Assembly: GCF_030160755.1 (NCBI RefSeq)
Contig: NZ_BSOY01000002.1
Span: 1 to 64,000 of the forward strand
Length of the DNA: 64,000 nt
Source of the DNA: Brevundimonas denitrificans
GTDB lineage: Bacteria > Pseudomonadota > Alphaproteobacteria > Caulobacterales > Caulobacteraceae
Reading direction: 5' to 3'
Shown here: one piece after another, positions 1 to 64,000 of the stretch
Numbering within the stretch: the first letter of the stretch is position 1
Layout: the number at the start of each line of letters is the position of its first letter
Translations under genes and position numbers: made by a program
The notes under the pieces: generated by a model
Databases searched by the model: none
Told to the model about the DNA's origin: nothing
The model's input: the letters and a program-made list of their open reading frames with translations, nothing else

Positions 1-1
1 G

Positions 2-625
2 GCCCGCGCCTGCGTCCGTCCGCCCCAGCTGTCGCGGCCCATCCCCGTCGGCGACGGCGCCGCCCTGCTGGCCCGGCGCCCCGATGTACGTCAGGCCGAA
101 CGCCAGCTCGCGGCGGCCGCCGCGCGGGTGAATGTCGCGGTCGCCAACCTCTATCCGACCATCACCCTGGGCGGCTCGGCCGGCGTCACCGCCCTGGACA
201 TCGCCGACCTCGGCGAGGGCGACAATTTCCGCTTCAGCCTCGGCCCGCTGATCAGCTGGTCCTTCACCAATCCGGGCGTCAGCCGCGCCCGCGTCGAACG
301 GGCCGATGCCCTGACCGAGGCGGCTCTGGCGACCTTCGACCAGACGGTGCTGCTCGCCTTGCAGGAGACCGAGACGGCCCTCGCCGCCTACGCCAACGAA
401 CTGGACCGCCGGACGGCGCTGCAGGCCGCGCGGGACCAGGCCGCGACCGCCGCCCGGCTGTCACGCCTGCGCTTTGACGCCGGCGCCGACAGCTTCCTGT
501 CGGTGCTCGACGCCGAGCGCACCCTGGCCGGCGCGGACGCCCAGCTGGCGGCCTCGGATGCGCTGGTCACCACCTACCAGATCGCCCTTTTCAAGGCGCT
601 TGCGGGCGGCTGGAACGCGGGCTGA
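2..625 (+). CDS. RND efflux outer-membrane factor, NodT/TolC family (C-terminal part)
   Basis: The reading frame is open from the left edge and ends at a TGA at 623-625, so only about the last 207 residues are seen. The visible start carries the family hallmark GDGAALLARRPDVRQAE, followed by a long helical stretch and NLYPTITLGGSAG, which is typical of the second repeat of NodT-type outer-membrane lipoproteins. Later segments rich in Ala, Leu, Gln and Arg, ending near DAGADSFLSVLDAERTL, match the periplasmic alpha-barrel hairpin. Such proteins form the outer-membrane channel of RND multidrug or metal efflux pumps; the pump and adaptor genes would lie to the left of the window. Family is clear; substrate cannot be told. 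Confidence 0.9.
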   Translation, partial: ARACVRPPQLSRPIPVGDGAALLARRPDVRQAERQLAAAAARVNVAVANLYPTITLGGSAGVTALDIADLGEGDNFRFSLGPLISWSFTNPGVSRARVERADALTEAALATFDQTVLLALQETETALAAYANELDRRTALQAARDQAATAARLSRLRFDAGADSFLSVLDAERTLAGADAQLAASDALVTTYQIALFKALAGGWNAG

Positions 626-692
626 CGGCCTCCGGTTTCGCACTGCAACAAGAGGGATTGACGTCGCGGGAAGTGTTCGCCACCGTAAGGGC

Positions 693-812
693 ACTCATCA
701 AGACCGGCGGAGGGATAGGCCCTTTGATGCCGGGGCAACCTTCCGGGACTTCCCAGTCCCGGAGATGGTGCCAACTCCTGCGAGGCCTCCCCGGAAGCCG
801 CGAGAGATGAGT
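693..812 (+). promoter_or_regulatory. SAM-I (S-box) riboswitch
   Basis: The segment has the conserved S-box core. P1 is ACTCATC (693-699) pairing with GATGAGT (806-812). Inside are GGCGGAGGGATAGGCCC, then GATGCCGGGGCAACC, a variable P3 hairpin (TTCCGGGACTTCCCAGTCCCGGA), and GGTGCCAACTCCTGC. The order and core bases match SAM-I and not the short SAM-II pseudoknot more usual in alphaproteobacteria. It lies about 105 bases before the GTG of the metX-like gene and would turn that operon down when S-adenosylmethionine is plentiful. No terminator with a U-run is visible between 813 and 916, so control may be at translation; that part is inference. Confidence 0.92.
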
Positions 813-916
813 GAAGCGACGGCCCCCCTACGTCCGGGGACCGGCTGACTTCACGGGTCTGTCACGCACGAATTGGTTCGCCCCACCGGTTTCGCTGAGC
901 GAGAGCGGAGCGGGCC

Positions 917-1903
917 GTGGCGTCCATTGAAATTCCTGAAGAGACCGCCGGGCGGGACGTCCACGCGGCCATTCCCGACGACTTCCGGCTGGAGTCCGGC
1001 CAGCGTCTGACCGCGACGGAGGTGGTCGGCCGCCTGTCCGGCCCCGAGCATGCGCCGCTGGTCGTCGTCGCCGGCGGCATCTCCAGCGGCCGGTTCGCGA
1101 CGCGCTGGTGGCCGTCGGTGGTCAAGGCCGGCGGGCCCGTGGATCTGAACCGCCTTCGCGTCCTGGCCTTCGACCTGCTGCCGGGTGGCGGGGAGGCCGG
1201 CGTCACCATCACCACGGCCGACCAGGCGCGCCTGCTGGCCCTGCTGCTCGACGCCCTCGGTGCACAGCGCATCGACGCCTTTGTCGGCGCCTCCTACGGC
1301 GGCTGCATCGGCCTGGCCTTCGCAGCGCTGTTCCCGGAACGGATTGGAGAGCTGGCCGTCATCTCCGCGGCCCACCGCGCCCATCCCGCGGCCACCGCCG
1401 TGCGCGGGGTCCAACGCCGGCTGCTGGCCTTCGCCCGCGACTGCGGCCGCGAGGCGGAGGGCGTGGCCCTCGCCCGCCAGCTGGCTATGACCACCTATCG
1501 CACCGCCGATGAGTTCGACCTGCGCTTCAGCCAGACCGCGCCCGCCGGGGCTGGCGAACCCTTCCCCGTCTGCGACTACCTGATCGCCAAGGGTTCGGCC
1601 TACGCCGGCGCGACCAGCGCCGATCGCTGGATCAGCCTGTCGGACTCGCTGGACCGGCACAGCGTCGATCCGCGCCTTGTGCGCTGCCCTCTGACCGTCG
1701 TCGGCTTCAGCTCCGACACCCTGGTGCCGATCGCGGACAACCGCGAACTGGCCGCCGGAGCCCCCAACCTGCGCCGCCTGGTCGAGGCGCCCTCCATCTT
1801 CGGCCACGACGCCTTCCTGAAGGAGCGCGAGCTGGTCGGCCGCGTCCTGCACGACGTCCTCAATCCCCTCACCGCCCTCCAGCCCAGCGAGATCGCCGCA
1901 TGA
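917..1903 (+). CDS. metX: MetX-like homoserine O-acyltransferase
   Basis: 328-residue alpha/beta-hydrolase-fold protein. The nucleophile elbow GASYGG puts the catalytic Ser at about residue 126; the acid lies in SSDTLVP and the His in FGHDAFL near the C-terminus, which together are the MetX triad signature. The family activates homoserine with an acetyl or succinyl group, the first committed step of methionine synthesis; the donor cannot be told from sequence. It is shorter than classic MetX (about 370) and resembles the form found in metX-metB-hom operons of Xanthomonas-type bacteria. GTG start is preceded by a purine-rich GAGCGGAGCGGG. It follows the SAM-I riboswitch and overlaps metB by ATGA. 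Confidence 0.87.
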   Translation: MASIEIPEETAGRDVHAAIPDDFRLESGQRLTATEVVGRLSGPEHAPLVVVAGGISSGRFATRWWPSVVKAGGPVDLNRLRVLAFDLLPGGGEAGVTITTADQARLLALLLDALGAQRIDAFVGASYGGCIGLAFAALFPERIGELAVISAAHRAHPAATAVRGVQRRLLAFARDCGREAEGVALARQLAMTTYRTADEFDLRFSQTAPAGAGEPFPVCDYLIAKGSAYAGATSADRWISLSDSLDRHSVDPRLVRCPLTVVGFSSDTLVPIADNRELAAGAPNLRRLVEAPSIFGHDAFLKERELVGRVLHDVLNPLTALQPSEIAA

Positions 1904-3084
1904 CCGCCCCTGCTCAAGCCCACCCCTGTACGACCGCCGCGCGTCACGGCGTGAACAGCGACCCGGCGCACGGCGCGGTGATGCCGCCGCTCTATCTGTC
2001 CTCGAACTACAGCTTCGACGGCCTCGATGGAAAGCGGCGCTACGACTACACCCGGTCGGGCAATCCGACCCGCGATGTGCTGGGCGAAACGCTGGCGAAA
2101 CTCGAAGGCGGCTGCGGCGCTGTCGTGACGGCGACCGGCATGGCGGCGGTCGACCTGGCCCTGTTCTCCCTTGAGCCCGGCGACCTGCTGATCGCCCCGC
2201 ACGACCTGTACGGCGGCACCCATCGCCTGCTGTGCGCCCGGGCGAAGCGTGGGCATTTCGACGTTCAGTTCGTAGACCAGAATGACAGCGACGCCCTCGA
2301 CGCCGCCTTCGCCCTGAAGCCGAAACTGATCCTGATCGAGACGCCGTCCAACCCGCTGATGCGGGTGGTGGACGTGGCCGACATCTGCGCCCGCGCCCAT
2401 GCCGTCGGCTGCAAGGCGGCGGTGGACAACACCTTCCTGTCACCGGCCCTGCAGCAGCCGCTCGCCCTCGGCGCGGACCTCGTGATCCATTCGACCACCA
2501 AATACATCAACGGCCATTCCGACGTGGTCGGCGGCTGCGTGGTGGCGAAGGATCCGGCCGATCTTGAGCAGCTGACCTGGTGGGCCAACTGTCTCGGCGT
2601 CACGGGTTCTCCGTTCGACGCCTGGCTGACCCTGCGCGGGGTGCGCACCCTGTTCGCCCGCATTGAACGGCAGCAGGCGACAGCGCAGCGGGTGGCCGAA
2701 TGGCTGGCCGCCCAGCCGGCGGTCCGCGCGGTCCACTATCCCGGTCTGGCCTCCCATCCGGGCCATGCGATCGCCGCGGGCCAGCAGGCGGGCTTCGGCG
2801 CCATGCTCAGTTTCGAACTGCACGACATCGCCGCCGTGCGCGCCTTGGTCGATGAGCTCGAGGTCTTCACCCTGGCCGAGTCCCTCGGCGGGGTCGAAAG
2901 CCTGATCGCCCACCCGGCCCTCATGACCCATGCCGCCATGACGCCCGAGGCGCGGCGGACGGCGGGAATCACCGACGGCCTTCTGCGCCTGTCCATCGGA
3001 CTGGAGCATGCGGACGATCTGCTGGCCGATCTGTCGGCGGCGCTCCGTTCCGTGCCGCTCCCGCTCGCCGCCGAAGCCGCGTGA
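1900..3084 (+). CDS. metB: Cystathionine gamma-synthase / O-acylhomoserine sulfhydrylase (PLP)
   Basis: 394-residue Cys/Met-metabolism PLP enzyme of full family length. Lys201 in HSTTKYINGHSD is the Schiff-base lysine; YDYTRSGNPTRD (about 48-59), ETPSNP and DNTF are the other family markers. The enzyme replaces the acyl group of O-acylhomoserine with cysteine (cystathionine) or sulfide (homocysteine). Sequence alone does not separate MetB from MetZ. The start ATG overlaps the metX stop by four bases, and the gene overlaps hom in turn, so all three are translated as one operon under the SAM riboswitch. Confidence 0.9.
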   Translation: MTAPAQAHPCTTAARHGVNSDPAHGAVMPPLYLSSNYSFDGLDGKRRYDYTRSGNPTRDVLGETLAKLEGGCGAVVTATGMAAVDLALFSLEPGDLLIAPHDLYGGTHRLLCARAKRGHFDVQFVDQNDSDALDAAFALKPKLILIETPSNPLMRVVDVADICARAHAVGCKAAVDNTFLSPALQQPLALGADLVIHSTTKYINGHSDVVGGCVVAKDPADLEQLTWWANCLGVTGSPFDAWLTLRGVRTLFARIERQQATAQRVAEWLAAQPAVRAVHYPGLASHPGHAIAAGQQAGFGAMLSFELHDIAAVRALVDELEVFTLAESLGGVESLIAHPALMTHAAMTPEARRTAGITDGLLRLSIGLEHADDLLADLSAALRSVPLPLAAEAA

Positions 3085-4385
3085 GGGACACAGCCATGAC
3101 CGCCCTGCCACTTCCCCTGCCCGGCCCTTCATCGGCCGTCTCCCCCACAGTTCCGTACACGGACGAACCCGTCGCCTTGCTGCAGCTGGACGGCGCCGAT
3201 CCCGGCGAAGCGGCTTCCGCCGTCTACCGCGAGGTGCGCAGAGGCCGCCGGGTCGTCGCCGTCGCCTGTGGCGGCCGCGACGCCGTCGGGAGCCTCGCGC
3301 GGGCTCTGGACGCGATCGGCGTGGAGACGACACGGCCTGCCCAGGGGGAGGCCGTGCTGGGCGCCGGAGTGACCATCGTCGCCGGACCCGAGGCGGTTCC
3401 CGGGCGCACGCGGTCAAGGCCGGCGCGGGCGCTGCGCGTGGCCCTGGCCGGCTGTGGCGTGGTCGGCGGGGGAGTCCTGCCGCGCCTGCTGGCCGATGCC
3501 CGGTTCGAGGTCGTCGGCGTTCTGGTGCGCGACCCGACCAGGGCCCGCGACACCCCCATACCCGCTGGTCTGGCCGTATCGGACCCGGCGGCCCTGCTGG
3601 CGCGTGAGCCGGACATTCTCATCGAGGCGATCTCGGACGCCTCCACCGGTCTGGCCCTGATCCGGGCGGCCCTGACGCGCGGCGTGGATGTGGTGAGCGC
3701 CAACAAGCAGGCGGTCGGCGCCGATCTCCCCGCCCTCATCGAGCTGGCCGCGGCGGGCGAGGCGCGCCTGCTCTACTCCGCCAGCGTCGGCGGCGGCGCG
3801 GCGCTGATCGAAACCGTCCGAAGAGCGAGAGCCTACGGGACGGTGGTGAGGATCGAGGCCGTGCTCAACGGCACCTGCAACTTCATCCTCAACCGCCTCG
3901 CCGAAGGCCGGCCGTTCGGGGAGGCGCTGATCGCGGCGCGTGACGCCGGCTTCGCCGAGGCGGACCCCTCAGCCGACCTGACCGGTCTGGACGCCGCCGC
4001 CAAACTGGCCATCCTCGGCCATGAGGCGCTGCGGGGGCGGCTGGCGGCCGATGGCGTCACGCGCCAGACACTGGCCAGTGACTCCGTCCTTCCCGCCGGT
4101 CGGGTGCGTCAACTGGCCCGGCTGGACGTCCGCACCGGCGAGGTCTCTGTCGCCCTTCGCGCCGTCGATGGCGACCCGCTGTTCGTCGATCTGGCGGACG
4201 AATGGAACGCCCTGCGGGTCACGACGGGAGACGGCCGGGTCTTCACCGCGCGCGGTCGAGGCGCCGGGCGGGCGCCGACCGCCGAAAGCGTCTGGGCCGA
4301 TCTGACCGACCTCGCCGAACTGCGCGCGAACGCCAAAGAAAACGCCGCCGGTTCCCGGGAACCGGCGGCGCTGGAGTCGCCTTGA
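3081..4385 (+). CDS. hom: Homoserine dehydrogenase with N-terminal extension
   Basis: 434 residues from a GTG that overlaps the metB stop; an in-frame ATG at 3096 is an alternative start. The NAD(P)-binding motif AGCGVVGGGV begins only at about residue 123, so there is an N-terminal region of about 115 residues before the catalytic fold. The dehydrogenase core shows SANKQAVGADLP with the catalytic-type lysine, SASVGGGAALIE, and NGTCNFIL. It reduces aspartate semialdehyde to homoserine, the substrate of the MetX-like enzyme two genes upstream. No C-terminal ACT domain is obvious. The extension contains a short hydrophobic beta-rich segment (RRVVAVACGGRDAVG) whose family I do not recognise. A minus-strand terminator lies in its last codons. 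Confidence 0.9.
   Translation: MRDTAMTALPLPLPGPSSAVSPTVPYTDEPVALLQLDGADPGEAASAVYREVRRGRRVVAVACGGRDAVGSLARALDAIGVETTRPAQGEAVLGAGVTIVAGPEAVPGRTRSRPARALRVALAGCGVVGGGVLPRLLADARFEVVGVLVRDPTRARDTPIPAGLAVSDPAALLAREPDILIEAISDASTGLALIRAALTRGVDVVSANKQAVGADLPALIELAAAGEARLLYSASVGGGAALIETVRRARAYGTVVRIEAVLNGTCNFILNRLAEGRPFGEALIAARDAGFAEADPSADLTGLDAAAKLAILGHEALRGRLAADGVTRQTLASDSVLPAGRVRQLARLDVRTGEVSVALRAVDGDPLFVDLADEWNALRVTTGDGRVFTARGRGAGRAPTAESVWADLTDLAELRANAKENAAGSREPAALESP
4334..4370 (-). terminator. Intrinsic terminator of the TonB-receptor gene, inside the end of hom
   Basis: Bases 4343-4370 form a perfect 28-base inverted repeat (14-base arms, each beginning CGCCGCCGGTTCCC). On the minus strand it is followed at once by TTTTCTTTGG, giving a GC hairpin plus U-run about 27 bases past the TonB-receptor stop. 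On the plus strand the same bases encode the last residues of homoserine dehydrogenase, and there is no U-run, so it acts best for the minus strand. Confidence 0.75.
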
Positions 4386-4396
4386 TCAGGAGACGA

Positions 4397-7390
4397 TCAG
4401 AAGCGGTAGCGGGCGCCGACGAAATACTGCCGGCCGGTGTGGTGATAGACAGAGGTGCTTTCGCGATCGAGGCCGTCGCCGACGAACTGGTGGTTCTCCT
4501 CATCGGTCAGGTTCAGGGCTTCGAAGGTCAGCTCGACCTGTTCGCTGATCTGCCAGGCGGCGGAGGCGTCGATATTGAGCGTCTCCATCTTGCCTTCGAT
4601 CGCATTGCCGTTCCGGCCTGGGACGTTCTGGATGTAGCCGTCACGCGAGGCGGCCGAGACGCGGGCCGAGAAGGCGTCGTCCTCATAGTACAGGGTGGCG
4701 TTCCAGGAGGCCGGGGACAGGTTGATCAGGTCTTCGGTCTGGAACACCGTGCACAGGGCGTTGGCGCAGTAGTCGATCTCGGACTCGACGTGGGTGTAGT
4801 TCAGCTGGACGCCGAGGTTCGACAGCGGCCCCGGCAGGAAGCGGAACGGCTGCTGGTAGCTGATTTCGAAGCCCTTCAGCGGCCCGCCCTCGGTGTTCAC
4901 CGCGGCGGTCAGCTGGAAGATCGTACTGGCCGAACAGGCGCCCGTGCAGAACCCGGGCGCGAAGGCGGACGGGTTCAGGGTCGTCAGGCTGGCATAGGGC
5001 AGGTCCTGGCGCAGGATCTGGATGTAGGTGTCGATGTCCTTGTAGAAATAGGCAAAGGACAGCAGGCTTTCCGGCGCGAAATACCATTCGACGCTGAGGT
5101 CGTAGGTGGTCGCCCGGAAGGGCTCGAGCTTCACATTGCCGATCGTGGCGGTGAAGTTCGGACCGGTCGCCGCCAGCGAGGTCGTGGGCACCAGATAGTT
5201 GGTGCCGGCCAGGGTGTTGCCGATCTGGGGCCGGGCCATGACCTTGGCGACGCCGAAGCGAACGATCAGGTCCTCGATCGGCTCCAGCGACAGGTTCATG
5301 GACGGCAGGGTGTCCATGTACTCGTTTTCACCGGTCACGAGCGTGCCGCCGCCCGTCGAGCTGTAGCCCTCCGCGTTGAGCACGGTCTGGACCTGACGGA
5401 CGCCGACGTTGCCGCGGAAAGGCATGTCCCACAGCAGGGTGTTGAAGTCGGCCTGGATGTAGGCGGCGGCGTCTTCTTCCTGGATCGTGCGGTTGCCGCC
5501 GCGGGCGTTGCCGTTGGTGATGCTCGTCAGACGGAAGTCGCCGCCGGGTACGCCGGTGTCGCAGTTGCAGTAGATGTTGAACAGCGAGGCGATGGCGTCG
5601 AGGTCGGGGCGCAACCAGCTGGTGGAAGTCCCGGCCGGAACCAGATTGACCCCGAATCCGGTCAGCAGGTTCGAGATGTTCGCCACGGTCGTGCCAGCGG
5701 GCAACACCGGGACCACCGTTTCGTCCGTGCGGCGCATGTCGAAAGAGCTGGACTCGTAGCTCTTCCAGTTGATGCCGGCCTTGATCGTCAGCCAGTCCTG
5801 GGCGTCGTATTCGATGTCCGCCTGCATGGACTCGAACAGCGTGTCCACGCCGTTCGGCCGCAGGCGGATTTCCGACCGCGGTACGCCGGAGGTCGACGGC
5901 CGCCATTCCCAACCGGCCGGGCTGGTGACGTCAAAGCCGTAGTTGATCACCGGGGCGTCGGGGTTGCCGCGGAAGTCCCACGAATAGCCGGCGATGTTAG
6001 AGCGATCGAGCGTAACGGTCGTCTGGATCGGATTGTCGAAATTCGACTCGGCCCGGCCATAGTACCAGCTGCCGCGCAGACGGTCGCTGAAGTCGTGCTC
6101 GGCCGTCAGGCTCCACTGCAGGAACTCGGTCGACAGGACGTCGAAGCGGCTTTCCGACCGGACGTCGACGTTGTCGAACAGGCCGTAGACCAGCATGCCG
6201 TTCTCGACCACGGCCTCGCGGACGTGGATCTGGGTCTGCCCGCCGGCCGCCGCGTTGCGGCTGAACGACAGGGACTCGAGGAAGTCTTCCTGACGGGTCG
6301 CGTCCAGTTTGGAATAGAGAACGTCCAGCGAGAAGGTGGTGCTGTCCGCGGGCCGCCACTGGAAGGCGCCGGTGACGCCCAGACGTTCCTGGGTATGGCT
6401 CAGGCGGCCATAGCGCGGCAGGCGCGGGATGAAGACATTGGCCTGGTTGGCCGTGTTGTAGGCGGCGATGTTGGCGGCGGTATTCGCCGGACGGGCCACG
6501 CCGGTGGCGCAGTTGGCCGCCGACGAGCCGGTCGATCCGCTGTTGCCGGGGTTCTGGGGCGCGACGCCGACCGGCGAGCAGAAGCCGCCGCTGTTGGTGG
6601 CGCCCGGCGCGGCGGCGGGGGCCCAGCGCACCGAGCTGAAGCCTTCCTCGAGCGAGTCACGCTCGCTGTAGGCCACCGAGACCAGCGCGCCGAACTGATC
6701 GTTTTCCCCGAAGGTGTCGCTGATCAGGAAAGCCGTCCGCGGGCTCCAGGATTCAGACAGGTCGTTGTAGCCGCCCTGGAACGAGGCGGCCATTGTGAAG
6801 CCGTCGTAGTCGAACGGCCGGGTCGCCTGCAGGTCGACCGTGGCGCCCAGCGAGCCCTCTTCAGTCTCGGCGGCGGCGGTCTTGCGCACGGTGATGCGGC
6901 TGAACAGCTCCGAGGCGAAGACGTTGAAGTCGAAGCCGCGACCGCGGTTGGCGCCGCCTGACGAGTCGGTGCCGCCGGCGGTGGCCTGGGCTTCCATGCC
7001 GTTGATGCGGGTGCGGGTGAAGTCGGAGCCGAGGCCGCGGACTGTGATCGAACGGCCCTCGCCGGCGTCACGGTCGATCGCGACGCCCGGGACGCGCTGG
7101 ATCGACTCGGCCAGGTTCAGGTCGGGGAAGTCGGCGATATCCTCGGCGACGATGACGTCGATGACGTTGGCGTCGCGCCGCTTGGCGTCGAGGCCGGCCG
7201 TCAGACTGGCGCGGAAGCCGGTGACGATGATTTCGTCGATCTCGGACGGGTCTTGCTGCGGCGGCGCGGTCTGGGCCGCGGCGGCTCCGGCGCCCAGGCC
7301 GAGCGACAGGGCGACGGCCAGGCCGGACGCTCCGGCGAACAGGCTACGACGAAGAGTGCGGGTCATCCCCGGCTGAATGGCTTGCAACAT
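4397..7390 (-). CDS. TonB-dependent outer-membrane receptor (pectin oligosaccharide locus)
   Basis: About 997 residues. A signal peptide (RRSLFAGASGLAVALSLG, ending AAAAQ) is followed by a TonB box-like DEIIVTG, a plug domain (VIVAEDIADFPDLNLAESIQ, then RSITVRGLGSDFTRTRING) and a long beta-barrel ending in an aromatic strand, VGARYRF. This length and plug are typical of Caulobacterales sugar receptors. The start at 7390 is chosen because GGGAGGGAG lies five bases before it; an in-frame ATG at 7411 lacks a site. The gene is divergent from a pectate lyase and shares its operators, so uptake of oligogalacturonides is the likely role (inference). A terminator follows inside hom. Confidence 0.92.
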   Translation of the reverse strand: MLQAIQPGMTRTLRRSLFAGASGLAVALSLGLGAGAAAAQTAPPQQDPSEIDEIIVTGFRASLTAGLDAKRRDANVIDVIVAEDIADFPDLNLAESIQRVPGVAIDRDAGEGRSITVRGLGSDFTRTRINGMEAQATAGGTDSSGGANRGRGFDFNVFASELFSRITVRKTAAAETEEGSLGATVDLQATRPFDYDGFTMAASFQGGYNDLSESWSPRTAFLISDTFGENDQFGALVSVAYSERDSLEEGFSSVRWAPAAAPGATNSGGFCSPVGVAPQNPGNSGSTGSSAANCATGVARPANTAANIAAYNTANQANVFIPRLPRYGRLSHTQERLGVTGAFQWRPADSTTFSLDVLYSKLDATRQEDFLESLSFSRNAAAGGQTQIHVREAVVENGMLVYGLFDNVDVRSESRFDVLSTEFLQWSLTAEHDFSDRLRGSWYYGRAESNFDNPIQTTVTLDRSNIAGYSWDFRGNPDAPVINYGFDVTSPAGWEWRPSTSGVPRSEIRLRPNGVDTLFESMQADIEYDAQDWLTIKAGINWKSYESSSFDMRRTDETVVPVLPAGTTVANISNLLTGFGVNLVPAGTSTSWLRPDLDAIASLFNIYCNCDTGVPGGDFRLTSITNGNARGGNRTIQEEDAAAYIQADFNTLLWDMPFRGNVGVRQVQTVLNAEGYSSTGGGTLVTGENEYMDTLPSMNLSLEPIEDLIVRFGVAKVMARPQIGNTLAGTNYLVPTTSLAATGPNFTATIGNVKLEPFRATTYDLSVEWYFAPESLLSFAYFYKDIDTYIQILRQDLPYASLTTLNPSAFAPGFCTGACSASTIFQLTAAVNTEGGPLKGFEISYQQPFRFLPGPLSNLGVQLNYTHVESEIDYCANALCTVFQTEDLINLSPASWNATLYYEDDAFSARVSAASRDGYIQNVPGRNGNAIEGKMETLNIDASAAWQISEQVELTFEALNLTDEENHQFVGDGLDRESTSVYHHTGRQYFVGARYRF

Positions 7391-7475
7391 ATGCTCCCTC
7401 CCAATGGGCATACAGAACGCCGAGGTGGCCCCGGTCTATGTGTTTTTGCGACCCGGCGTCTTTGGCCCAATCGTT

Positions 7476-7489
7476 TGACACCGGTGTCA
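7476..7489. promoter_or_regulatory. LacI-family operator, perfect palindrome
   Basis: TGACACCGGTGTCA is a perfect 14-base palindrome with the central CG typical of LacI-family sites. It lies between the divergent TonB-receptor and pectate-lyase genes. Its left end overlaps a TTGACA (7475-7480), which with TGGAAT 17 bases on could be the lyase promoter, so a bound repressor would cover the -35 region. Confidence 0.8.
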
Positions 7490-7509
7490 TCTTCGCGTGG
7501 AATGGGTTC

Positions 7510-7523
7510 TGACACCGGTAGCA
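7510..7523 (+). promoter_or_regulatory. LacI-family operator, second copy
   Basis: TGACACCGGTAGCA matches the palindrome at 7476 in 12 of 14 bases. The centres are 34 bases apart, about three helical turns, and this copy ends 17 bases before the pectate-lyase start. Confidence 0.65.
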
Positions 7524-7540
7524 ATCACGAGCCTAACCCG

Positions 7541-8911
7541 ATGATCCATGTTTTCGCAACCCCGCTTCGGCGCCTCCTTGTCACCAGCGTTGCGGTAACC
7601 GCGATTTGCGTGTCGTCGGGAGCACACCCCGCCTCCGCACAGACCCTGGACGGGGTTATCGCCTTTCCCGGCGCCGAGGGCGCGGGCCGCTTCGCTCTCG
7701 GCGGACGCGGCGGGCGGGTGCTGCGCGTCACCCATCTGGGCGATGCGGGGCCGGGCAGCCTGCGGGCGGCGGTCGAGGCTGACGGCCCGCGTACGGTGAT
7801 CTTCGACATCGGCGGCGTGATCCGCCTGGCCTCGCCCCTGACCGTCCGACGCGGCCGCATCACGATCGCCGGCCAGACCGCGCCTGGCGGCGGAATCACC
7901 CTGCGAGACCACCCGCTGGTCGTGGCTGCAGACGATGTGGTCATCCGCCATATCCGCTCGCGTCTCGGCGACGAGAGCGGGGTGGAGGCCGACGCCGTCT
8001 CGGTCGAACGCGGCCGCCGGATCATCCTCGATCACATCTCCGCCTCCTGGTCGGTCGACGAGACCCTGTCGGTCGGCAGCCGCTACAGTCCGCCCGGGCG
8101 CGGCATCTATGACGTCACCGTGCAGTGGTCCCTGATCGCGGAATCGCTGAACGCCTCGGGCCACGCCAAGGGCGATCACGGCTACGGCTCGCTGGTGCGC
8201 GGCGGGCATGGCGCGCGCATGACCTTCCACCACAATCTGTGGGCCGCGCACCGGGCGCGGATGCCCCGGCCGGGTAACTACAATCCGCCATCGGTCGATC
8301 CCGAAGGGCCCCGGTTCGAGTTCCGCTCCAATGTCTTCTACGACTGGAGCGGCGAACACGCCGGCTATAACGCCGACACGGACAGCCTGTCGGCCTACGC
8401 CTTCATCGGCAACGCCTACATCCCCGGGCCGGACTCGGTCGGACGCTGGGCCTTCGAGGAATCGAACCCACGGGCCCGCGCCTGGTTCGAGGGCAATGCC
8501 ATGGACGGCCTCCTCCCGGCCGACCCCTGGAGTCTGGTGAAGGATTCGGACCGCCCGGACTACCGGTTGGCGGCCCGGCCGGACTGGGCGGATGCTGCAA
8601 CTGAAACGGCGATGGAGGCCGAGGCCCGCGTTCTGGACCGGGTCGGCGCCGGCCGGGTCCGCGACGCCGTGGACGCCCGGATTATCGAGGGCGTTCGCGC
8701 CCGCACTTCGCGCATCATCGACAGCCAGTCCCAGGTCGGCGGCTGGCCGGAACTGGAGGCGGGTTCACCGTGGATCGACAGCGACGGCGACGGCATGCCC
8801 GACGACTGGGAGACGGCCCACGGCCTCGATCCGGCGGATCCCGCCGACGGAACAGCCGACCGCGACGGCGACGGTTTCACCCATCTCGAGGCCTGGCTGA
8901 ACAGCCTCTGA
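7541..8911 (+). CDS. Secreted pectate lyase with C-terminal calcium-binding repeat
   Basis: 456 residues from the ATG at 7541. A signal peptide ends near HPASAQ. The mature part opens with FPGAEGAGRFALGGRGG and RVTHLGDAGPGSLRAAVEA, then parallel-beta-helix rungs (IFDIGGVIRL, ITIAGQTAPGGGITL, RHIRSRLGD, ILDHISASWSVDE), the pattern of right-handed beta-helix pectate lyases. The last 45 residues carry two Asp-rich loops, DSDGDGMPDDWE and DRDGDGFTHLEAW, which look like EF-hand/thrombospondin-3-type calcium loops. It would cut polygalacturonate by beta-elimination outside the cell or in the periplasm. Two operator copies precede it. It meets kduD tail to tail with no gap. Confidence 0.87.
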   Translation: MIHVFATPLRRLLVTSVAVTAICVSSGAHPASAQTLDGVIAFPGAEGAGRFALGGRGGRVLRVTHLGDAGPGSLRAAVEADGPRTVIFDIGGVIRLASPLTVRRGRITIAGQTAPGGGITLRDHPLVVAADDVVIRHIRSRLGDESGVEADAVSVERGRRIILDHISASWSVDETLSVGSRYSPPGRGIYDVTVQWSLIAESLNASGHAKGDHGYGSLVRGGHGARMTFHHNLWAAHRARMPRPGNYNPPSVDPEGPRFEFRSNVFYDWSGEHAGYNADTDSLSAYAFIGNAYIPGPDSVGRWAFEESNPRARAWFEGNAMDGLLPADPWSLVKDSDRPDYRLAARPDWADAATETAMEAEARVLDRVGAGRVRDAVDARIIEGVRARTSRIIDSQSQVGGWPELEAGSPWIDSDGDGMPDDWETAHGLDPADPADGTADRDGDGFTHLEAWLNSL

Positions 8912-9667
8912 TCAGCGCGCCAGCCAGCCGCCGTCGACCGCCAGCACCGTGCCGTGGACATAGGCGGCGGCGTCCGACGCCAGGAACACCGCCGCGCCGC
9001 TGATGTCCGACGGATCGCCCCAACGCCCCGCCGGGATGCGGGCGAGGATGTCGCGGTTGCGGGTCTCGTCGGCGCGCAGGGCCTCGGTGTTGTTGGTCGA
9101 GAAATAGCCCGGCGCTATGGCGTTGACGTTGATGCCCTTCGACGCCCATTCGCAGGCCAGCAGTCGCGTCAGGCCCGCCAGTCCGCTCTTGGACGCCGTA
9201 TACGACGGCACCCGGATCCCGCCCTGGAAGCTCAGCATCGAACAGATGTTGATGATCTTGCCGCCCCGTCCCGCGCCCGCCCACGTCCGGGCCACGGCTT
9301 GGCTGAGGAAGAAGGCGGTCTTCAGATTGGTGTCGATCACCGCGTCCCAGTCCTCTTCGGTGAAGTCGAGGCTGTCGTTGCGACGGATGATGCCGGCGTT
9401 GTTGACGAGGATGTCGATGGCCCCGACGGCCGCGACGGCCTGGGCCACCACATCGGCGATGGGGGCGATCGTGGACAGGTCCGCGGGGATGGCGTGCAGG
9501 GCCCGACCCGCCTCCGCCACCATGGCCGCGGTCCCGGTCGGCGCCGACCGGCCGACGGCGACGATGTCCGCCCCGGCCTGCGCCAGTCCGACGGCGATGG
9601 CCTGGCCGAGTCCGGTGTTGGCGCCGGTGACCATGGCGGTCCGCCCGGTGAGGTCGAAGCCGCTCAT
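8912..9667 (-). CDS. kduD: KduD-like 2-dehydro-3-deoxy-D-gluconate 5-dehydrogenase (SDR)
   Basis: 251-residue classical short-chain dehydrogenase. Visible are the cofactor motif TGANTGLG (about 14-21), NNAG (89-92), a catalytic Ser in [10 protein letters not shown] (about 143), and the YTASK pair (Tyr156, Lys160). The sequence closely follows KduD, which interconverts 2,5-diketo-3-deoxygluconate and 2-keto-3-deoxygluconate in pectin breakdown. The ATG at 9667 overlaps the kduI stop by four bases; longer in-frame starts would run into kduI. It is the second gene of a kduI-kduD unit under a LacI-type operator. Confidence 0.9.
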
Positions 9668-10497
9668 TTCAGCTGGCAGATGTCGAGGACGGTCATGTCC
9701 GTATAGTCCAGGTTCTCGCCGCCCATGGCCCAGATGAAGGTGTAGTTCGAGGTGCCCGAGCCCATATGGATCGACCACGGCGGCGACACCACCGCCTCGC
9801 CGTCGGCGACCACGATATGCCGCTGGGCGTCCGGCTCGCCCATGAAGTGGAAGACGCGGTCGTTCTCGCCGAGACCAAAGTAGAAATAGACCTCCGACCG
9901 CCGGTCGTGCAGGTGCGGCGGCATGGTGTTCCACACCGATCCGGTCTTGAGGATCGTCAGTCCCAGCAGCAGCTGGCACGACTGGCAGGTGGCCGGAACG
10001 ATGTACTGATAGATGGTGCGCTCGTTCGACGTCTCCAGCGCGCCCCGCTCCAGCGGCACCGCCTGGCTGAGCGAGATGTGCTTCGTCTCGTAGCGCACGT
10101 GAGCCGGCGTCGAGGCGAGGTAGAAGCGGGTGGCGCCGGAGAAGGTCACTTCCTTCGAACCCATGGCGACGTAGAGGCCGTCGTTGGCCTCCAGCGTATA
10201 GGCCTTGCCGTCCACCGTGACCGTGCCGGTCACGCCGCCGACATTGACCACGCCCAGTTCGCGCCGCTCGAGGAAAGGATGCCCCGCGGCCGAGGCCGGC
10301 TCGGTCTGGTCGGGCAGTCTCACCGTCATCCCCTCCGGCTCCACGCCGCCGATCACGAAGCGTTCGTAGTGGGTGTAGTTCAGACGGATGCGCCCCCCCT
10401 CGAACAGGCCGTCGATCAGATAGCGCTCGCGCAGCTGATCGTTGGTGACCCCGTCCATCATGTCCGGATGGGTGGCGTGATAGGTCTTGCAGTACAT
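9664..10497 (-). CDS. kduI: 5-keto-4-deoxyuronate isomerase (KduI)
   Basis: 277 residues from the ATG at 10497, which has AAGG seven bases before it; a GTG at 10506 would add three residues. [14 protein letters not shown], the cupin metal site [16 protein letters not shown] (two His and a Glu) and [15 protein letters not shown] are diagnostic of KduI. The enzyme converts 5-keto-4-deoxyuronate, released from lyase products, into 2,5-diketo-3-deoxygluconate, which KduD then reduces. Length is that of the family (about 278). An operator lies 37 bases upstream of the start, and kduD overlaps its end. Confidence 0.93.
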
Positions 10498-10533
10498 GGG
10501 GATCACCTTGGCGGGGTCATAGCGCGCCGTCTA

Positions 10534-10547
10534 GGTAACCGGTGTCA
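10534..10547 (-). promoter_or_regulatory. LacI-family operator before kduI-kduD
   Basis: Read on the minus strand the site is TGACACCGGTTACC: one perfect half (TGACACCGGT) and a diverged second half. It is 37 bases before the kduI start, in the 83-base gap after the hybrid kinase gene. Its shape matches the copy at 16436 (TGACACCGGTTTCC). Confidence 0.65.
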
Positions 10548-10580
10548 TGTCTGGCCGCAAGTCGCGCGCGGTCAGCCGGA

Positions 10581-12272
10581 TCAGCCGTGGGCAGCCTGCT
10601 CCAGGCGGGTCTCCCGATCCAGCGCCTTCCGGACGGCCGTCGCCAGTTCCGACAGCCGGAAGGGTTTGCGCAACAGGTCCTCCAGCGGCATCACCCGGTC
10701 GACGGCCTCCATGTCCGCATAACCGGTCGCGAGAATGATCGGCAGACCGGGCACGGTCGTCCGGGCCTGAATGACGACGTCGACCCCGGTCATCCCGGGC
10801 ATGGCGTAGTCCACGATCATAAGATCCGGCCGTTCCTTGCGCAGCATGCGCAGGGCCGATTCACCCTCGGCCGCTTCATCGACATTGTAGCCGAGCGATT
10901 GCAGGCAATCGACGATGAAGCGCCGCACGGCCTCGTCGTCATCGACCACCAGAATCCGCTGGTTCGGCCCATCCGCGTCGACCGCCATCCTGGACACTTC
11001 CTCCGGAGCCGGGACGGTCGCTTCGGCTGCGGGCAACCAGATTTCCAGCGTCGAGCCCTGCCCTTCGACGCTCGCCAGCCGCACCGTGCCGCCCGATTGC
11101 TGGGCGATGCCATAGACCTGGCTCAGGCCGAGGCCGGTGCCCTTGCCGATCGGCTTGGTGGTGAAAAAGGGGTCGAACACCTTGGACAGCAGATGGGGTG
11201 GAATGCCTGTTCCGGAGTCGCGGACACTGATCACCGCATAGTCGCCCGGCGCCAGATCCCCGCCTTCCGCGGTCCGGCCGCTGGTGGCGATTGTCAGGAC
11301 CCCGCCGTCCGCCATGGCGTCCCGCGCATTGATCGACAGATTCAGGATCGCGAGTTCCAGCTGGTTGGCGTCCGCCAGGGCCCAGGGGCTCGCCGCGTCC
11401 AGGACCATCTCGATCCGCACCATCGGACCGATCGTGCGGCCCAGCAGATCATGCATGCCTGTCACGAGACTGTTCAGATCGACCGCCTTCAGGTTCAGAT
11501 TCTGCGTCCGCGAAAACGCCAGCAGCTGGTGGGTCAGCTTGGCCGCCCGGTCCGCGGCCTGACGCGCGAAATCCGCCAGTCGGGCGGTCTTCTCATCGTC
11601 GGTGCGACGCTGGATCAGCTCCAGATTGCCGAAGATCACGGTGAGGAGATTGTTGAAGTCGTGCGCGATGCCGCCCGTCAGCTGCCCCACCGCCTCCATC
11701 TTCTGCGACTGCGCCAGCGCGGCCTGGGCTCGCTCGCGCTCGGCAATTTCCTGCATCAACTGGTTGTTGGCCGAGGACAGTTCCTCGGTGCGTTCGGCAA
11801 TCCGCGTCTCAAGCGAGCCGTTGAGGTTGGTCAGCCGCTCTTCCGCCGCCTGAAGGTCCTCAAGGCGACGGCGGGCCTCATACTGACGGCTGCGTCCGCG
11901 CATGGCCGAGTTGACGGCGCTGGCCAGGGTTTCGCTGTGCACCGGCCGCTCCAGCACGACGACATTGCCGAGCTGCTCGAGGATTCTCAGCGCATCCTGC
12001 GGTCGCCGCCCGGCCCGTTTGGTGGCCAGCAGAATGAAGGGGAAGTCGGACCATGAAGGCTGCTCGCCCAGCCAGTCGTCCAGCGCGGTCGTGTCGGATT
12101 CCAGCAGGGACTCTTCGGTCACCACCGCGATGGCCGCTCCGCGCCGTCCTTCGCGCGCCAGTTCGACGCAGTCGCCGCAGATCAGGCTCTCGTGGCCCGC
12201 CCGCGCGAGAAGCTGTTCGATGACCGCCGCGTCCCGGCCCTTGACGGCCAGCAGCAGGATGCGCGATTCCAC
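10581..12272 (-). CDS. Hybrid sensor histidine kinase / response regulator, KaiC-linked
   Basis: 563-residue cytoplasmic protein with no membrane segment. Residues 1-125 look like a receiver-type fold (RILLLAV at the start, FPFILLATKR, VVVLERP) but I do not see the usual acidic pair, so it may be a pseudo-receiver. Residues 125-190 are predicted coiled coil. HisKA has His204 in GGIAHDFNNLLT; the ATPase domain has NLSINARDAM, DSGTGIPP and GKGTGLGLS. A C-terminal receiver (from about 438) has VVDDDEAVRRF, the phospho-acceptor Asp in LMIVDYAMPG, and a conserved Lys in LLRKPF. It starts four bases after the KaiC-like gene, so the two are co-translated. Input and output are unknown. Confidence 0.9.
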   Translation of the reverse strand: MESRILLLAVKGRDAAVIEQLLARAGHESLICGDCVELAREGRRGAAIAVVTEESLLESDTTALDDWLGEQPSWSDFPFILLATKRAGRRPQDALRILEQLGNVVVLERPVHSETLASAVNSAMRGRSRQYEARRRLEDLQAAEERLTNLNGSLETRIAERTEELSSANNQLMQEIAERERAQAALAQSQKMEAVGQLTGGIAHDFNNLLTVIFGNLELIQRRTDDEKTARLADFARQAADRAAKLTHQLLAFSRTQNLNLKAVDLNSLVTGMHDLLGRTIGPMVRIEMVLDAASPWALADANQLELAILNLSINARDAMADGGVLTIATSGRTAEGGDLAPGDYAVISVRDSGTGIPPHLLSKVFDPFFTTKPIGKGTGLGLSQVYGIAQQSGGTVRLASVEGQGSTLEIWLPAAEATVPAPEEVSRMAVDADGPNQRILVVDDDEAVRRFIVDCLQSLGYNVDEAAEGESALRMLRKERPDLMIVDYAMPGMTGVDVVIQARTTVPGLPIILATGYADMEAVDRVMPLEDLLRKPFRLSELATAVRKALDRETRLEQAAHG

Positions 12273-12276
12273 TCGC

Positions 12277-13782
12277 TCACTCCCCGCCGGCGGCGGGATC
12301 CGCGGCCATCAGGGGCGTCGAGCCCCGATAGTTCGGCAGGCCCGTCAGGACGCCCTCGAAATCCTTCAGCGGATCGCCGATCCGGATGCCGCCCCGCGCG
12401 AGGCGGAATTCCCGGATGCTGGACTGGTGCTCGGTGGTCCGGCTCTTGGCGACCGAGATCGCCTTCAGCACATTGCCGCGCGACTCGAAATACCGGAACA
12501 GCACGATGGTGTCGGACAGATAGCTGAGGTCGATCTCGGAGCGGACATCGCCGACGATGCCGTGCTGACCGAGAATCAGCACCGTGATCACGCCCTGCTG
12601 GTTCAGATAGCTGAGCATCTCATGCATCTGCAGAAGCAGGTATTTCTCGCCGGGCATGGCCTGCAGGAAGGCGTTGAGGCTGTCGATGGCGATGAAGCCG
12701 ACGCCGTCCTGCTCGACGGCCCGCCGGATCCAGCTTGCGAACTCGCCGGGAGACAGTTCGGCCGGGTCGATCTGGAACACCTGCAGCATGCCGCTGTCGA
12801 CATGGGGCTGAAGGTCCATTCCCATGGCCTTCGATCGGGCGAGCATCGTCGCCATGCCCTCGTCGAACAGATAGTAGGCGGCCTTCTCTCCGCGTTTGAT
12901 CGCTTCAAGCCCGCAGCAGACCGCCGTCGTGGTCTTGCCCACGCCAGACGGCCCGTTCAGAAGCGTGTTGGTTCCGGGCGAAAGGCCGCCGCCCAGCATC
13001 TCGTCCAGATGATCAATCCCCGTGGAAACGAGGGCGTCCGTAAACTCCGCATGGTGGTCGGCCGCCACGAGCCGCGGAAACACCGCGACCCCGCCCGTCT
13101 CGATCGCGAAATCGTGGAAGCCGCCGCGATACTTCACGCCGCGCATCTTCACCACGCGCAGCCGCCGCCGCTCGGAGCCATATTCCTGGGCCGCCTGTTC
13201 CAGCGTGATCACGCCGTGCGCGATACTGTGCAGTTGCAGGTCGCCGGGGTCGGAGCTGCGGTCGTCCAGAAGCAGGACGGTGCACTGGCGGGTCGAGAAA
13301 TACTGTTTCAGCGCGAGGATCTGCCGCCGGTAGCGCAGCGAGTCCTGGGCCAGCAGGCGCATCTCCGACAGGCTGTCGAACACCACGCGCGAGGGCCTGA
13401 GCCGGTCCACGCACTCCATCACGCCCGCGATGGTCTCGCCCAGTTCCACCTCCGACGGGTCGAGGATCGACTGCTCGCTGTCCGGGTCCAGACCGTCCTC
13501 GCTGACCAGTTCGAACAGCTCGATCCCGTCCAGCGCCCAGCCATGGCTGCGACCGACTTCGCGCAACTCCGCGGCCGTCTCCGAGAGGGTGATGTAGAGT
13601 CCGGGCTCGCCGGCGCGCGCACCCTCCAGCAGGAACTGCAGGGCGATCGTCGTCTTGCCGCTGCCGGGCGTGCCTTCCAGCAGATAGGAGCGATTGGCCG
13701 TCAATCCTCCCCCGAGGATCGTGTCCAGCTCAGGAACGCCCGTGGAGACACGGAGCGAGGCGGAAGTGGACGTGGCGGGCAT
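12277..13782 (-). CDS. KaiC-like double RecA-fold ATPase
   Basis: 501 residues with two tandem KaiC domains. The first P-loop is GTPGSGKT (37-44) after TGVPELDTILGGGL; the second is GPSGVGKT (277-284) after TGIDHLDEMLGGGL. Each domain keeps at least one acidic residue at the KaiC catalytic pair (TLSETAAE; YLFDEG), and Walker-B-like SRVVFDSLSE and FIAIDSLNAF. The length is close to cyanobacterial KaiC (about 519), but no kaiA or kaiB is in the window. Such proteins in non-cyanobacteria are signalling ATPases that often pair with histidine kinases, as here (next gene four bases downstream). The operon sits between kduI-kduD and the LacI regulator; a link to pectin use is only positional. Confidence 0.9.
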   Translation of the reverse strand: MPATSTSASLRVSTGVPELDTILGGGLTANRSYLLEGTPGSGKTTIALQFLLEGARAGEPGLYITLSETAAELREVGRSHGWALDGIELFELVSEDGLDPDSEQSILDPSEVELGETIAGVMECVDRLRPSRVVFDSLSEMRLLAQDSLRYRRQILALKQYFSTRQCTVLLLDDRSSDPGDLQLHSIAHGVITLEQAAQEYGSERRRLRVVKMRGVKYRGGFHDFAIETGGVAVFPRLVAADHHAEFTDALVSTGIDHLDEMLGGGLSPGTNTLLNGPSGVGKTTTAVCCGLEAIKRGEKAAYYLFDEGMATMLARSKAMGMDLQPHVDSGMLQVFQIDPAELSPGEFASWIRRAVEQDGVGFIAIDSLNAFLQAMPGEKYLLLQMHEMLSYLNQQGVITVLILGQHGIVGDVRSEIDLSYLSDTIVLFRYFESRGNVLKAISVAKSRTTEHQSSIREFRLARGGIRIGDPLKDFEGVLTGLPNYRGSTPLMAADPAAGGE

Positions 13783-13884
13783 GGGCCTTCTCAGCAGTCG
13801 CTCGGGGAGGTGAGCCGAGGAACAACGAGCTTTGCCGGAATTGGCTCCCTGAAAGCAGCGCTTCGGCGCCGCCGCGGGCCGGGA

Positions 13885-14928
13885 TCAGCGCCCGGGCGCC
13901 GCCGTGGAATCCCTCACCACCAGCGAGGGGTCGACCTCCGGCTGGACCAGGGTGGCGGGATCGAGGCCGCGCAATCCGGCCGTCAGCTTCTCGGCCGCCA
14001 TCCGGCCCATGTCGCGGATCGGCAGGCGGACGGTGGTCAGGTTGGGCCAGACGCGCGACGCCATCGGCAGGTCGTCGAAGCCGACGATCGACAGGTCGCG
14101 CGGCACGTCCAGACCGGCGTCGCGCGCCGCCTTCATGACGCCGATGGCCATCTCGTCGTTGCCGGCGAAGATCGCGGTCGGCGGTTCCGTCATGGCCAGC
14201 AGGCTCGCAGCTGCCTCGACCCCGGATTCGAAGGTGTAGGCGCCCTGGCGCACATAGCGGTCATCGAGGACCAGCCCGTGCTCGGCCAGCCCCTCGCTGA
14301 ACCCCCTCCCCCGCTCGTGCGAAGACCGGAAGCTGTCCGGGCCCGAGATGAAGGCCACGCGGCGATGCCCCAGCTCGGCCAGATGCCGCGCCGCCTGGGC
14401 CGCCCCCCGGCTGTCGTGGGTCACCACCATACAGGCCGGCTCGTCCAGCGAGACCGAGGCGATCCGGACATAGGGACAGTCCGCCTCCTTCAGGATGGCC
14501 ACCACCCTGTCATCCTCGGACACCGACGGCGGCATGACCACGCCGAACAGCTTCTGCCGCACGATGAAGGCCCGCACCTCGTTCAGGAATGTGTCCGTGC
14601 CCCGGTTGCAGGGATGGACGACCAGTTCCAGGCCCGAGCCGCGCACCGCATCCAGCACGCCCTGCTGCATGTTGACGACATAGTTCGGGCTGGGATTGTC
14701 ATAGATCATCCCGACCAGGAACGACCGCCGGAAGGCCAGCCCCCGCGCCTGCGGATCCGGGGTGAAGCCGTTTTCGGCAATGACCGCCTCGACCCGCTTG
14801 CGCGTCTCTTCCTTGACGAAGGGCGAGTTGTTGATGACCCGCGAGACGGTCTTCTTCGACACCCCGGCCAGCCGGGCGATGTCGTTGATCGTGGCGGGCT
14901 TGCCGCCGGTCCGTCCGGATTTGTTCAC
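13885..14928 (-). CDS. LacI-family transcriptional regulator of the pectin locus
   Basis: 347 residues. An N-terminal lambda-repressor-like HTH (TINDIARLAGVSKKTVSRVI, about 13-32) is followed by a hinge and a periplasmic-binding-protein-like sensor domain with typical landmarks (GMIYDNPSPNYV, VVTHDSRGAAQAARHLAELG, AIFAGNDEMAIGVMKAARD, DLSIVGFDDLPMASRVWPNL). Length is that of the family. It is the only DNA-binding regulator in the pectin locus, so it is the best candidate to bind the four TGACACCGGT-type sites and let go on a pathway intermediate such as KDG (inference). No operator is seen before its own start. Confidence 0.92.
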   Translation of the reverse strand: MNKSGRTGGKPATINDIARLAGVSKKTVSRVINNSPFVKEETRKRVEAVIAENGFTPDPQARGLAFRRSFLVGMIYDNPSPNYVVNMQQGVLDAVRGSGLELVVHPCNRGTDTFLNEVRAFIVRQKLFGVVMPPSVSEDDRVVAILKEADCPYVRIASVSLDEPACMVVTHDSRGAAQAARHLAELGHRRVAFISGPDSFRSSHERGRGFSEGLAEHGLVLDDRYVRQGAYTFESGVEAAASLLAMTEPPTAIFAGNDEMAIGVMKAARDAGLDVPRDLSIVGFDDLPMASRVWPNLTTVRLPIRDMGRMAAEKLTAGLRGLDPATLVQPEVDPSLVVRDSTAAPGR

Positions 14929-14987
14929 TGAGGAGGTCTCTCTGGTCGAACGCTGTCCTTAGCCGTTGCCGCAGGCGCTGTCAGCGG

Positions 14988-16355
14988 TCACGTCCCGCGC
15001 CGCACGGCCGGGCGATCCAGCACCTCTTCGCGCAACGGCGTCATGAAACGCAGGTCCCAGTCGTCGGGATTGAACGGCTTGCGCGTGGCCTCAACGACGG
15101 CCGGATAGCCGCCGACCTCGCGCTCGTGATCGATGATCTCGCCGCGCCCCTCGGCCACCTCGGCGATCAGCAGCACATCGCGCATGTCACGGTCCCAGGG
15201 CCGCGCGCCGACCCGGGACAGCACGGCGCGCTGGACGTCCTCGGCCGCCATCGGCGTCAGCCCTTCCCACCACACCGGCGGGCGGCGCACCTGGATGATC
15301 CGGGCCGGGCTGGTGGTGTACCGCCCGAACATCCGGATCGGCTCCCCGACCTGGTCCACGGCGATGTTGTCGCGGCCGTAGTATTCCACGTCGCCGGCCC
15401 CGCCGATCATCATGAAGGCCAGATGCTCGCTCGGCGTCGACGGGCCGGCGCGCAGGACGTTGCCGATCACCGTCATCTTGCCGACCTCGAATGGAACGGT
15501 CCCCCATTCCTCGGGCGCGAGGTTGTAGTGGATGGCCCGCGGCCCCGGATTGTAGATCAGGTTGTTGACGATCACCCCGTGCACCCCGCCCTTGAACAGG
15601 GGGCTGCGCTCATAGTTGTGGGCGTACAGATTGCCGACGATCAGCAGGCCGGTGACATTGTCGTGGATCAGCGATCCCTTGGAGTGCTCGCCCTTGGAAT
15701 GGGTCGAATAGGCCAGGCTCTCGCCGTTCAGATTGTTCGAGAAGGTGATGTTGTGGCTGGTGCCCTGGCGCCATTCCTGCGGCGTCGACCCGGTGAAGCG
15801 CGGTCCCGAGGCCGACAGGTTCTCGTCGGTCGCCCAGGTCAGGCTGCAGTGGTCGATGATGACGTTGTACGCGCCGATAGTGGAGATGCCGTCCTCGTCC
15901 CAGCCGCTCATCCACTCGCCGCCGGCCGAACCCGGCCGGATGCGGATGTGCTGGACCACGACGTCATGGGCGGTGATGTCCATGCCGCCGCGGATGATGG
16001 TGACGCCCGGCGAGGGCGCCGTCTGGCCTGCGATGGTGATGAAGGGGTTGCGCAGGCGCAGCGTCTGGCGGCCCAGGTCGATGACCCCGCCCACCTCGAA
16101 CACCACGATCCGGGGGCCCTCGGCCTCAATGGCTTCACGCAATGAGCCAGGGCCCGCGGCGTCCAGATTGGTGACCCGGATGATTCGCCCGCCCCGCCCG
16201 CCCGGCGTCTGCGCCGCCCAGCCCAGGGCGCCGGGAAAGGCCGGCAGCGGGGCGTCGGCCACGACCGGCGCGACCTCCTGCGCCAGTGCGGGCGAGGCGG
16301 GCCCGGCGGGGAGAATGAGGGCGGCCGCGAGGGCGGCGAGGCGGAGCAGGGTCAT
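14988..16355 (-). CDS. Secreted pectate lyase, second copy
   Basis: 455 residues with a signal peptide (LLRLAALAAALILPAG, cut near SPALAQ). It shares the beta-helix pattern of the lyase at 7541: RVTNLDAAGPGSLREAIEAE, VFEVGGVIDLG, ITIAGQTAPSPGVTII, VVQHIRIRPG, IIDHCSLTWATDEN. It lacks the Asp-rich C-terminal calcium loops of that copy, so the two lyases probably differ in mode or substrate. Expected role is beta-elimination of polygalacturonate in the periplasm or outside. Its start is 81 bases from the operator at 16436, on the other side of which the hydratase-TRAP operon begins. Confidence 0.85.
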   Translation of the reverse strand: MTLLRLAALAAALILPAGPASPALAQEVAPVVADAPLPAFPGALGWAAQTPGGRGGRIIRVTNLDAAGPGSLREAIEAEGPRIVVFEVGGVIDLGRQTLRLRNPFITIAGQTAPSPGVTIIRGGMDITAHDVVVQHIRIRPGSAGGEWMSGWDEDGISTIGAYNVIIDHCSLTWATDENLSASGPRFTGSTPQEWRQGTSHNITFSNNLNGESLAYSTHSKGEHSKGSLIHDNVTGLLIVGNLYAHNYERSPLFKGGVHGVIVNNLIYNPGPRAIHYNLAPEEWGTVPFEVGKMTVIGNVLRAGPSTPSEHLAFMMIGGAGDVEYYGRDNIAVDQVGEPIRMFGRYTTSPARIIQVRRPPVWWEGLTPMAAEDVQRAVLSRVGARPWDRDMRDVLLIAEVAEGRGEIIDHEREVGGYPAVVEATRKPFNPDDWDLRFMTPLREEVLDRPAVRRGT

Positions 16356-16435
16356 GATTCCATCCTATCGCACGGTCGCCTGTCGTCGCGACCTTGAGCC
16401 GGGGCGGCGCCGGAAAGGCTTCGCCGGATTCAAAT

Positions 16436-16449
16436 TGACACCGGTTTCC
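16436..16449 (+). promoter_or_regulatory. LacI-family operator before the hydratase-TRAP-kdgK operon
   Basis: TGACACCGGTTTCC keeps one perfect half-site of the 7476 palindrome. Its first bases form TTGACA (16435-16440), so it again covers a -35-like element. It ends 35 bases before the GTG of the hydratase-like gene and could also affect the divergent lyase. Confidence 0.68.
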
Positions 16450-16484
16450 TTCCTGCGCAATGTCTGCCGCAACAGGGAGGCGGC

Positions 16485-17297
16485 GTGAGCCACGCACACG
16501 ATAATTCAGCGACTTCGCCGATCGCGCGGGCCTTTGTCGGCGCGCGCCGCAGCGGGCGTGCGCTCGAGGCCTATCCGGGCCTGCAGCCTGAATCGCTCGA
16601 GGCCGCCTACGCCATCCAGGATGAGGCGATCGCCGCCTGGCCGGACCGGATCGCGGGTTGGAAACTGGGCCGGATCAACGCCCCGCACGATGCGCGCTTC
16701 GGCGCCGGGCGGCTGGCCGGGCCGATCTTTTCGCGCAACGTCTGGACGGCCGCGCACACCCCGACCCGGTTCGGCGTGATCGAGGGCGGCTTCGCGGCGG
16801 TCGAGGCGGAATATGTGCTCGAAACGGGCGAGACCGCCCCGGATCGGGGCGACTGGACCGTCGATACGGTGGCTCCGCTGGTGTCCCGGATCTTCGCCGG
16901 CGTCGAGATCGCGGGCAGTCCCTTCGCGGGCATCAACGACCACGGTCCGGCCGTCACGGCGTCGGACTTCGGCAACAACGCCGGCCTGATTCTGGGCGGC
17001 GAGATCGTCGGCTGGCGCGAGCGCCTGTCCAGCCTGACCTGCACCATGAGCATCAACGACGTCGTCGTCGGGCGCGGCGGCGCGACGGCCATTCCCGGCG
17101 GACCGCTCGATTCCCTGGCCTTCCTGCTGAACCTGCTGCACCGGCGGGGTCGGCGGCTGGAGGCGGGACAGCTGGTCTCGACGGGCGCCGCCACCGGGGT
17201 GCACGATATCTTCGCCGGTCAGTCCGCCTCCGCAGATTTTGGGCCCGACGGGCGTATCGACTGTCTCGCGGTCCCGGCGACAGGAGCCATCGCATGA
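16485..17297 (+). CDS. 2-keto-4-pentenoate hydratase-like protein (FAH superfamily)
   Basis: 270-residue protein of the MhpD/fumarylacetoacetate-hydrolase-like fold. Seen are GWKLGRINAP, an acidic motif EAEYVLE (about 107-113), VEIAGSPFAGINDHGP, and GGPLDSLAFLLNLL, typical metal-binding and scaffold segments of 2-oxo-4-pentenoate hydratases. The GTG start has AGGGAGG four bases upstream. It is the first gene of an operon with the TRAP transporter and KDG kinase under a LacI operator, so it probably acts on a 2-keto-3-deoxy or unsaturated sugar acid; the real substrate cannot be read from the sequence. It overlaps dctP by ATGA. Confidence 0.8.
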   Translation: MSHAHDNSATSPIARAFVGARRSGRALEAYPGLQPESLEAAYAIQDEAIAAWPDRIAGWKLGRINAPHDARFGAGRLAGPIFSRNVWTAAHTPTRFGVIEGGFAAVEAEYVLETGETAPDRGDWTVDTVAPLVSRIFAGVEIAGSPFAGINDHGPAVTASDFGNNAGLILGGEIVGWRERLSSLTCTMSINDVVVGRGGATAIPGGPLDSLAFLLNLLHRRGRRLEAGQLVSTGAATGVHDIFAGQSASADFGPDGRIDCLAVPATGAIA

Positions 17298-18286
17298 GCC
17301 TGACCCGTCGCACGCTCGGTCTCGCGGGCCTGTCCGGCCTCGGCCTCGCCGCCTGCGCGCCGCGCCCGGCCGCCAATGGCCGGACCATCTTCAACGCCGT
17401 CGACGTCCACCCAGCCGACTATCCGACCGTCACCGCGGTCAAATGGATGGGCGACGAGCTGGGTCGCCTCACCGACGGCCGCCTCGGCGTACGCCAGTTC
17501 CCGGCGGGACAACTGGGCAATGAGGATGACTCCATCGGCCTGACCCGTTTCCAGGCGGTCGACATCTGCCGCGTCGCCGTAGCCGCCCTGAACAACGCCT
17601 TCCCCGAGACCCGGCTGCTGGCCCTGCCCTATGTCTACCGCTCGGTCGCCCATGTGCGGGCCGTGGTCGACGGCGCCATCGGCACGGAGCTGCTCAATGT
17701 CTTCGAGGGCCGGGGTCTGGTCGGCCTGGCCTATTACGACGCCGCCCCGCGCTGCTTCTACAATGTCCGCCATCCGGTCAGCGAACCGGGGCAGATGCGC
17801 GGCCTGAAGATGCGCGCGCCGCAGTCGGACATCTTCCTCGACTCCATCCGGGCCATGGGCGCCAATCCCACACCCCTGACCTTCGGCGCCGTCTTCTCCT
17901 CGCTGCAGACCCATCTGATCGACGGGGCGGAAAACAACTGGCCCAGCTATCAGTCGAGCCGCCAGTTCGAGGTCGCCCGCTTCTGGAGCCAGACGGAACA
18001 CTCCTTCTCGCCGGACGCCCTGCTGATGTCCAAGGCCAGCCTCGAGCGGCTGAGCGCCGCCGACCAGGACCTGGTCCGCGACGTCGCCCGCCGCTCGGTG
18101 CCGGTCATGCGGGCCCTGTGGGACGAACGCGAGGCCAGGGCCCGCGCCACCGTCATCGCAGCGGGAACCCAGGTGTCCGAGGTCGACAAGGCCGCCTTCG
18201 CCGCCACCGTCCGGCCGGTGCTGGACAAATATCTCGCCGAGCCGCGCCTGCGCGCGCTCCACGAACGGATCGCAGCGGTCGCCTGA
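17294..18286 (+). CDS. dctP: TRAP transporter substrate-binding protein, lipoprotein-like (DctP family)
   Basis: 330 residues. The N-terminus combines a twin-arginine-like TRRTLGLAG with a lipobox LAAC (Cys at about 22), so it is probably an anchored lipoprotein and not a free periplasmic protein. The rest is a DctP fold: AVKWMGDELGRLTDGRL, FPAGQLGNEDD, the ligand-binding Arg region MRGLKMRAPQSDIF, and LTFGAVFSSLQTHLIDGAEN. It delivers sugar acids to the DctQ/DctM permease encoded next. Context points to a uronate or keto-deoxy acid from pectin. The start overlaps the hydratase stop. Confidence 0.9.
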   Translation: MSLTRRTLGLAGLSGLGLAACAPRPAANGRTIFNAVDVHPADYPTVTAVKWMGDELGRLTDGRLGVRQFPAGQLGNEDDSIGLTRFQAVDICRVAVAALNNAFPETRLLALPYVYRSVAHVRAVVDGAIGTELLNVFEGRGLVGLAYYDAAPRCFYNVRHPVSEPGQMRGLKMRAPQSDIFLDSIRAMGANPTPLTFGAVFSSLQTHLIDGAENNWPSYQSSRQFEVARFWSQTEHSFSPDALLMSKASLERLSAADQDLVRDVARRSVPVMRALWDEREARARATVIAAGTQVSEVDKAAFAATVRPVLDKYLAEPRLRALHERIAAVA

Positions 18287-18326
18287 ACGGCCGCGCAAAC
18301 CATCGGCGCTCAGGGAGGGCCCGAAG

Positions 18327-18854
18327 ATGTCTGAACCTCGACGCGGCTTCGCCCGTGCGCTCGACAGTCTGGCGCTGCTCGCCATGGCCCTGGCCGGGAT
18401 CGCCCTGGTGCTCATGGCCCTGATCCAGGCCTGGCAGGTCTTCGCCCGCTATGTGCTGAACGACAGCCCCGGCTGGACCGAGCCCCTGGCCCTTCTGCTG
18501 ATGAGTTTCGCCGTCATGTTCGGGGCCTCGGTGGCCGTACGGCGCGAAAGCCATTTCGCTTTCCAGTCTCTGCAGCACGCCATGCCGACGCCGGTGCAGT
18601 GGCTGATGAAGTCGGTCTCCCGCCTGATCGCCGCCGCCGCGGGCGCAGGACTGATGGTGCTGGGCGGAACCCTGATGATCGACGACTGGCCGGTGCCCAT
18701 GGCGGGCGCGCCCCTGCCATCAGGCCTGAAGTTCGCGGCCCTGTGCGTGGGCGGGGGCCTGATCCTGATCTTCGCGCTCGAACGCCTTCTGACCGGCGAC
18801 TATCACGCGCCCGTGGCCGACGCCCCCAAAGACGCCTCCGGGGCGGAGGACTGA
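18327..18854 (+). CDS. dctQ: TRAP transporter small permease (DctQ family)
   Basis: 175 residues with four hydrophobic helices (about 15-38, 50-70, 95-118, 128-150). WQVFARYVLNDSPGWTEPLA and the following FAVMFGASVAVRRESHF are the DctQ signature. AGGGAGGG lies 10 bases before the ATG. It forms the membrane complex with DctM, whose ATG begins two bases after its stop. Confidence 0.9.
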   Translation: MSEPRRGFARALDSLALLAMALAGIALVLMALIQAWQVFARYVLNDSPGWTEPLALLLMSFAVMFGASVAVRRESHFAFQSLQHAMPTPVQWLMKSVSRLIAAAAGAGLMVLGGTLMIDDWPVPMAGAPLPSGLKFAALCVGGGLILIFALERLLTGDYHAPVADAPKDASGAED

Positions 18855-18856
18855 TC

Positions 18857-20137
18857 ATGGAATACATCATCCTTTTCGGCCTTCTGGCCATTCTTCTGGC
18901 CATCGGCGTGCCGGTCGCCTTCTCCCTGCTGGCTGCGACCCTGGCCACAGTGCTGTACCTGGCCCTGCCGCCGATCGTGGTGTTCCAGCAGATGGGATCC
19001 GACATCACCTCGGTCGCCCTGCTGGCCATTCCCCTGTTCATCTTCACCGGCGAGTTGATGATGAAGGGCGGCCTGTCCGACCGGATGATCGCCCTCGCCT
19101 CCTCCATGGTGGGCCATATCCGCGGCGGCCTGGGCCAGGTCACGGTCGTCGGCTCGACCCTGTTCGGCGGCGTCTCGGGCAGCGCCATCGCCGACGTCTC
19201 GGCCATCGGCGGCACCATGATCCCCCAGATGCAGAAGCGCGGCTATGACAGCGACTACGCCGTCAACGTCACCATCTCGGCGGCGCTGGTGGCCCTGCTG
19301 GTGCCGCCCTCACACAATATGATCCTGTATTCGGCCTCGGCCGGGGGCGGAGTGTCGATCTCCGACCTGTTCGCGGCGGGCATCCTTCCGGCCGGCCTGC
19401 TGGCCATGTCCCTGATGGTCACCGCCTATGTCCTGGCGCGGCGCCGCGGCTATGCCGCCGAACCCTTCCCGGGCTTCGGGACCGTGCTGACCCGGCTGGT
19501 CGCGGCCATCCCCGGCCTGCTGCTGGTCGGCATCATCTTCGGCGGCATCCGGGGGGGCGTCTTCACCGCGGTCGAGAGCGCCTCCATCGCCGTGGTCTAC
19601 GCCACCGTCGTGACCGGCATCGTCTATCGCCACATGAGCTGGACCGCCTTCAAGGCCGCCTGCACCGGCGCGGCGCGAACCTCGGGCGCCGTGCTGTTCA
19701 TCATCGGCTGCGCCGGCGCCTTCGGCTGGCTGATGGCCTATATGCAGGTGCCGACCATGATGGTCGATCTGCTGCAGACCCTGACCGACAACCCGATCCT
19801 GATCCTGCTGCTGATCAACGTCATCCTGCTGGTGCTCGGCACCTTCATGGACATGGCGCCGCTGATCATCATCTGCACGCCGATCTTCCTGCCTGTGGCC
19901 AAGGCCTATGGCGTGGACCCGGTGCAGTTCGGCGTCATCCTGCTGCTCAACTGCGGCATCGGCCTGATCACTCCGCCGGTCGGATCGGTGCTGTTCGTCG
20001 GCAGCGCCATCGCCCGCGTGCCGATGACCCACAGCCTGCGCTCGATCTGGCCCTTCTATCTCGCTTGCACCGGGGTGCTGATGCTGGTCACCTTCGTCCC
20101 GGCGCTTTCGCTGTGGCTGCCCTCGCTGATGAAATGA
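18857..20137 (+). CDS. dctM: TRAP transporter large permease (DctM family)
   Basis: 426 residues and about 12 hydrophobic segments, the normal size of DctM. Landmarks are IPLFIFTGELMMKGG, GGLGQVTVVGSTLFGGVSGS, PPSHNMILYSASAGGG and FGVILLLNCGIGLITPPVG, which form the substrate path. It uses the ion gradient to move the acid bound by DctP inward. The ATG at 18857 follows the dctQ stop by two bases; longer in-frame starts would overlap dctQ heavily. Its stop overlaps the kinase start (ATGA). Confidence 0.92.
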   Translation: MEYIILFGLLAILLAIGVPVAFSLLAATLATVLYLALPPIVVFQQMGSDITSVALLAIPLFIFTGELMMKGGLSDRMIALASSMVGHIRGGLGQVTVVGSTLFGGVSGSAIADVSAIGGTMIPQMQKRGYDSDYAVNVTISAALVALLVPPSHNMILYSASAGGGVSISDLFAAGILPAGLLAMSLMVTAYVLARRRGYAAEPFPGFGTVLTRLVAAIPGLLLVGIIFGGIRGGVFTAVESASIAVVYATVVTGIVYRHMSWTAFKAACTGAARTSGAVLFIIGCAGAFGWLMAYMQVPTMMVDLLQTLTDNPILILLLINVILLVLGTFMDMAPLIIICTPIFLPVAKAYGVDPVQFGVILLLNCGIGLITPPVGSVLFVGSAIARVPMTHSLRSIWPFYLACTGVLMLVTFVPALSLWLPSLMK

Positions 20138-21228
20138 CAGACCCGCTGGCCGTTCGCCCGGCCGAAGACTGCCGCTGGGACTGCGTCGCCCTGGGCGAGG
20201 TCATGCTTCGTCTCGACCCGGGCGAGGGCCGGATCCGCACGGCCCGGTCCTTCCAGGTCTGGGAGGGCGGCGGCGAATACAATGTCGCGCGCGGCCTGCG
20301 GAAAACCTTCGGCCTGCGCACCTCGGTCGTCACGGCCCTGCCGCGCAACGAGATGGGCGCCCTCGCCGAGGACCTGATCCTGCAGGGCGGCGTCGATACG
20401 TCCCACATCCTGTGGCGCGAGGCTGACGGCGTAGGCCGCAACACCCGGATGGGATTGAATTTCACCGAGCGCGGGTTCGGCGTGCGCGGCGCCCTCGGAG
20501 CCTCGGACCGGGCCAATTCCGCCGCCTCACAGATGCGGCCGGATGAGGTCGACTGGGACGCCCTGTTCGGCGGAGAGGGCGTGCGCTGGCTCCACACCGG
20601 CGGCATCTTCGCCGCCCTGTCGGAAAGCACGGCCGCGACGACGCTCGCCGCCATCCGCGCCGCCAAACGCCACGGGGTCGTGGTCAGCTACGACCTCAAC
20701 TACCGCGCCAGCCTGTGGTCCAGCCATCCGGACCCCGACGCCGCCCGTCGGGTCAACCGGGAGATCGCCGGCCTGGTCGATGTGTTGATCGGCGACGAAT
20801 ATGCATATGAGTCCTGCCTCGGCATCAGCGGTCACGCCCCGCGCGCGGACCCGACCGACGCCGCGCCGTTCGACGCCCTGGTCGCCCGCGCGGCCGCCGA
20901 CCTGCCCAATGTCAGGATTTTCGCCGCCACCCTCCGCGACCCGATCTCGGCCTCGATCAACCGCTGGGGCGCTGTCCTCTGGGCAGGCGGAAAACGCTAT
21001 GCCACGGCGGTGCGCGAGATCGCGGTTCTCGACCGCGTGGGCGGCGGCGACGGCTTCGTCTCGGGCATGGCGTACGCCTTCCTGAACGGCCTCGGATCCC
21101 GGACAGCGGTCGACTATGGCGCGGCCCACGGGGCGCTGGCCATGACCACCCCCGGCGACAACGCCATGACGTCCCGGGATGAGGTCGCCGCCCTCGCCGA
21201 CGGACGCGGGGCGGCGGCGATCCGTTAG
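20134..21228 (+). CDS. kdgK: 2-keto-3-deoxygluconate kinase-like sugar kinase (PfkB family)
   Basis: 364-residue ribokinase-fold enzyme. The N-terminal part has CVALGEVMLRLDPGEG and WEGGGEYNVARGL; the anion hole and catalytic base are in DRVGGGDGFVSGMAYA. In this operon the logical substrate is 2-keto-3-deoxygluconate made by KduD, giving KDPG for the Entner-Doudoroff aldolase; this is inference from context. The ATG overlaps the dctM stop by four bases. Length is slightly above usual KdgK (about 310-340) because of a loop around residues 225-245. It is the last gene of the operon. Confidence 0.85.
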   Translation: MTDPLAVRPAEDCRWDCVALGEVMLRLDPGEGRIRTARSFQVWEGGGEYNVARGLRKTFGLRTSVVTALPRNEMGALAEDLILQGGVDTSHILWREADGVGRNTRMGLNFTERGFGVRGALGASDRANSAASQMRPDEVDWDALFGGEGVRWLHTGGIFAALSESTAATTLAAIRAAKRHGVVVSYDLNYRASLWSSHPDPDAARRVNREIAGLVDVLIGDEYAYESCLGISGHAPRADPTDAAPFDALVARAAADLPNVRIFAATLRDPISASINRWGAVLWAGGKRYATAVREIAVLDRVGGGDGFVSGMAYAFLNGLGSRTAVDYGAAHGALAMTTPGDNAMTSRDEVAALADGRGAAAIR

Positions 21229-21433
21229 TCTGTCCATGACTTCCGGTTGTCGGGAGCATCCCTCTGAAACCACGCCGATTCAGTCCGCATACGCATTTTT
21301 GACTACAGCGGCGGCGCAACCACCGGGATTGAATCGTGGACAAATTGACAAGCGGGGCTGTTCATTCACATTTCTGTATGCAACCTCGGCTATGTGCATT
21401 CATTAAGTGCCACTCAACCCCGGAGACTGACTG

Positions 21434-21658
21434 ATGAAGAAAACCATTGCAGCCATCACAGCCGGCCTCCTGCTCGTCGCAGGTCAGGCCGCCGCCCAGA
21501 ACAACAGCGCGACCGTCCGCGTCGGCGACCGTATCGGCGCTGAAGCCGGCGCCTCGAGCGAGTTCGCCGGCGTGCCGATCGCTGTGCTGCTCCTCGGCGG
21601 CGCCGCGCTGATCACCCTGATCGTCGTCGCCACCGATGACGACAGCGAGAGCGACTAA
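21434..21658 (+). CDS. Small membrane protein, paralogue of the one at 57411
   Basis: 74 residues: a signal peptide (KTIAAITAGLLLVAGQAAA), a polar stretch with VRVGDRIGAEAGASSEFAG, one hydrophobic helix (VPIAVLLLGGAALITLIVVA) and an acidic tail TDDDSESD. I know no function. A second copy at 57411-57632 is about three quarters identical by hand alignment, with the same order of parts, so it is a real conserved gene. ATG follows CCCCGGAGACTGACTG, giving GGAG as the ribosome site. It is monocistronic: it is followed by an intrinsic terminator. Confidence 0.82.
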   Translation: MKKTIAAITAGLLLVAGQAAAQNNSATVRVGDRIGAEAGASSEFAGVPIAVLLLGGAALITLIVVATDDDSESD

Positions 21659-21687
21659 GCCTTTCGACCGTTCTGGTCACAAATATC

Positions 21688-21719
21688 GCCCCCGTCGCGC
21701 AAGCGGCGGGGGCTTTGCT
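21688..21719 (+). terminator. Intrinsic terminator after the small membrane protein gene
   Basis: GCCCCCGTCGC, a four-base loop GCAA, then GCGGCGGGGGC form an 11-bp stem with one G-U pair, followed by TTTGCTTTG. It lies 30 bases past the stop and could also end the convergent zinc-ribbon gene. Confidence 0.82.
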
Positions 21720-21743
21720 TTGCGCCCCGCCGCGCGGCCGGAC

Positions 21744-22040
21744 TCAGGCCCGCTCTTCCTCGTCTCCGCAGAGCGAACACTGGAAGCGGGCGACCTTTGA
21801 CTTCGACGGCACGGGCCTGAGAACCGAAGTCCGGCCGAACTCGAACCGGCATCGCTTGCATTCGTCGGCCTGCGGCTCCCGGGCGGCAAGCACCCGTTCA
21901 ATGGCCGCCGCCTTCTCTGCGACCCTCGCGCGAGCCCGTGCTTCATCCGCCTGCGCCCGGGCGATGTCCTGGTGCGCATCCGCCTTCTCGCGTTCGAGCC
22001 GTTCCACAAGCCGGCGTCGGTAGAGGTCGTTGTCCGCCAT
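21744..22040 (-). CDS. Small coiled-coil and zinc-ribbon protein
   Basis: 98 residues. Residues 5-55 are a charged, Ala/Glu/Arg-rich helix likely to be coiled coil. The C-terminal half has two CxxC knuckles, CKRC (61-64) and CSLC (88-91), separated by a short basic hairpin, so it should bind one zinc ion. It may bind nucleic acid or protein; I do not recognise the family. The ATG is preceded by GAGGGGATGGA. It is convergent with the small membrane protein gene and divergent from the MFS gene. Confidence 0.6.
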   Translation of the reverse strand: MADNDLYRRRLVERLEREKADAHQDIARAQADEARARARVAEKAAAIERVLAAREPQADECKRCRFEFGRTSVLRPVPSKSKVARFQCSLCGDEEERA

Positions 22041-22167
22041 TCCATCCCCTCTTGCTGGTCCGCAGCGAGAGACAGAAGAGAACGAGAGTCAACGACGCGC
22101 CGTCGACCGGATGCGCTTTCCGGTTTCCCGGTCTAGGCTCCCTCCGACACGAGCCGGGAGGGACCGT

Positions 22168-23826
22168 ATGACCGACAGCGCCGCCGCCGAGGAGCACACC
22201 GTCGATCGCAACGACCGGCTCGTCATCCTCGCCTCCTCGGTGGGGACGGTGATCGAATGGTATGATTTCTATCTGTACGGTTCGCTGGCGGCGATCATCA
22301 CCGTCCAGTTCTTCTCCGGCGTCAACGAGACCACCGGCTACATCTTCGCCCTGATGGCCTTCGCCGCGGGCTTCGCGGTCCGGCCGTTCGGGGCCGTCTT
22401 CTTCGGCCGGCTGGGCGACCTGTGGGGGCGCAAGAACACCTTCCTGGTGACCATGCTGCTGATGGGACTGTCGACCTTCGTCGTCGGCCTGCTGCCGTCC
22501 TACGCCGCCATCGGCGTGGCCGCGCCGGCGATCCTGATCGCCATGCGGCTGGTCCAGGGCCTCGCGCTCGGCGGGGAGTACGGCGGGGCCGCGACCTACG
22601 TCGCCGAACATGCGCCACCCGGAAAGCGCGGCTTCTACACCTCCTTCATCCAGATCACCGCGACCGCCGGGCTGATGCTGAGTCTGCTGGTCATCCTGGG
22701 CGTGCGCACCGCGGTCGGCGAGGACGCCTTCAAGGACTGGGGCTGGCGCATTCCCTTCCTCGTCTCGATCCTGCTGCTCGGCGTGTCGCTATGGATCCGG
22801 CTCAAACTGGCCGAGAGCCCGGCCTTCGCCCGCATGAAGGCCGAGGGCAAGGGTTCGAGGACGCCGCTCAAGGACAGTTTCGCGAAATGGCCCAACCTCA
22901 AACTGGTGCTGCTGGCCCTGGTCGGCCTGACGGCGGGCCAGGCGGTGGTCTGGTACACCGGCCAGTTCTACGCCCTGTTCTTCCTCGAGAAGACGCTGAA
23001 GGTCGACGGCCCGCTGGCCAATATCCTGATCGCCGTGGCCCTGCTGCTGGCCACGCCCTTCTTCGTCTTCTGGGGCTGGCTGTCAGACAAGGTCGGCCGC
23101 AAGCCGATCATTCTCGTCGGCTGCCTGCTGGCCGCCCTGACCTATTTCCCGCTGTTCCACGCCCTGACCGGCGCGGCCAACCCACAACTGGCGGCGGCCA
23201 CGGCCACCGCACCTGTAAGCGTGTACGCCGATCCCGCCGACTGCGCCCTGCAGTTCGACCCGATCGGCAAGACCGTGTTCGACAGTTCCTGCGATCTGGC
23301 CAAGTCCTGGCTGGCCAAGGCCGGGGTGACCTACGCCAACATCGCCGCCCCGGCGGGATCGACAGCCGAAGTCCGTATCGGCGATGTGGTCGTGACCAGT
23401 TTCGACGGCGCGGCGCTCTCCCGCCCCGACTTCGCCGCCCGCAAGACAGAATGGGAGGCCGGCCTCGGCGCCGCCCTGGCCGCCGCCGGCTATCCCGCCA
23501 GGGCTGACAGCGCCCTGGTCAACAAGCCGCTGGTCGTCGCCATCCTGTTCCTGCTCGTGATGTATGTGACCATGGTCTACGGCCCGATCGCGGCGGCCCT
23601 GGTCGAGATGTTCCCGACCAATATCCGCTACACCTCGATGTCCCTGCCCTATCACATCGGAAACGGCTGGTTCGGCGGCTTCCTGCCCACCACGGCCTTC
23701 GCCATGGTCGCGGCCACGGGCAATATCTACTACGGCCTGTGGTATCCGGTGGTGGTGGCCCTGGTCACCGTGGTAGTCGGCTTCCTGTTCATCCGCGACC
23801 GCAAGGACGTGGACATCCATGACTGA
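22168..23826 (+). CDS. MFS metabolite:H+ symporter (MHS family) with large loop insertion
   Basis: 552 residues. TVIEWYDFYLYGS and GRLGDLWGRKNTFLVT are MHS-family signatures, with GLALGGEYGGAATYVAEHAP and the second repeat WLSDKVGRKPII. After the helix near residue 335 there is an extracytoplasmic insertion of about 110 residues (roughly 345-450; contains two Cys and two Asp-rich turns) before the last four helices. Family members with this insert exist, but its role is unknown. It would bring in a small organic acid by proton symport. The ATG at 22168 has GGGAGGGAC before it. It stands alone between short genes; substrate unknown. Confidence 0.87.
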   Translation: MTDSAAAEEHTVDRNDRLVILASSVGTVIEWYDFYLYGSLAAIITVQFFSGVNETTGYIFALMAFAAGFAVRPFGAVFFGRLGDLWGRKNTFLVTMLLMGLSTFVVGLLPSYAAIGVAAPAILIAMRLVQGLALGGEYGGAATYVAEHAPPGKRGFYTSFIQITATAGLMLSLLVILGVRTAVGEDAFKDWGWRIPFLVSILLLGVSLWIRLKLAESPAFARMKAEGKGSRTPLKDSFAKWPNLKLVLLALVGLTAGQAVVWYTGQFYALFFLEKTLKVDGPLANILIAVALLLATPFFVFWGWLSDKVGRKPIILVGCLLAALTYFPLFHALTGAANPQLAAATATAPVSVYADPADCALQFDPIGKTVFDSSCDLAKSWLAKAGVTYANIAAPAGSTAEVRIGDVVVTSFDGAALSRPDFAARKTEWEAGLGAALAAAGYPARADSALVNKPLVVAILFLLVMYVTMVYGPIAAALVEMFPTNIRYTSMSLPYHIGNGWFGGFLPTTAFAMVAATGNIYYGLWYPVVVALVTVVVGFLFIRDRKDVDIHD

Positions 23827-23901
23827 GGCGCCAGCAGAGGATCGGTCGCAGCGCGACTAACACGATCCCGGAAGTCCGGGCGCGCTGACGGCCTCTCCTG
23901 A

Positions 23902-24132
23902 TTAAAGCAGGGCGGCGGCGCTGCGCTTTTCCTCGCGGCGCTCATCCGCCTCGACCTGGGCCTCGTCCATACTGCCAATGGCAGCCGCCGTTCGAGCGTC
24001 CTCGGCCGGACTGCGTCCCGGCCGCAGCACATAGGTGGCCAGCAACCCGACGACCAGAAGCAGCAGGACGCCGATGACGATCTGTACGAGCAACGGGTCC
24101 GCGCGTTTTATCTTGAAAGGGTCTCGCGCCAT
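23902..24132 (-). CDS. Small single-pass membrane protein, unknown function
   Basis: 76 residues: a short basic start ([13 protein letters not shown]), one strongly hydrophobic helix ([19 protein letters not shown], about 14-33), then a charged tail with Glu/Arg-rich helix. The tail would be periplasmic or cytoplasmic depending on topology. No known domain is visible. It is convergent with the MFS gene, with 75 bases between stops, and divergent from acs. Coding bias fits its neighbours, which is why it is listed. Confidence 0.5.
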
Positions 24133-24407
24133 CAGCTGGCTCCAAATGCCCGGAACACGCCGGCCGGCGCTTCTATCAGAGAGATGGAGTGATGGCGATT
24201 CGTCTCTCCGTCGCCAGCACGCGGCCGGTCAGGGCGCCTGGCGCCGGCGAGCGAGCGTACACGGATTTCCCTGTCACCCCTCCAGACTACGATTTTGGAT
24301 TTGCATCCACCGCCCGCGCGGTATGCATGCCGTCGGATGGCAGACACCCCGGCTTCCTTGGCGCCTCGCTGACCGAGTCTGCTTCGTCACAGATGAAGGA
24401 CGTCTCC

Positions 24408-26357
<1,950 letters not shown>

Positions 26358-26388
26358 GATCTCCGTGGCGCTGACGCGGATACGTCTT

Positions 26389-26778
26389 TCAACGGGCGAG
26401 CGACCCCTTGGGATGAAACGGCTTCGGCCAGGTGGCGGGATCAAGGCCGAACGCGCAGTAGAGGCCGTAAAGCAGCCGCTCGTACCCGAACCCGACGCAC
26501 CCTGAAACGAGCCCCGGCCCCCCGGCGCCGGTGATCGAGAACGCGTTGACCAGACTGGCGGAATGATTGTTGAAGGAGGCGACCGATATCCAGCGTTCGT
26601 CGCCGGGGACGCGCAACCGGACTTCGCGCTTGAGTGCGAAGGCGGTCTGGAACAGGCGCTTACCGTCCGAAGACGATGCGAAAAACGGATCGTTCGCGGT
26701 CGTCGCGCGAAAGCCGACGTCCCATTCGCGCAAGAGATCCAGAAACCAGTCGAAATAGTAGTCGAGCTCGCGCGCCAC
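26389..26778 (-). pseudogene. C-terminal remnant of an amino acid:[carrier protein] ligase (seryl-tRNA-synthetase-like)
   Basis: The open frame gives about 129 residues from a GTG, and an in-frame stop lies shortly upstream, so no full gene can exist. The visible part fits the end of the class-II synthetase-like ligases that load amino acids on carrier proteins: ISVASFNNHSASLVNAFSI, then the motif-3-like SGCVGFGYERLLYGLY, then GLDPATWP. Full-length members have about 300-350 residues, so the N-terminal half with motifs 1 and 2 is mostly missing. No carrier protein gene is nearby. It is convergent with acs. It could still be made as a short protein, but the lost part makes catalysis unlikely. 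Confidence 0.65.
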
Positions 26779-27076
26779 ATGTTCGGCGCTGCCGAAGAGC
26801 CGACCCTCTGACCCCCTCCGCCGGTAGGGGGCTCCGCCGCTCCTGCATCAACAGAGCGGATGGGCATACGAGAGCGCGGTCCCTCTTTGCGCCTCGCCGC
26901 GGCCGCCCGATTCCCATGTTGCGCGATTGTTCATACAGGGAAGGGCAGCGCACAACTTTTCCGCCGCCGACCCTACCTTTCTCCTGCAAAATCATCTAGG
27001 TGGCGCGGCGGGGAAGGAGACGGCGAACGATCAAGCCCGTCTCCGGGATTTCATTATCAAGAGTTGCAGCGCCAAC

Positions 27077-28063
27077 ATGGTCGAACAAACAGGCAAAAGC
27101 GTCCGCGTGGCGCTCATCGGTTGTGGCCGCTGGGGGCGCAACCTCGCGCGCGTCCTGGCGCGGCTCGGCGCCCTGGAGGTGATCGTGGATCCGGCCGTCG
27201 TGGCGCTCACGCCGTATGCCGAAGAGCTGGGCGTGCGTATAGTCAGTGATCTGGACGCCGCCTTCGCCGACGGGATCGACGCGGTGGTCATCGCCGCCCC
27301 GGCGGTGGATCACGCCTGGCTGGCGCGCCGGGCGCTGGAGTCCGGCAAGCCGGTGTTTGTCGAAAAGCCCCTGGCGCTTGAGCTGGAGGACGCGGAGGCG
27401 CTGGCTGTGCTGGCGAAGGAGCGCGGCCTGACGCTTATGGTCGGCCACCTGCTGCAGTATCACCCCGCCTTTGTGACGCTGAAGAAACTCGTCGCCGCCG
27501 GTGAGATCGGCGAACTGCGGCATATTACATCTCACCGGTTGAACCCGGGCGCGATCCGTACCGAGGAAAATGCGCTCTGGAGCATGGCGCCGCACGACTT
27601 CTCCATGATTCTCGGCCTGGCCGGTGCGGAACCGGATCAGGTTTCAGCCTTGCCCGTCCGGGTGGTGAACCCGTCGATTCCCGACCAGTATTTCGTTCAG
27701 CTTCGCTTTACCGGCGGCCTTACCGCCCAGGTCAACGTCTCCTGGATCTCGCCCTACAAGGAGCACAAGCTGACGGTGCTCGGAACCAAGGGCGCCCTGG
27801 TCTTCGAGGACACAGCGTCCGAGCGCGACCGCAAGCTTGTCATCTATCGGGACTATGTGGACGTGACGGGAGCCGGACCGCGCTTCGTGAAGAGCGAGGG
27901 CGAGCCGGTCGCCTGGCCTGCTGAAGAGCCGCTGGAGGCTGAATTGAGAACCTTCCTGGCGGCTGCGCGGGGCGAGGAAGAGACCCGTACGGGACCGGAG
28001 GAAGCCATTCCCGTCCTGCGACTGCTCCGTCGCGCCGACGCGGCGGCGATGGGCGGCTCATGA
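27077..28063 (+). CDS. Gfo/Idh/MocA-family sugar dehydrogenase (WbpB/WlbA-like)
   Basis: 328 residues. The NAD-binding motif LIGCGRWGRN is at about 13-22, EKPLALE carries the family's catalytic-type Lys (about 96), and the C-terminal half is the usual alpha/beta dimer domain. Next to a WbpE-like aminotransferase and a WbpA-like 6-dehydrogenase, the likely reaction is 3-oxidation of UDP-GlcNAc-uronic acid. ATG at 27077 is the first good start; the 300 bases upstream, up to the ligase remnant, hold the promoter side of this operon and no gene I can support. Overlaps the next gene by ATGA. Confidence 0.85.
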   Translation: MVEQTGKSVRVALIGCGRWGRNLARVLARLGALEVIVDPAVVALTPYAEELGVRIVSDLDAAFADGIDAVVIAAPAVDHAWLARRALESGKPVFVEKPLALELEDAEALAVLAKERGLTLMVGHLLQYHPAFVTLKKLVAAGEIGELRHITSHRLNPGAIRTEENALWSMAPHDFSMILGLAGAEPDQVSALPVRVVNPSIPDQYFVQLRFTGGLTAQVNVSWISPYKEHKLTVLGTKGALVFEDTASERDRKLVIYRDYVDVTGAGPRFVKSEGEPVAWPAEEPLEAELRTFLAAARGEEETRTGPEEAIPVLRLLRRADAAAMGGS

Positions 28064-28953
28064 GTCATCAACTAAGCGAATTTCAGGGCCTCGCCGGACT
28101 GGACGTGCTGCGCGACGGGCCGTTTGTGCTCACCGGCAAGCTGTCCACGCTCCTTGACGGACTGTGCGTGCCTCTGCGCTCGGCGAAATATCTGGACGAG
28201 GTCAACGCCAACCCGCGGGTCGCCGCCGTCATCACCACGCGCGATATCGCCGCAGGCCTCGACCCCCGGTTTGCGGTGGCGATCGCCGAGAAGCCGGATA
28301 CGGCTCACGCCGAACTGCACGCCCGCCTCGCGGAGAAGCGCGAGGCCGAACTGCGCGCCCGTCCCAACCGGATCGACCCCAGCGCCGTCATCGACCCTTC
28401 CGCCCGGATCGCTGACCATGGCGTGGAGATCGGCGCACGGGTGCGCATCGGCTCTCACGTGTCGATCGCCCCCGGCGTCGTCGTGGAAGATGATTGCGTG
28501 CTCCATCCCGGGGTCAGTCTGGGTGTTCCCGGCTTCAACACCGGAATCATTGGCGGGCGCCAGCGCATCATCCCCCAGCTCGGCGGTGTCCGGCTGCGGC
28601 CGTACGTCGAGTTGCTGGCGAACGTCTGCGTGGCCCGCGCGTTGTTTGGCGGCGAGACCACCCTTGGCGAGGAGACGGTGGTCGACAACCTGGTCTATAT
28701 CGCCCACGACGTTCAGATCGGACGTCGGGTCCAGATCTGCGCCCTGGTCAATATTCTCGGCCGCGTCGAGATTGGGGACGAGGCCTATATCGGACCATCC
28801 TCGGTCATCATCAACGGGGCCCGCATCGGCGAAAAGGCCAAGGTCAGCATCGGCGCCGTCGTGACGCGCGATGTGCCCGCCGGCGCCACGGTCAGCGGCA
28901 ATTTCGCCATCCCCCATGATCGGTTCCTGACCCATCTCCGCTCTGTTCGCTAA
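28060..28953 (+). CDS. Left-handed beta-helix acyltransferase (WbpD/LpxD-like)
   Basis: 297 residues. Residues 1-100 form a mixed domain resembling the LpxD N-terminus; from about 105 hexapeptide repeats begin (IDPSAVIDPSARIADHGVEI) and run to about 285, with a catalytic-type His in VYIAHDVQIG. Such enzymes N-acylate UDP-amino sugars using an acyl or acetyl donor. Here it sits between the 3-dehydrogenase and the aminotransferase that would make a 3-amino group, so acetylation of that amine is the likely job. WbpD itself is only about 190 residues, so the extra N-terminal domain is unusual. Confidence 0.78.
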   Translation: MSHQLSEFQGLAGLDVLRDGPFVLTGKLSTLLDGLCVPLRSAKYLDEVNANPRVAAVITTRDIAAGLDPRFAVAIAEKPDTAHAELHARLAEKREAELRARPNRIDPSAVIDPSARIADHGVEIGARVRIGSHVSIAPGVVVEDDCVLHPGVSLGVPGFNTGIIGGRQRIIPQLGGVRLRPYVELLANVCVARALFGGETTLGEETVVDNLVYIAHDVQIGRRVQICALVNILGRVEIGDEAYIGPSSVIINGARIGEKAKVSIGAVVTRDVPAGATVSGNFAIPHDRFLTHLRSVR

Positions 28954-28965
28954 TCCGGAATTTCC

Positions 28966-30096
28966 ATGCAGTTCATCGACCTGAAGACCCAGTACGCCCT
29001 GCTCAAGCCAGAGATTGACGCGCGCATCCAGGGCGTCCTCGACGCGCAGGCGTTCATCCAGGGCCCGGAGGTCCGGGAGCTTGAGACCGCGCTGGGTGCG
29101 TTCAGCGGCGCGAAACGGGTTGTGACCTGCGCCAATGGCACAGACGCCCTGCAGCTCGCCCTGATGGCGTTGGGCATCGGCGCCGGCGACGCGGTCTTTG
29201 TTCCCAGCTTCACCTATACGGCGACGGCCGAGGTGATCCTGCTCCTGGGCGCCCGCCCTGTGTTCGTGGATTCGGACCCCGACACCTTCAACATCGACTT
29301 CGACAGCGCCGAAGCGGCCATCGAGCGGACGCAGAAGGAAGGCGTGCTGCGCCCCGCCGCCCTGATGACCGTCGATCTGTTCGGACTGCCCGTGGACTAC
29401 GACCGCGCCCGGGACCTGGCCAACAGGCACGGCCTCGCCCTTATCTCCGACGCCGCGCAAGGGTTCGGCGCCAGCTTCAAGGGCCGTCGCGTCGGCTCGG
29501 GCATCGCCGACATCACCACCACGAGCTTTTTCCCCGCCAAGCCCCTGGGTTGCTACGGCGATGGCGGCGCGGTCTTCACCGACGATGACCGGATCGCCGA
29601 CGTGATCCGCTCCATCTGCCTGCACGGCAAGGGCGCTGAGAAGTACGACGTGGTCCGCGTCGGGGTGAACAGCCGCCTCGACACGCTTCAGGCCGCCATT
29701 CTGCTGCCCAAGCTGGCGGCGTTCGGCGATGAACTCGAAAAGCGGCACGCGGTCGCACAGCGTTACACCGAGCGCCTGAAGGGTCACGTCGCCACGCCGC
29801 AGGCCGCCGAGGGCGACGATCGCTTCGCCTGGGCCCAGTACACCGTCAAGGTCGCCGACCGTGATGGTGTCCAGGCTCGCCTCAAGGCCGCGGGCGTCCC
29901 GTCCAACGTCTATTACCCCCGCCCGATGCACCTCCAGTCCGCCTACCTGGAATACGGCGCCGGAGAGGGCTCCCTGCCGGTCGCCGAGCAGTTGTCCCAG
30001 TTGGTCCTCAGCCTGCCCATGCACCCCTATCTGTCAGACGAGGAGGTCGATCAGGTGTCGTCCGCCCTCATCTCCGCCATAACCCCCAACGTTTGA
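28966..30096 (+). CDS. DegT/DnrJ/EryC1/StrS sugar aminotransferase (WbpE-like)
   Basis: 376 residues, usual length. PLP contacts: CANGTDALQLAL (about 55-66), SDAAQGFGASFKG (Asp162), and TSFFPAKPLGCYGDGG with Schiff-base Lys192. PRPMHLQSAY near the end is typical. It transfers an amino group from glutamate to a keto sugar nucleotide. Between a 3-dehydrogenase and a UDP-sugar 6-dehydrogenase the likely product is UDP-2-acetamido-3-amino-2,3-dideoxy-glucuronate. Twelve bases separate it from the acyltransferase. Confidence 0.9.
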   Translation: MQFIDLKTQYALLKPEIDARIQGVLDAQAFIQGPEVRELETALGAFSGAKRVVTCANGTDALQLALMALGIGAGDAVFVPSFTYTATAEVILLLGARPVFVDSDPDTFNIDFDSAEAAIERTQKEGVLRPAALMTVDLFGLPVDYDRARDLANRHGLALISDAAQGFGASFKGRRVGSGIADITTTSFFPAKPLGCYGDGGAVFTDDDRIADVIRSICLHGKGAEKYDVVRVGVNSRLDTLQAAILLPKLAAFGDELEKRHAVAQRYTERLKGHVATPQAAEGDDRFAWAQYTVKVADRDGVQARLKAAGVPSNVYYPRPMHLQSAYLEYGAGEGSLPVAEQLSQLVLSLPMHPYLSDEEVDQVSSALISAITPNV

Positions 30097-30105
30097 GCAT
30101 CAGCC

Positions 30106-31446
30106 GTGAACGAACATTCGACGTCGCAGTCCCCCGCACCGGCCGTAGCCAAATTCATGGACCTGGTGGAGCAGCGCAAGGCGCGCATCGGCATCCTCGG
30201 CCTGGGCTATGTGGGCATTCCCCTGGCGCTGCGCTTTCATGAGGTCGGCTATCCCGTCCTCGGCTTCGATATCGACGACCAGCGCATTGCGGACCTGAAC
30301 GCCGGCGAGAGTCCGATCAAGCACATCCCCTCCAAAGACATTGCTGCGATGGCGGCAGGCGGCTTTGAGGCGACGTCCGACTTCTCGCGCATCGGCGAGG
30401 TCGAGGCCATCATCATCTGTGTCCCGACCCCGCTGAGCCGGCACCGCGAGCCGGACCTCTCCTACATTGTCGAGACCATGAAGGCGATCACGCCGCATCT
30501 GCGCGCGGGCCAGATGCTGTCGCTGGAAAGCACGACCTGGCCGGGCACCACCGAGGAAGTCCTGCGTCCCTTCATCGATGGACGAGGGTTCACGATCGGC
30601 GACGATTTCTTCCTCGTCTATTCGCCCGAGCGGGAAGACCCCGGCAACCCGAATTTCAGCACCCATTCCATCCCGAAAGTCGTCGGCGGCTCCACGGCCG
30701 CCTGCCGACAAGTCGGAGAACGCCTCTACAGCGTGGCTGTGGACAAGATTGTGCCGGTCTCCTCGACCCAGGCGGCCGAACTGACCAAGCTGCTCGAGAA
30801 CATCCACCGCGCAGTCAACATCGGCCTGGTCAACGAGATGAAGATCATCGCTGACAAGATGGATATCGACATCTTCGAGGTGATCGACGCCGCCAAGACC
30901 AAGCCGTTCGGCTTCACCGCCTACTACCCGGGGCCGGGCCTCGGCGGGCACTGCATCCCGATCGACCCCTTCTACCTGACCTGGAAGGCCAAGGAATACG
31001 GCGTGTCGACCCACTTCATCGAGTTGGCCGGCGAGATCAACCGCGACATGCCTCAATGGGTGGTGGCGAAGATCGCCGACGCGCTGAATGATCGTCAGAA
31101 ATCGCTGAAGGGGAGCCGCATCCTCGCTCTGGGGATCGCCTACAAGCGGGACGTCGATGATATGCGGGAATCGCCTTCCGTGCTGGTCATGGAGCTGCTG
31201 CGCGACCGCGGAGCGATTGTGGAATATTCTGATCCCAACGTGCCGATCTTTCCCAGGATGCGTGAGCACAAATTTGAACTCTCCTCCATAGATCCCACGC
31301 CGGAAGTGCTGGAATCCTATGATGCCGCCATACTTCTAACGGACCACTCGGACTTCGACTACGCCACAATTCTGAAGCATTCGAACCTTGTGGTCGATAC
31401 GCGCGGAAAATACCGAGAAGAACATCCAAACGTCATCAAAGCGTGA
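30106..31446 (+). CDS. wbpA: UDP-N-acetylglucosamine 6-dehydrogenase (WbpA/TviB-like)
   Basis: 446 residues, three-domain nucleotide-sugar dehydrogenase. [13 protein letters not shown] (29-41) binds [27 protein letters not shown] and [17 protein letters not shown] follow; the catalytic Cys283 is in [16 protein letters not shown]. It oxidises C6 of UDP-GlcNAc (or its epimer) to the uronic acid and supplies the substrate for the three upstream enzymes. GTG start nine bases after the aminotransferase stop. Confidence 0.9.
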
Positions 31447-31465
31447 AACTGGAGGATAACTGAAT

Positions 31466-32185
31466 ATGGGCGCTTTTCCCGAGTACGCGAAATTCATTTC
31501 CGAGATCGCGGAAGCGGGATACCGGTTCGCTACGATGTCTGCTGGTGCCCCCTCTCCGGAGACGACTATCTATTTGCGACATGATATCGATTTCGACACG
31601 GAGTACGCGCTCCGCATGGCCAAGATTGAAGCGCAAATGGGAGTGGCGGCAACATACTACTTCATGTTGTCCAGCGACTCCTATAACCCCCTGTCGTCCT
31701 ACAACTCACACAGGATACGTGAAATTGCAGCCTTGGGACACAAGATAAGCCTACACTTCGATCCAGTGATCTATGACGACATGGAGCAGGGGTTGTTAAG
31801 AGAGGTTGCCGTCTTCCGGGACGCGTTTGGTGTACCGGTTGATATCATTAGTATACATCGACCGAACGAGGCCATCTTGTCTCATGAGGGCGAGATAGCG
31901 GGTATCGCTCACACCTATCAAAGTCGATATTCAAAAGATGTCTTCTATTGCTCCGACTCCCAAGGAAGATGGCGATTTGGCAGTCCGCTTGACAGCCAAG
32001 CGTTCGCGAACAGAACCACGATTCACCTCCTGACCCATCCGATCTGGTGGGTTCGAGGAGAGGCGGAATCCCAGGCGCAGCTCGACGGATATGTGAGTGA
32101 TCGGATTGAAAGATTCCTCACTCACATCGAGGCCAACTGCAGATCATTCAGCAAGGCCCTCTCCGTTCACAACGTGGCCTATTGA
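31466..32185 (+). CDS. Polysaccharide-deacetylase-like (NodB-type) protein
   Basis: 239 residues. YLRHDIDFDTEYAL has the Asp pair of the NodB metal site; GHKISLHFDPVIYDD supplies a His and an Asp, and IHRPNEAILSHEG the distal part. It lacks a signal peptide, so it should act in the cytoplasm on a sugar nucleotide or lipid-linked glycan, as seen for WbmS-type proteins in O-antigen loci. Its exact substrate is unknown. GGAGG lies 13 bases before the ATG. AT content begins to rise inside this gene. Confidence 0.72.
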   Translation: MGAFPEYAKFISEIAEAGYRFATMSAGAPSPETTIYLRHDIDFDTEYALRMAKIEAQMGVAATYYFMLSSDSYNPLSSYNSHRIREIAALGHKISLHFDPVIYDDMEQGLLREVAVFRDAFGVPVDIISIHRPNEAILSHEGEIAGIAHTYQSRYSKDVFYCSDSQGRWRFGSPLDSQAFANRTTIHLLTHPIWWVRGEAESQAQLDGYVSDRIERFLTHIEANCRSFSKALSVHNVAY

Positions 32186-32336
32186 TGAGGCGGTATTTTC
32201 CGTCGACGAACGATGTGGTTGATCCAGGGTGTAAAACTCTGTCCTCTAGACTTGACCATAATTCGGCCCAGGCGCCGTTCGGGATTGAGATAGCGCGGCA
32301 CCCGACCGGTTCCGGGTGCCAACGAGGATGCCAGAA

Positions 32337-33578
32337 ATGAAGATCGACCAATATTATGGAAATGGACGATCAAACGGCGGTTTTTCACTATACGGTATCT
32401 TGTCTGTTGTCTTCGTATTTGTTCTTCTAATTCAGCTCTGTCGCTCCATGGCTATCGACACGTTCGGCCTGACTGGCACACGTCTTGATCTGGCCGGATT
32501 TGCAATTTGCCATGCCATCGGGGCCGCGCTGATCGCGCGTGCCGTTATAAGCAGGAGGTTAATGGCCGATGTACTCCTGCTTTGCGTGCTTTTGATATCC
32601 TATATCGCAACTGTCGTCGCGAACACGGCGATCGATACTTCCCTTCTAGCCATGTTTCTCTCCCGATACGGAATTCTGAACTGGCTGCTTCTTGGCGTCG
32701 GGACAGCCGCTGCCGCAAGTTACATTCACTTGCCCATAGCTTCTCCTCAGGCGCGACTACAAAAACGCTTGTTCTTATCAATCACCGTGATCGTCGGGAT
32801 AATCCTAACGCTTTTTTCCGCGACCTACTTAAGTTATCCGGTATTTAGCCTGTCTTACCAATCTGTCGCTAATAATCTTATTCTGATATTGCTGATATTG
32901 ATGATATTTACCCAAGTAATATGGGGAGGTAAAGTCCCCATTCCCGTCGTGGTTGGGCTGCTGGTCATAGGCACTTTGGCTGTCACGGCGGTTGCCCGGA
33001 TGCAGTCGACATCAATTGTCGGGTTCTGGATGGTCGGTCTGCTCGTTTATTTTTGGGCGGCTTTGTCGAAATTGACATTAAAATACAAGATAATTGCCTT
33101 TGCATCTTTGTCTTTTGTTGCCATTATTTATCTTAAAAGCGACCTGTTCACGCAGACCCTCGAAAGTACCCGCTTTGCTGTTCTTCTTGGCGGTGGTGGA
33201 CTTTCGTCGCTCGACGGACGGCTGGAGTTGATGAGCGACTTCGGCAGACAATTTGCCGTGGGGCCGGTCTTCGGTCACTTTTCCGCTGAGGTGATGGCCG
33301 GTTCAGGGATAGGAAATTACCCGCACAGCCTGCTGTCGTTCCTCACGCACACGGGGTTGGTGGGCACGGCCCTTTTGTGCGTCGTGCTGTTCCTGTCCTA
33401 CTCGCGCAGGTTTCCGGTGCGCCGTCTGAGCCAGCCCGACGTTCAGCAGTTGATGTTCATGAGCGCCATCTTGGCCCTCGGAACAGCGTACACATTCATG
33501 ACCTGGTCGGTTTTCTGGTTCATGTTGGGATTCATGTGCAAGATGCCCATACCCAAGGCGGCGGGAGAGGCCAGATGA
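32337..33578 (+). CDS. wzy: O-antigen polymerase-like membrane protein (Wzy)
   Basis: About 413 residues with some 10-11 hydrophobic segments and a large polar loop before helix 10 (LGGGGLSSLDGRLELMSDF), a common Wzy layout. The following GSGIGNYPHSLLSFLTHTGLVG with its His is the usual loop motif of this superfamily. Wzy joins repeat units in the periplasm. I chose ATG 32337, which has GAGG nine bases upstream; in-frame GTG 32316 and ATG 32328 are alternatives. AT-rich codons mark it as different from neighbours, typical of exchanged O-antigen genes. Stop overlaps the hisH-like start. Confidence 0.78.
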   Translation: MKIDQYYGNGRSNGGFSLYGILSVVFVFVLLIQLCRSMAIDTFGLTGTRLDLAGFAICHAIGAALIARAVISRRLMADVLLLCVLLISYIATVVANTAIDTSLLAMFLSRYGILNWLLLGVGTAAAASYIHLPIASPQARLQKRLFLSITVIVGIILTLFSATYLSYPVFSLSYQSVANNLILILLILMIFTQVIWGGKVPIPVVVGLLVIGTLAVTAVARMQSTSIVGFWMVGLLVYFWAALSKLTLKYKIIAFASLSFVAIIYLKSDLFTQTLESTRFAVLLGGGGLSSLDGRLELMSDFGRQFAVGPVFGHFSAEVMAGSGIGNYPHSLLSFLTHTGLVGTALLCVVLFLSYSRRFPVRRLSQPDVQQLMFMSAILALGTAYTFMTWSVFWFMLGFMCKMPIPKAAGEAR

Positions 33579-34195
33579 TCGTCATCGTCGACTACGGGAT
33601 CGGGAATCTCGGCTCCATCAAGAACATGTTGCGCAAGATCGGCGCGCCGGCGACGATCAGTTCAGACCCCGACGCGATAAGGTCTGCGGCCAAGCTGATC
33701 CTGCCGGGCGTCGGCGCCTTCGACACAGGCGCGCGGCAACTCCGGGAGTCAGGGCTTGTCGATCTCTTACAGGAGCGCGCACTGGAGGATCGCGTACCAG
33801 TCTTGGGCATTTGCCTAGGCGCCCAGTTAATGACGAGATCCAGCGAAGAGGGAGTGGAATCGGGCCTTGGCTGGTTCGAGGCGGAAACGTGCAGGATGAC
33901 GTTCAATGATATTCCCGGAAAATGGCCACTGCCCAATATGGGCTGGCGGGAGGTGCAGTGCCGGGAAGGCTATCCTCTGATGCAGGGCTACGAAGCCTCG
34001 CCGCGATTCTATTTCGTTCACTCCTATTACATGAAGCCTGACAAGCCCGAGTTGGCCTCGGTGACATCGACCTATGGCTTCGACTTCGCCTGCGGGTTGA
34101 GCCGGGATAACCTTCACTGCGTTCAGTTTCATCCCGAGAAAAGCCATAGCTTCGGGATGCGCTTCCTCAGGAATTTCTCGGAGCTTCCTGCCTAA
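33575..34195 (+). CDS. HisH-like glutamine amidotransferase for sugar amidation
   Basis: 206 residues, class-I glutaminase. Cys80 in LGICLGAQLM is the nucleophile and QFHPEKSH gives the His and Glu. It resembles histidine-pathway HisH, but no other his genes are here; it overlaps a HisF-like gene and a WbpG-type synthetase follows. In Pseudomonas B-band O-antigen loci the same trio puts an amidine on a sugar. It would release ammonia from glutamine for that step. ATG overlaps the wzy stop by four bases. Confidence 0.88.
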   Translation: MIVIVDYGIGNLGSIKNMLRKIGAPATISSDPDAIRSAAKLILPGVGAFDTGARQLRESGLVDLLQERALEDRVPVLGICLGAQLMTRSSEEGVESGLGWFEAETCRMTFNDIPGKWPLPNMGWREVQCREGYPLMQGYEASPRFYFVHSYYMKPDKPELASVTSTYGFDFACGLSRDNLHCVQFHPEKSHSFGMRFLRNFSELPA

Positions 34196-34947
34196 TGCGC
34201 TCCCGCATCATACCGGTTCTGCTTCTTAAGAACGCTGGCCTCTACAAGACCCGCAAGTTCCGCGACGACGTGTACATCGGCGATCCAATCAACGCGGTCC
34301 GCATCTTCAATGAGAAGGAAGTCGATGAACTGGCCTTCCTCAGCATCGAGGCGGCGCGGTCTGGTGGCGATCCCGACCTCGAGACTCTCAAGAACATCGC
34401 AGGCGAGTGTTTCATGCCCCTTGCTTATGGCGGCGGGATCAAGTCGAGCGAGATGGTTCGGGAAATCCTGGCGATCGGGATCGAGAAGATCATCATCAAC
34501 TCGGCGGGCTGGACCGACCCTGCCCTCATTCCCCACCTCACCGAACATTTCGGCAGTTCCACCATTGTCGGCTCCATCGACGTCAAGCGTAGCTGGACCG
34601 GCCGGGAACAGGTCATGATCCATGGCGGGCAGGAAAAGGTCGCGAGTTCGCCTGAAGACTGGGCGCGTGAGCTTGAACGCCGTGGAGTCGGCGAAATCAT
34701 GATCAACGCCATCGACCGCGACGGGGAAATGATCGGGTATGACCTCGATCTCGTGCGCCGTATAGCCGCCGCCGTATCCGTTCCCGTGATCGCCGCGGGA
34801 GGGGCGTCCTCCATAGACGACCTGAAGTCTGCGGTCATCGACGCCGGCGCATCCGCCGCCGCCGCCGGAGCGCTGTTCGTGTTCCAGGGCAAGCACCGCG
34901 CTGTGCTTATTACCTACCCATCGTCGGCCGAACGTGACGGATTCTGA
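34195..34947 (+). CDS. HisF-like synthase subunit for sugar amidation, altered active site
   Basis: 250-residue TIM barrel. True HisF begins with a CLDVKDG motif whose Asp is catalytic; here the same place reads IIPVLLLKNAGLYKT, so that Asp is gone. The second acid is kept in VGSIDVKRSW. YVGDPIN-type (YIGDPINAVRIFNEKEVDEL) and LAYGGGI are typical of HisF partners of WbpG/PseA enzymes. It probably channels ammonia from the HisH-like glutaminase to the synthetase and no longer makes imidazole. Start overlaps the hisH-like stop (TAATG). Confidence 0.85.
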   Translation: MRSRIIPVLLLKNAGLYKTRKFRDDVYIGDPINAVRIFNEKEVDELAFLSIEAARSGGDPDLETLKNIAGECFMPLAYGGGIKSSEMVREILAIGIEKIIINSAGWTDPALIPHLTEHFGSSTIVGSIDVKRSWTGREQVMIHGGQEKVASSPEDWARELERRGVGEIMINAIDRDGEMIGYDLDLVRRIAAAVSVPVIAAGGASSIDDLKSAVIDAGASAAAAGALFVFQGKHRAVLITYPSSAERDGF

Positions 34948-34956
34948 CGGGTACCC

Positions 34957-36258
34957 ATGACCTTCGTCCGAAATCTGCTGTCGGCCTTCAACCTTGGGCA
35001 TGCCTCATTTGTCGGCAGTTCGGCATTGGTTCAACTCCTTCCGCTCCTGAGCGCTCCGATCATAGCAAGGCTCTATACGCCAGCGGAATTCGGCATTTAT
35101 GCCGTGTTTTTTGCGCTCTCGTCCATCCTGGCGGGAATCTCGGCCTTAGCGCTGACGAACGCTGCCCTGCTGGAAGTCGAGGAAGTAGATGCTGCCCACG
35201 CCACGCTGCTCGCGATGACTGTCACCATCATCTTCTGTGCGGTGCTCATCGGCTTGGTATTTGGCGTTCCGCACGTGGCGATGGCGGCGATGTTCGGCGA
35301 GGCGGTCCTCCCCTACCTGCCTTGGCTGCCGCTGACCGCGCTGCTCTCGGGCATCTTCACCTGTCTCTACACTTGGGCGATCCGGTCCAAGCAGTTCCAC
35401 CTACTGGCGCGAAACAGGATTGTGCTGGGGGTATCGACCGCGGGACTCCAGATCGGCATTGGCGTCATGAATCCCGGCGCCATTGGTTTCATCCTCGCCA
35501 ACCTCTGCGGATACGGACTCGCCGTGATGCTGCTCGTGGCTCCATTCCTTGGGGACCTGAAGCGGTTAAGACCGGAATTTGGCCTCCGCTCAGGTTTGTA
35601 CCGCTTCAAAAAGCACCGGACCCTGCCGCTCTGGACCGTGCCGGCCAATCTGGTGAATAGCGTCTGCGGATTTCTGCCCGAACTGATCATCGGGCGGCTG
35701 TTCGGGGTCGCGCAACTCGGTCAGTTTTCACTGGCCAGTCGAATGGTGAACTTCCCCCTCACCTTCATCGCCACCAGCGCTCAGGACATATTCCGTCAAC
35801 AAGCGGCTCAAGAGTTCAACGAACACGGTCATTGCCGTCAAACATTCAATCGGTTCTTCCTTTTGATGGGGGTAGCGGCGGTCGCGTTTCTGGTTCCGAT
35901 CATTCTGATCGTTCCCTATGTGTTTCCGATCATATTTGGCAGCCAATGGAACCAGTCAGGCGCGTTGATACAGGCCATCGGGTTATTGCTGATCGTCAGA
36001 TTTGTTTCTTCGCCGCTGAGCTATGTCTGGATCATCCGCGGCCATCAGAAACTCGATTTCCTTTGGCAGACAGGCCTGATGGCGATCAGTCTGACAACGT
36101 TCCTGGTTCCGCCTTTGCTCAAACCCGGCGTTTCGTTATACGAAGTGCTGTGGGCCTACAGCATTGGCGTCGGGGCGTGGTACGTCTTCTGTCTGCTGGT
36201 GTCTCGCCAATTCGCCTACAGTCAAATCGACGCCTCCCGCGTCACAGCCCCGGGTTGA
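34957..36258 (+). CDS. wzx: Oligosaccharide flippase (Wzx, MOP superfamily)
   Basis: 433 residues and about 12 hydrophobic helices. SSALVQLLPLLSAPIIARLYTPAEFGIYAV-type start (seen at 25-50; key segment PIIARLYTPAEFG) is the mark of polysaccharide flippases, with the second-half motif FGVAQLGQFSLASRMVN. It moves undecaprenyl-linked repeat units to the periplasm for the Wzy-like protein two genes upstream. Nine bases after the hisF-like gene. Confidence 0.88.
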   Translation: MTFVRNLLSAFNLGHASFVGSSALVQLLPLLSAPIIARLYTPAEFGIYAVFFALSSILAGISALALTNAALLEVEEVDAAHATLLAMTVTIIFCAVLIGLVFGVPHVAMAAMFGEAVLPYLPWLPLTALLSGIFTCLYTWAIRSKQFHLLARNRIVLGVSTAGLQIGIGVMNPGAIGFILANLCGYGLAVMLLVAPFLGDLKRLRPEFGLRSGLYRFKKHRTLPLWTVPANLVNSVCGFLPELIIGRLFGVAQLGQFSLASRMVNFPLTFIATSAQDIFRQQAAQEFNEHGHCRQTFNRFFLLMGVAAVAFLVPIILIVPYVFPIIFGSQWNQSGALIQAIGLLLIVRFVSSPLSYVWIIRGHQKLDFLWQTGLMAISLTTFLVPPLLKPGVSLYEVLWAYSIGVGAWYVFCLLVSRQFAYSQIDASRVTAPG

Positions 36259-36304
36259 CAGCGCCCCTCGTCGCCTGATTTTCCGAACCGCATGAAGTCA
36301 ATCC

Positions 36305-37480
36305 ATGAGCCATTTCAATAATCCGTTTACGGACATTCTGCACCAGCACCCCTATCGGGAGTGCCACCGATGCCTGATGGACACGTCAGATCCGAAGATC
36401 ACCTTCGACGATGAGGGCGTGTGCAACCATTGCCGGGATTACGACGTCTATATGGCGCGGGCAGGAGATCCCTCCCAGCGACAGGCCAAGCTGGATGCAA
36501 TGGTCGCTCACCTGAAGCGACAGGGCAAAGGCAAACCTTACGACTGCATCATGGGCCTCTCGGGCGGCGTGGACAGCTCTTATCTCGCCTGGCTGGCTGT
36601 CAAGAAGCTGGGTCTTCGGCCACTCGTCGTGCACGTGGACGCCGGCTGGAACTCCGAACTCGCAGTCAACAATATTCAGAACATCGTCCAGCGGCTCGGG
36701 CTCGACCTGCATACGCTTGTGATCGACTGGGAGGAAATCCGGGACCTGCAGCGGGCCTTCTTCCTATCCGGCATCGCGAACCTTGATGTGCCCCAAGACC
36801 ATGCCTACATCGCGTCGCTAATGCAGGAAGCGCGGAAGTACGGTATTCGCGACATCCTGAACGGCGGCAATATGCAGACCGAGTCCATTTTGCCGAGCGC
36901 ATGGGGCTACGACGCGTCGGACCCCGTTTCTATCAAAGGAATACACGCGCGTTTCGGGACCGTGCGGTTGAAGCGCTATCCGATGCAGACGAACTGGGAC
37001 CGTCTAGTCGTGAATCCGTTCATTCGGCGCATGCGCACCCATCGCCCGCTGGAGTACATCGACTACAACAAGGACGCGGCTAAGGAACTGCTGAAGAGTG
37101 AACTGGGCTGGCGCGACTACGGCGGCAAGCACTACGAGTCCATATTCACCAAGTTCTTTCAGGCTCACTATCTTCCGACCAAGTTCGGCTACGATAAGAG
37201 ATTGGCTCACCTGTCGAGCTTGATCGTGTCCGGACAGATGACCAAGCAGGAGGCGCGAGCAGAAATGCAGAACCCCCTGTACGACCCGGTCGAGCTCGAG
37301 GAGGACCGGAGTTATTGGGTCAAGAAGCTTGGCTTGAGCAGGAAGGACTACGACAAGGTGATGGCGGAACGGCCGTCCCTGTACACCGATTTTCCGAATA
37401 GCGAGAGCCTGTACAACCGTATTCGCGCTGTTGCGCGCCTGGTGGCCAAGGCGTACCGAAAAATCAAGCCTCGCTCATGA
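36305..37480 (+). CDS. wbpG: N-acetyl sugar amidotransferase, WbpG family, copy 1
   Basis: 391 residues. An N-terminal zinc site is complete: CHRC (20-23) and CNHC (40-43). The ATP pyrophosphatase P-loop LSGGVDSS is at about 85-92, then HVDAGWNSELAVNNI, NGGNMQTESI and KYRDY-like WRDYGGKHYES. The family activates an acetamido group with ATP and replaces its oxygen with ammonia, giving an acetamidino sugar; ammonia comes from HisH/HisF. It overlaps the next glycosyltransferase gene by ATGA. A 46-base gap separates it from wzx. Confidence 0.88.
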   Translation: MSHFNNPFTDILHQHPYRECHRCLMDTSDPKITFDDEGVCNHCRDYDVYMARAGDPSQRQAKLDAMVAHLKRQGKGKPYDCIMGLSGGVDSSYLAWLAVKKLGLRPLVVHVDAGWNSELAVNNIQNIVQRLGLDLHTLVIDWEEIRDLQRAFFLSGIANLDVPQDHAYIASLMQEARKYGIRDILNGGNMQTESILPSAWGYDASDPVSIKGIHARFGTVRLKRYPMQTNWDRLVVNPFIRRMRTHRPLEYIDYNKDAAKELLKSELGWRDYGGKHYESIFTKFFQAHYLPTKFGYDKRLAHLSSLIVSGQMTKQEARAEMQNPLYDPVELEEDRSYWVKKLGLSRKDYDKVMAERPSLYTDFPNSESLYNRIRAVARLVAKAYRKIKPRS

Positions 37481-38679
37481 CCGGAACCCAGGAGAATGCG
37501 GTCAAGGGACGGCTGAACCTGCATGTTTTCTTGTCGAGCGTCGAGAGCGAGACCCGACTCTTCAAAGAGGCCCGCTACACCTTGGAGCAAGGCATCTTCG
37601 ACCGCGTTGTGGTGGTCGGATTGTGGGCCAAGGACCTGAAGCGCAGCGAGGTAACCAGCTACGGCCTTGAAATCGAACGCCTGACCGTTCTGATCAGACG
37701 GTACGGTGACGCCGAAATTCTGCGTCGACTCCCTATCCTTCGCAAGGTGGTTGCGGCGATAAGCATGCTGCAGTTCTATTCCCTTGCTGTTCGTCGCGCC
37801 CGGCAGCTCAGACCAAGCCATGTGAGCTGCCACAACCTCATGCTGCTTCCCCTTGCCTGGACGGCCGCCCGACTGAGTGGAAGCCGCCTGGTCTACGTGC
37901 CACATGAGTTGGAGGCACGCCGGGCGGGGCTGGGAACCGTGATGCAAAAGCTGCACGGGATGATGGAACGCGCCTTCATTAAGGCCGCCAGCCAAGTCGT
38001 GGTCGTCTGTGAGCCGATCGCGGAATGGTATCGTGACCGATATGGCCTCGCCAATGTCCACGTCGTTCGGAATGTGCCTGAACGGGACGCGCTCGAATTA
38101 AGAAAAGTATCATCTGGCGATTTTCGGCATCGTTTCAATATTTCTGACGACGCGACTGTATTCATCTACCAAGGTCTTTTTGGAAGGGCTCGAGGTACTG
38201 ACCGGCTGTTGGAGATATTCTCCGGACTGGAGCCGGAACTGTGTCATCTCGTTCTGATGGGCTATGGGGAAGGAACGGACCAGTTGGAAGTCGATGAGTT
38301 CGTCAGCCGCCATTCGAATATTCATCATCAACCGGCCGTGCCCCGGGAGTGGATCATCTCTTACACCAGTGGAGCAGATATCGGTCTTATAGTCGTCGAC
38401 AATGCCCCCCTAAGTTATCGGCACTCACTTCCAAACAAGTTTTTCGAATATGTGCATGCCGGCCTGCCAGTACTCGTCAGCGACAACCTCCAACATTTGT
38501 CAGAGATTCTCGAAGCAGGAGGCATCGGGTGGTCGGTTCCCTATGACGAGATCAGGTCCAAGATCCTCGAGCTCACGCGAACACGCCACACTGTTTACCG
38601 GGAGCGGGCCAGAGAGTTCGCCTCGAACGCCGTGTGGGAAGCGGATGCACGGGTATATGAAACCGTCTATCGATCCTGA
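37477..38679 (+). CDS. Glycosyltransferase, GT4-like
   Basis: 400 residues with two Rossmann halves. The N-terminal half has HNLMLLPLAWTAAR and YVPHELEARRAG; the C-terminal donor-binding half has YQGLFGRARGTDRLLE, LMGYGEG and the EX7E-like region LPNKFFEYVHAGLPVL. It lacks membrane helices apart from a hydrophobic N-terminal patch, and would add one sugar of the repeat on the inner membrane. It lies between the two WbpG copies. Donor and acceptor unknown. Confidence 0.85.
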   Translation: MTGTQENAVKGRLNLHVFLSSVESETRLFKEARYTLEQGIFDRVVVVGLWAKDLKRSEVTSYGLEIERLTVLIRRYGDAEILRRLPILRKVVAAISMLQFYSLAVRRARQLRPSHVSCHNLMLLPLAWTAARLSGSRLVYVPHELEARRAGLGTVMQKLHGMMERAFIKAASQVVVVCEPIAEWYRDRYGLANVHVVRNVPERDALELRKVSSGDFRHRFNISDDATVFIYQGLFGRARGTDRLLEIFSGLEPELCHLVLMGYGEGTDQLEVDEFVSRHSNIHHQPAVPREWIISYTSGADIGLIVVDNAPLSYRHSLPNKFFEYVHAGLPVLVSDNLQHLSEILEAGGIGWSVPYDEIRSKILELTRTRHTVYRERAREFASNAVWEADARVYETVYRS

Positions 38680-38747
38680 TGGACGAGAGCGATTAGCGGC
38701 CCGCACTTCGCGGACCGAGGTCAACCAACAGAGTGGAACGGAAGCAG

Positions 38748-39959
38748 ATGGTCCTCGACCAACCGGGTGAACGGGGTGATGTGTACCCGAAGCGGAACCT
38801 CCGCACGTGCGCCCTGACGCTCTATGACGAAACAATTCCCGGCCTTACGTTTGACGAGGAAGGCGTATGCGACCTAGCCCGGAACTCCCTGTGGCGCCTT
38901 GAGAACGAGGTCTTCCGCGGCGACGAGGGACGGCGGCGACTGGAAGTCTGGGCGGACAAGATCAAAGCCACTGGCCGGGGCCGTGACTACGATTGCATTA
39001 TCGGTCTCTCAGGTGGCGTGGACAGCAGCATCGTGGCAGCGCGCGTCATCGAACTGGGCCTGCGCCCTCTCGCCATTCACCTGGACAACGGCTGGAATAC
39101 CGATACAGCGGTCGGCAACATCGAGCGGATCGTGAAGACCCTGAAAATCGACCTGATCACTCACGTTGTGGACTGGGAAGAGATGAGGGACCTGCAGCGC
39201 GCCTACATCAAGGCATCGGTTCTCGATCTCGAATGCGTGAGCGATCACGCTATCAATACCATCATATACCGGACCGCGCACAAGCGTGGAATTAAGTACG
39301 TTATACACGGTGGCAATGTCGCAACCGAGTCCACTATGCCAAATACTTGGGCGTACGACAAAAGAGATGGGAAGAATCTTCTCGCTATACATAATAAATA
39401 CGGAAATGTTCGATTGCGGACCTATCCGTACATGCACCCACACCAGCTGTTTTGGTACCTGTTCATATCTGGTATAAAATCCTTTCCGATACTGAACTAT
39501 ATGTCATACAGTAAGGCGGATGCCATCGAGGAACTAAAAGAGCGGTTTGATTGGCGCCCATATCCGCGAAAACATGGCGAGAACCGGTTCACACGATTTT
39601 ATCAAGAACTATATTTACCACAGAAGTTTTCCATAGATAAACGGATAGCTCATTACTCCGCTTTGATGCTTACCGGGGAAATGCCGCGCGAGACTGCAAA
39701 CGACTTGATGCGTCAGCCGCTCTACACCCCGGAGGACGAACTGGAAGAGCTGGAGTTCGTGGCCAAGAAGCTTGGATTTTCCGTTGAAGAGCTTTCAACC
39801 CTCATGAGGGCGCCCCCACGCAATCATACAGATTTTCCGAATGCCGCAATGCTGTTTGATCACAATCGTTTCTCAGTCCAATTGGCTCGCAAATTGGCGA
39901 AGGGAGAGTTTCGCTGGTCACAGTTGCGGGAACTGAGAGCCAGATACCCTCAGCTATGA
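38748..39959 (+). CDS. N-acetyl sugar amidotransferase, WbpG family, copy 2 with reduced zinc site
   Basis: About 403 residues from ATG 38748; GTG 38733 is also possible. The P-loop GLSGGVDSS (about 86-94), LDNGWNTDTAVGNIERI and HGGNVATEST match copy 1. The N-terminal zinc knuckles are changed: copy 1 has CHRC and CNHC, here they read CALT and CDLA, so the second Cys of each pair is lost while the intervening LTFDEEGVC is kept. It could amidate a second sugar, act with copy 1, or have lost zinc binding. Its stop overlaps the following glycosyltransferase start. The middle part is AT-rich. Confidence 0.85.
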   Translation: MVLDQPGERGDVYPKRNLRTCALTLYDETIPGLTFDEEGVCDLARNSLWRLENEVFRGDEGRRRLEVWADKIKATGRGRDYDCIIGLSGGVDSSIVAARVIELGLRPLAIHLDNGWNTDTAVGNIERIVKTLKIDLITHVVDWEEMRDLQRAYIKASVLDLECVSDHAINTIIYRTAHKRGIKYVIHGGNVATESTMPNTWAYDKRDGKNLLAIHNKYGNVRLRTYPYMHPHQLFWYLFISGIKSFPILNYMSYSKADAIEELKERFDWRPYPRKHGENRFTRFYQELYLPQKFSIDKRIAHYSALMLTGEMPRETANDLMRQPLYTPEDELEELEFVAKKLGFSVEELSTLMRAPPRNHTDFPNAAMLFDHNRFSVQLARKLAKGEFRWSQLRELRARYPQL

Positions 39960-41113
39960 AAACGCACGTTCATCTATACTTTGCAGCGTGGCGTGGCGAA
40001 TCCCGCGCATGGCGCGCCGGAACCACTGCGATCCAGGCCGGGCACGCCGACAACGTTCTCTATGTGGGCCACAAGGCAGTCGGGCATCCCGACAGGGAAG
40101 AGATTGCACCCAATCAGACCATTTTGAGAATCGGCACGGAGCCGCCGCGGCCTGGAAGCCCGCGCTTGCTGCGTGCCCTGGCGCTGCCGAGGTGGTGGCG
40201 GGCATGCCAACGCGATCTGGCCCCCAAGGACGTTTCTCTGGTCGTCGCCCACAGCCTCGCATCTCTCCCCATCGCCGTGTTGCTTTCGCGACATTGGCGG
40301 ACTCCACTTCTGTATGACGCTCATGAACTTGAGACTCAACGAGAAGGTTGGAGTCGACCCATTCGTTTAATAGCTCAAGTAATGGAATGGCTTTTCATTC
40401 GATTCGCAGATCACACTGTTGTCGTCAATGACTCGATTAAAGACTGGTATAAAAGTCGATATCCTTTTGCTCGAATTACGACATTAAGGAATACGCCATC
40501 GACAGACCGCAGGCTCGCCCCTCCAGGACAGATGCGACGTGATCTGGGCTTGGGTGAAGACGATCTAATATTCCTCTACTTGGGACGATTCGGGCCAGGT
40601 CGAGGGATCGACCTCATGATAGAAGCATTCAAAAAACTCCCTACAAATAAGCACGCTGTCTTTCTTGGCGACGGTCCGTGGGAAGAATGGATGAAAGAAG
40701 AAGCCGGGAAACACGCCAACATCCACGTCTTGAAGCCCGTGTCGCCCGAAATTGTGGCGTCATATTCGTCTTCCGCTGACGTTGGTGTGTCAATCGCCAA
40801 CGGGAAGTCCCTGAGCTACCATTACGGCTTGGGAAACAAGATTTTCGAGTATTCTTTAGCCGGCCTGGCGCTAATCGTCTCCGATATCCCCGAACAGCGG
40901 ATTTATGTCGAGAATCACGCGAGAGGCTGGACTATTCCTGCATGCGCTCTCGAACTTGAAACGCTGGTCAGAAGTCTTACTCGTGAGTCGATCATGGCAC
41001 GGCCTGAAAGGAAGCGATTTCCTCCCAGTTGGGAAACTGAGCGCCAGGTGTTGCTTTCGATCTTTCTTGAGTTGTCTAACAGCCCCCCATCAAGGGTTGA
41101 CCAGACGCTTTAG
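39956..41113 (+). CDS. Glycosyltransferase, GT4-like
   Basis: 385 residues. AHSLASLPIAVLL and LLYDAHELETQREGW are in the acceptor half; LYLGRFGPGRGIDLMIEAF, LGDGPWEEWM and GLGNKIFEYSLAGLALIVSD in the donor half. It resembles the gene at 37477 in outline, so the two may be old relatives. It belongs to the operon by an ATGA overlap with WbpG copy 2. Its last 24 bases overlap, tail to tail, the end of the LpxD-like gene on the other strand. AT content is above the window average. Confidence 0.85.
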   Translation: MKTHVHLYFAAWRGESRAWRAGTTAIQAGHADNVLYVGHKAVGHPDREEIAPNQTILRIGTEPPRPGSPRLLRALALPRWWRACQRDLAPKDVSLVVAHSLASLPIAVLLSRHWRTPLLYDAHELETQREGWSRPIRLIAQVMEWLFIRFADHTVVVNDSIKDWYKSRYPFARITTLRNTPSTDRRLAPPGQMRRDLGLGEDDLIFLYLGRFGPGRGIDLMIEAFKKLPTNKHAVFLGDGPWEEWMKEEAGKHANIHVLKPVSPEIVASYSSSADVGVSIANGKSLSYHYGLGNKIFEYSLAGLALIVSDIPEQRIYVENHARGWTIPACALELETLVRSLTRESIMARPERKRFPPSWETERQVLLSIFLELSNSPPSRVDQTL

Positions 41114-42043
41114 CGCCGCCCTGAGAGCACGAAAGTCCTCGATGGGTTCGGCCGGAGAGCCCATGACCGTCATCTGGTCGCGAACGTCCTTGGTCACCAC
41201 GGCGCCCAGTCCTACGGTGGCGCGTTCGCCGATCTTCACCTGATTCATCACCGTCGCCGATGGCGCCAGCCAGCTGTAGTCCGCGATGGAAACGCTGCCT
41301 CCGACCATGGCTTGGGCAATGATCGCGCAGTGACGGCCGACGGTTACGTTGTGGGCAATATGGACCTGATTGTCGATGCGCGCGAACGCCCGAATGATCG
41401 TATCATCCAAGGTGCCTCGGTCGATGCTCGTATTGGATCCAATTTCGACATCATCCTCAATGAGCACGCCGCCGAGATGAGGAAATTTCTCAAGCATACC
41501 GGCTGCGTTCCGCTCATAACCGAAACCATCCGCACCGACGACGGTGCCGGAGTTGATAATGACCCGACGCCCAAGAACAACATCACGCACCAGAGTGACA
41601 TTGGCATGAAGCACACAATTTTCCCCGACTTGGCAATTTGGTCCAACAAAGCAGTGAGCCCCAACCGACACGTCGGCGCCTATCTTGGCTGTACTGTCGA
41701 CGACAGCAGTCGGATGAATTCCAGGCGGCGGCGCTTCGTTCTTGAAAAACGCCTCCACGGATCGAAGAAAGGCTAGTCTCGGATTCTCAGCGACGATGAT
41801 TGTGAAATCCCCCTGCCCGAGATGTTCCGCGTGTTCGAAGGAGCAAATCAGGATAGTTCCCTCACGCTTTTCGGTCGGCAGAACGGCGTCGATTCCCTCA
41901 AGATTCGGCTTGATGAACAGGAGGCGTCCGGGCGCGGCGGCCTTAACACCGGCGACCCGCGTCACCAGGCGGTCCGGGTCCCCAACGATCTCCGAGACCA
42001 ACACGCCCAATTCACGAGCTATCGTTCCGGCTGTGATGCTCAT
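41090..42043 (-). CDS. LpxD-like UDP-sugar N-acyltransferase
   Basis: 317 residues from ATG 42043 (MSITAGTIARELG); an upstream in-frame start would add 15 unconserved residues. LpxD N-terminal domain at 1-100, then hexapeptide repeats (HPTAVVDSTAKIGADVSVG onward) with the catalytic His region IDNQVHIAHNVTVG and VGADGFGY, as in true LpxD (about 340). A lipid A lpxD would sit with fabZ and lpxA; here neighbours are glycosyltransferases, so it more likely acylates an amino sugar of this glycan. It is the only gene in its orientation between operons on the plus strand and the GT at 42465. Confidence 0.83.
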   Translation of the reverse strand: MSITAGTIARELGVLVSEIVGDPDRLVTRVAGVKAAAPGRLLFIKPNLEGIDAVLPTEKREGTILICSFEHAEHLGQGDFTIIVAENPRLAFLRSVEAFFKNEAPPPGIHPTAVVDSTAKIGADVSVGAHCFVGPNCQVGENCVLHANVTLVRDVVLGRRVIINSGTVVGADGFGYERNAAGMLEKFPHLGGVLIEDDVEIGSNTSIDRGTLDDTIIRAFARIDNQVHIAHNVTVGRHCAIIAQAMVGGSVSIADYSWLAPSATVMNQVKIGERATVGLGAVVTKDVRDQMTVMGSPAEPIEDFRALRAALKRLVNP

Positions 42044-42464
42044 CGTGCGATCTCTCTTTCGTGTTGCGGACTGCAGCTCTGCTGCCAAAGCAGATTGGCG
42101 TGAGATTTGTGACTGGCGATTTCATCGCTTTCCGAACCATTGATGATTCGGCGCTCTTGAAAGGAAATCCCCGCTTGGGAGCATGAGCGGAAAGGGTTGC
42201 AGTGTTCAAGCATTTTGAAAGAGACGAAAGTATTTCCGGAGCCCCCGCTGCCCAGCCCGCTGGACAGCCGAATGACTTGCTGCTCATCGCTATCCGGAAG
42301 TTCAGGATGGTAGCGGCGCCAAACATGGCTTTCTCCAAAGCTGGACTGTTAACGCCGGACGACTAATCGAAATCACCGGGCGATAACCCCATGATGAGGG
42401 CCTGTCCGCGCAGCGTGTGCGGAAGCCCTTGGGCCGGGCCGGACTCGAACTGGCCTGCCTCGTC
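42044..42464. other. Gene-free stretch, 421 bases
   Basis: No frame here shows a convincing protein. Composition is mixed and looks like eroded sequence. On the minus strand near 42436-42455 there is a tRNA T-arm-like CCAGTTCGAGTCC, but the rest of a tRNA is missing. It should hold the promoter of the LpxD-like gene at its left end. Confidence 0.5.
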
Positions 42465-43733
42465 TCATGGCCGATGTGCCGCCGCGATTTCGACGTGCGC
42501 GGCAAACGCGCGGTACACCTCTTCCGACTGAAATTCTCGCTGGAACAGTTGTCTGGCACGAACCCGACGCATCGCCTGCGCCTTCGAATCTGCCTCGACG
42601 TCCGCTAGGGCGTTGATGAAGTCCTCGTCGGTCTCGTATATCCAACCGCAATCCGCCTCGCGGATGTGGCGTCCAACTTCGCCGTCGAGGTGGGACACCA
42701 CCGGCAGGCCGCTGTTGAGGTAGGCCCCAAACTTGTTGGGGCAGACGCTCAGGAAGTCCGGTGCGCTCGGATAGGGTATGATCCCAACCTGAGCCCGCTC
42801 AAGAAGCGCGCCTACCTCGAATTGATTGACCCAGCCATACAGCTCCACGGAGTCGCTGCTCATTGCGCGAAGGTCAGGCTCCAGCTCTCCTCCGCCACAT
42901 ATCACAAGCTTCCAGCGTTCTCGAAGGCTTGCCGATTCATTGAAAAGCTTGGCAATCCTGAGCAGGTCGCGACACGCGCGGCGCGTAAGCGCACCGGCAT
43001 AACAGGCCACGAGACGCCCGTCCCTCAATCCAACCCCTTTGGCCTCCCAGAACGCCGCTGCCATATTGGTCTGATCTGACGTCGGTTCTGGGGCGTGGAA
43101 GGCCAGCGGGAACACAGCGTCCAAAGGTCCGGCTTGCCTCCCTGAGAATGACAGGGCGTAGTCGACCAGGCCTTGCGAAACGCCGACAATTCCGGTGGCG
43201 TTAGAAGCCGCGTGGCGCAACTGCTGATAAAACGGACCAAAGACCAGCGGGGCCAAAAACCTGGCCGGACCTGGAATTGATGCCGCGAATATTTCCGGCC
43301 ACATATCCCTGATATCGACCAGGACCGGTATCCCCCATAGCTTTCCCAACCCCGTTGCGGCCTCGGCGAGATCCAGCGTCGGCAAACAACACACGATGAC
43401 ATCCGGGCGCGGCGCGTTCAGCGCCGCATTCAGGAAACTGCGGGCCTCCTCGCGATGGTTCAAAACCCGATCCAGAGAAATGTTTTTCCGGTAAGGCCTC
43501 CCGGTAAGGTAGCGGAAACTGACGCCTTCGACGAAATCCGGCAAAAGCGTCCTGTCCAGATGGACTTTCCGGGCATGACTAAAGCTGGATGTCCAACAGG
43601 TAACTGAGTGGCCTCTCTGGGCCAACATTAGGGCGAGAGAAGAAGAGCGCCCCAACTTGACAGACGAGTCAATAGGCACCATCTCGCCCGTCGTTGTGAC
43701 CCAAACTCGCAGATCATTTTTCTTGTGAAGCAT
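42465..43733 (-). CDS. Glycosyltransferase, GT4 (WbuB-like)
   Basis: 422 residues from ATG 43733. I prefer this start because the family opens with a strand like LRVWVTTTGEMVPID followed by RSSSLALMLAQRGHSVTCWTS, as here; a frame to 43847 adds 38 residues of no known pattern. VLVDIRDMWPEIFA, YAGALTRRACRDLL and SVCPNKFGAYLNSGLPVV mark the WbuB-type fold. It adds a sugar to the lipid-linked chain. No strong ribosome site is seen at 43733, so the start is not certain. Confidence 0.82.
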   Translation of the reverse strand: MLHKKNDLRVWVTTTGEMVPIDSSVKLGRSSSLALMLAQRGHSVTCWTSSFSHARKVHLDRTLLPDFVEGVSFRYLTGRPYRKNISLDRVLNHREEARSFLNAALNAPRPDVIVCCLPTLDLAEAATGLGKLWGIPVLVDIRDMWPEIFAASIPGPARFLAPLVFGPFYQQLRHAASNATGIVGVSQGLVDYALSFSGRQAGPLDAVFPLAFHAPEPTSDQTNMAAAFWEAKGVGLRDGRLVACYAGALTRRACRDLLRIAKLFNESASLRERWKLVICGGGELEPDLRAMSSDSVELYGWVNQFEVGALLERAQVGIIPYPSAPDFLSVCPNKFGAYLNSGLPVVSHLDGEVGRHIREADCGWIYETDEDFINALADVEADSKAQAMRRVRARQLFQREFQSEEVYRAFAAHVEIAAAHRP

Positions 43734-44076
43734 TCTATGTAGGCATCCGCGACACGTTTCATTAAACAGGACTTGGAGAAGGCGGATAGCCCATCCGGTC
43801 GTCCTCATACCAGCTATATCTGATATGTGGACGCCGCCATTCGTCATGGGTGACGCGAATCTGGGACGGCGGGGTGGAGAAGAACAAATTCTGCCGGGCC
43901 AAGGGTGTCCCCAGGGTAGAAAAAATGTCCAAGATGGAGGCGACTGCTTTGTCGCCTGACGCTTGGCCTATTGTTTCAACAGCCTGTTAGAGACAAGAGG
44001 CGTCCGGCCAGCCGGGCGGACTGGGTATGGAGGGACGCCGCGCTATCGTGCGCCGGCGCAGGCAAAAGGAGTAGTC
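43734..44076. other. Divergent intergenic stretch, 343 bases
   Basis: Lies between the divergent glycosyltransferase and hydroxyacyl-CoA-dehydrogenase genes. Both adjoining frames extend into it but without conserved residues. It must carry both promoters; I see no clear operator or hairpin. CAGGCAAAAGGAG at 44060-44072 is the ribosome site of the right-hand gene. Confidence 0.5.
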
Positions 44077-44886
44077 GTGACCGAAACCTTGGGAATCGCG
44101 GGAAGCGGCGTGATCGCCACTGGTCTGGCGGCATGCGCAGCCCGTACCGGTGGGCATGTGCTGTGGGCCCGGTCCGAAGACTCTGCCGATCGGGCTCGCG
44201 TGGTGATCGCCAAGGTGTGCGAACGCTTGGGCGATAGCCATGTCGCGGCGAATGTCCAGGTCACCACCGACCTTGCCGAGATGTCACATGCGTCGTTCCT
44301 TGTGGAGGCCATCGCCGAAGATCTTGCACTGAAAAGCGAAATTCTTGGAAGGCTTGGAAAACTGGCGAGAACCGACGCCGTGATCACCTCGACGACCTCT
44401 TCGCTGTGTATCGAGTCTCTTGCCGCGGCATCGGGGCGGCCCGAATGCTTCTCCGGCTTGCACGTCTTTAACCCCGTGCCCAAAATGCGCTTGGTCGAGG
44501 TCGCTTTCCCAGCCAAGGCCACTACCGACACCCGTCGACGCGTTCACGAGCTTTGTATTGCGTTAGACAAGGAGGCTGTCGAGACGCCCGCCGTTCCGGG
44601 ATTCGTCGTAAACGGACTGCTATTTCCTTTTCTCTTTAACGCGGTGGAGTATTTGGACCGCACCGGCTTGGCTCCGGAGACGATCGACGCCTGCATGCAG
44701 TTGGGAGCAGGGCATCCCATGGGTCCGATCACCCTGCTGGATTACATAGGACTGGATGTCTGTGTCGCCATCGGCGATGCTTTGGGGCTGGAAGTGCCGC
44801 ACCGCCTCAGATCCTTAGTGGTTGAGGGCGCGACGGGAAAGAAGGCGCGCCGGGGTCTCTATCCTGCCGCTCACTATTCGACCTGA
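44077..44886 (+). CDS. 3-hydroxyacyl-CoA-dehydrogenase-family oxidoreductase
   Basis: 269 residues from GTG 44077, preceded by AAAGGAG at four to five bases. Rossmann start IAGSGVIATGLAA, then ITSTTSSLCIESLA, FSGLHVFNPVPKMRLVEV (His of the catalytic pair) and PGFVVNGLLFPFLFNAVEYL, GHPMGPITLLDYIGLDV follow 3-hydroxybutyryl-CoA dehydrogenases all along. The usual reaction is NAD-dependent oxidation of a 3-hydroxyacyl-CoA. In a glycan locus it may make an acyl donor for an amino sugar, for example a 3-hydroxybutyryl group; that is inference. It is followed by a dead IS element. Confidence 0.83.
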   Translation: MTETLGIAGSGVIATGLAACAARTGGHVLWARSEDSADRARVVIAKVCERLGDSHVAANVQVTTDLAEMSHASFLVEAIAEDLALKSEILGRLGKLARTDAVITSTTSSLCIESLAAASGRPECFSGLHVFNPVPKMRLVEVAFPAKATTDTRRRVHELCIALDKEAVETPAVPGFVVNGLLFPFLFNAVEYLDRTGLAPETIDACMQLGAGHPMGPITLLDYIGLDVCVAIGDALGLEVPHRLRSLVVEGATGKKARRGLYPAAHYST

Positions 44887-44965
44887 AAGTATGCACCGCA
44901 CCGGCTTGAGGCAGAAGCCGCTGGAGAACGCATACGACGTTGACCTGCTCCTCTTGGTCCCGCGG

Positions 44966-45735
44966 TCATAATGGGAGGCCACAGGTTGCACAGCTGCTCC
45001 TGGGCCTCGGTGGGAGCGGCCGGGCGGCGCAGCCATAAACGTCGCGCAGCCGGCCAGCCGCTTGGTTCAGCCGCACGGTCTCCGGCGCGAGGCCGCCGTG
45101 GGCGGAGTGCGGTCGGACGCGGTGTGGTCGTGCCGCAACCGGCCAACGACGGCCCAGGCTTCCGCCAAGGTCGTAAACTCCTCCTCGTTCAAGCCCTCGT
45201 CGCGGAGCTTGCCGTTGAAGTATTCGACGAAGCCGTTTGGGCTCGCGAGGGTCGCTGTATCGCCAGCCGACGCCGGTCCGGTTGGCCCATACCAGCTGGG
45301 TTCTCGACGTTATCTCTGAGCCGTTGTCGCTAACGACCAGGGCCGGCTCGCCTTGCCGAGCGATCAGCGCATCCAGCTCTCGCGCCATGCGCCGACCACT
45401 GATGGGGGTGTCGACGGGCGCAGCGCGGCGTCCCCGCGACCAGCGGGCCCGCTCAGTTTTTTTCCCAAGAGATACTTCAACGGCCGCAGATCCAGCAGCG
45501 ACTCCGCCCGCAGTATTTTTAGCCGTCGGCTCTCGTCCTCCGGCGTCTTCAGCGTCTGGGCGTCCGAGACTCTCATCCCGCTGTTTTGGTCTTCCAGCGA
45601 TGGAGGTCTCGTCGCTGTTCTCGTGCCGCCGGAGATCTCCGCCGTCGCCAGCAGCGTCCTAGTCCCGCAGAATGCCTGTGATCCGCGCCTCGCTGAACCT
45701 GCTCTTCTTGATGTCCGTTTTCTTGTGTTCGAGTG
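44966..45735 (-). mobile_element. Decayed IS3-family insertion sequence
   Basis: Minus-strand fragments match an IS3-type OrfA/OrfB pair in broken frames. From the right: an OrfA start (SRFSEARITGILRD, then a stop), an OrfA end with LLGKKL, then a jump to the DDE part of OrfB (GRRMARELDALIARQGE, VVSDNGSEITS, GVGWRY), a frameshift, and the C-terminal RPHSAHGGLAPETVRLNQAAG. The first 150 or more residues of OrfB are deleted. No transposase can be made. Inverted ends are not clear. It separates the hydroxyacyl-CoA dehydrogenase gene from the transketolase pair, so it may mark an old join. Confidence 0.78.
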
Positions 45736-45897
45736 ACGCTCACTCAAACCGAGGGATCAGAAAGGCAGCAGGTCAACGTCTCGGAACGGCAGAAGATTTG
45801 CAGGGTCACATCCGGGAGGAAGCTCATGTCCAAGGCTGGGGCTGATGAGTCGGAACACTTCCGGTTCAATCCAGCCGAGTCACTATGGACTCTGCGC

Positions 45898-46809
45898 CTA
45901 GGCGCCCAGCAGCTCTCGTGTCCGGCGCGCGATAGCCGGGGCGTCCAGTTCGTAAACCTTGCGCAGGTAGCGCTGATCACCGACGACGGTGGGATAGATG
46001 TCGTCCAGACCAATCCGGAGAAAGCGTTTGGGCGCTACGCCGGCGCTCATGCAGGCTTCCGCGATCGCGCCGCCGAGCCCGCCGATGATGGTGTGCTCCT
46101 CCACCACCACGACCGCCCTCGCCGCCCCGGCGGCCGCGACCAGTGCGGGATCGAGCGGCTTCACGGTCGCAACCGCATGAACCGCCGCCGAAATTCCATT
46201 TTCGGCCAGCAGGTCTGCGGCCCGTACCGCTTCCTCGACAATCCCGCCCGTCGCGATGAGGCATACATCATCGCCATCGCGAACCTTGCGCGACTGGCCG
46301 AGGGTCACCGATGTCTCGGGCAGTCCCGCCGCGCTCTTGTCCAGCCGCAGATAGGTCGGACCGCGGCGGGCCGACACCTGCCGGGTCAGCTCCGCCGCCT
46401 CCCAGGGATCGCTGGGAGCCACAACGATCATATTGGGCAGCGCCCGCATGATCGCCAGATCCTCGGTTGCGAAGTGAGACATGCCCAGCTGACCATAGGA
46501 AAATCCGCCGCCGACCGACACGATCTTCACGTCCGCGTCGTGGTAGCAGACGTCGTTGCGGATCTGCTCGAGGCACCGCAGGGTCGGGAAATTGCCGATG
46601 GAGTAGGTGTAGACCTGGAAGCCTTCCAGGGCCATGCCGCACGCGATCGCGGTCATGTTCTGTTCGGCCACGCCCGCGTTGATGTAACGGTTGGGGAAGC
46701 GCGCGGCGAAGTCCTGCAGAACCCCGAAGCCCAGATCGCCCGTCACCAGAACGATACGCTCGTCAACGGCCGCCAGCTCGGTCAGGGCCCGGATGAAAGC
46801 GTCACGCAT
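45898..46809 (-). CDS. Transketolase, C-terminal subunit (split type)
   Basis: 303 residues: the pyrimidine-binding and C-terminal domains. VTGDLGFGVLQDFAARFPNRYINAGVAEQNMTAIACG-type start (key part NAGVAEQNM, with the Glu that activates thiamine diphosphate), FATEDLAIMRALPNM, and VVVEEHTIIGGLGGAIAE are typical. With the overlapping upstream gene it makes one enzyme moving two-carbon keto units between sugars. Split transketolases of this sort in glycan loci build unusual sugars or supply precursors. Starts eight bases inside the N-terminal subunit gene. Confidence 0.9.
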   Translation of the reverse strand: MRDAFIRALTELAAVDERIVLVTGDLGFGVLQDFAARFPNRYINAGVAEQNMTAIACGMALEGFQVYTYSIGNFPTLRCLEQIRNDVCYHDADVKIVSVGGGFSYGQLGMSHFATEDLAIMRALPNMIVVAPSDPWEAAELTRQVSARRGPTYLRLDKSAAGLPETSVTLGQSRKVRDGDDVCLIATGGIVEEAVRAADLLAENGISAAVHAVATVKPLDPALVAAAGAARAVVVVEEHTIIGGLGGAIAEACMSAGVAPKRFLRIGLDDIYPTVVGDQRYLRKVYELDAPAIARRTRELLGA

Positions 46810-47665
46810 CGTTATGGCTCCGGTCGGTCGTCAGGGCGATTTCGATAGCATCCAGTTCCGCCATCGCGGCCTCGAACTCGTCGCCCTGCGCGGTTCGATA
46901 GTGCCAGAGGACGGTGTCCTCCATGAAGGAGACGCCCTTGCCCTTGGTCGTGTGGGCGATGATCATGCTGGGTCGCCCAACCTCAAGGGGCAGGCGCCCG
47001 AACAGGGCTGTCATGGCGGCGTGGTCGTGGCCATCGACCTCGCTTACCGCCCAGTTCATTGCCCGCAACTTGTCCGCCAGCGGTTCGAGGGCCAGGGTCT
47101 CCGCCACGGACGCCAGGCTCTGAATCTTGTTGTAGTCGATGATGGCGACCAGGTTGTCGAGCTTGTGGTGGGCGGCGAACAGGAAGGCCTCCCAGTTCGA
47201 CCCCTCGTCACACTCTCCATCGCTCAGGACGCAGACGACGCGATGATCGGCGCCTTTCATCTTGCCCGCCAACGCCATGCCCGTTGCGACGCCCAGGCCG
47301 TGGCCGAGCGATCCGGTCGAGAACTCCACCCCCGGGACGCCCTTGTGGGAGACGTGGCCCGAAAGGATTGAGCCGTTCCCGTAGTAGGTGTCCAGCACCT
47401 CTTCGGAGAAGAAGCCGCGCTCCATCAGGGCGGCGTAAAGGCAGGACCCCGCATGGCCCTTGCTCAGGATGAACCGGTCCCGCTGATCCCACTCCGGACG
47501 GGCCGGATCCACATTCAGCGCCCCGCCGTAAAGAACCGCGATGATATCGGCCATCGAGAAGGCGGACCCGACATGTGAGCTCTTCGCCCGGCTGGTCATG
47601 CGCAGCGCATGTTTTCTCAGCCGGATAGCCAACGCCCGCGTATCGTTGTGTTGGTATAGCGTCAT
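46802..47665 (-). CDS. Transketolase, N-terminal subunit (split type)
   Basis: 287 residues. Thiamine-diphosphate/Mg motif SDGECDEGSNWEAFLFA with the later IIDYNKIQS; SSHVGSAFSMADIIAVLY and RFILSKGHAGSCLYAAL line the active site (His residues kept). It is the pyrophosphate-binding half of a transketolase-like enzyme whose other half is the overlapping downstream gene. Most bacteria carry a fused housekeeping transketolase, so this pair is likely for a special sugar of the glycan (inference). Confidence 0.9.
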   Translation of the reverse strand: MTLYQHNDTRALAIRLRKHALRMTSRAKSSHVGSAFSMADIIAVLYGGALNVDPARPEWDQRDRFILSKGHAGSCLYAALMERGFFSEEVLDTYYGNGSILSGHVSHKGVPGVEFSTGSLGHGLGVATGMALAGKMKGADHRVVCVLSDGECDEGSNWEAFLFAAHHKLDNLVAIIDYNKIQSLASVAETLALEPLADKLRAMNWAVSEVDGHDHAAMTALFGRLPLEVGRPSMIIAHTTKGKGVSFMEDTVLWHYRTAQGDEFEAAMAELDAIEIALTTDRSHNDA

Positions 47666-47753
47666 CTACACAGACCTTGGCTCTTTGCAGGGTTCCTGCC
47701 GGTGAGGTATCGGGGACGGCTCGCCCGCCCACCAGAGGGAATCTTCGCGCGTC

Positions 47754-48548
47754 TCATTTCGCGGTCTGCGCTTCCCGTGAGGTTACGATGGCGTCGGCTC
47801 CCGGAGGCGGCGTCGGCGTCAGCTTCTTCCGGCGGGCGGCGACTTCGACCAGGGACGGCTCGGCGCCCTGGAGCTTCAGCAGGGCGGCGACCCCCCTTCT
47901 GGCGACCGGGCCATGTATCAACGCCGCCGCGGTCAGGGCCACGATGGCGAGGTCGGCAACAACCGACGGTTTGGCGGCATAGAACAGCCCCAGCCTGCTT
48001 TTGCCGGGCCGGACCAGCTGGCTGTAGGCGATGTCGGGGTCGGCGGCGGTGGCGACGATGTCGCCAAGGTCCGAATAGACGATCGAGGCATAGTCCGTCA
48101 CGCCCGGTCGTACGGCCAGCAGTCCGCGTTCGACATCGGTGTACAGGGCGACCTCGCGAGGCACCTGTGGGCGGGGACCGACCAACGACATTTCGCCTCG
48201 AAGGACGTTCCAGAGCTGGGGCAGTTCATCAATCTTGGTCTTGCGGAGAACGGCGCCGACGGGGGTTATCCTGGGGTCGTTGTGACCCGTCGTGTCGCTG
48301 GTGCTGCCCGGGGCCGCCGCGGACATCGAGCGGAGCTTGAAGAGCTGGAAAGGGATCCCATCCCTTCCGACCCGCACCTGCCGGTAGATCGGGTGCCGCC
48401 CGTCGTGCATCCAGACGAGCAGGGCCGCGATCGCAATCACCGGACTGCCCAGAAGCAGCAGCCCGGAAGCGACCGTCACGTCGAGCAGTCGCTTGGCCGC
48501 CATGGAGGCGCGGGCGGTCGAGCCAAGGTCAGATCCCCGGGCCGTCAT
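47754..48548 (-). CDS. Initiating sugar-1-phosphate transferase (polyprenyl-phosphate type)
   Basis: 264 residues. One N-terminal membrane segment ([23 protein letters not shown] region, about 20-45), then the catalytic core [29 protein letters not shown] and GPRPQVPRE, the bacterial sugar transferase signature. It starts a glycan by moving a sugar phosphate from a nucleotide to undecaprenyl phosphate. About 60 extra residues at the C-terminus, including a hydrophobic helix, are unlike PglC. It overlaps the aldo/keto reductase gene by four bases (ATGA). A second such enzyme is at 62295. Confidence 0.88.
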
Positions 48549-49504
48549 GCTGAACCGGTTGACGCCGGGTTTCGCGCCGCGCTGCCCAGTGCCGACAACT
48601 GCATCAGGTCTTCAGCCGACAGCGACCAGTCGAAGGCGCCGCTCATGTCGCTGACCTGTTCGGGAGACTTCATGCCGATCAGAGTCACGCTGGTGGGATG
48701 AGTGTCGAGAATCCACCTGACGGCGAGCTGCGCCACGGTGCGGCCGGGGTATTTCGGCGCAAGGGTCCGGAGCAGGGCGACCGCTTCTTCGCGACGAGCC
48801 TTGCCCTCGCCGTGAAACGCGGAATAGGCGTCGCGCGAACGCCTGTCGTTGGGATCGAACGTCGTGTCCGCCGAATATTTTCCCGACAGGGCTCCCTGGG
48901 CGAGGCTCCCCCAGGACAGGAAGGTCAATCCCCCCGCCTCGATCGCCCTGATTTCCGCGCAACGCTCCCGGTGGATGAGATTGTATTCCATCGAGAAGGA
49001 GACCAGGCCCTCGACAGGATCAGAGGAGATCTCCCGCGGGTCCAGATTGGTCACGCCGAAGGCCCGGATCTTCCCCTGGCGCATCAGATCCTGGAGCGTG
49101 TCCACGATGTCCGGAAGGGGCGTCGTCTGATCCCAATAGTGAAGCTGATAAAGATCGATCCGGTCGGTCCGGAGCCGTTTCAGGCTGCCCTCGACGGATG
49201 ACCGCACCCAGGCGGCGCTGTTGTCATGGAAGGTGGTCTCGCCGTTGCGGCGAACCCCGAATTTCGTGGCGAACACCACCTCATCGCGCCGGGCTTCGAG
49301 AACCTCGCCAAGCAAGGCCTCGGATTTTCCCAGGCCGTAGATGTCAGCCGTGTCGAACAGGGTGACGCCCGCGTCGAATGCCGCGTTGATCGCGGCCTTC
49401 AACCGTTGCTCGTCTGTGTCGCCCCAACCGTGGCCACCCAGCGGACATCCACCGAACCCGAAGCGCGATACTTCAAGGCCGCCGCCCAAGCGAACATATT
49501 CCAT
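48545..49504 (-). CDS. Aldo/keto reductase
   Basis: 319 residues, (beta/alpha)8 fold. GVTLFDTADIYGLGKSE carries the catalytic Asp and Tyr; FATKFGV the Lys; LYQLHYWD the His. VTLIGMKSPEQV near the end is the NADP-binding region. Its overlap with the sugar transferase gene suggests it reduces a sugar intermediate of this locus, though members also act in general detoxification. The substrate is unknown. Confidence 0.85.
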   Translation of the reverse strand: MEYVRLGGGLEVSRFGFGGCPLGGHGWGDTDEQRLKAAINAAFDAGVTLFDTADIYGLGKSEALLGEVLEARRDEVVFATKFGVRRNGETTFHDNSAAWVRSSVEGSLKRLRTDRIDLYQLHYWDQTTPLPDIVDTLQDLMRQGKIRAFGVTNLDPREISSDPVEGLVSFSMEYNLIHRERCAEIRAIEAGGLTFLSWGSLAQGALSGKYSADTTFDPNDRRSRDAYSAFHGEGKARREEAVALLRTLAPKYPGRTVAQLAVRWILDTHPTSVTLIGMKSPEQVSDMSGAFDWSLSAEDLMQLSALGSAARNPASTGSA

Positions 49505-49552
49505 CGGCCACCACGGTTGTTATCCCCACGCCGGAAGGCGCGGGAGGCAGGG

Positions 49553-50449
49553 TCAGGCCGCCTTGCGGAACCAGCGGCCGCCGCGGCCGTCCGAACACAA
49601 TGTAACATTCAGGCCGTTTGCAGCCACGAACTCATCAACCGCGCGTTTCGCTCCGATGCAGCTGTCATAGTCGTCGATGATCACGACGCCGCCCGGCTGA
49701 ACTTTTTCGAACAGGCCTTCCAGGCAGACCTTCGTGGACTCGTACCAGTCGCCATCGATGCGCAAGATCGCCAGCTTCTTGATCTCGTCACGTGAGGCCG
49801 GGACGGTGTTCTCGAACCAGCCCTTCACATATTCGATCCGGTCTTCGGGCAGTTTGAACTTGCCCAGCGTCACGGCCCGAACTTCTTCCAGGGCGCCGAA
49901 GCAGGAGCCTTTGGGAAGGGGGCGGACATGGTCCCCGGTGTCGCCGTTGGCGACGAAATCACGTTCGCCCGGCTCGGGCAGCCCCTCATAGGAGTCGAAC
50001 AACCAGAGTTTGCGCGGCGGTGCGCCGGCGGCGAACGCAGACATGCCCAACAGGCTGGCGCAGCCGCCTCTTGCGACGCCGAGCTCGGCGAAATCGCCTT
50101 CGACGCCGGCGGCGTTGACGCTCTGGGCTGCCCGGTCAGTGGCTTCAAGCCCACCGGCGCCCACCAGCGAATACGGCATCACCGCGTGAACCCGCTTCAC
50201 CCGCGCCCACTGCTCCGCATTCAGGAACTTCAGGGTCAGGAAATTGCCGACCCAGTAGCCGGTCCTGACGACTTCCTTATAGATGGGGAAGGTGGAAGCG
50301 TAGAACTTGTCGAACGTGCGCGCCGGCAGGACGGCTTCCAGCAGCTTCAGAACAGGCTTCAGGAAGACTGCCTTCATCACGACGCCAAACGAGCGCTGAG
50401 GAACGGGTGCGACCGGGAAATGGCCGTCAGAGGCTTGATTCATTGTCAT
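49553..50449 (-). CDS. TylF/MycF-like sugar O-methyltransferase
   Basis: 298 residues. GDFAELGVARGG is the SAM-binding loop; LWLFDSYEGLPEPG, LRIDGDWYESTKVCLE and VVIIDDYDS give the Mg-binding Asp residues and base of the macrocin O-methyltransferase family. Members put a methyl on a sugar hydroxyl of a glycan or macrolide. The first 95 residues form an extra helical part common in glycan-locus members. It is the first gene of the minus-strand group 45898-50449. Confidence 0.87.
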   Translation of the reverse strand: MTMNQASDGHFPVAPVPQRSFGVVMKAVFLKPVLKLLEAVLPARTFDKFYASTFPIYKEVVRTGYWVGNFLTLKFLNAEQWARVKRVHAVMPYSLVGAGGLEATDRAAQSVNAAGVEGDFAELGVARGGCASLLGMSAFAAGAPPRKLWLFDSYEGLPEPGERDFVANGDTGDHVRPLPKGSCFGALEEVRAVTLGKFKLPEDRIEYVKGWFENTVPASRDEIKKLAILRIDGDWYESTKVCLEGLFEKVQPGGVVIIDDYDSCIGAKRAVDEFVAANGLNVTLCSDGRGGRWFRKAA

Positions 50450-50872
50450 GGGGCTCTCCTACAATAGGCCATACCGCAGGTCTACAGCCGCTGGTCATCA
50501 AAATTTTGGGCCTGAACGTTCAAGTTGGGCCCCTCGACCGTTTGGGTGAAAATAGAGGAAGAAAAGACACACTCCGGGGTCGGGTATCTTTCACTAAACC
50601 TTCACAGGGCAGAGATCGTCCAAGGTCAACGGGCATCGCAGTCGCCCTGGGCGATATTCGTTGCCGGTCATTCTCCGATCGCGTCTTGCGGCGGACTTTC
50701 AATCGATCAACCGGGCGGCCGGCAAGCTCATCGCCAACGCATCAACCACCTTGTCTGGGATCGCTACAGGTTGCATAAGACGCCCTGTGTCGTGAGGGAT
50801 GCGTCCGTCGTCTTGCGCGGAGCGGCAGCCGCGGGGCCAGTCGTGGGCCGCGGCCGCTGGAGGTGAGTTGTG
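50450..50872. other. Divergent promoter region, 423 bases
   Basis: Separates the minus-strand group led by the methyltransferase from the plus-strand WbpM-like gene. A frame of about 113 codons (50525-50866) is open but has no conserved pattern and looks like chance. GGAGGTGA at 50859-50866 is the ribosome site of the next gene. I see no clear hairpin or operator. Confidence 0.5.
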
Positions 50873-52780
50873 ATGCCGGTTATTGTTGCCAAGCTGACCG
50901 CAAGGTCAGCCGTCCGCGTGCTCGCGCTCATGCTTGCCTACAGCATGGTGTCATTCCGCGACATCAATCTTGTCGTGCTGGGCGAGGCGGTCCGGGTGAT
51001 CTGGCCCTACCTCACGGTCTTCGCCGTCTCGGGTCTGGGCTACGATGTGGCGACCCGCAGCTGGCGCAGATCCTGGCGGTTCACGTCCCTGAGGGACATC
51101 TTCGTGGTGGCCCGCAGCGCCACGCTGATCGTGCTCGTGCTGTTGCTCGCCGTTTTCGTGCTCGACCGCGGGGCCGCCCTGCCCCGTTCGGCGCTGTTCC
51201 TGACATGGATGCTGGACATCGGTATTTTCGGCGGGCTGCTCATGCTGCGCCGGGCCGCTCACGAGAAGACCCTGACCGACGTCTTCGCCCCGTTCCTCGG
51301 ACGCGCCCACATCCCGCACCATCCGCTCATGCTGATCGGAAGCCTCGAATCCACGGATTCGTTTCTTCGGGAGCTCAATCGTGAAAGCGCGCCGAAATAT
51401 CACCCGGTCGGCGTGATCGCGGCCCACGCCGGCGACGTCCGCCACGAAGTCCGGGGCGTCCGCGCCCTCGGCAGCGTGGACGATGCGGACCGTCTCCTTG
51501 AAGACTTTTCACGCGGCGAAGGTGAGCGGTCGGTGCTGTTCCTTGACGGGGCGCTGGCGCCGGCAGACCTCGACGCCGAGCTGCTGGCGCGGCTTCGCCA
51601 ACGCGGCGTGCGGCTTTTGCGCATGAACCGTGTGACTGACCTCGACGCTCCGTTGGGGGTGCTGTCATTCCGCGAACTCGACTTTAACGAGCTGTTGTCC
51701 CGCCCGCCGGTGGTGCTTGACCATGAACGGGTGCGCCGCCTTATCGCGGGCAAGCGCGTTCTGGTGACCGGCGCCGGCGGCAGCATCGGCTCGGAAATCT
51801 GCCGTCAGGTGGCGGCCCTTTCCTGCGCGCACCTCGCGATGCTGGACCACTCTGAGTCTGGCCTGTTTGGCATTGAGCAGGAGATCTCGGACGCCTTCCC
51901 GACCCTTTCGCGCGCACCGCGCCTGGGCAATGTCCGGGACGCCGACCGCATTCGCTCGATCATGATCGACGAACGACCGGAGATCGTCTTCCACGCAGCG
52001 GCCCTCAAACACGTCCCGCTGATGGAGTCCCACCCCGGCGACAGCGTCCTCACCAACGTCATCGGCAGCGCCAATGTGGCTGACGCCGCGGTAGCGGCCG
52101 GCGCCCGCAACTTCGTGTTCATCTCGACGGACAAGGCCGTCGATCCTCCCAACGTCATGGGGGCGACGAAGCGCCTCGCTGAACGAACCGTCTGCCAGCG
52201 CCGACGGGTCGGCGGTCCGCGCATCAATGTGGTCCGGTTCGGAAATGTTCTCGGATCGGCGGGATCCGTCGTGCCGACCTTCCTGACCCAGATCGCCCGC
52301 GGCGGGCCGGTGACGCTGACCCATCCGGACATCGAGCGCTACTTTATGACGATCCCGGAAGCCGTCCAGTTGGTGCTGCACGCCACGGCCAAGTCGGACG
52401 TCGATGACGTCGAGGGCGTCCTGGTGCTCGACATGGGCAAGCCGGTGAAGATCATCGAACTGGCCCGGAGACTGATTGAGCTTCACGGCAAGACGCCGGG
52501 CGTGGACATCGAAATCAAGGTCACCGGCCTGCGTCCCGGCGAGAAGATGACCGAAGCGCTGTTCGACACCACGGAGACGGCGAGAGAGTGCGAACCCGGT
52601 CTGCTGGAGGTCGTCGACGACAACGCCCACGTGCGCCTGTCAGACAGCGAGTTGCGACAGCTTGAGGCCAAGGCGAGAGAAAAGGACGACGCCGGTATAC
52701 GGCTGATGCTCTTCAATCTTTTGATGAAGCTCCGCGATCCGGGCGAAGGCAAGGTGAGGCGATTGACCCGTCCTGCCTGA
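50873..52780 (+). CDS. Membrane-bound nucleotide-sugar 4,6-dehydratase (WbpM/PglF-like)
   Basis: 635 residues. Four N-terminal membrane helices (to about 115), a CoA-binding-like Rossmann domain (about 145-270), then an SDR domain beginning VLVTGAGGSIGSEICRQ. AALKHVPLMESHP, the catalytic STDKAV and NVMGATKRLAE are the WbpM/FlaA1 signature (Lys in MGATKR, Met in place of Tyr as usual). It turns UDP-GlcNAc into the 4-keto-6-deoxy sugar, the substrate of the PglE-like aminotransferase at 60487. ATG 50873 has GGAGGTGA seven bases upstream; the overlapping GTG 50870 is less well placed. Confidence 0.9.
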   Translation: MPVIVAKLTARSAVRVLALMLAYSMVSFRDINLVVLGEAVRVIWPYLTVFAVSGLGYDVATRSWRRSWRFTSLRDIFVVARSATLIVLVLLLAVFVLDRGAALPRSALFLTWMLDIGIFGGLLMLRRAAHEKTLTDVFAPFLGRAHIPHHPLMLIGSLESTDSFLRELNRESAPKYHPVGVIAAHAGDVRHEVRGVRALGSVDDADRLLEDFSRGEGERSVLFLDGALAPADLDAELLARLRQRGVRLLRMNRVTDLDAPLGVLSFRELDFNELLSRPPVVLDHERVRRLIAGKRVLVTGAGGSIGSEICRQVAALSCAHLAMLDHSESGLFGIEQEISDAFPTLSRAPRLGNVRDADRIRSIMIDERPEIVFHAAALKHVPLMESHPGDSVLTNVIGSANVADAAVAAGARNFVFISTDKAVDPPNVMGATKRLAERTVCQRRRVGGPRINVVRFGNVLGSAGSVVPTFLTQIARGGPVTLTHPDIERYFMTIPEAVQLVLHATAKSDVDDVEGVLVLDMGKPVKIIELARRLIELHGKTPGVDIEIKVTGLRPGEKMTEALFDTTETARECEPGLLEVVDDNAHVRLSDSELRQLEAKAREKDDAGIRLMLFNLLMKLRDPGEGKVRRLTRPA

Positions 52781-52904
52781 CCAAGGCTCAGGCAGGTTCC
52801 AAGGCCCGCACGAAAATCCAAGGGGAGTCGGGCGGTCCCTAATGCTTTTATCTGCCCTTCCAACATGATAGGCAACCGGCCACCAATCCTTCAGGCGAGA
52901 CTAA

Positions 52905-53603
52905 ATGTTCCGAAGATTTAAAGTCCTTGCCGCCCTCGCGACGGCCGCCGTTCTGGCAGGCTGTGCGGGGCCCCGCATGGATATCAACGAAATGACGGCG
53001 GCCCAGCCGGTCGATCTCCAGACCGTCCGGGAGGTCGCCGCGCCGACGAACGAATATCGTATCGGCGTGGGCGACAAACTCGACGTCCGGGTGTTTCAGG
53101 TCGCGGATCTGTCCTTTGAGGAGCTGGTGGTCGACACCTCAGGCAATATCAACCTGCCGTTGATTGGCGCGGTGCGCGGCGCCGGCCGGACCGCGGGCGA
53201 GATGTCGACCGACATCGCCGGGCGCCTGGCGGCTCAGTACCTGCGGGATCCTCAGGTGACCGTCACCGTAACCGAGGCGGCGAGCCAGAAGATCACGGTT
53301 GACGGCGCTGTCACCAAGCCCGGCGTTTACGAGATGCGCGGATCGACATCCCTGCTCCAGGCCGTAGCGATGGCGGAAGGCCCCACCCGGGTCGCCGATC
53401 TGACCAAGGTGGCCGTTTTCAGGAACATTGACGGAAGGCGTTCGGTCGCCGTTTTCGACCTGGCCGCGATCCGTCAGGGTCGAGCGTCTGATCCGCAGGT
53501 CCTTGGCGACGACGTGATCGTCGTGGACACCTCGCGTCTCAGTTCCGCTCTTCGGGAGGTCGTGGGAGCTCTTCCAGCCTTCGCAGCCTTCGCGTACTTC
53601 TGA
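52905..53603 (+). CDS. wza: Polysaccharide export lipoprotein (Wza-like)
   Basis: 232 residues. Signal peptide with lipobox LAGC (Cys20), then the polysaccharide-export domain (RIGVGDKLDVRVFQVADLS, DPQVTVTVTEAASQKITVDG) and one SLBB-like repeat. It is shorter than Escherichia Wza (about 379) and lacks the extra domains and the amphipathic outer helix, as in the short exporters of Caulobacterales. It forms the outer-membrane end of the export path together with the Wzc-like gene 165 bases on. Confidence 0.88.
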   Translation: MFRRFKVLAALATAAVLAGCAGPRMDINEMTAAQPVDLQTVREVAAPTNEYRIGVGDKLDVRVFQVADLSFEELVVDTSGNINLPLIGAVRGAGRTAGEMSTDIAGRLAAQYLRDPQVTVTVTEAASQKITVDGAVTKPGVYEMRGSTSLLQAVAMAEGPTRVADLTKVAVFRNIDGRRSVAVFDLAAIRQGRASDPQVLGDDVIVVDTSRLSSALREVVGALPAFAAFAYF

Positions 53604-53768
53604 CGCCTTCGTAGACTCTTCGTATGGGACGGGGCGCGATCTTTCCGGATTCGCTCCGCTCCGGCCGAGAGAGCCGGTACCGGCGATTTTATGGTACGCA
53701 ATCACGGGTGCGATACGCGCTACCCGAAAATCATGCGGTTAGGCCGCAACTTGTGATGGACAGCACTG

Positions 53769-56039
53769 ATGTTGGGTGACAATTCTTTCTCTGGAGATCA
53801 GGGACCCTGGCCTGAGAAGGGGGCGACCAGCCCTCGGGAATTGTCTTCGGACGCTGCCCGCGGAAGCGGTTGGGCGGACAAGTCGGAGGAACTCCCGCTT
53901 GTCGATCTCGCCACCTATTGGCGGCTGGCGCTCAAATATCGTTTCCTGATCATCGGTTGCTTCCTCGGCGCCCTTGTCGTCGGCGCGACCCTCACGCTGC
54001 TCATGACGCCGATCTACACGGCGCAGGCGACTCTCCAGATCGACCGGGAGGCGGCGCGAGTCCTCGACTCCGAAGATGTCGCTCCCAGAGAAAACATGAT
54101 GCAGGGCGAGGAATTCTTCCAGACCCAGTACGGCCTGTTGCGTAGCCGGTCGCTCGCGGAACGCGTGATCGAGAGCCTCGGGCTGGCGAGTTCCAACGCC
54201 GCCCTTGAAGCGATGGGTATCGAGGCGCCTGAAGCCGGAGGCACTGCCGCCTCCCAGGCCGCGCGCCGCAAGGCCGCAGCCCTTGACGCCCTCCAGGCCA
54301 ACCTTAGCGTCTCCCCCGTTCGCGGCTCGAGGCTGGTCGCGGTCGGCTATGACAACCCCAACCCCGTCGTCGCCGCGCGCATCGCCAACGGTTTCGCCGA
54401 GAATTTCATCCAGTCCAACCTGGACCGGAAGTTCGAAAGCTCGGCATATGCCCGGCAATTTCTTGAGGAGCGGATCGCCCAGACCAAGGAACGGCTGGAG
54501 TCCGCGGAACGGCAGCTGGTCGCCTACGCCGCCAACAATCAGATCATCAACGTCGGCGAGCCCAGCGAAGGCGCTGCGGCGGGCGGCGCGACCGAGTCCT
54601 TGACGTCCAACAATCTGGTCGCGCTCAACAGCGCCCTCGCCCGTACCCGCGCCGAACGCGTCGCCGCTGAGGAACGCTGGCGTTCCGCCCGGACGACCGA
54701 GCTGATGACCCTGCCTGAAGTCCTTCAGAACCCGTCCATCCAGAGACTGACGGAACAGCGGGCGGTCCTGGATGCGGAGTACCAGCAAAAGCTCAGCATC
54801 TATCAGCCGGACTACCCGGAAATGGTCCGTCTGCGGGCCCAGATCGAGGAAGCTGAGGGCCAGATTCAAACCATCGCCGGCAATATCCGCAGCTCCATCC
54901 GCAGCCAGTATGAAATCGCCGCCAGCCAGGAGCGCTCGCTTCAGGCCCAGGTGAACGGGCTGACGGGCGACGTCCTCGACCTGAGAGACCGGTCGATCCA
55001 GTACAACATCCTCCAGCGCGAACTGGATACGACCCGCACCCTCTACGAAGGTCTGCTGCAACGCTACAAGGAGGTCGGCGTCACGGGCGGCGTCACCGCC
55101 AACAACATCTCGATCGTCGATCTCGCCACCCCGCCGGACTCGCCGTCGAAGCCCAATCTGCTGTTGAACATGGTGTTTGCGGCCCTGCTCGGCCTCGGCC
55201 TCGGCGGTCTGGCGGCCCTTGTTCTGGAAGCGCTCGACGAGACTCTGGCGACACCCGACGATGTCGAGAAGAAGCTGGGCATCGCGGTGCTCGGGGTTGT
55301 TCCCCTGCTCGAGAAGGGAGAGACCACCGCCAGCGCGCTTTCCGACATCCGATCCGGGTTCTCGGAGGCCTACTATTCGCTTCGAACGGCGCTGCAGTTC
55401 TCGACCCCCGACGGCGCGCCCAGCAGTCTGCTGGTCTCCAGCGCCCGTCCGGCCGAAGGCAAGTCAACCACCGCCTATGCCGTCGCGCTCAACCTCGCCC
55501 GCGTCGGCAAACGGGTCCTGCTGGTCGATGGCGACCTGCGCAATCCGTCCATGCACCGCGTGGTGGGCGTGGAGAACGAGCGCGGCATGAGCAACCTGCT
55601 CTCCGGCTCGGCGGATCTGGCTGGGGTCGTGCAGCACACCCGCCAGGAGAATCTGTTCTTCATCCCCTGCGGCCCCCTGCCGCCCAACCCGGCCGAACTC
55701 TGGGGCGGTGACCGACTGCGCCAGTTCCTGACCGAGACGCGCAACAATTTCGACCACGTGATCGTCGATGGTCCGCCGGTGCTGGGCTTCGCGGACGCCC
55801 CGATGCTGGCGGCCGCTGTCAGCGGCGTCCTCTTCGTGCTGGAATCCCGCGGCACCCGCCGGGGTCAGGCGCGCGGAGCCCTTCGGCGCATCCAGGTGGG
55901 CCGGGCCAACCTGCTCGGTGCGGTGCTGACGAAATTCAGCGCCAAATCGACCTCCTATGGCGGCTACGATTACGCCTACGACTACCATTACGGCGCCGAA
56001 CCTGAAGCCAAGGGCGGCAAGAAGGGCAAGCGGGGTTGA
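53769..56039 (+). CDS. wzc: Polysaccharide co-polymerase / tyrosine autokinase (Wzc-like)
   Basis: 756 residues. A cytoplasmic start, first membrane helix about 60-80, a long periplasmic coiled-coil part (about 200-420), a second helix (about 465-485), and a BY-kinase domain. Walker A is SARPAEGKSTTA, Walker A' is VLLVDGDLRNPS and Walker B VIVDGPPVLG. The tail has a tyrosine cluster (YGGYDYAYDYHYG) for autophosphorylation and a Lys/Gly-rich end. It controls chain length and export with the Wza-like protein. The next gene starts with TTG over its stop. Confidence 0.92.
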   Translation: MLGDNSFSGDQGPWPEKGATSPRELSSDAARGSGWADKSEELPLVDLATYWRLALKYRFLIIGCFLGALVVGATLTLLMTPIYTAQATLQIDREAARVLDSEDVAPRENMMQGEEFFQTQYGLLRSRSLAERVIESLGLASSNAALEAMGIEAPEAGGTAASQAARRKAAALDALQANLSVSPVRGSRLVAVGYDNPNPVVAARIANGFAENFIQSNLDRKFESSAYARQFLEERIAQTKERLESAERQLVAYAANNQIINVGEPSEGAAAGGATESLTSNNLVALNSALARTRAERVAAEERWRSARTTELMTLPEVLQNPSIQRLTEQRAVLDAEYQQKLSIYQPDYPEMVRLRAQIEEAEGQIQTIAGNIRSSIRSQYEIAASQERSLQAQVNGLTGDVLDLRDRSIQYNILQRELDTTRTLYEGLLQRYKEVGVTGGVTANNISIVDLATPPDSPSKPNLLLNMVFAALLGLGLGGLAALVLEALDETLATPDDVEKKLGIAVLGVVPLLEKGETTASALSDIRSGFSEAYYSLRTALQFSTPDGAPSSLLVSSARPAEGKSTTAYAVALNLARVGKRVLLVDGDLRNPSMHRVVGVENERGMSNLLSGSADLAGVVQHTRQENLFFIPCGPLPPNPAELWGGDRLRQFLTETRNNFDHVIVDGPPVLGFADAPMLAAAVSGVLFVLESRGTRRGQARGALRRIQVGRANLLGAVLTKFSAKSTSYGGYDYAYDYHYGAEPEAKGGKKGKRG

Positions 56040-57280
56040 GGGACCGGGCGGACACGTCCGCCGCCCCTCGCCGGCTTTCGGGCTTGGGGGACATCGCCTC
56101 CTATGGCCTGGTGGTCGGCGCGATGGTCCTGGGCTGGCAGATCGCGATCCAGCCCCTGATCCAGAGGGCGCCCGTCGAGATCGCGGTCCGCCTCGCCCCC
56201 GGATCGCCGATGGTCTTGCGGCGGGCGGCGGAATCCGAGCTGACCGCCGGGCGTGTCGACAACGCCGCGGCCCTCAGCCGTGACGCCCTCATCCGGTCGC
56301 CCTTTGACGTGCGGGCGCTTCGCGTCCTCGGCCTGACCGAAGCCCGGGCAAGGCGCGAGGATGCGGCGGACGACATCCTGACGCTGGCCGGAAACTGGAG
56401 CCTGCGGGACGACCCCACCCATGCCTGGCTGGTCGACCGCCGCCTTCGGCGCGGCGACTACGCCTCATCCTTCGCCCACGCCGATACGCTGGTTCGGCGA
56501 CGGGAGGACATTCAGCCCCAGGTCTTCCGGCTGTTCACCGCCGCCGGCGCCGCGGATCCGCAGCGATCCCTGCCGGTTGTCGCCCGATTGCTCGCCGCGC
56601 GCCCCCCGTGGCGCATGGCCTACCTCAACAGCCTGAACGAGACGCCGCAAGGTCTCCAGGTGGCCGCGAGCTTGGCGATCCTGCTTCAGGCTGGCGCCGC
56701 GCCCTTCACCAACGATGAGTTACACCAATTCTACAGCGCATTGGGGAATGCGGGGAGTATTGAGAGCGTACAGACTATCCGACGGCGCTTGAATCGCCCT
56801 CCGATTGATACTGCAGTAACCAATGGCGGCTTCGACGAGGCGGACCATCCCGCGCCCTTCCAGTGGCGGCTCTATGAGAACGCGGGGATTGTAGCGGAAA
56901 TCGCCGCGGATGACCTCAACCCGTCCAACGCGGCCCTGCGGGTCGATTACGACGGCTATGCCACGGGCACGATTGCCGAGCAGCTAACCTACCTGACGCC
57001 AGGTGCCTACCGTCTTACCGCCGCCGTCAGGAGCGAGACCGGGAACCCCAGCGTCCGACTGGCATGGACTCTCTCATGCGCCACCGGGGGGGGTGAGAAG
57101 GTCTCAGTTCCCACTGCAATTCCTGACGCAACCGCCAACACCTGGACGAACCTGTCGGGACGGTTCGAAGTCCAGGCCAGCTGTCCGGCGCAATGGCTGA
57201 GGCTGGAGACCCGGTCGGGCGACAGCCGGGCCCCGAACGCGGTCTGGTTCGATCGGATAGTCATTTCCCCTGCCAGTTGA
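56036..57280 (+). CDS. Membrane-anchored protein with TPR-like and carbohydrate-binding-like parts, unknown
   Basis: 414 residues from a TTG that overlaps the wzc stop by four bases. One N-terminal helix (YGLVVGAMVLGWQIAI) anchors it. Residues 50-250 are helical with TPR-like spacing (AAESELTAGRVDNAAALSRDAL). The last 150 residues are beta-rich, starting at TNGGFDEADHPAPFQW and with YDGYATGTIAEQLTYL, as in CBM-type jelly rolls. A conserved place between wzc and a ligase suggests a role in chain handling or in holding the glycan. I do not recognise the family by name. Confidence 0.7.
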   Translation: MRDRADTSAAPRRLSGLGDIASYGLVVGAMVLGWQIAIQPLIQRAPVEIAVRLAPGSPMVLRRAAESELTAGRVDNAAALSRDALIRSPFDVRALRVLGLTEARARREDAADDILTLAGNWSLRDDPTHAWLVDRRLRRGDYASSFAHADTLVRRREDIQPQVFRLFTAAGAADPQRSLPVVARLLAARPPWRMAYLNSLNETPQGLQVAASLAILLQAGAAPFTNDELHQFYSALGNAGSIESVQTIRRRLNRPPIDTAVTNGGFDEADHPAPFQWRLYENAGIVAEIAADDLNPSNAALRVDYDGYATGTIAEQLTYLTPGAYRLTAAVRSETGNPSVRLAWTLSCATGGGEKVSVPTAIPDATANTWTNLSGRFEVQASCPAQWLRLETRSGDSRAPNAVWFDRIVISPAS

Positions 57281-57410
57281 ATTCCGCACCATTCAGTAGC
57301 CGGGTGTTCGGCTTGAATCCGTATTGCTTTTGGAACCTTCGCCCCCTATACACATTCTCGATAGCTCGCGGGTCCGCCCGTCGTACCAATAGAATCCAGG
57401 GGATCAACGC

Positions 57411-57632
57411 ATGCGTAAGACCATTGCTGCCGTCACGGCGGGCTTGCTGCTCGTAGCCGGCCAAGCTGCCGCCGCCAATAATTCAGCCGTCACCCGCGTC
57501 GGTGACCGCGTCGGCGCCAGCGCCGAAGCCAATTCCGAGTTCGCCGGTGTGCCGATTTTCGTGCTTCTGATCGGCGCGGCCGTTCTGGTCACGACGGTCG
57601 TGGTTGCGACCGACGACGGTGAAAGCGACTAA
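57411..57632 (+). CDS. Small membrane protein, paralogue of the one at 21434
   Basis: 73 residues with the same plan as the copy at 21434: signal peptide (KTIAAVTAGLLLVAGQAAA), TRVGDRVGASAEANSEFAG, one helix (VPIFVLLIGAAVLVTTVVVA) and acidic end TDDGESD. About three quarters of residues agree. It lies between the unknown membrane protein and the O-antigen-ligase-family gene, which ties the family to polysaccharide export. CCAGGGG lies eight bases before the ATG. Function unknown. Confidence 0.82.
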   Translation: MRKTIAAVTAGLLLVAGQAAAANNSAVTRVGDRVGASAEANSEFAGVPIFVLLIGAAVLVTTVVVATDDGESD

Positions 57633-57678
57633 GACGGACTGCGGTCGCGCCGCGTTCTCCAACCAACTGACATAGCGC

Positions 57679-59013
57679 GTGCCGAAAAATACCTGGAAGG
57701 GCCAGTGGGACTTAGTCGCGATTTCGGCTTTGGTCCTGCTGGCCTTTTCCATTGCCTTCGGCGGCGCCAGCCGCAACCACGCTCTTCGTCTGGCGCTTGT
57801 TGAACTTGCGTCCCTGCCGCTTCTGGTGCTTGCAGCCCGGCGGCTGATTCTCTCCGGCCTGTGGCGCGAGCATCTGTTTTCGCTTGGCTTGTTGGCGGCG
57901 ATCGTCGCCATTCCGCTAATCCAGTTGATTCCGCTCCCCGCGGCGGTGTGGACCAGTCTTCCCGGCCGTGACCAGATGGTGCTGGCCCTTGAGCTCGCCG
58001 GTCTGGAGCCCGGCTGGGTGCCGTTGAGCCTGACCCCCGACCGAACTTGGGGATCAGTCCTGGCGCTGGTGCCCCCCGCCGCCCTTTTCCTCGCCATGCT
58101 GTCGCTGTCCCATCTCCACAGGCAGCGGTTGGCGCAGTTCTATATCGCCGCAGCCATCGCGGGCATTCTACTCGGGGCTGCCCAACTGGCCAGCCACGGC
58201 CTCTACCTCTGGGATTGGGGGGAAGCGGGCCAGATCAGGGGCTTTTTCGCCAATCGCAATCACCTGGCGTCCTCCCTTCTGATCGTCCTGCCCTTTGCAG
58301 TCATATTCGGCGCAGCGACGCTCAGACAACGCGATCAACGGACAGCGGCGCTGTGGTTCGGCGCTCTCTTTGCGGGCCTGGTCGTCGTGGCTCTTGCGGC
58401 GATCCGCTCGCGCGCGGGCATCACCCTGTTCGCGCCGGTCATGCTGATCAGCCTGCTGGCCGCCTGGATCGCCGCCGGACGCGGCCGGCCGGGTACGGGT
58501 CTGCTGGTGATGATTGGTTCGATCGGAGCGGCGCTGACGGCCGTGGCGGTGCTGGCCCTTCCGCCGGTCCTCGCGCGGTTTGACACTGAGGGTGCACCCG
58601 AGGTTCGCCTCGAACGCTGGCCTCTGGTGGCGGAGACAGCCCAGACCTACCTGCCGCTCGGATCCGGCATCGGCAGTTTCGACGCTGTCTATCGCTCGGT
58701 TGAGCCGCTGGAGGAGTTGGACGGCAGCTTCTTCAACCAGGCCCACAACGACTACCTCGAGACATGGCTGGAAGCCGGCTGGCTGGGGATCGGCGTGATA
58801 TTGGCGTTCCTGGTCTGGTACGCTCGAAGATGCTGGTCTGCGTGGAAGTCGCCGCCGTCCCGCGAGGGCGACCTGCAGCGCGCCGCCAGCATCGGCATTC
58901 TGCTCCTGCACTCCGCCGGAGACTATCCCCTGCGGACGATCACCCTGGCTGTCGTCTTCGCCATGTGTTGCGGCCTTCTCGAACTGGCCCGGCGAACCGA
59001 CCAGGCTCACTGA
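57679..59013 (+). CDS. O-antigen ligase / polymerase family membrane protein
   Basis: 444 residues, about 11 helices. RGFFANRNHLASSLLIVLP and the later large periplasmic loop ending FNQAHNDYLETWLEAGW are the Wzy_C/WaaL signature, with the Arg and His thought to be catalytic. It either polymerises or ligates the glycan whose export proteins are upstream. It is unlike the Wzy-like protein at 32337. GTG start 46 bases after the small membrane protein gene, so the two are probably co-transcribed. Confidence 0.87.
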   Translation: MPKNTWKGQWDLVAISALVLLAFSIAFGGASRNHALRLALVELASLPLLVLAARRLILSGLWREHLFSLGLLAAIVAIPLIQLIPLPAAVWTSLPGRDQMVLALELAGLEPGWVPLSLTPDRTWGSVLALVPPAALFLAMLSLSHLHRQRLAQFYIAAAIAGILLGAAQLASHGLYLWDWGEAGQIRGFFANRNHLASSLLIVLPFAVIFGAATLRQRDQRTAALWFGALFAGLVVVALAAIRSRAGITLFAPVMLISLLAAWIAAGRGRPGTGLLVMIGSIGAALTAVAVLALPPVLARFDTEGAPEVRLERWPLVAETAQTYLPLGSGIGSFDAVYRSVEPLEELDGSFFNQAHNDYLETWLEAGWLGIGVILAFLVWYARRCWSAWKSPPSREGDLQRAASIGILLLHSAGDYPLRTITLAVVFAMCCGLLELARRTDQAH

Positions 59014-59069
59014 GCGCGGCCGCATCGGGAGGCGACGACCGACCCGCGCAAAGGTCGGGACACGCCTTC

Positions 59070-59088
59070 GCGGCCGGCGTCCGGCCGC
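59070..59088. terminator. Possible terminator hairpin between convergent genes
   Basis: GCGGCCG, a five-base loop, then CGGCCGC form a perfect 7-bp GC stem in the 92-base gap between the ligase-family gene and the phosphatase gene. There is no U-run on either strand, so it is weak evidence. Confidence 0.35.
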
Positions 59089-59105
59089 TCCCCAAGGGCG
59101 GCGAA

Positions 59106-59999
59106 CTACCGAACGCCTTCGATCTCGGCGTGCGCGGATTCGAGCCGCTCGGTGTGAAGCACCACGCCCGCATCGTCCGTGGGCAGATATTCTTCACTCC
59201 CGTATCGGGCCTCCGACGTCCTCCGCGGGCCGATGGTCTGCAGGAGGCGTCGATCCTGCCTCTCCAACCGCACGGCGCTCAGCACCCCGGAATGGTAGGC
59301 CTTGGTATCCATCCCGATCCGGCGATGATCCGCATGAACGCGAGGGGTCGGCGTATGGCCATGCACGACCACGCGCTCGAACCCCGTCCGGCTGTTCAGG
59401 AATGGCTGCCGGATCCACATCAGATCCTCCGCGGACTGCCGGTCCAGCGCCACCCCTGGCCGTGCGCCCGCGTGGGTGAAGAAATAGTCCCCGACGGTCA
59501 GGCTCAGTTCCAGGTCCTCAAGAAAGGCCATCTCTCGCGCCGTCAGCTTGTGCCGCAGGTCAGCCGCCACTCGCGCCCAGGCCTCCGTCCGGTGGGCGAG
59601 ATTGGGCACTCTCAGTCCATATGAGCGCAACGCATTGTCGCCCCCGTACTCGCACCATTTGGGTCCGGTGGAGGGATCGTCGAGAAAGCCCAGCATCGCC
59701 TGCTCATGGTTTCCTTTCAGAAACCGCCATTCGACGCCCTGGATGACCGGCAGATCTGCGAGAAACTGAAGCACGCCGCGGGAGTCTGGTCCCCGGTCAA
59801 TGTAATCGCCCAGAAAGATCACCACCTTGCGGGTGGCGGCGCTCGCATGGAGATCGGCGGCTATTGCTTCCACCAGGGGCTTCAGAAGATCGAGCCGACC
59901 GTGGATGTCGCCCACGGCCCACACAACCGTTCCGTCCGGAACGGCCGGCGCCGCCGGCGCGGCTACCTGGGTTCGGGATCGAAAAAGCTTTGAAAGCAT
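59106..59999 (-). CDS. Serine/threonine-protein-phosphatase-like metallophosphoesterase
   Basis: 297 residues. All metal-site blocks are present: VGDIHGRLD, FLGDYIDRGPDS, FLKGNHE, FFTHAG and VVHGHTP. This is the PPP/ApaH-like fold that uses two metal ions to cut phosphate esters. No Wzb-type tyrosine phosphatase is in the window, so it could act on the Wzc-like kinase, but it may equally act on Ser/Thr phosphates or dinucleotides. It is convergent with the ligase-family gene. Confidence 0.88.
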   Translation of the reverse strand: MLSKLFRSRTQVAAPAAPAVPDGTVVWAVGDIHGRLDLLKPLVEAIAADLHASAATRKVVIFLGDYIDRGPDSRGVLQFLADLPVIQGVEWRFLKGNHEQAMLGFLDDPSTGPKWCEYGGDNALRSYGLRVPNLAHRTEAWARVAADLRHKLTAREMAFLEDLELSLTVGDYFFTHAGARPGVALDRQSAEDLMWIRQPFLNSRTGFERVVVHGHTPTPRVHADHRRIGMDTKAYHSGVLSAVRLERQDRRLLQTIGPRRTSEARYGSEEYLPTDDAGVVLHTERLESAHAEIEGVR

Positions 60000-60486
60000 G
60001 GGCCTCTGAACACAACTGGGCGTTGGCGGCGGCTGTCGCCTTCCGTCGGAACGCTACGCCTCCTATAGCAGCGACGGTGTTGCGCAAGAAGGGCGGCATC
60101 GACTCAGGCGTCGAGAGAGCGCCACTTGAACCGCGGACCGTGCCGGGTTGCATCAATATTGCCAAAGTGTAAATATTGAGGCGGGGAATGTTGCATGGCT
60201 GAAATTCATTCGCAAAGTCTGCGCGCCGGCGATAGCTGGAACAGGGCGCCGCTGCGTGCAGCCGGGCTATACGGCGAGCTCCAGCCTTTGCCCCTCCCAG
60301 CGGGCGCGCCACTATCCTCCACGATGACGCGCCAGTCCCGGCCCAAGCCGGCTGTCACCGGTTAGGCGCTCCAGCGCCCTGCCAACGCCGCTCATGGGTT
60401 CACGCCGCTGCGGGTCGGCCGCCGCAATCTGGTAGAGCGCGACACCCCGGGGGACGGACAGCCCCCGGCCGAAAGCGCAGATCGGC
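60000..60486. other. Gene-free stretch, 487 bases
   Basis: No supported gene. It holds the promoter of the phosphatase gene at its left end, where the sequence is AT-richer near 60155-60215. A 7-bp stem CCGGGGG/CCCCCGG with eight-base loop lies at 60447-60468, just past the stop of the aminotransferase gene, and may help end its transcript, though no U-run follows. Confidence 0.45.
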
Positions 60487-61662
60487 TTATCTCGCAGCCT
60501 CGCTCAGGACCGCGTCGAGCACGGAGCAGGCCTTGGCCACTTCAGTCTCGGTCAAGGTCGGATGCACTAACAGGGCGATGGCGGTTTCGCCGAGCCGGCG
60601 CGCCGTCCGCAGCCGCTCCGCCGGCCGCCAGCCGGTGCCGTCGAAGGCCCGTTCCATGTAAACCTCGGACGCCGAGCCGTGGAAACAGGGGACGCCGGCC
60701 GCGTTGATGGCCTCGATGATCCGGTCCCGGCTCCAGCCTTCCGCCAACCGTTCCGGCTGCACGAAGGCGTAGAACCGGTACCAGGCGTGGTCGATCCCCT
60801 CGGGCGTCGCGGGTACGCGAACCAGGTCATGAGCCCGGCACGCCTCGGCGAGAGCGTCAGCGATGGCGGTGCGCCGCATGGTCCAGGCCGGCATCCGCTC
60901 AAGCTGGATCAGGCCGATGGCGGCCTGCATCTCGATCATCCGCCCGTTGGTCCCGAAGCTGTCGTAGACCTGCCGCGGACCTGAGGGACGGGGGCGCTCC
61001 TGGTTCGCGTGCCCGCTCTTGCCGTGGTCCTTGTAGGACCACATGAACGAAGAAAGGGCGGGGTCGTTCGTGGTGACCATTCCGCCTTCCCCGCCCGTGG
61101 TCATGATCTTGTCCTGACAGAAGGACCAGGCCCCGATGTGGCCGATCGACCCCACACTGCGGCCGCGATAGCGGGCGCCGTGCGCCTGGGCGCAGTCCTC
61201 AATCACCTTCAGCCCGTTCTGCGCCGCCAGGGCCATGATGGGATCCATGTCGCACGGCATCCCGCCGAGATGGACGCAGATGACGGCCTTGGTGCGCGGG
61301 GTCAGCACCGCCGAAATGGTCTCCGCCGTGATGTTCTGGCTGTCGGCGTCGACATCGGCGAACACCGGGACCGCCCCGGCGGTGACGATGCAGGAGGCCG
61401 AGGCCATGAACGTCCTCGAGGTGGTGATGACTTCATCGCCGGGGCCGACCCCAAGGGCCTTCAATGCCGCCTCCAGAGCCATCGTGCCGTTGGCAAGAGC
61501 GACGGCGTGGCGGGTCCCCACCCAGTCGGCGAAGCGACGCTCGAACTCGCGGCACCGGTCCCCGGTCCAGTAGTTGACCCGGTTCGAGGCCAACACGGCC
61601 GAGACCGCCTCGATCTCCTCGGGCGTGAACGACGGCCAGGGGGAGAAGGGGGTGTCAAGCAT
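60487..61662 (-). CDS. pglE: DegT-family aminotransferase (PglE-like)
   Basis: 391 residues. ALANGTMALEAALKALGVG, EDCAQAHGARYRG and SFCQDKIMTTGGEGGM with the Schiff-base Lys give the PLP site; this last motif (QDKIMTTGGEGG) is typical of enzymes making 4-amino-4,6-dideoxy sugars. It would aminate the 4-keto-6-deoxy product of the dehydratase at 50873. It overlaps the acetyltransferase start region by eight bases and belongs to a four-gene minus-strand operon. Confidence 0.88.
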   Translation of the reverse strand: MLDTPFSPWPSFTPEEIEAVSAVLASNRVNYWTGDRCREFERRFADWVGTRHAVALANGTMALEAALKALGVGPGDEVITTSRTFMASASCIVTAGAVPVFADVDADSQNITAETISAVLTPRTKAVICVHLGGMPCDMDPIMALAAQNGLKVIEDCAQAHGARYRGRSVGSIGHIGAWSFCQDKIMTTGGEGGMVTTNDPALSSFMWSYKDHGKSGHANQERPRPSGPRQVYDSFGTNGRMIEMQAAIGLIQLERMPAWTMRRTAIADALAEACRAHDLVRVPATPEGIDHAWYRFYAFVQPERLAEGWSRDRIIEAINAAGVPCFHGSASEVYMERAFDGTGWRPAERLRTARRLGETAIALLVHPTLTETEVAKACSVLDAVLSEAAR

Positions 61663-62290
61663 CGTCGTTCCGTTTCAAGGGCCGGGCTGGCACGCCGACC
61701 ATAACCATGCCGTCGGGCGCGTCGGCCACCACCGCCGCGCCGGCGCCGACACGGACATCCCTGCCGATCGAGACGCCTTCGCGCACCGAGGCGCCGAGGC
61801 CGATCCAGCTGCACTCCCCGACGGTCGCCCCGCCGCCGAGATGAGATCCCGGGGATAGATGCACGCCGTCGGCCAGACGATCGTCGTGATCGACGGTCGC
61901 CCCCGTATTGATGATGCAGGCCTGACCGATCACGGCGCCGATATTGACCACGGCCCCGGCGAACATCACCGTCCCCGCGTCAATGCGGGCGTGTCGGCTG
62001 ACCGTGGCCGAGGGATGGATCAGAACAGCCATGGCGGCGCCCCGCGCGACCAGCGCCCGGTGCCGCTCCAGCCGCGCCCGATTGGCGCCGATGCCGACGA
62101 TGACTCCGTCATAGTCGCGGGCCCGCTCGAACAGGGCCCCGGTCGCGCCGACGACGGGCCACGGACCGGACGACGTCCCGACTCCCTCGTCGTCGAAAAA
62201 CTCGATCCGGCCCCAGCCCAGAGCTTCCGCGCAGTCGGCGACGACACGGCCGTGCCCGCCGGCGCCGATGATCGCTAGGGAGCGCTTCAC
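61655..62290 (-). CDS. pglD: PglD/NeuD-like sugar O/N-acetyltransferase
   Basis: 211 residues from GTG 62290, four bases after the sugar transferase stop; a longer open frame upstream would overlap that gene. N-terminal Rossmann part LAIIGAGGHGRVVADCAE binds the UDP-sugar. From about 95 hexapeptide repeats (IHPSATVSRHARIDAGT, INTGATVDHDDRL with the catalytic His) form the acetyl-CoA site. It should acetylate the 4-amino group made by the PglE-like enzyme, giving a bacillosamine-type sugar nucleotide. Confidence 0.88.
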   Translation of the reverse strand: MKRSLAIIGAGGHGRVVADCAEALGWGRIEFFDDEGVGTSSGPWPVVGATGALFERARDYDGVIVGIGANRARLERHRALVARGAAMAVLIHPSATVSRHARIDAGTVMFAGAVVNIGAVIGQACIINTGATVDHDDRLADGVHLSPGSHLGGGATVGECSWIGLGASVREGVSIGRDVRVGAGAAVVADAPDGMVMVGVPARPLKRNDDA

Positions 62291-62294
62291 CCGA

Positions 62295-62897
62295 TCAACC
62301 CTCGAACCTGTCGGCGGTCGCCGAGCCTGGAGCGGAAATGCCGTCTCGCTTGAGTATACGAGCAAGGGTCATGACGATAATCTTCACATCGAGCCACAAA
62401 TTTTGTCGGTCGACGTACCAGACGTCGAGTTCGAATTTCCGCGTCCAGCTGACCGCGTTGCGCCCGTTGATCTGGGCCCAGCCGGTCACCCCCGGCCGCA
62501 CTTCGTGGCGGCGCGCCTGTCCCGGCGAATAGAGCGGCAGATATTCCATCAACAGCGGGCGCGGGCCGACCAGGCTCATGTCGCCCCGAAGCACGTTCCA
62601 GAGCTCGGGCAACTCGTCCAGGCTGGTCGCCCGGAGCCAGCGCCCGAACGGCGTGAGCCGCTCCGCGTCCGGGAGGGGGGCTCCATCGGAATCCGTTGCA
62701 TCGCGCATGGTGCGGAATTTTATCATCTCGAAAGGCCGGCCGTTCAGTCCGGGCCGGACCTGCCTGAACAGGGCGGGAGGGCCCATCATGCGACGCACCA
62801 TGAGCCATACGACCCCGAGCGCCGGCGCCAGAATGAGGAGCGCTGACGCCGATATCACGATGTCGAATGCCCGTTTGACCGCAGCAGACCTGGTCAT
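62295..62897 (-). CDS. pglC: PglC-like phosphoglycosyl transferase
   Basis: 200 residues, the size of PglC. One re-entrant N-terminal helix (FDIVISASALLILAPALGVV), then FEMIKFRTM, LRATSLDELPELWNVLRGDMSLVG-type core (key part SLDELPELWNVL with the catalytic Asp-Glu), GPRPLLMEYLPLYS and RPGVTGWAQING. It moves the diacetamido sugar phosphate to undecaprenyl phosphate, the first lipid-linked step. Overlaps the glycosyltransferase gene by four bases. Confidence 0.9.
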   Translation of the reverse strand: MTRSAAVKRAFDIVISASALLILAPALGVVWLMVRRMMGPPALFRQVRPGLNGRPFEMIKFRTMRDATDSDGAPLPDAERLTPFGRWLRATSLDELPELWNVLRGDMSLVGPRPLLMEYLPLYSPGQARRHEVRPGVTGWAQINGRNAVSWTRKFELDVWYVDRQNLWLDVKIIVMTLARILKRDGISAPGSATADRFEG

Positions 62898-64000
62898 CTC
62901 GACAGCTCCGGCCGCTCAAGGCAGGCGCTCGTCGACGCCATGGCGGCCGCAAAGGAGAAACCGGCCTCATAGGCTGCGCGCGCGCGGCGCCCCATGCCGG
63001 CGCGCTGTTCCGGCGAGAGTCCCGCCATCTCGACCATGCCGGCGGCCACGGCGGCCACATCCTGGGGCGCCGCCGCCCGCCCGGCGTCGCAACCGGTCAC
63101 GATGTCCGCCGCTTCGCCCCTCACGCAGGCCAGGATCGGCCGCCCCATCGCCAGGTAGAACTGGACCTTTGAGGGGATGGTGATGGCAAAGAGCGGATCA
63201 TCAAGCAGATGGAGGATCAGGACATCAGCCGCCGCGAAAATGTCGCCGATCTGGGTCCGGGGGACAGCGGCCACCAACTGCACATGGGCCGTACCGAGCT
63301 CCTTGATCAGTTCCGCGAGCGACTGGCGTTCCACGCCGTCTCCCACGAGCGTCAGCTGGATATTGGGAACATCCTGCGCGGCGAGCAGCGTGGCGCGCAC
63401 CAGGGTTTCCAGATCCTGGACCCGGCCGAGGTTGCCTCCGAAAACGATGTTGAACCGCCCCTCAAAACCCAGGGAGCCGACATCGAATTCCCCCCTCGCC
63501 CTCGCGGCGTCCTCATCCGCCCAGTTGAATATCGTCACGGCCTTGCCGGCGGGGACTCCTCGTTCGATGAGCGTCGCCGTCATCGCCCGCGACTGTCCGA
63601 TGACCAGCGCCGCGCGGCCATACACGAACCCGCACATCCGGCCCAGAACCCCGCCCAGACGCTTGGCGCCGCCAAAACCGGATGCGGCGACGGAGTCCGG
63701 CCACAGGTCCTGGACGTCGAGTACGAAGGGGGTCCGCGTAAACAGCCCGCTGATCGCGGCCGCGAGACCCACGGTGATCGGCGGATGATAGACATAGATT
63801 GCGTCGAAACGACCGCCCCGCAGAACACAAAATATCAGCGCCGAGATGAAGAAGGACAGATAGTTCGCGGCGCGGCCCAGGCTGGAGGTGTCATGGCTTG
63901 GCGCCAGAAAGAGCCGGTGAACCCGAATGCCCTCCATGATTTCCGACGTATACGGTCCAAGCCGGTATCCCGGCGCCAACCTGCCCGTCGGGTAGTTGGG
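62894..64000 (-). CDS. Glycosyltransferase GT4 (PglA/WbuB-like), 5' end outside the window
   Basis: At least 368 residues; the frame stays open to the right edge with NYPTGRLAPGYR, a conserved N-terminal segment of WbuB/PglA-type enzymes, so 40-50 residues are missing. FVLDVQDLWPDSVAASG, FGGNLGRVQDLETLV, LVGDGVERQSL and IPSKVQFYLAMGRPILA are donor-site motifs. It would add the second sugar to the lipid-linked bacillosamine-type unit made by PglE/D/C-like enzymes encoded just downstream. Confidence 0.88.
   Translation of the reverse strand, partial: PNYPTGRLAPGYRLGPYTSEIMEGIRVHRLFLAPSHDTSSLGRAANYLSFFISALIFCVLRGGRFDAIYVYHPPITVGLAAAISGLFTRTPFVLDVQDLWPDSVAASGFGGAKRLGGVLGRMCGFVYGRAALVIGQSRAMTATLIERGVPAGKAVTIFNWADEDAARARGEFDVGSLGFEGRFNIVFGGNLGRVQDLETLVRATLLAAQDVPNIQLTLVGDGVERQSLAELIKELGTAHVQLVAAVPRTQIGDIFAAADVLILHLLDDPLFAITIPSKVQFYLAMGRPILACVRGEAADIVTGCDAGRAAAPQDVAAVAAGMVEMAGLSPEQRAGMGRRARAAYEAGFSFAAAMASTSACLERPELSR

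Follow-up and report, generated by a model that had tools for sequence, protein, structure and literature searches.

The window, meaning the whole 64,000-nucleotide stretch of DNA that was analysed, belongs to a Caulobacteraceae genome, and contains a Wzx/Wzy-type polysaccharide cluster that carries one HisH/AglZ-HisF2 pair and two N-acetyl sugar amidotransferases (NASATs; WbpG/WbuX family, TIGR03573). The genes of the cluster are as follows.

26927–28063, +, Gfo/Idh/MocA oxidoreductase, WbpB-like, probable UDP-GlcNAc(A) 3-dehydrogenase (NF040723, 125 bits, below the cut-off of 450; PDB 3c1a, 9.7e-29)
28060–28953, +, hexapeptide acyltransferase, LpxD-like, 297 aa, in the WbpD position (weak match to PDB 3mqg, 6.5e-7)
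28966–30096, +, WbpE-like 3-aminotransferase (PDB 4qgr, 2.5e-123; WbpE 3nyu, 1.2e-105)
30106–31446, +, nucleotide-sugar 6-dehydrogenase in the WbpA position (TIGR03026, 417 bits; Cap5O 3ojl, 6.9e-64)
31466–32185, +, polysaccharide-deacetylase-like protein (read by eye)
32316–33578, +, Wzy-like membrane protein (from its position and hydrophobic sequence; without a family match)
33575–34195, +, HisH-type glutaminase (TIGR01855, 196.4 bits, cut-off 105.4; query from 33602)
34195–34947, +, AglZ/HisF2 ammonia-conducting partner (NF038364, 341.7 bits, cut-off 310)
34957–36258, +, Wzx-like flippase (PF13440, 6.2e-23)
36305–37480, +, WbpG1, zinc-type NASAT, Cys 20/23/40/43, PP-loop SGGVDS (TIGR03573, 303.6 bits)
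37477–38679, +, GTa, GT4-type glycosyltransferase (PF13439; 4-bp overlap with WbpG1)
38733–39959, +, WbpG2, zinc-less NASAT, PP-loop SGGVDS (TIGR03573, 249 bits)
39956–41113, +, GTb, GT4-type glycosyltransferase (4-bp overlap with WbpG2)

An earlier note on this DNA had named the HisH, HisF, WbpG1, glycosyltransferase and WbpG2 genes, and all five are open at the positions that it gave. The flippase gene between HisF and WbpG1 was not named there. The Wzy-like gene overlaps hisH by 4 bp, and GTa and GTb are paralogues with 30% identity. The upstream WbpB/D/E/A-like set that had also been described holds in part: the WbpE-like protein and the nucleotide-sugar dehydrogenase match well, whereas the WbpB and WbpD matches are only distant. 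For the WbpB-like protein, whose true start is likely near 27077, the top NCBIfam model is UDP-GlcNAc 3-dehydrogenase, although the score lies under that model's cut-off. The structure matched by the acyltransferase, 3mqg, is presumably of the WlbB type; since the enzyme itself is LpxD-like, the acyl group on the C3 nitrogen may be something other than acetyl. Pfam and NCBIfam searches with the deacetylase-like protein returned no match, and a homologue (169 bits) lies close to a zinc-less NASAT in another locus (L228). The window holds no WbpI-type 2-epimerase, and the sole Epimerase_2 match of the genome lies at position 64171 of the contig.

The window HisH/HisF pair is a dedicated set, as a separate HisF/HisA/HisH group resides on contig C39. 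The window HisH retains the nucleophile cysteine (GICLG) and the HPE motif in an alignment with 4gud. The Asp of the first HisF strand is the histidine-cyclase residue; in the window HisF it is replaced by Leu (IIPVLLLK versus IIPCLDVK in HisF-LUCA, 4evz), while the barrel is kept. This protein is the only HisF of the genome above the NF038364 AglZ/HisF2 cut-off (the C39 HisF reaches 187.2 bits), and against the WbuZ model TIGR03572 it scores 263.5, below the cut-off of 299.7.

WbpG1 and WbpG2 are the only TIGR03573 matches in the 3.01-Mb genome, and both exceed the curated WbuX cut-off of 203.2 bits. Their predicted structures (pLDDT 93.7 and 91.8) both have 8wex as the top PDB match (Foldseek E 3.0e-14 and 3.8e-13, respectively). 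The earlier note's claim of an amidine-sugar system in which one HisH/HisF pair serves two WbpG paralogues is backed by the families and signature residues of the proteins, by the order of the genes and by counts across the genome. It had, however, taken the two paralogues as equivalents, and here our results diverge from it: WbpG2 lacks the family zinc site and is paired with its own glycosyltransferase. The tetracysteine CxxC...CxxC motif is intact in WbpG1 and broken in WbpG2, which carries C26/T29/C46/A49 at these positions, the second and fourth cysteines being lost. We therefore class WbpG2 as a zinc-less variant rather than a canonical NASAT, and the protein would be expected to bind no zinc. 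Nearly all of the remaining core is kept: among 40 zinc-type sequences, 59 columns reach at least 90% conservation, and the three enzymes of the window lineage all deviate at only four of them, namely a Pro, a Ser and two of the motif cysteines. WbpG2 is 66% identical to its Mesorhizobium counterpart and 57% to the enzyme of genome G063. WbpG1 and WbpG2 share only about 40% identity and fall in separate clades of the tree, which rules out a recent tandem duplication within the window.

Known amidine-sugar loci offer close parallels. The P. aeruginosa O5 system WbpG/HisH2/HisF2 (ManNAc3NAmA) likewise places a HisH, a HisF2 and a NASAT in a polysaccharide cluster. The O5 locus has the WbpA, B, D and E set, the WbpI 2-epimerase and GT4 transferases; we take it to carry just one WbpG, with WbpH, WbpI and WbpJ next in order. 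In comparison with O5, the window has one NASAT more, zinc-less and with a glycosyltransferase of its own, and lacks the WbpI-type epimerase. Published descriptions of O5 place its amidine at C3 of one residue in the repeat (PMC10607449, PMC5701251). LpNASAT of Legionella pneumophila (PDB 8WEX) shares the PP-loop and is the closest fold for both window models. Its zinc is described as held by four cysteines (PMC10607449), of which WbpG2 retains two, and its PP-loop is of the SGGKDS type, whereas both window enzymes have the SGGVDS type. With E. coli O145 WbuX/WbuY/WbuZ (L-FucNAm), the window shares the NASAT and HisF-like families (TIGR03573, TIGR03572), but the sugar pathway differs and the window HisF falls under the WbuZ and over the AglZ/HisF2 cut-off. 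Cluster B of Sphingomonas sp. LM7 has HisH, HisF2, WbuX, an MviM-type dehydrogenase and an aminotransferase in common with the window; insertions in HisH, HisF2 and WbuX are reported among its colony-morphology mutants, and one NASAT is listed, in a table of insertion-hit genes rather than of the whole cluster (PMC11340318).

The tetracysteine zinc motif has been named as characteristic of the NASAT family, and the parts of that report available to us state no role for the site (PMC10607449). Across the NASATs that we collected, the motif is broken in 12 of 168 readable sequences, in about four lineages. Close NASAT pairs also turned up in other genomes in a class-wide search. Two clade-I NASATs occur in 8 of 61 clade-I loci, an uncommon but recurrent arrangement. 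This weakens the view that two WbpGs are unusual per se, the more so as Bordetella trematum LMG 13506 and an Opitutia metagenome-assembled genome have, like the window, two clade-I NASATs and one HisF2; unlike WbpG2, all four of their NASATs carry four cysteines. One zinc-type and one zinc-less enzyme are combined in six of the eight double loci. The length filter dropped from this count a ninth locus (L096, genome G457), whose second NASAT is split over two frames and has four cysteines in its readable piece; with it, mixed loci number six of nine. The ratio of two clade-I NASATs to one HisF2 also recurs in Mesorhizobium Z1-4 and in genomes G063, G826, G344, G436 and G833, the last with its zinc-less enzyme about 770 kb away from the HisF2 locus.

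The H.D.GW motif is present in all 11 zinc-less clade-I enzymes and in 54 of 58 zinc-type ones. Retention of the PP-loop in every zinc-less enzyme is true by construction and is not evidence, as the collection step demanded SGGxDS. Within one of the zinc-less lineages (lineage B) the cysteines are lost stepwise (CCCY, CSCY/CGCY, CGSY); this lineage is sister, with support of 100, to the zinc-type partners present in five of its six genomes, and the pair looks like a duplication. A zinc-less enzyme does not always require a zinc-type partner: 5 of the 11 lack one in the fetched locus (L024, L166, L211, L213, L228), although the L213 contig ends at the locus and the genomes of L211 (G833) and L213 (G845) hold a zinc-type NASAT elsewhere. 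The zinc-less enzyme is the sole clade-I NASAT, beside HisH/HisF, of two genomes (G686 and G230) and of a Limimaricola plasmid, for which the plasmid sequence alone was searched. When zinc state was compared with the presence of a partner by Fisher tests, with cell counts set by hand, p was 0.001 and 0.0002, values on which we do not rely because the sequences are related and the sample was partly seeded with WbpG2.

The pairing of each NASAT with a glycosyltransferase is evident from gene order. WbpG2 and GTb are adjacent in all three loci of the window lineage, and their GTb proteins cluster together. The 4-bp overlaps join WbpG1 to GTa and WbpG2 to GTb in the window; in loci L028, L029 and L041, NASAT and glycosyltransferase genes are adjacent but do not overlap in this way. 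Pseudidiomarina aestuarii (L041) shares the order HisH-HisF-Wzx-WbpG1-GTa and lacks the WbpG2-GTb pair.

Taken together, we favor a reading, with a probability of roughly 0.55, in which a single ammonia donor supplies both NASAT-glycosyltransferase modules, each amidinating a different N-acetyl group of the repeat. The surface-polysaccharide cluster would make a 2,3-di-N-acylated uronic acid and amidinate it. HisH would release ammonia from glutamine and HisF2 would channel it to both WbpG1 and WbpG2, each of which, with ATP at its PP-loop, would activate an acetamido oxygen and swap in nitrogen, yielding an acetamidine. WbpG2 would represent a zinc-free branch that retains the ATP site and the conserved core. 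Because each NASAT is tied to its own GT4 enzyme, each most likely acts on a different N-acetyl group; the targets could be two uronic-acid residues, or the C2 and C3 positions. Glycans with an amidine at C2 and others with one at C3 are on record (PMC3210612, PMC5701251). Speaking against this reading are the distance between the zinc-less enzyme and the HisF2 locus in G833, the lack of the NASAT/glycosyltransferase overlaps in L028, L029 and L041, and the LpxD-like character of the acyltransferase. A second NASAT does not have to imply a second amidine: three V. vulnificus NASATs appear in an alignment legend, two of them with consecutive accession numbers (PMC10607449), while the repeat reported for strain YJ016, which may differ in strain or locus from the listed enzymes, has one amidine. 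The glycan with one or two amidine groups suggested in the earlier note fits this reading, the amidines being predicted, but the net positive charge attached to it does not follow. When a 2,3-di-N-acylated uronic acid carries a single amidine, its one positive and one negative charge make it a zwitterion; to be net positive, a residue needs a second amidine or a masked carboxyl.

Other arrangements of the same genes deserve weighing. WbpG1 and WbpG2 might form one heteromeric amidotransferase, with WbpG1 catalysing and zinc-less WbpG2 serving as a specificity or docking subunit. The mixed make-up of most double loci, the single HisF2 common to both enzymes and the sister relationship of lineage B to its zinc-type partners are in keeping with such a complex. 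We nonetheless consider it rather unlikely, given the zinc-less enzymes that stand alone with HisH/HisF, the PP-loop and core retained in WbpG2, and the report that the family does not conserve the vast majority of residues at the LpNASAT dimer interface (PMC10607449). That WbpG2 acts on a sugar pool other than the uronic acid, for example converting L-FucNAc to FucNAm, seems quite unlikely. FnlA-like and 2-epimerase genes do lie just past the window (contig 64123–67393), where the FnlA-like gene (TIGR04130, 565 bits, below the cut-off of 730) is accompanied by one for a 669-aa protein that ends in a WecB-type epimerase domain, and the NASAT WbuX of E. coli O145 is known to make L-FucNAm (PMC10607449). 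Yet an FnlA match at E up to 1e-60 is absent from G063 and Mesorhizobium Z1-4, the two other genomes with a window-type WbpG2, so L-FucNAc is rejected as a common substrate of the lineage and survives as a candidate for this genome.

Decay of WbpG2 as a redundant copy, with only WbpG1 mattering and the missing cysteines as the first sign of loss, would match the stepwise disappearance of cysteines in lineage B and the frame-split second NASAT of L096, which indicates that second copies can decay. It is very doubtful here: the WbpG2 frame is open, the core and, in every zinc-less enzyme, H.D.GW are kept, identity to the Mesorhizobium and G063 enzymes is 66% and 57%, the GTb pairing is maintained, and elsewhere a zinc-less enzyme is the only clade-I NASAT. 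A more specific proposal, which we hold to be distinctly improbable, is that a single HisH/HisF2 pair feeds both enzymes, with WbpG1 and WbpG2 placing amidines at C3 and C2 of one and the same di-N-acetylated uronic acid to give a bis-acetamidino uronic acid, making zinc-free NASATs a functional class with changed regiospecificity; if true, the residue would be net positive.

Zinc-less NASATs, with their repeated loss of the site, their kept core and their frequent position beside a zinc-type partner, provide a natural comparison for the role of the zinc, be it in fold, HisF docking or acceptor choice. WbpG1 and WbpG2 also raise the question of how a single donor can supply ammonia to two acceptor enzymes. 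Should both NASATs act as in the shared-donor reading that we favor, the predicted surface glycan would bear two amidines, with a changed charge pattern and perhaps an altered recognition by phages and antibodies.

The window's two N-acetyl sugar amidotransferases (NASATs, WbuX/WbpG family) lie within a block of low G+C (53-59% at about 30-44 kb of the window, versus 63-72% in other blocks). G+C below that of the surroundings is common in imported surface-polysaccharide genes. The + strand gene order is WbpB-like, acyltransferase, WbpE-like, nucleotide-sugar dehydrogenase, 239-aa protein, Wzy-like membrane protein, HisH, HisF, Wzx, WbpG1, GTa, WbpG2 and GTb, with 4-bp overlaps at wzy/hisH, wbpG1/GTa and wbpG2/GTb. 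The genes referred to individually are:

28060-28953, + strand, LpxD-like acyltransferase in the WbpD position
31466-32185, + strand, the 239-aa protein, matching no Pfam or NCBIfam family
36305-37480, + strand, WbpG1, NASAT
37477-38679, + strand, GTa, GT4 glycosyltransferase
38733-39959, + strand, WbpG2, NASAT
39956-41113, + strand, GTb, GT4 glycosyltransferase

Both NASATs passed the WbuX family-model cut-off, and HisF passed the curated AglZ/HisF2 cut-off; the window is C2:1-64000, and the total for the whole 3.01-Mb genome is two NASATs and one HisF above the latter threshold, and a separate HisF/HisA/HisH group lies on contig C39. HisH keeps its glutaminase motifs. HisF could be aligned with HisF-LUCA along most of its length, with the strand-1 Asp replaced by Leu and with Arg, Glu, Lys and Glu, the ammonia-gate residues of HisF, kept. 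Such a sequence pattern is what should be expected of an ammonia donor that no longer makes imidazole.

In the 2.33 Å structure of the Legionella pneumophila NASAT (LpNASAT, PDB 8WEX), four cysteines hold a zinc where the pocket has its edge; the same paper names this tetracysteine motif as characteristic of the family (PMC10607449). All four cysteines are present in WbpG1, and the corresponding residues of WbpG2 are Cys26, Thr29, Cys46 and Ala49; judged by its sequence, WbpG2 is a NASAT without a zinc site. We compared an initial set of 40 zinc-type (all four cysteines kept) and seven zinc-less clade-I sequences. Among 59 columns where at least 90% of the 40 share a residue, only four were changed in all three enzymes of the window's lineage: the second Cys, the fourth Cys, a Pro and a Ser. 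Structure models of WbpG2 and WbpG1 were confident (mean pLDDT 91.8 and 93.7, respectively), and 8WEX was the best match of both. The N-terminal shape is kept in the WbpG2 model, which is not independent proof, because the model alignments included zinc-type relatives.

We surveyed the motif in NASATs from class-wide and relatives searches, WbpG2-seeded searches, one scan of named genomes and four plasmid loci, retaining only frames with the PP-loop SGGxDS. This yielded 172 distinct NASATs, 71 in clade I (x = V, I, L, T, C or M; mostly SGGVDS) and 101 in clade II (other residues; mostly SGGKDS); four were too short or lacked the N-terminus, leaving 168 with a readable motif. The tetracysteine was complete in 58/69 clade-I and 98/99 clade-II enzymes. 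The 12 broken motifs among 168 do not represent a population frequency, because class-wide matches under the curated cut-off were mostly left out and some of the sequences came from searches seeded with WbpG2 itself. The fourth Cys was lost in all 12, the second in 11, the third in six and the first in none. Eleven lacked two or more cysteines; the remaining one (L213) lacks the fourth alone and might still bind metal.

A tree of 69 clade-I sequences, built without the four cysteine columns (LG+G4, midpoint root), resolved the zinc-less enzymes into three groups that all have support 100: A (the window, Mesorhizobium sp. Z1-4 and genome G063), B (six sequences) and C (a Limimaricola plasmid and genome G686). 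The sister of B (support 100) comprises five zinc-type enzymes from five of the six B genomes, all except G230. Support was 92 for A joined with B and its zinc-type partners, and only 67 for the node uniting A, B and C. Since zinc-type sequences are nested among the zinc-less groups, clade I would have undergone three losses if there was no regain, and the exact number partly depends on weak nodes. Within B the motif decays stepwise, from CCCY to CSCY or CGCY and then CGSY. One further loss is read from sequence in clade II: L231:9780-11195 (G230:C31) encodes an SGGKDS NASAT with CSSW in place of the tetracysteine, and its NeuB-type locus includes HisF and HisH. G230 carries a zinc-less clade-I NASAT as well.

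Two clade-I NASATs occurred in 8/61 clade-I loci, six of them combining one zinc-type and one zinc-less enzyme; a ninth double locus (L096) was excluded by the length filter, its second zinc-type NASAT being split over two frames. A pair of clade-I NASATs alongside a single HisF above the HisF2 cut-off was found in the window genome, G063, G826, G344, G436 and G833, and also in Mesorhizobium Z1-4, B. trematum and an Opitutia MAG; G845 likewise has two NASATs but lacks a HisF above that threshold. Strict dependence of the zinc-less enzyme on a zinc-type partner is contradicted by 5/11 zinc-less enzymes whose fetched locus contains no clade-I partner (one such locus lies at a contig end). Three partnerless loci (L024, L166 and L228) have HisF nearby. 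L228 (11406-12209) also holds a homologue of the 239-aa protein. Among the papers listed by the literature searches (titles, abstracts and passages, with few subscription journals covered), we found no description of zinc-less NASATs or of two NASATs sharing one HisH/HisF.

In each of the three A-lineage loci GTb directly follows WbpG2; the GTb proteins are nearest to one another (45-50% identity, about 30% to GTa). The 4-bp NASAT/GT overlaps are confined to the window, being absent from L028, L029 and L041. WbpG1 and GTa also occur together in Mesorhizobium and in Pseudidiomarina aestuarii (L041). The latter has one NASAT in its genome and the order HisH-HisF-Wzx-WbpG1-GTa, without WbpG2-GTb; therefore, from gene content, the window seems to carry a basic cassette with one NASAT, to which a NASAT-GT module was added. 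Separately, two neighbouring GTa-like genes at L029:13487-16145 are 97% identical, owing either to a recent tandem duplication or to the assembly.

Given the LpxD-like acyltransferase and a nearby 3-hydroxyacyl-CoA dehydrogenase-like gene (43963-44886), the C3 N-acyl group may be other than acetyl; in P. shigelloides O51, 3-hydroxybutyryl on 2,3-diamino-glucuronic acid adjoins amidino-fucose, as passages of PMC3210612 describe. Within the polysaccharide region, transketolase-like N- and C-terminal halves, read by eye, form two neighbouring genes (45898-47665, - strand). What looks like a bacillosamine-type set follows at 60487-63979 (- strand), with a PseC-like aminotransferase, a NeuD/PglD-type acetyltransferase, one unassigned protein and a GT4 gene. 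A second, L-FucNAc-like sugar pathway adjoins the window: just past its end, C2:64123-67393 (L209:624-3894) encodes a 669-aa protein, whose C-terminal part is a WecB-type 2-epimerase, and an FnlA-like dehydratase/epimerase. After these come a WcaI-like GT and a weak WzxE-like match.

A uronic acid with one amidine has a neutral net charge. The known family chemistry, taken with a single HisH/HisF2 pair, two NASATs that look intact and the two GT4 genes linked to them, points to two amidinations per repeat, which would target two residues or two positions. Amidines are on record at C2 in P. rubra and V. vulnificus YJ016 and at C3 in P. aeruginosa O5, according to passages of two papers (PMC3210612, PMC5701251). 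Since the published account of LpNASAT (PMC10607449) places the zinc site at the border of the pocket, we infer that its loss may mirror a changed acceptor.
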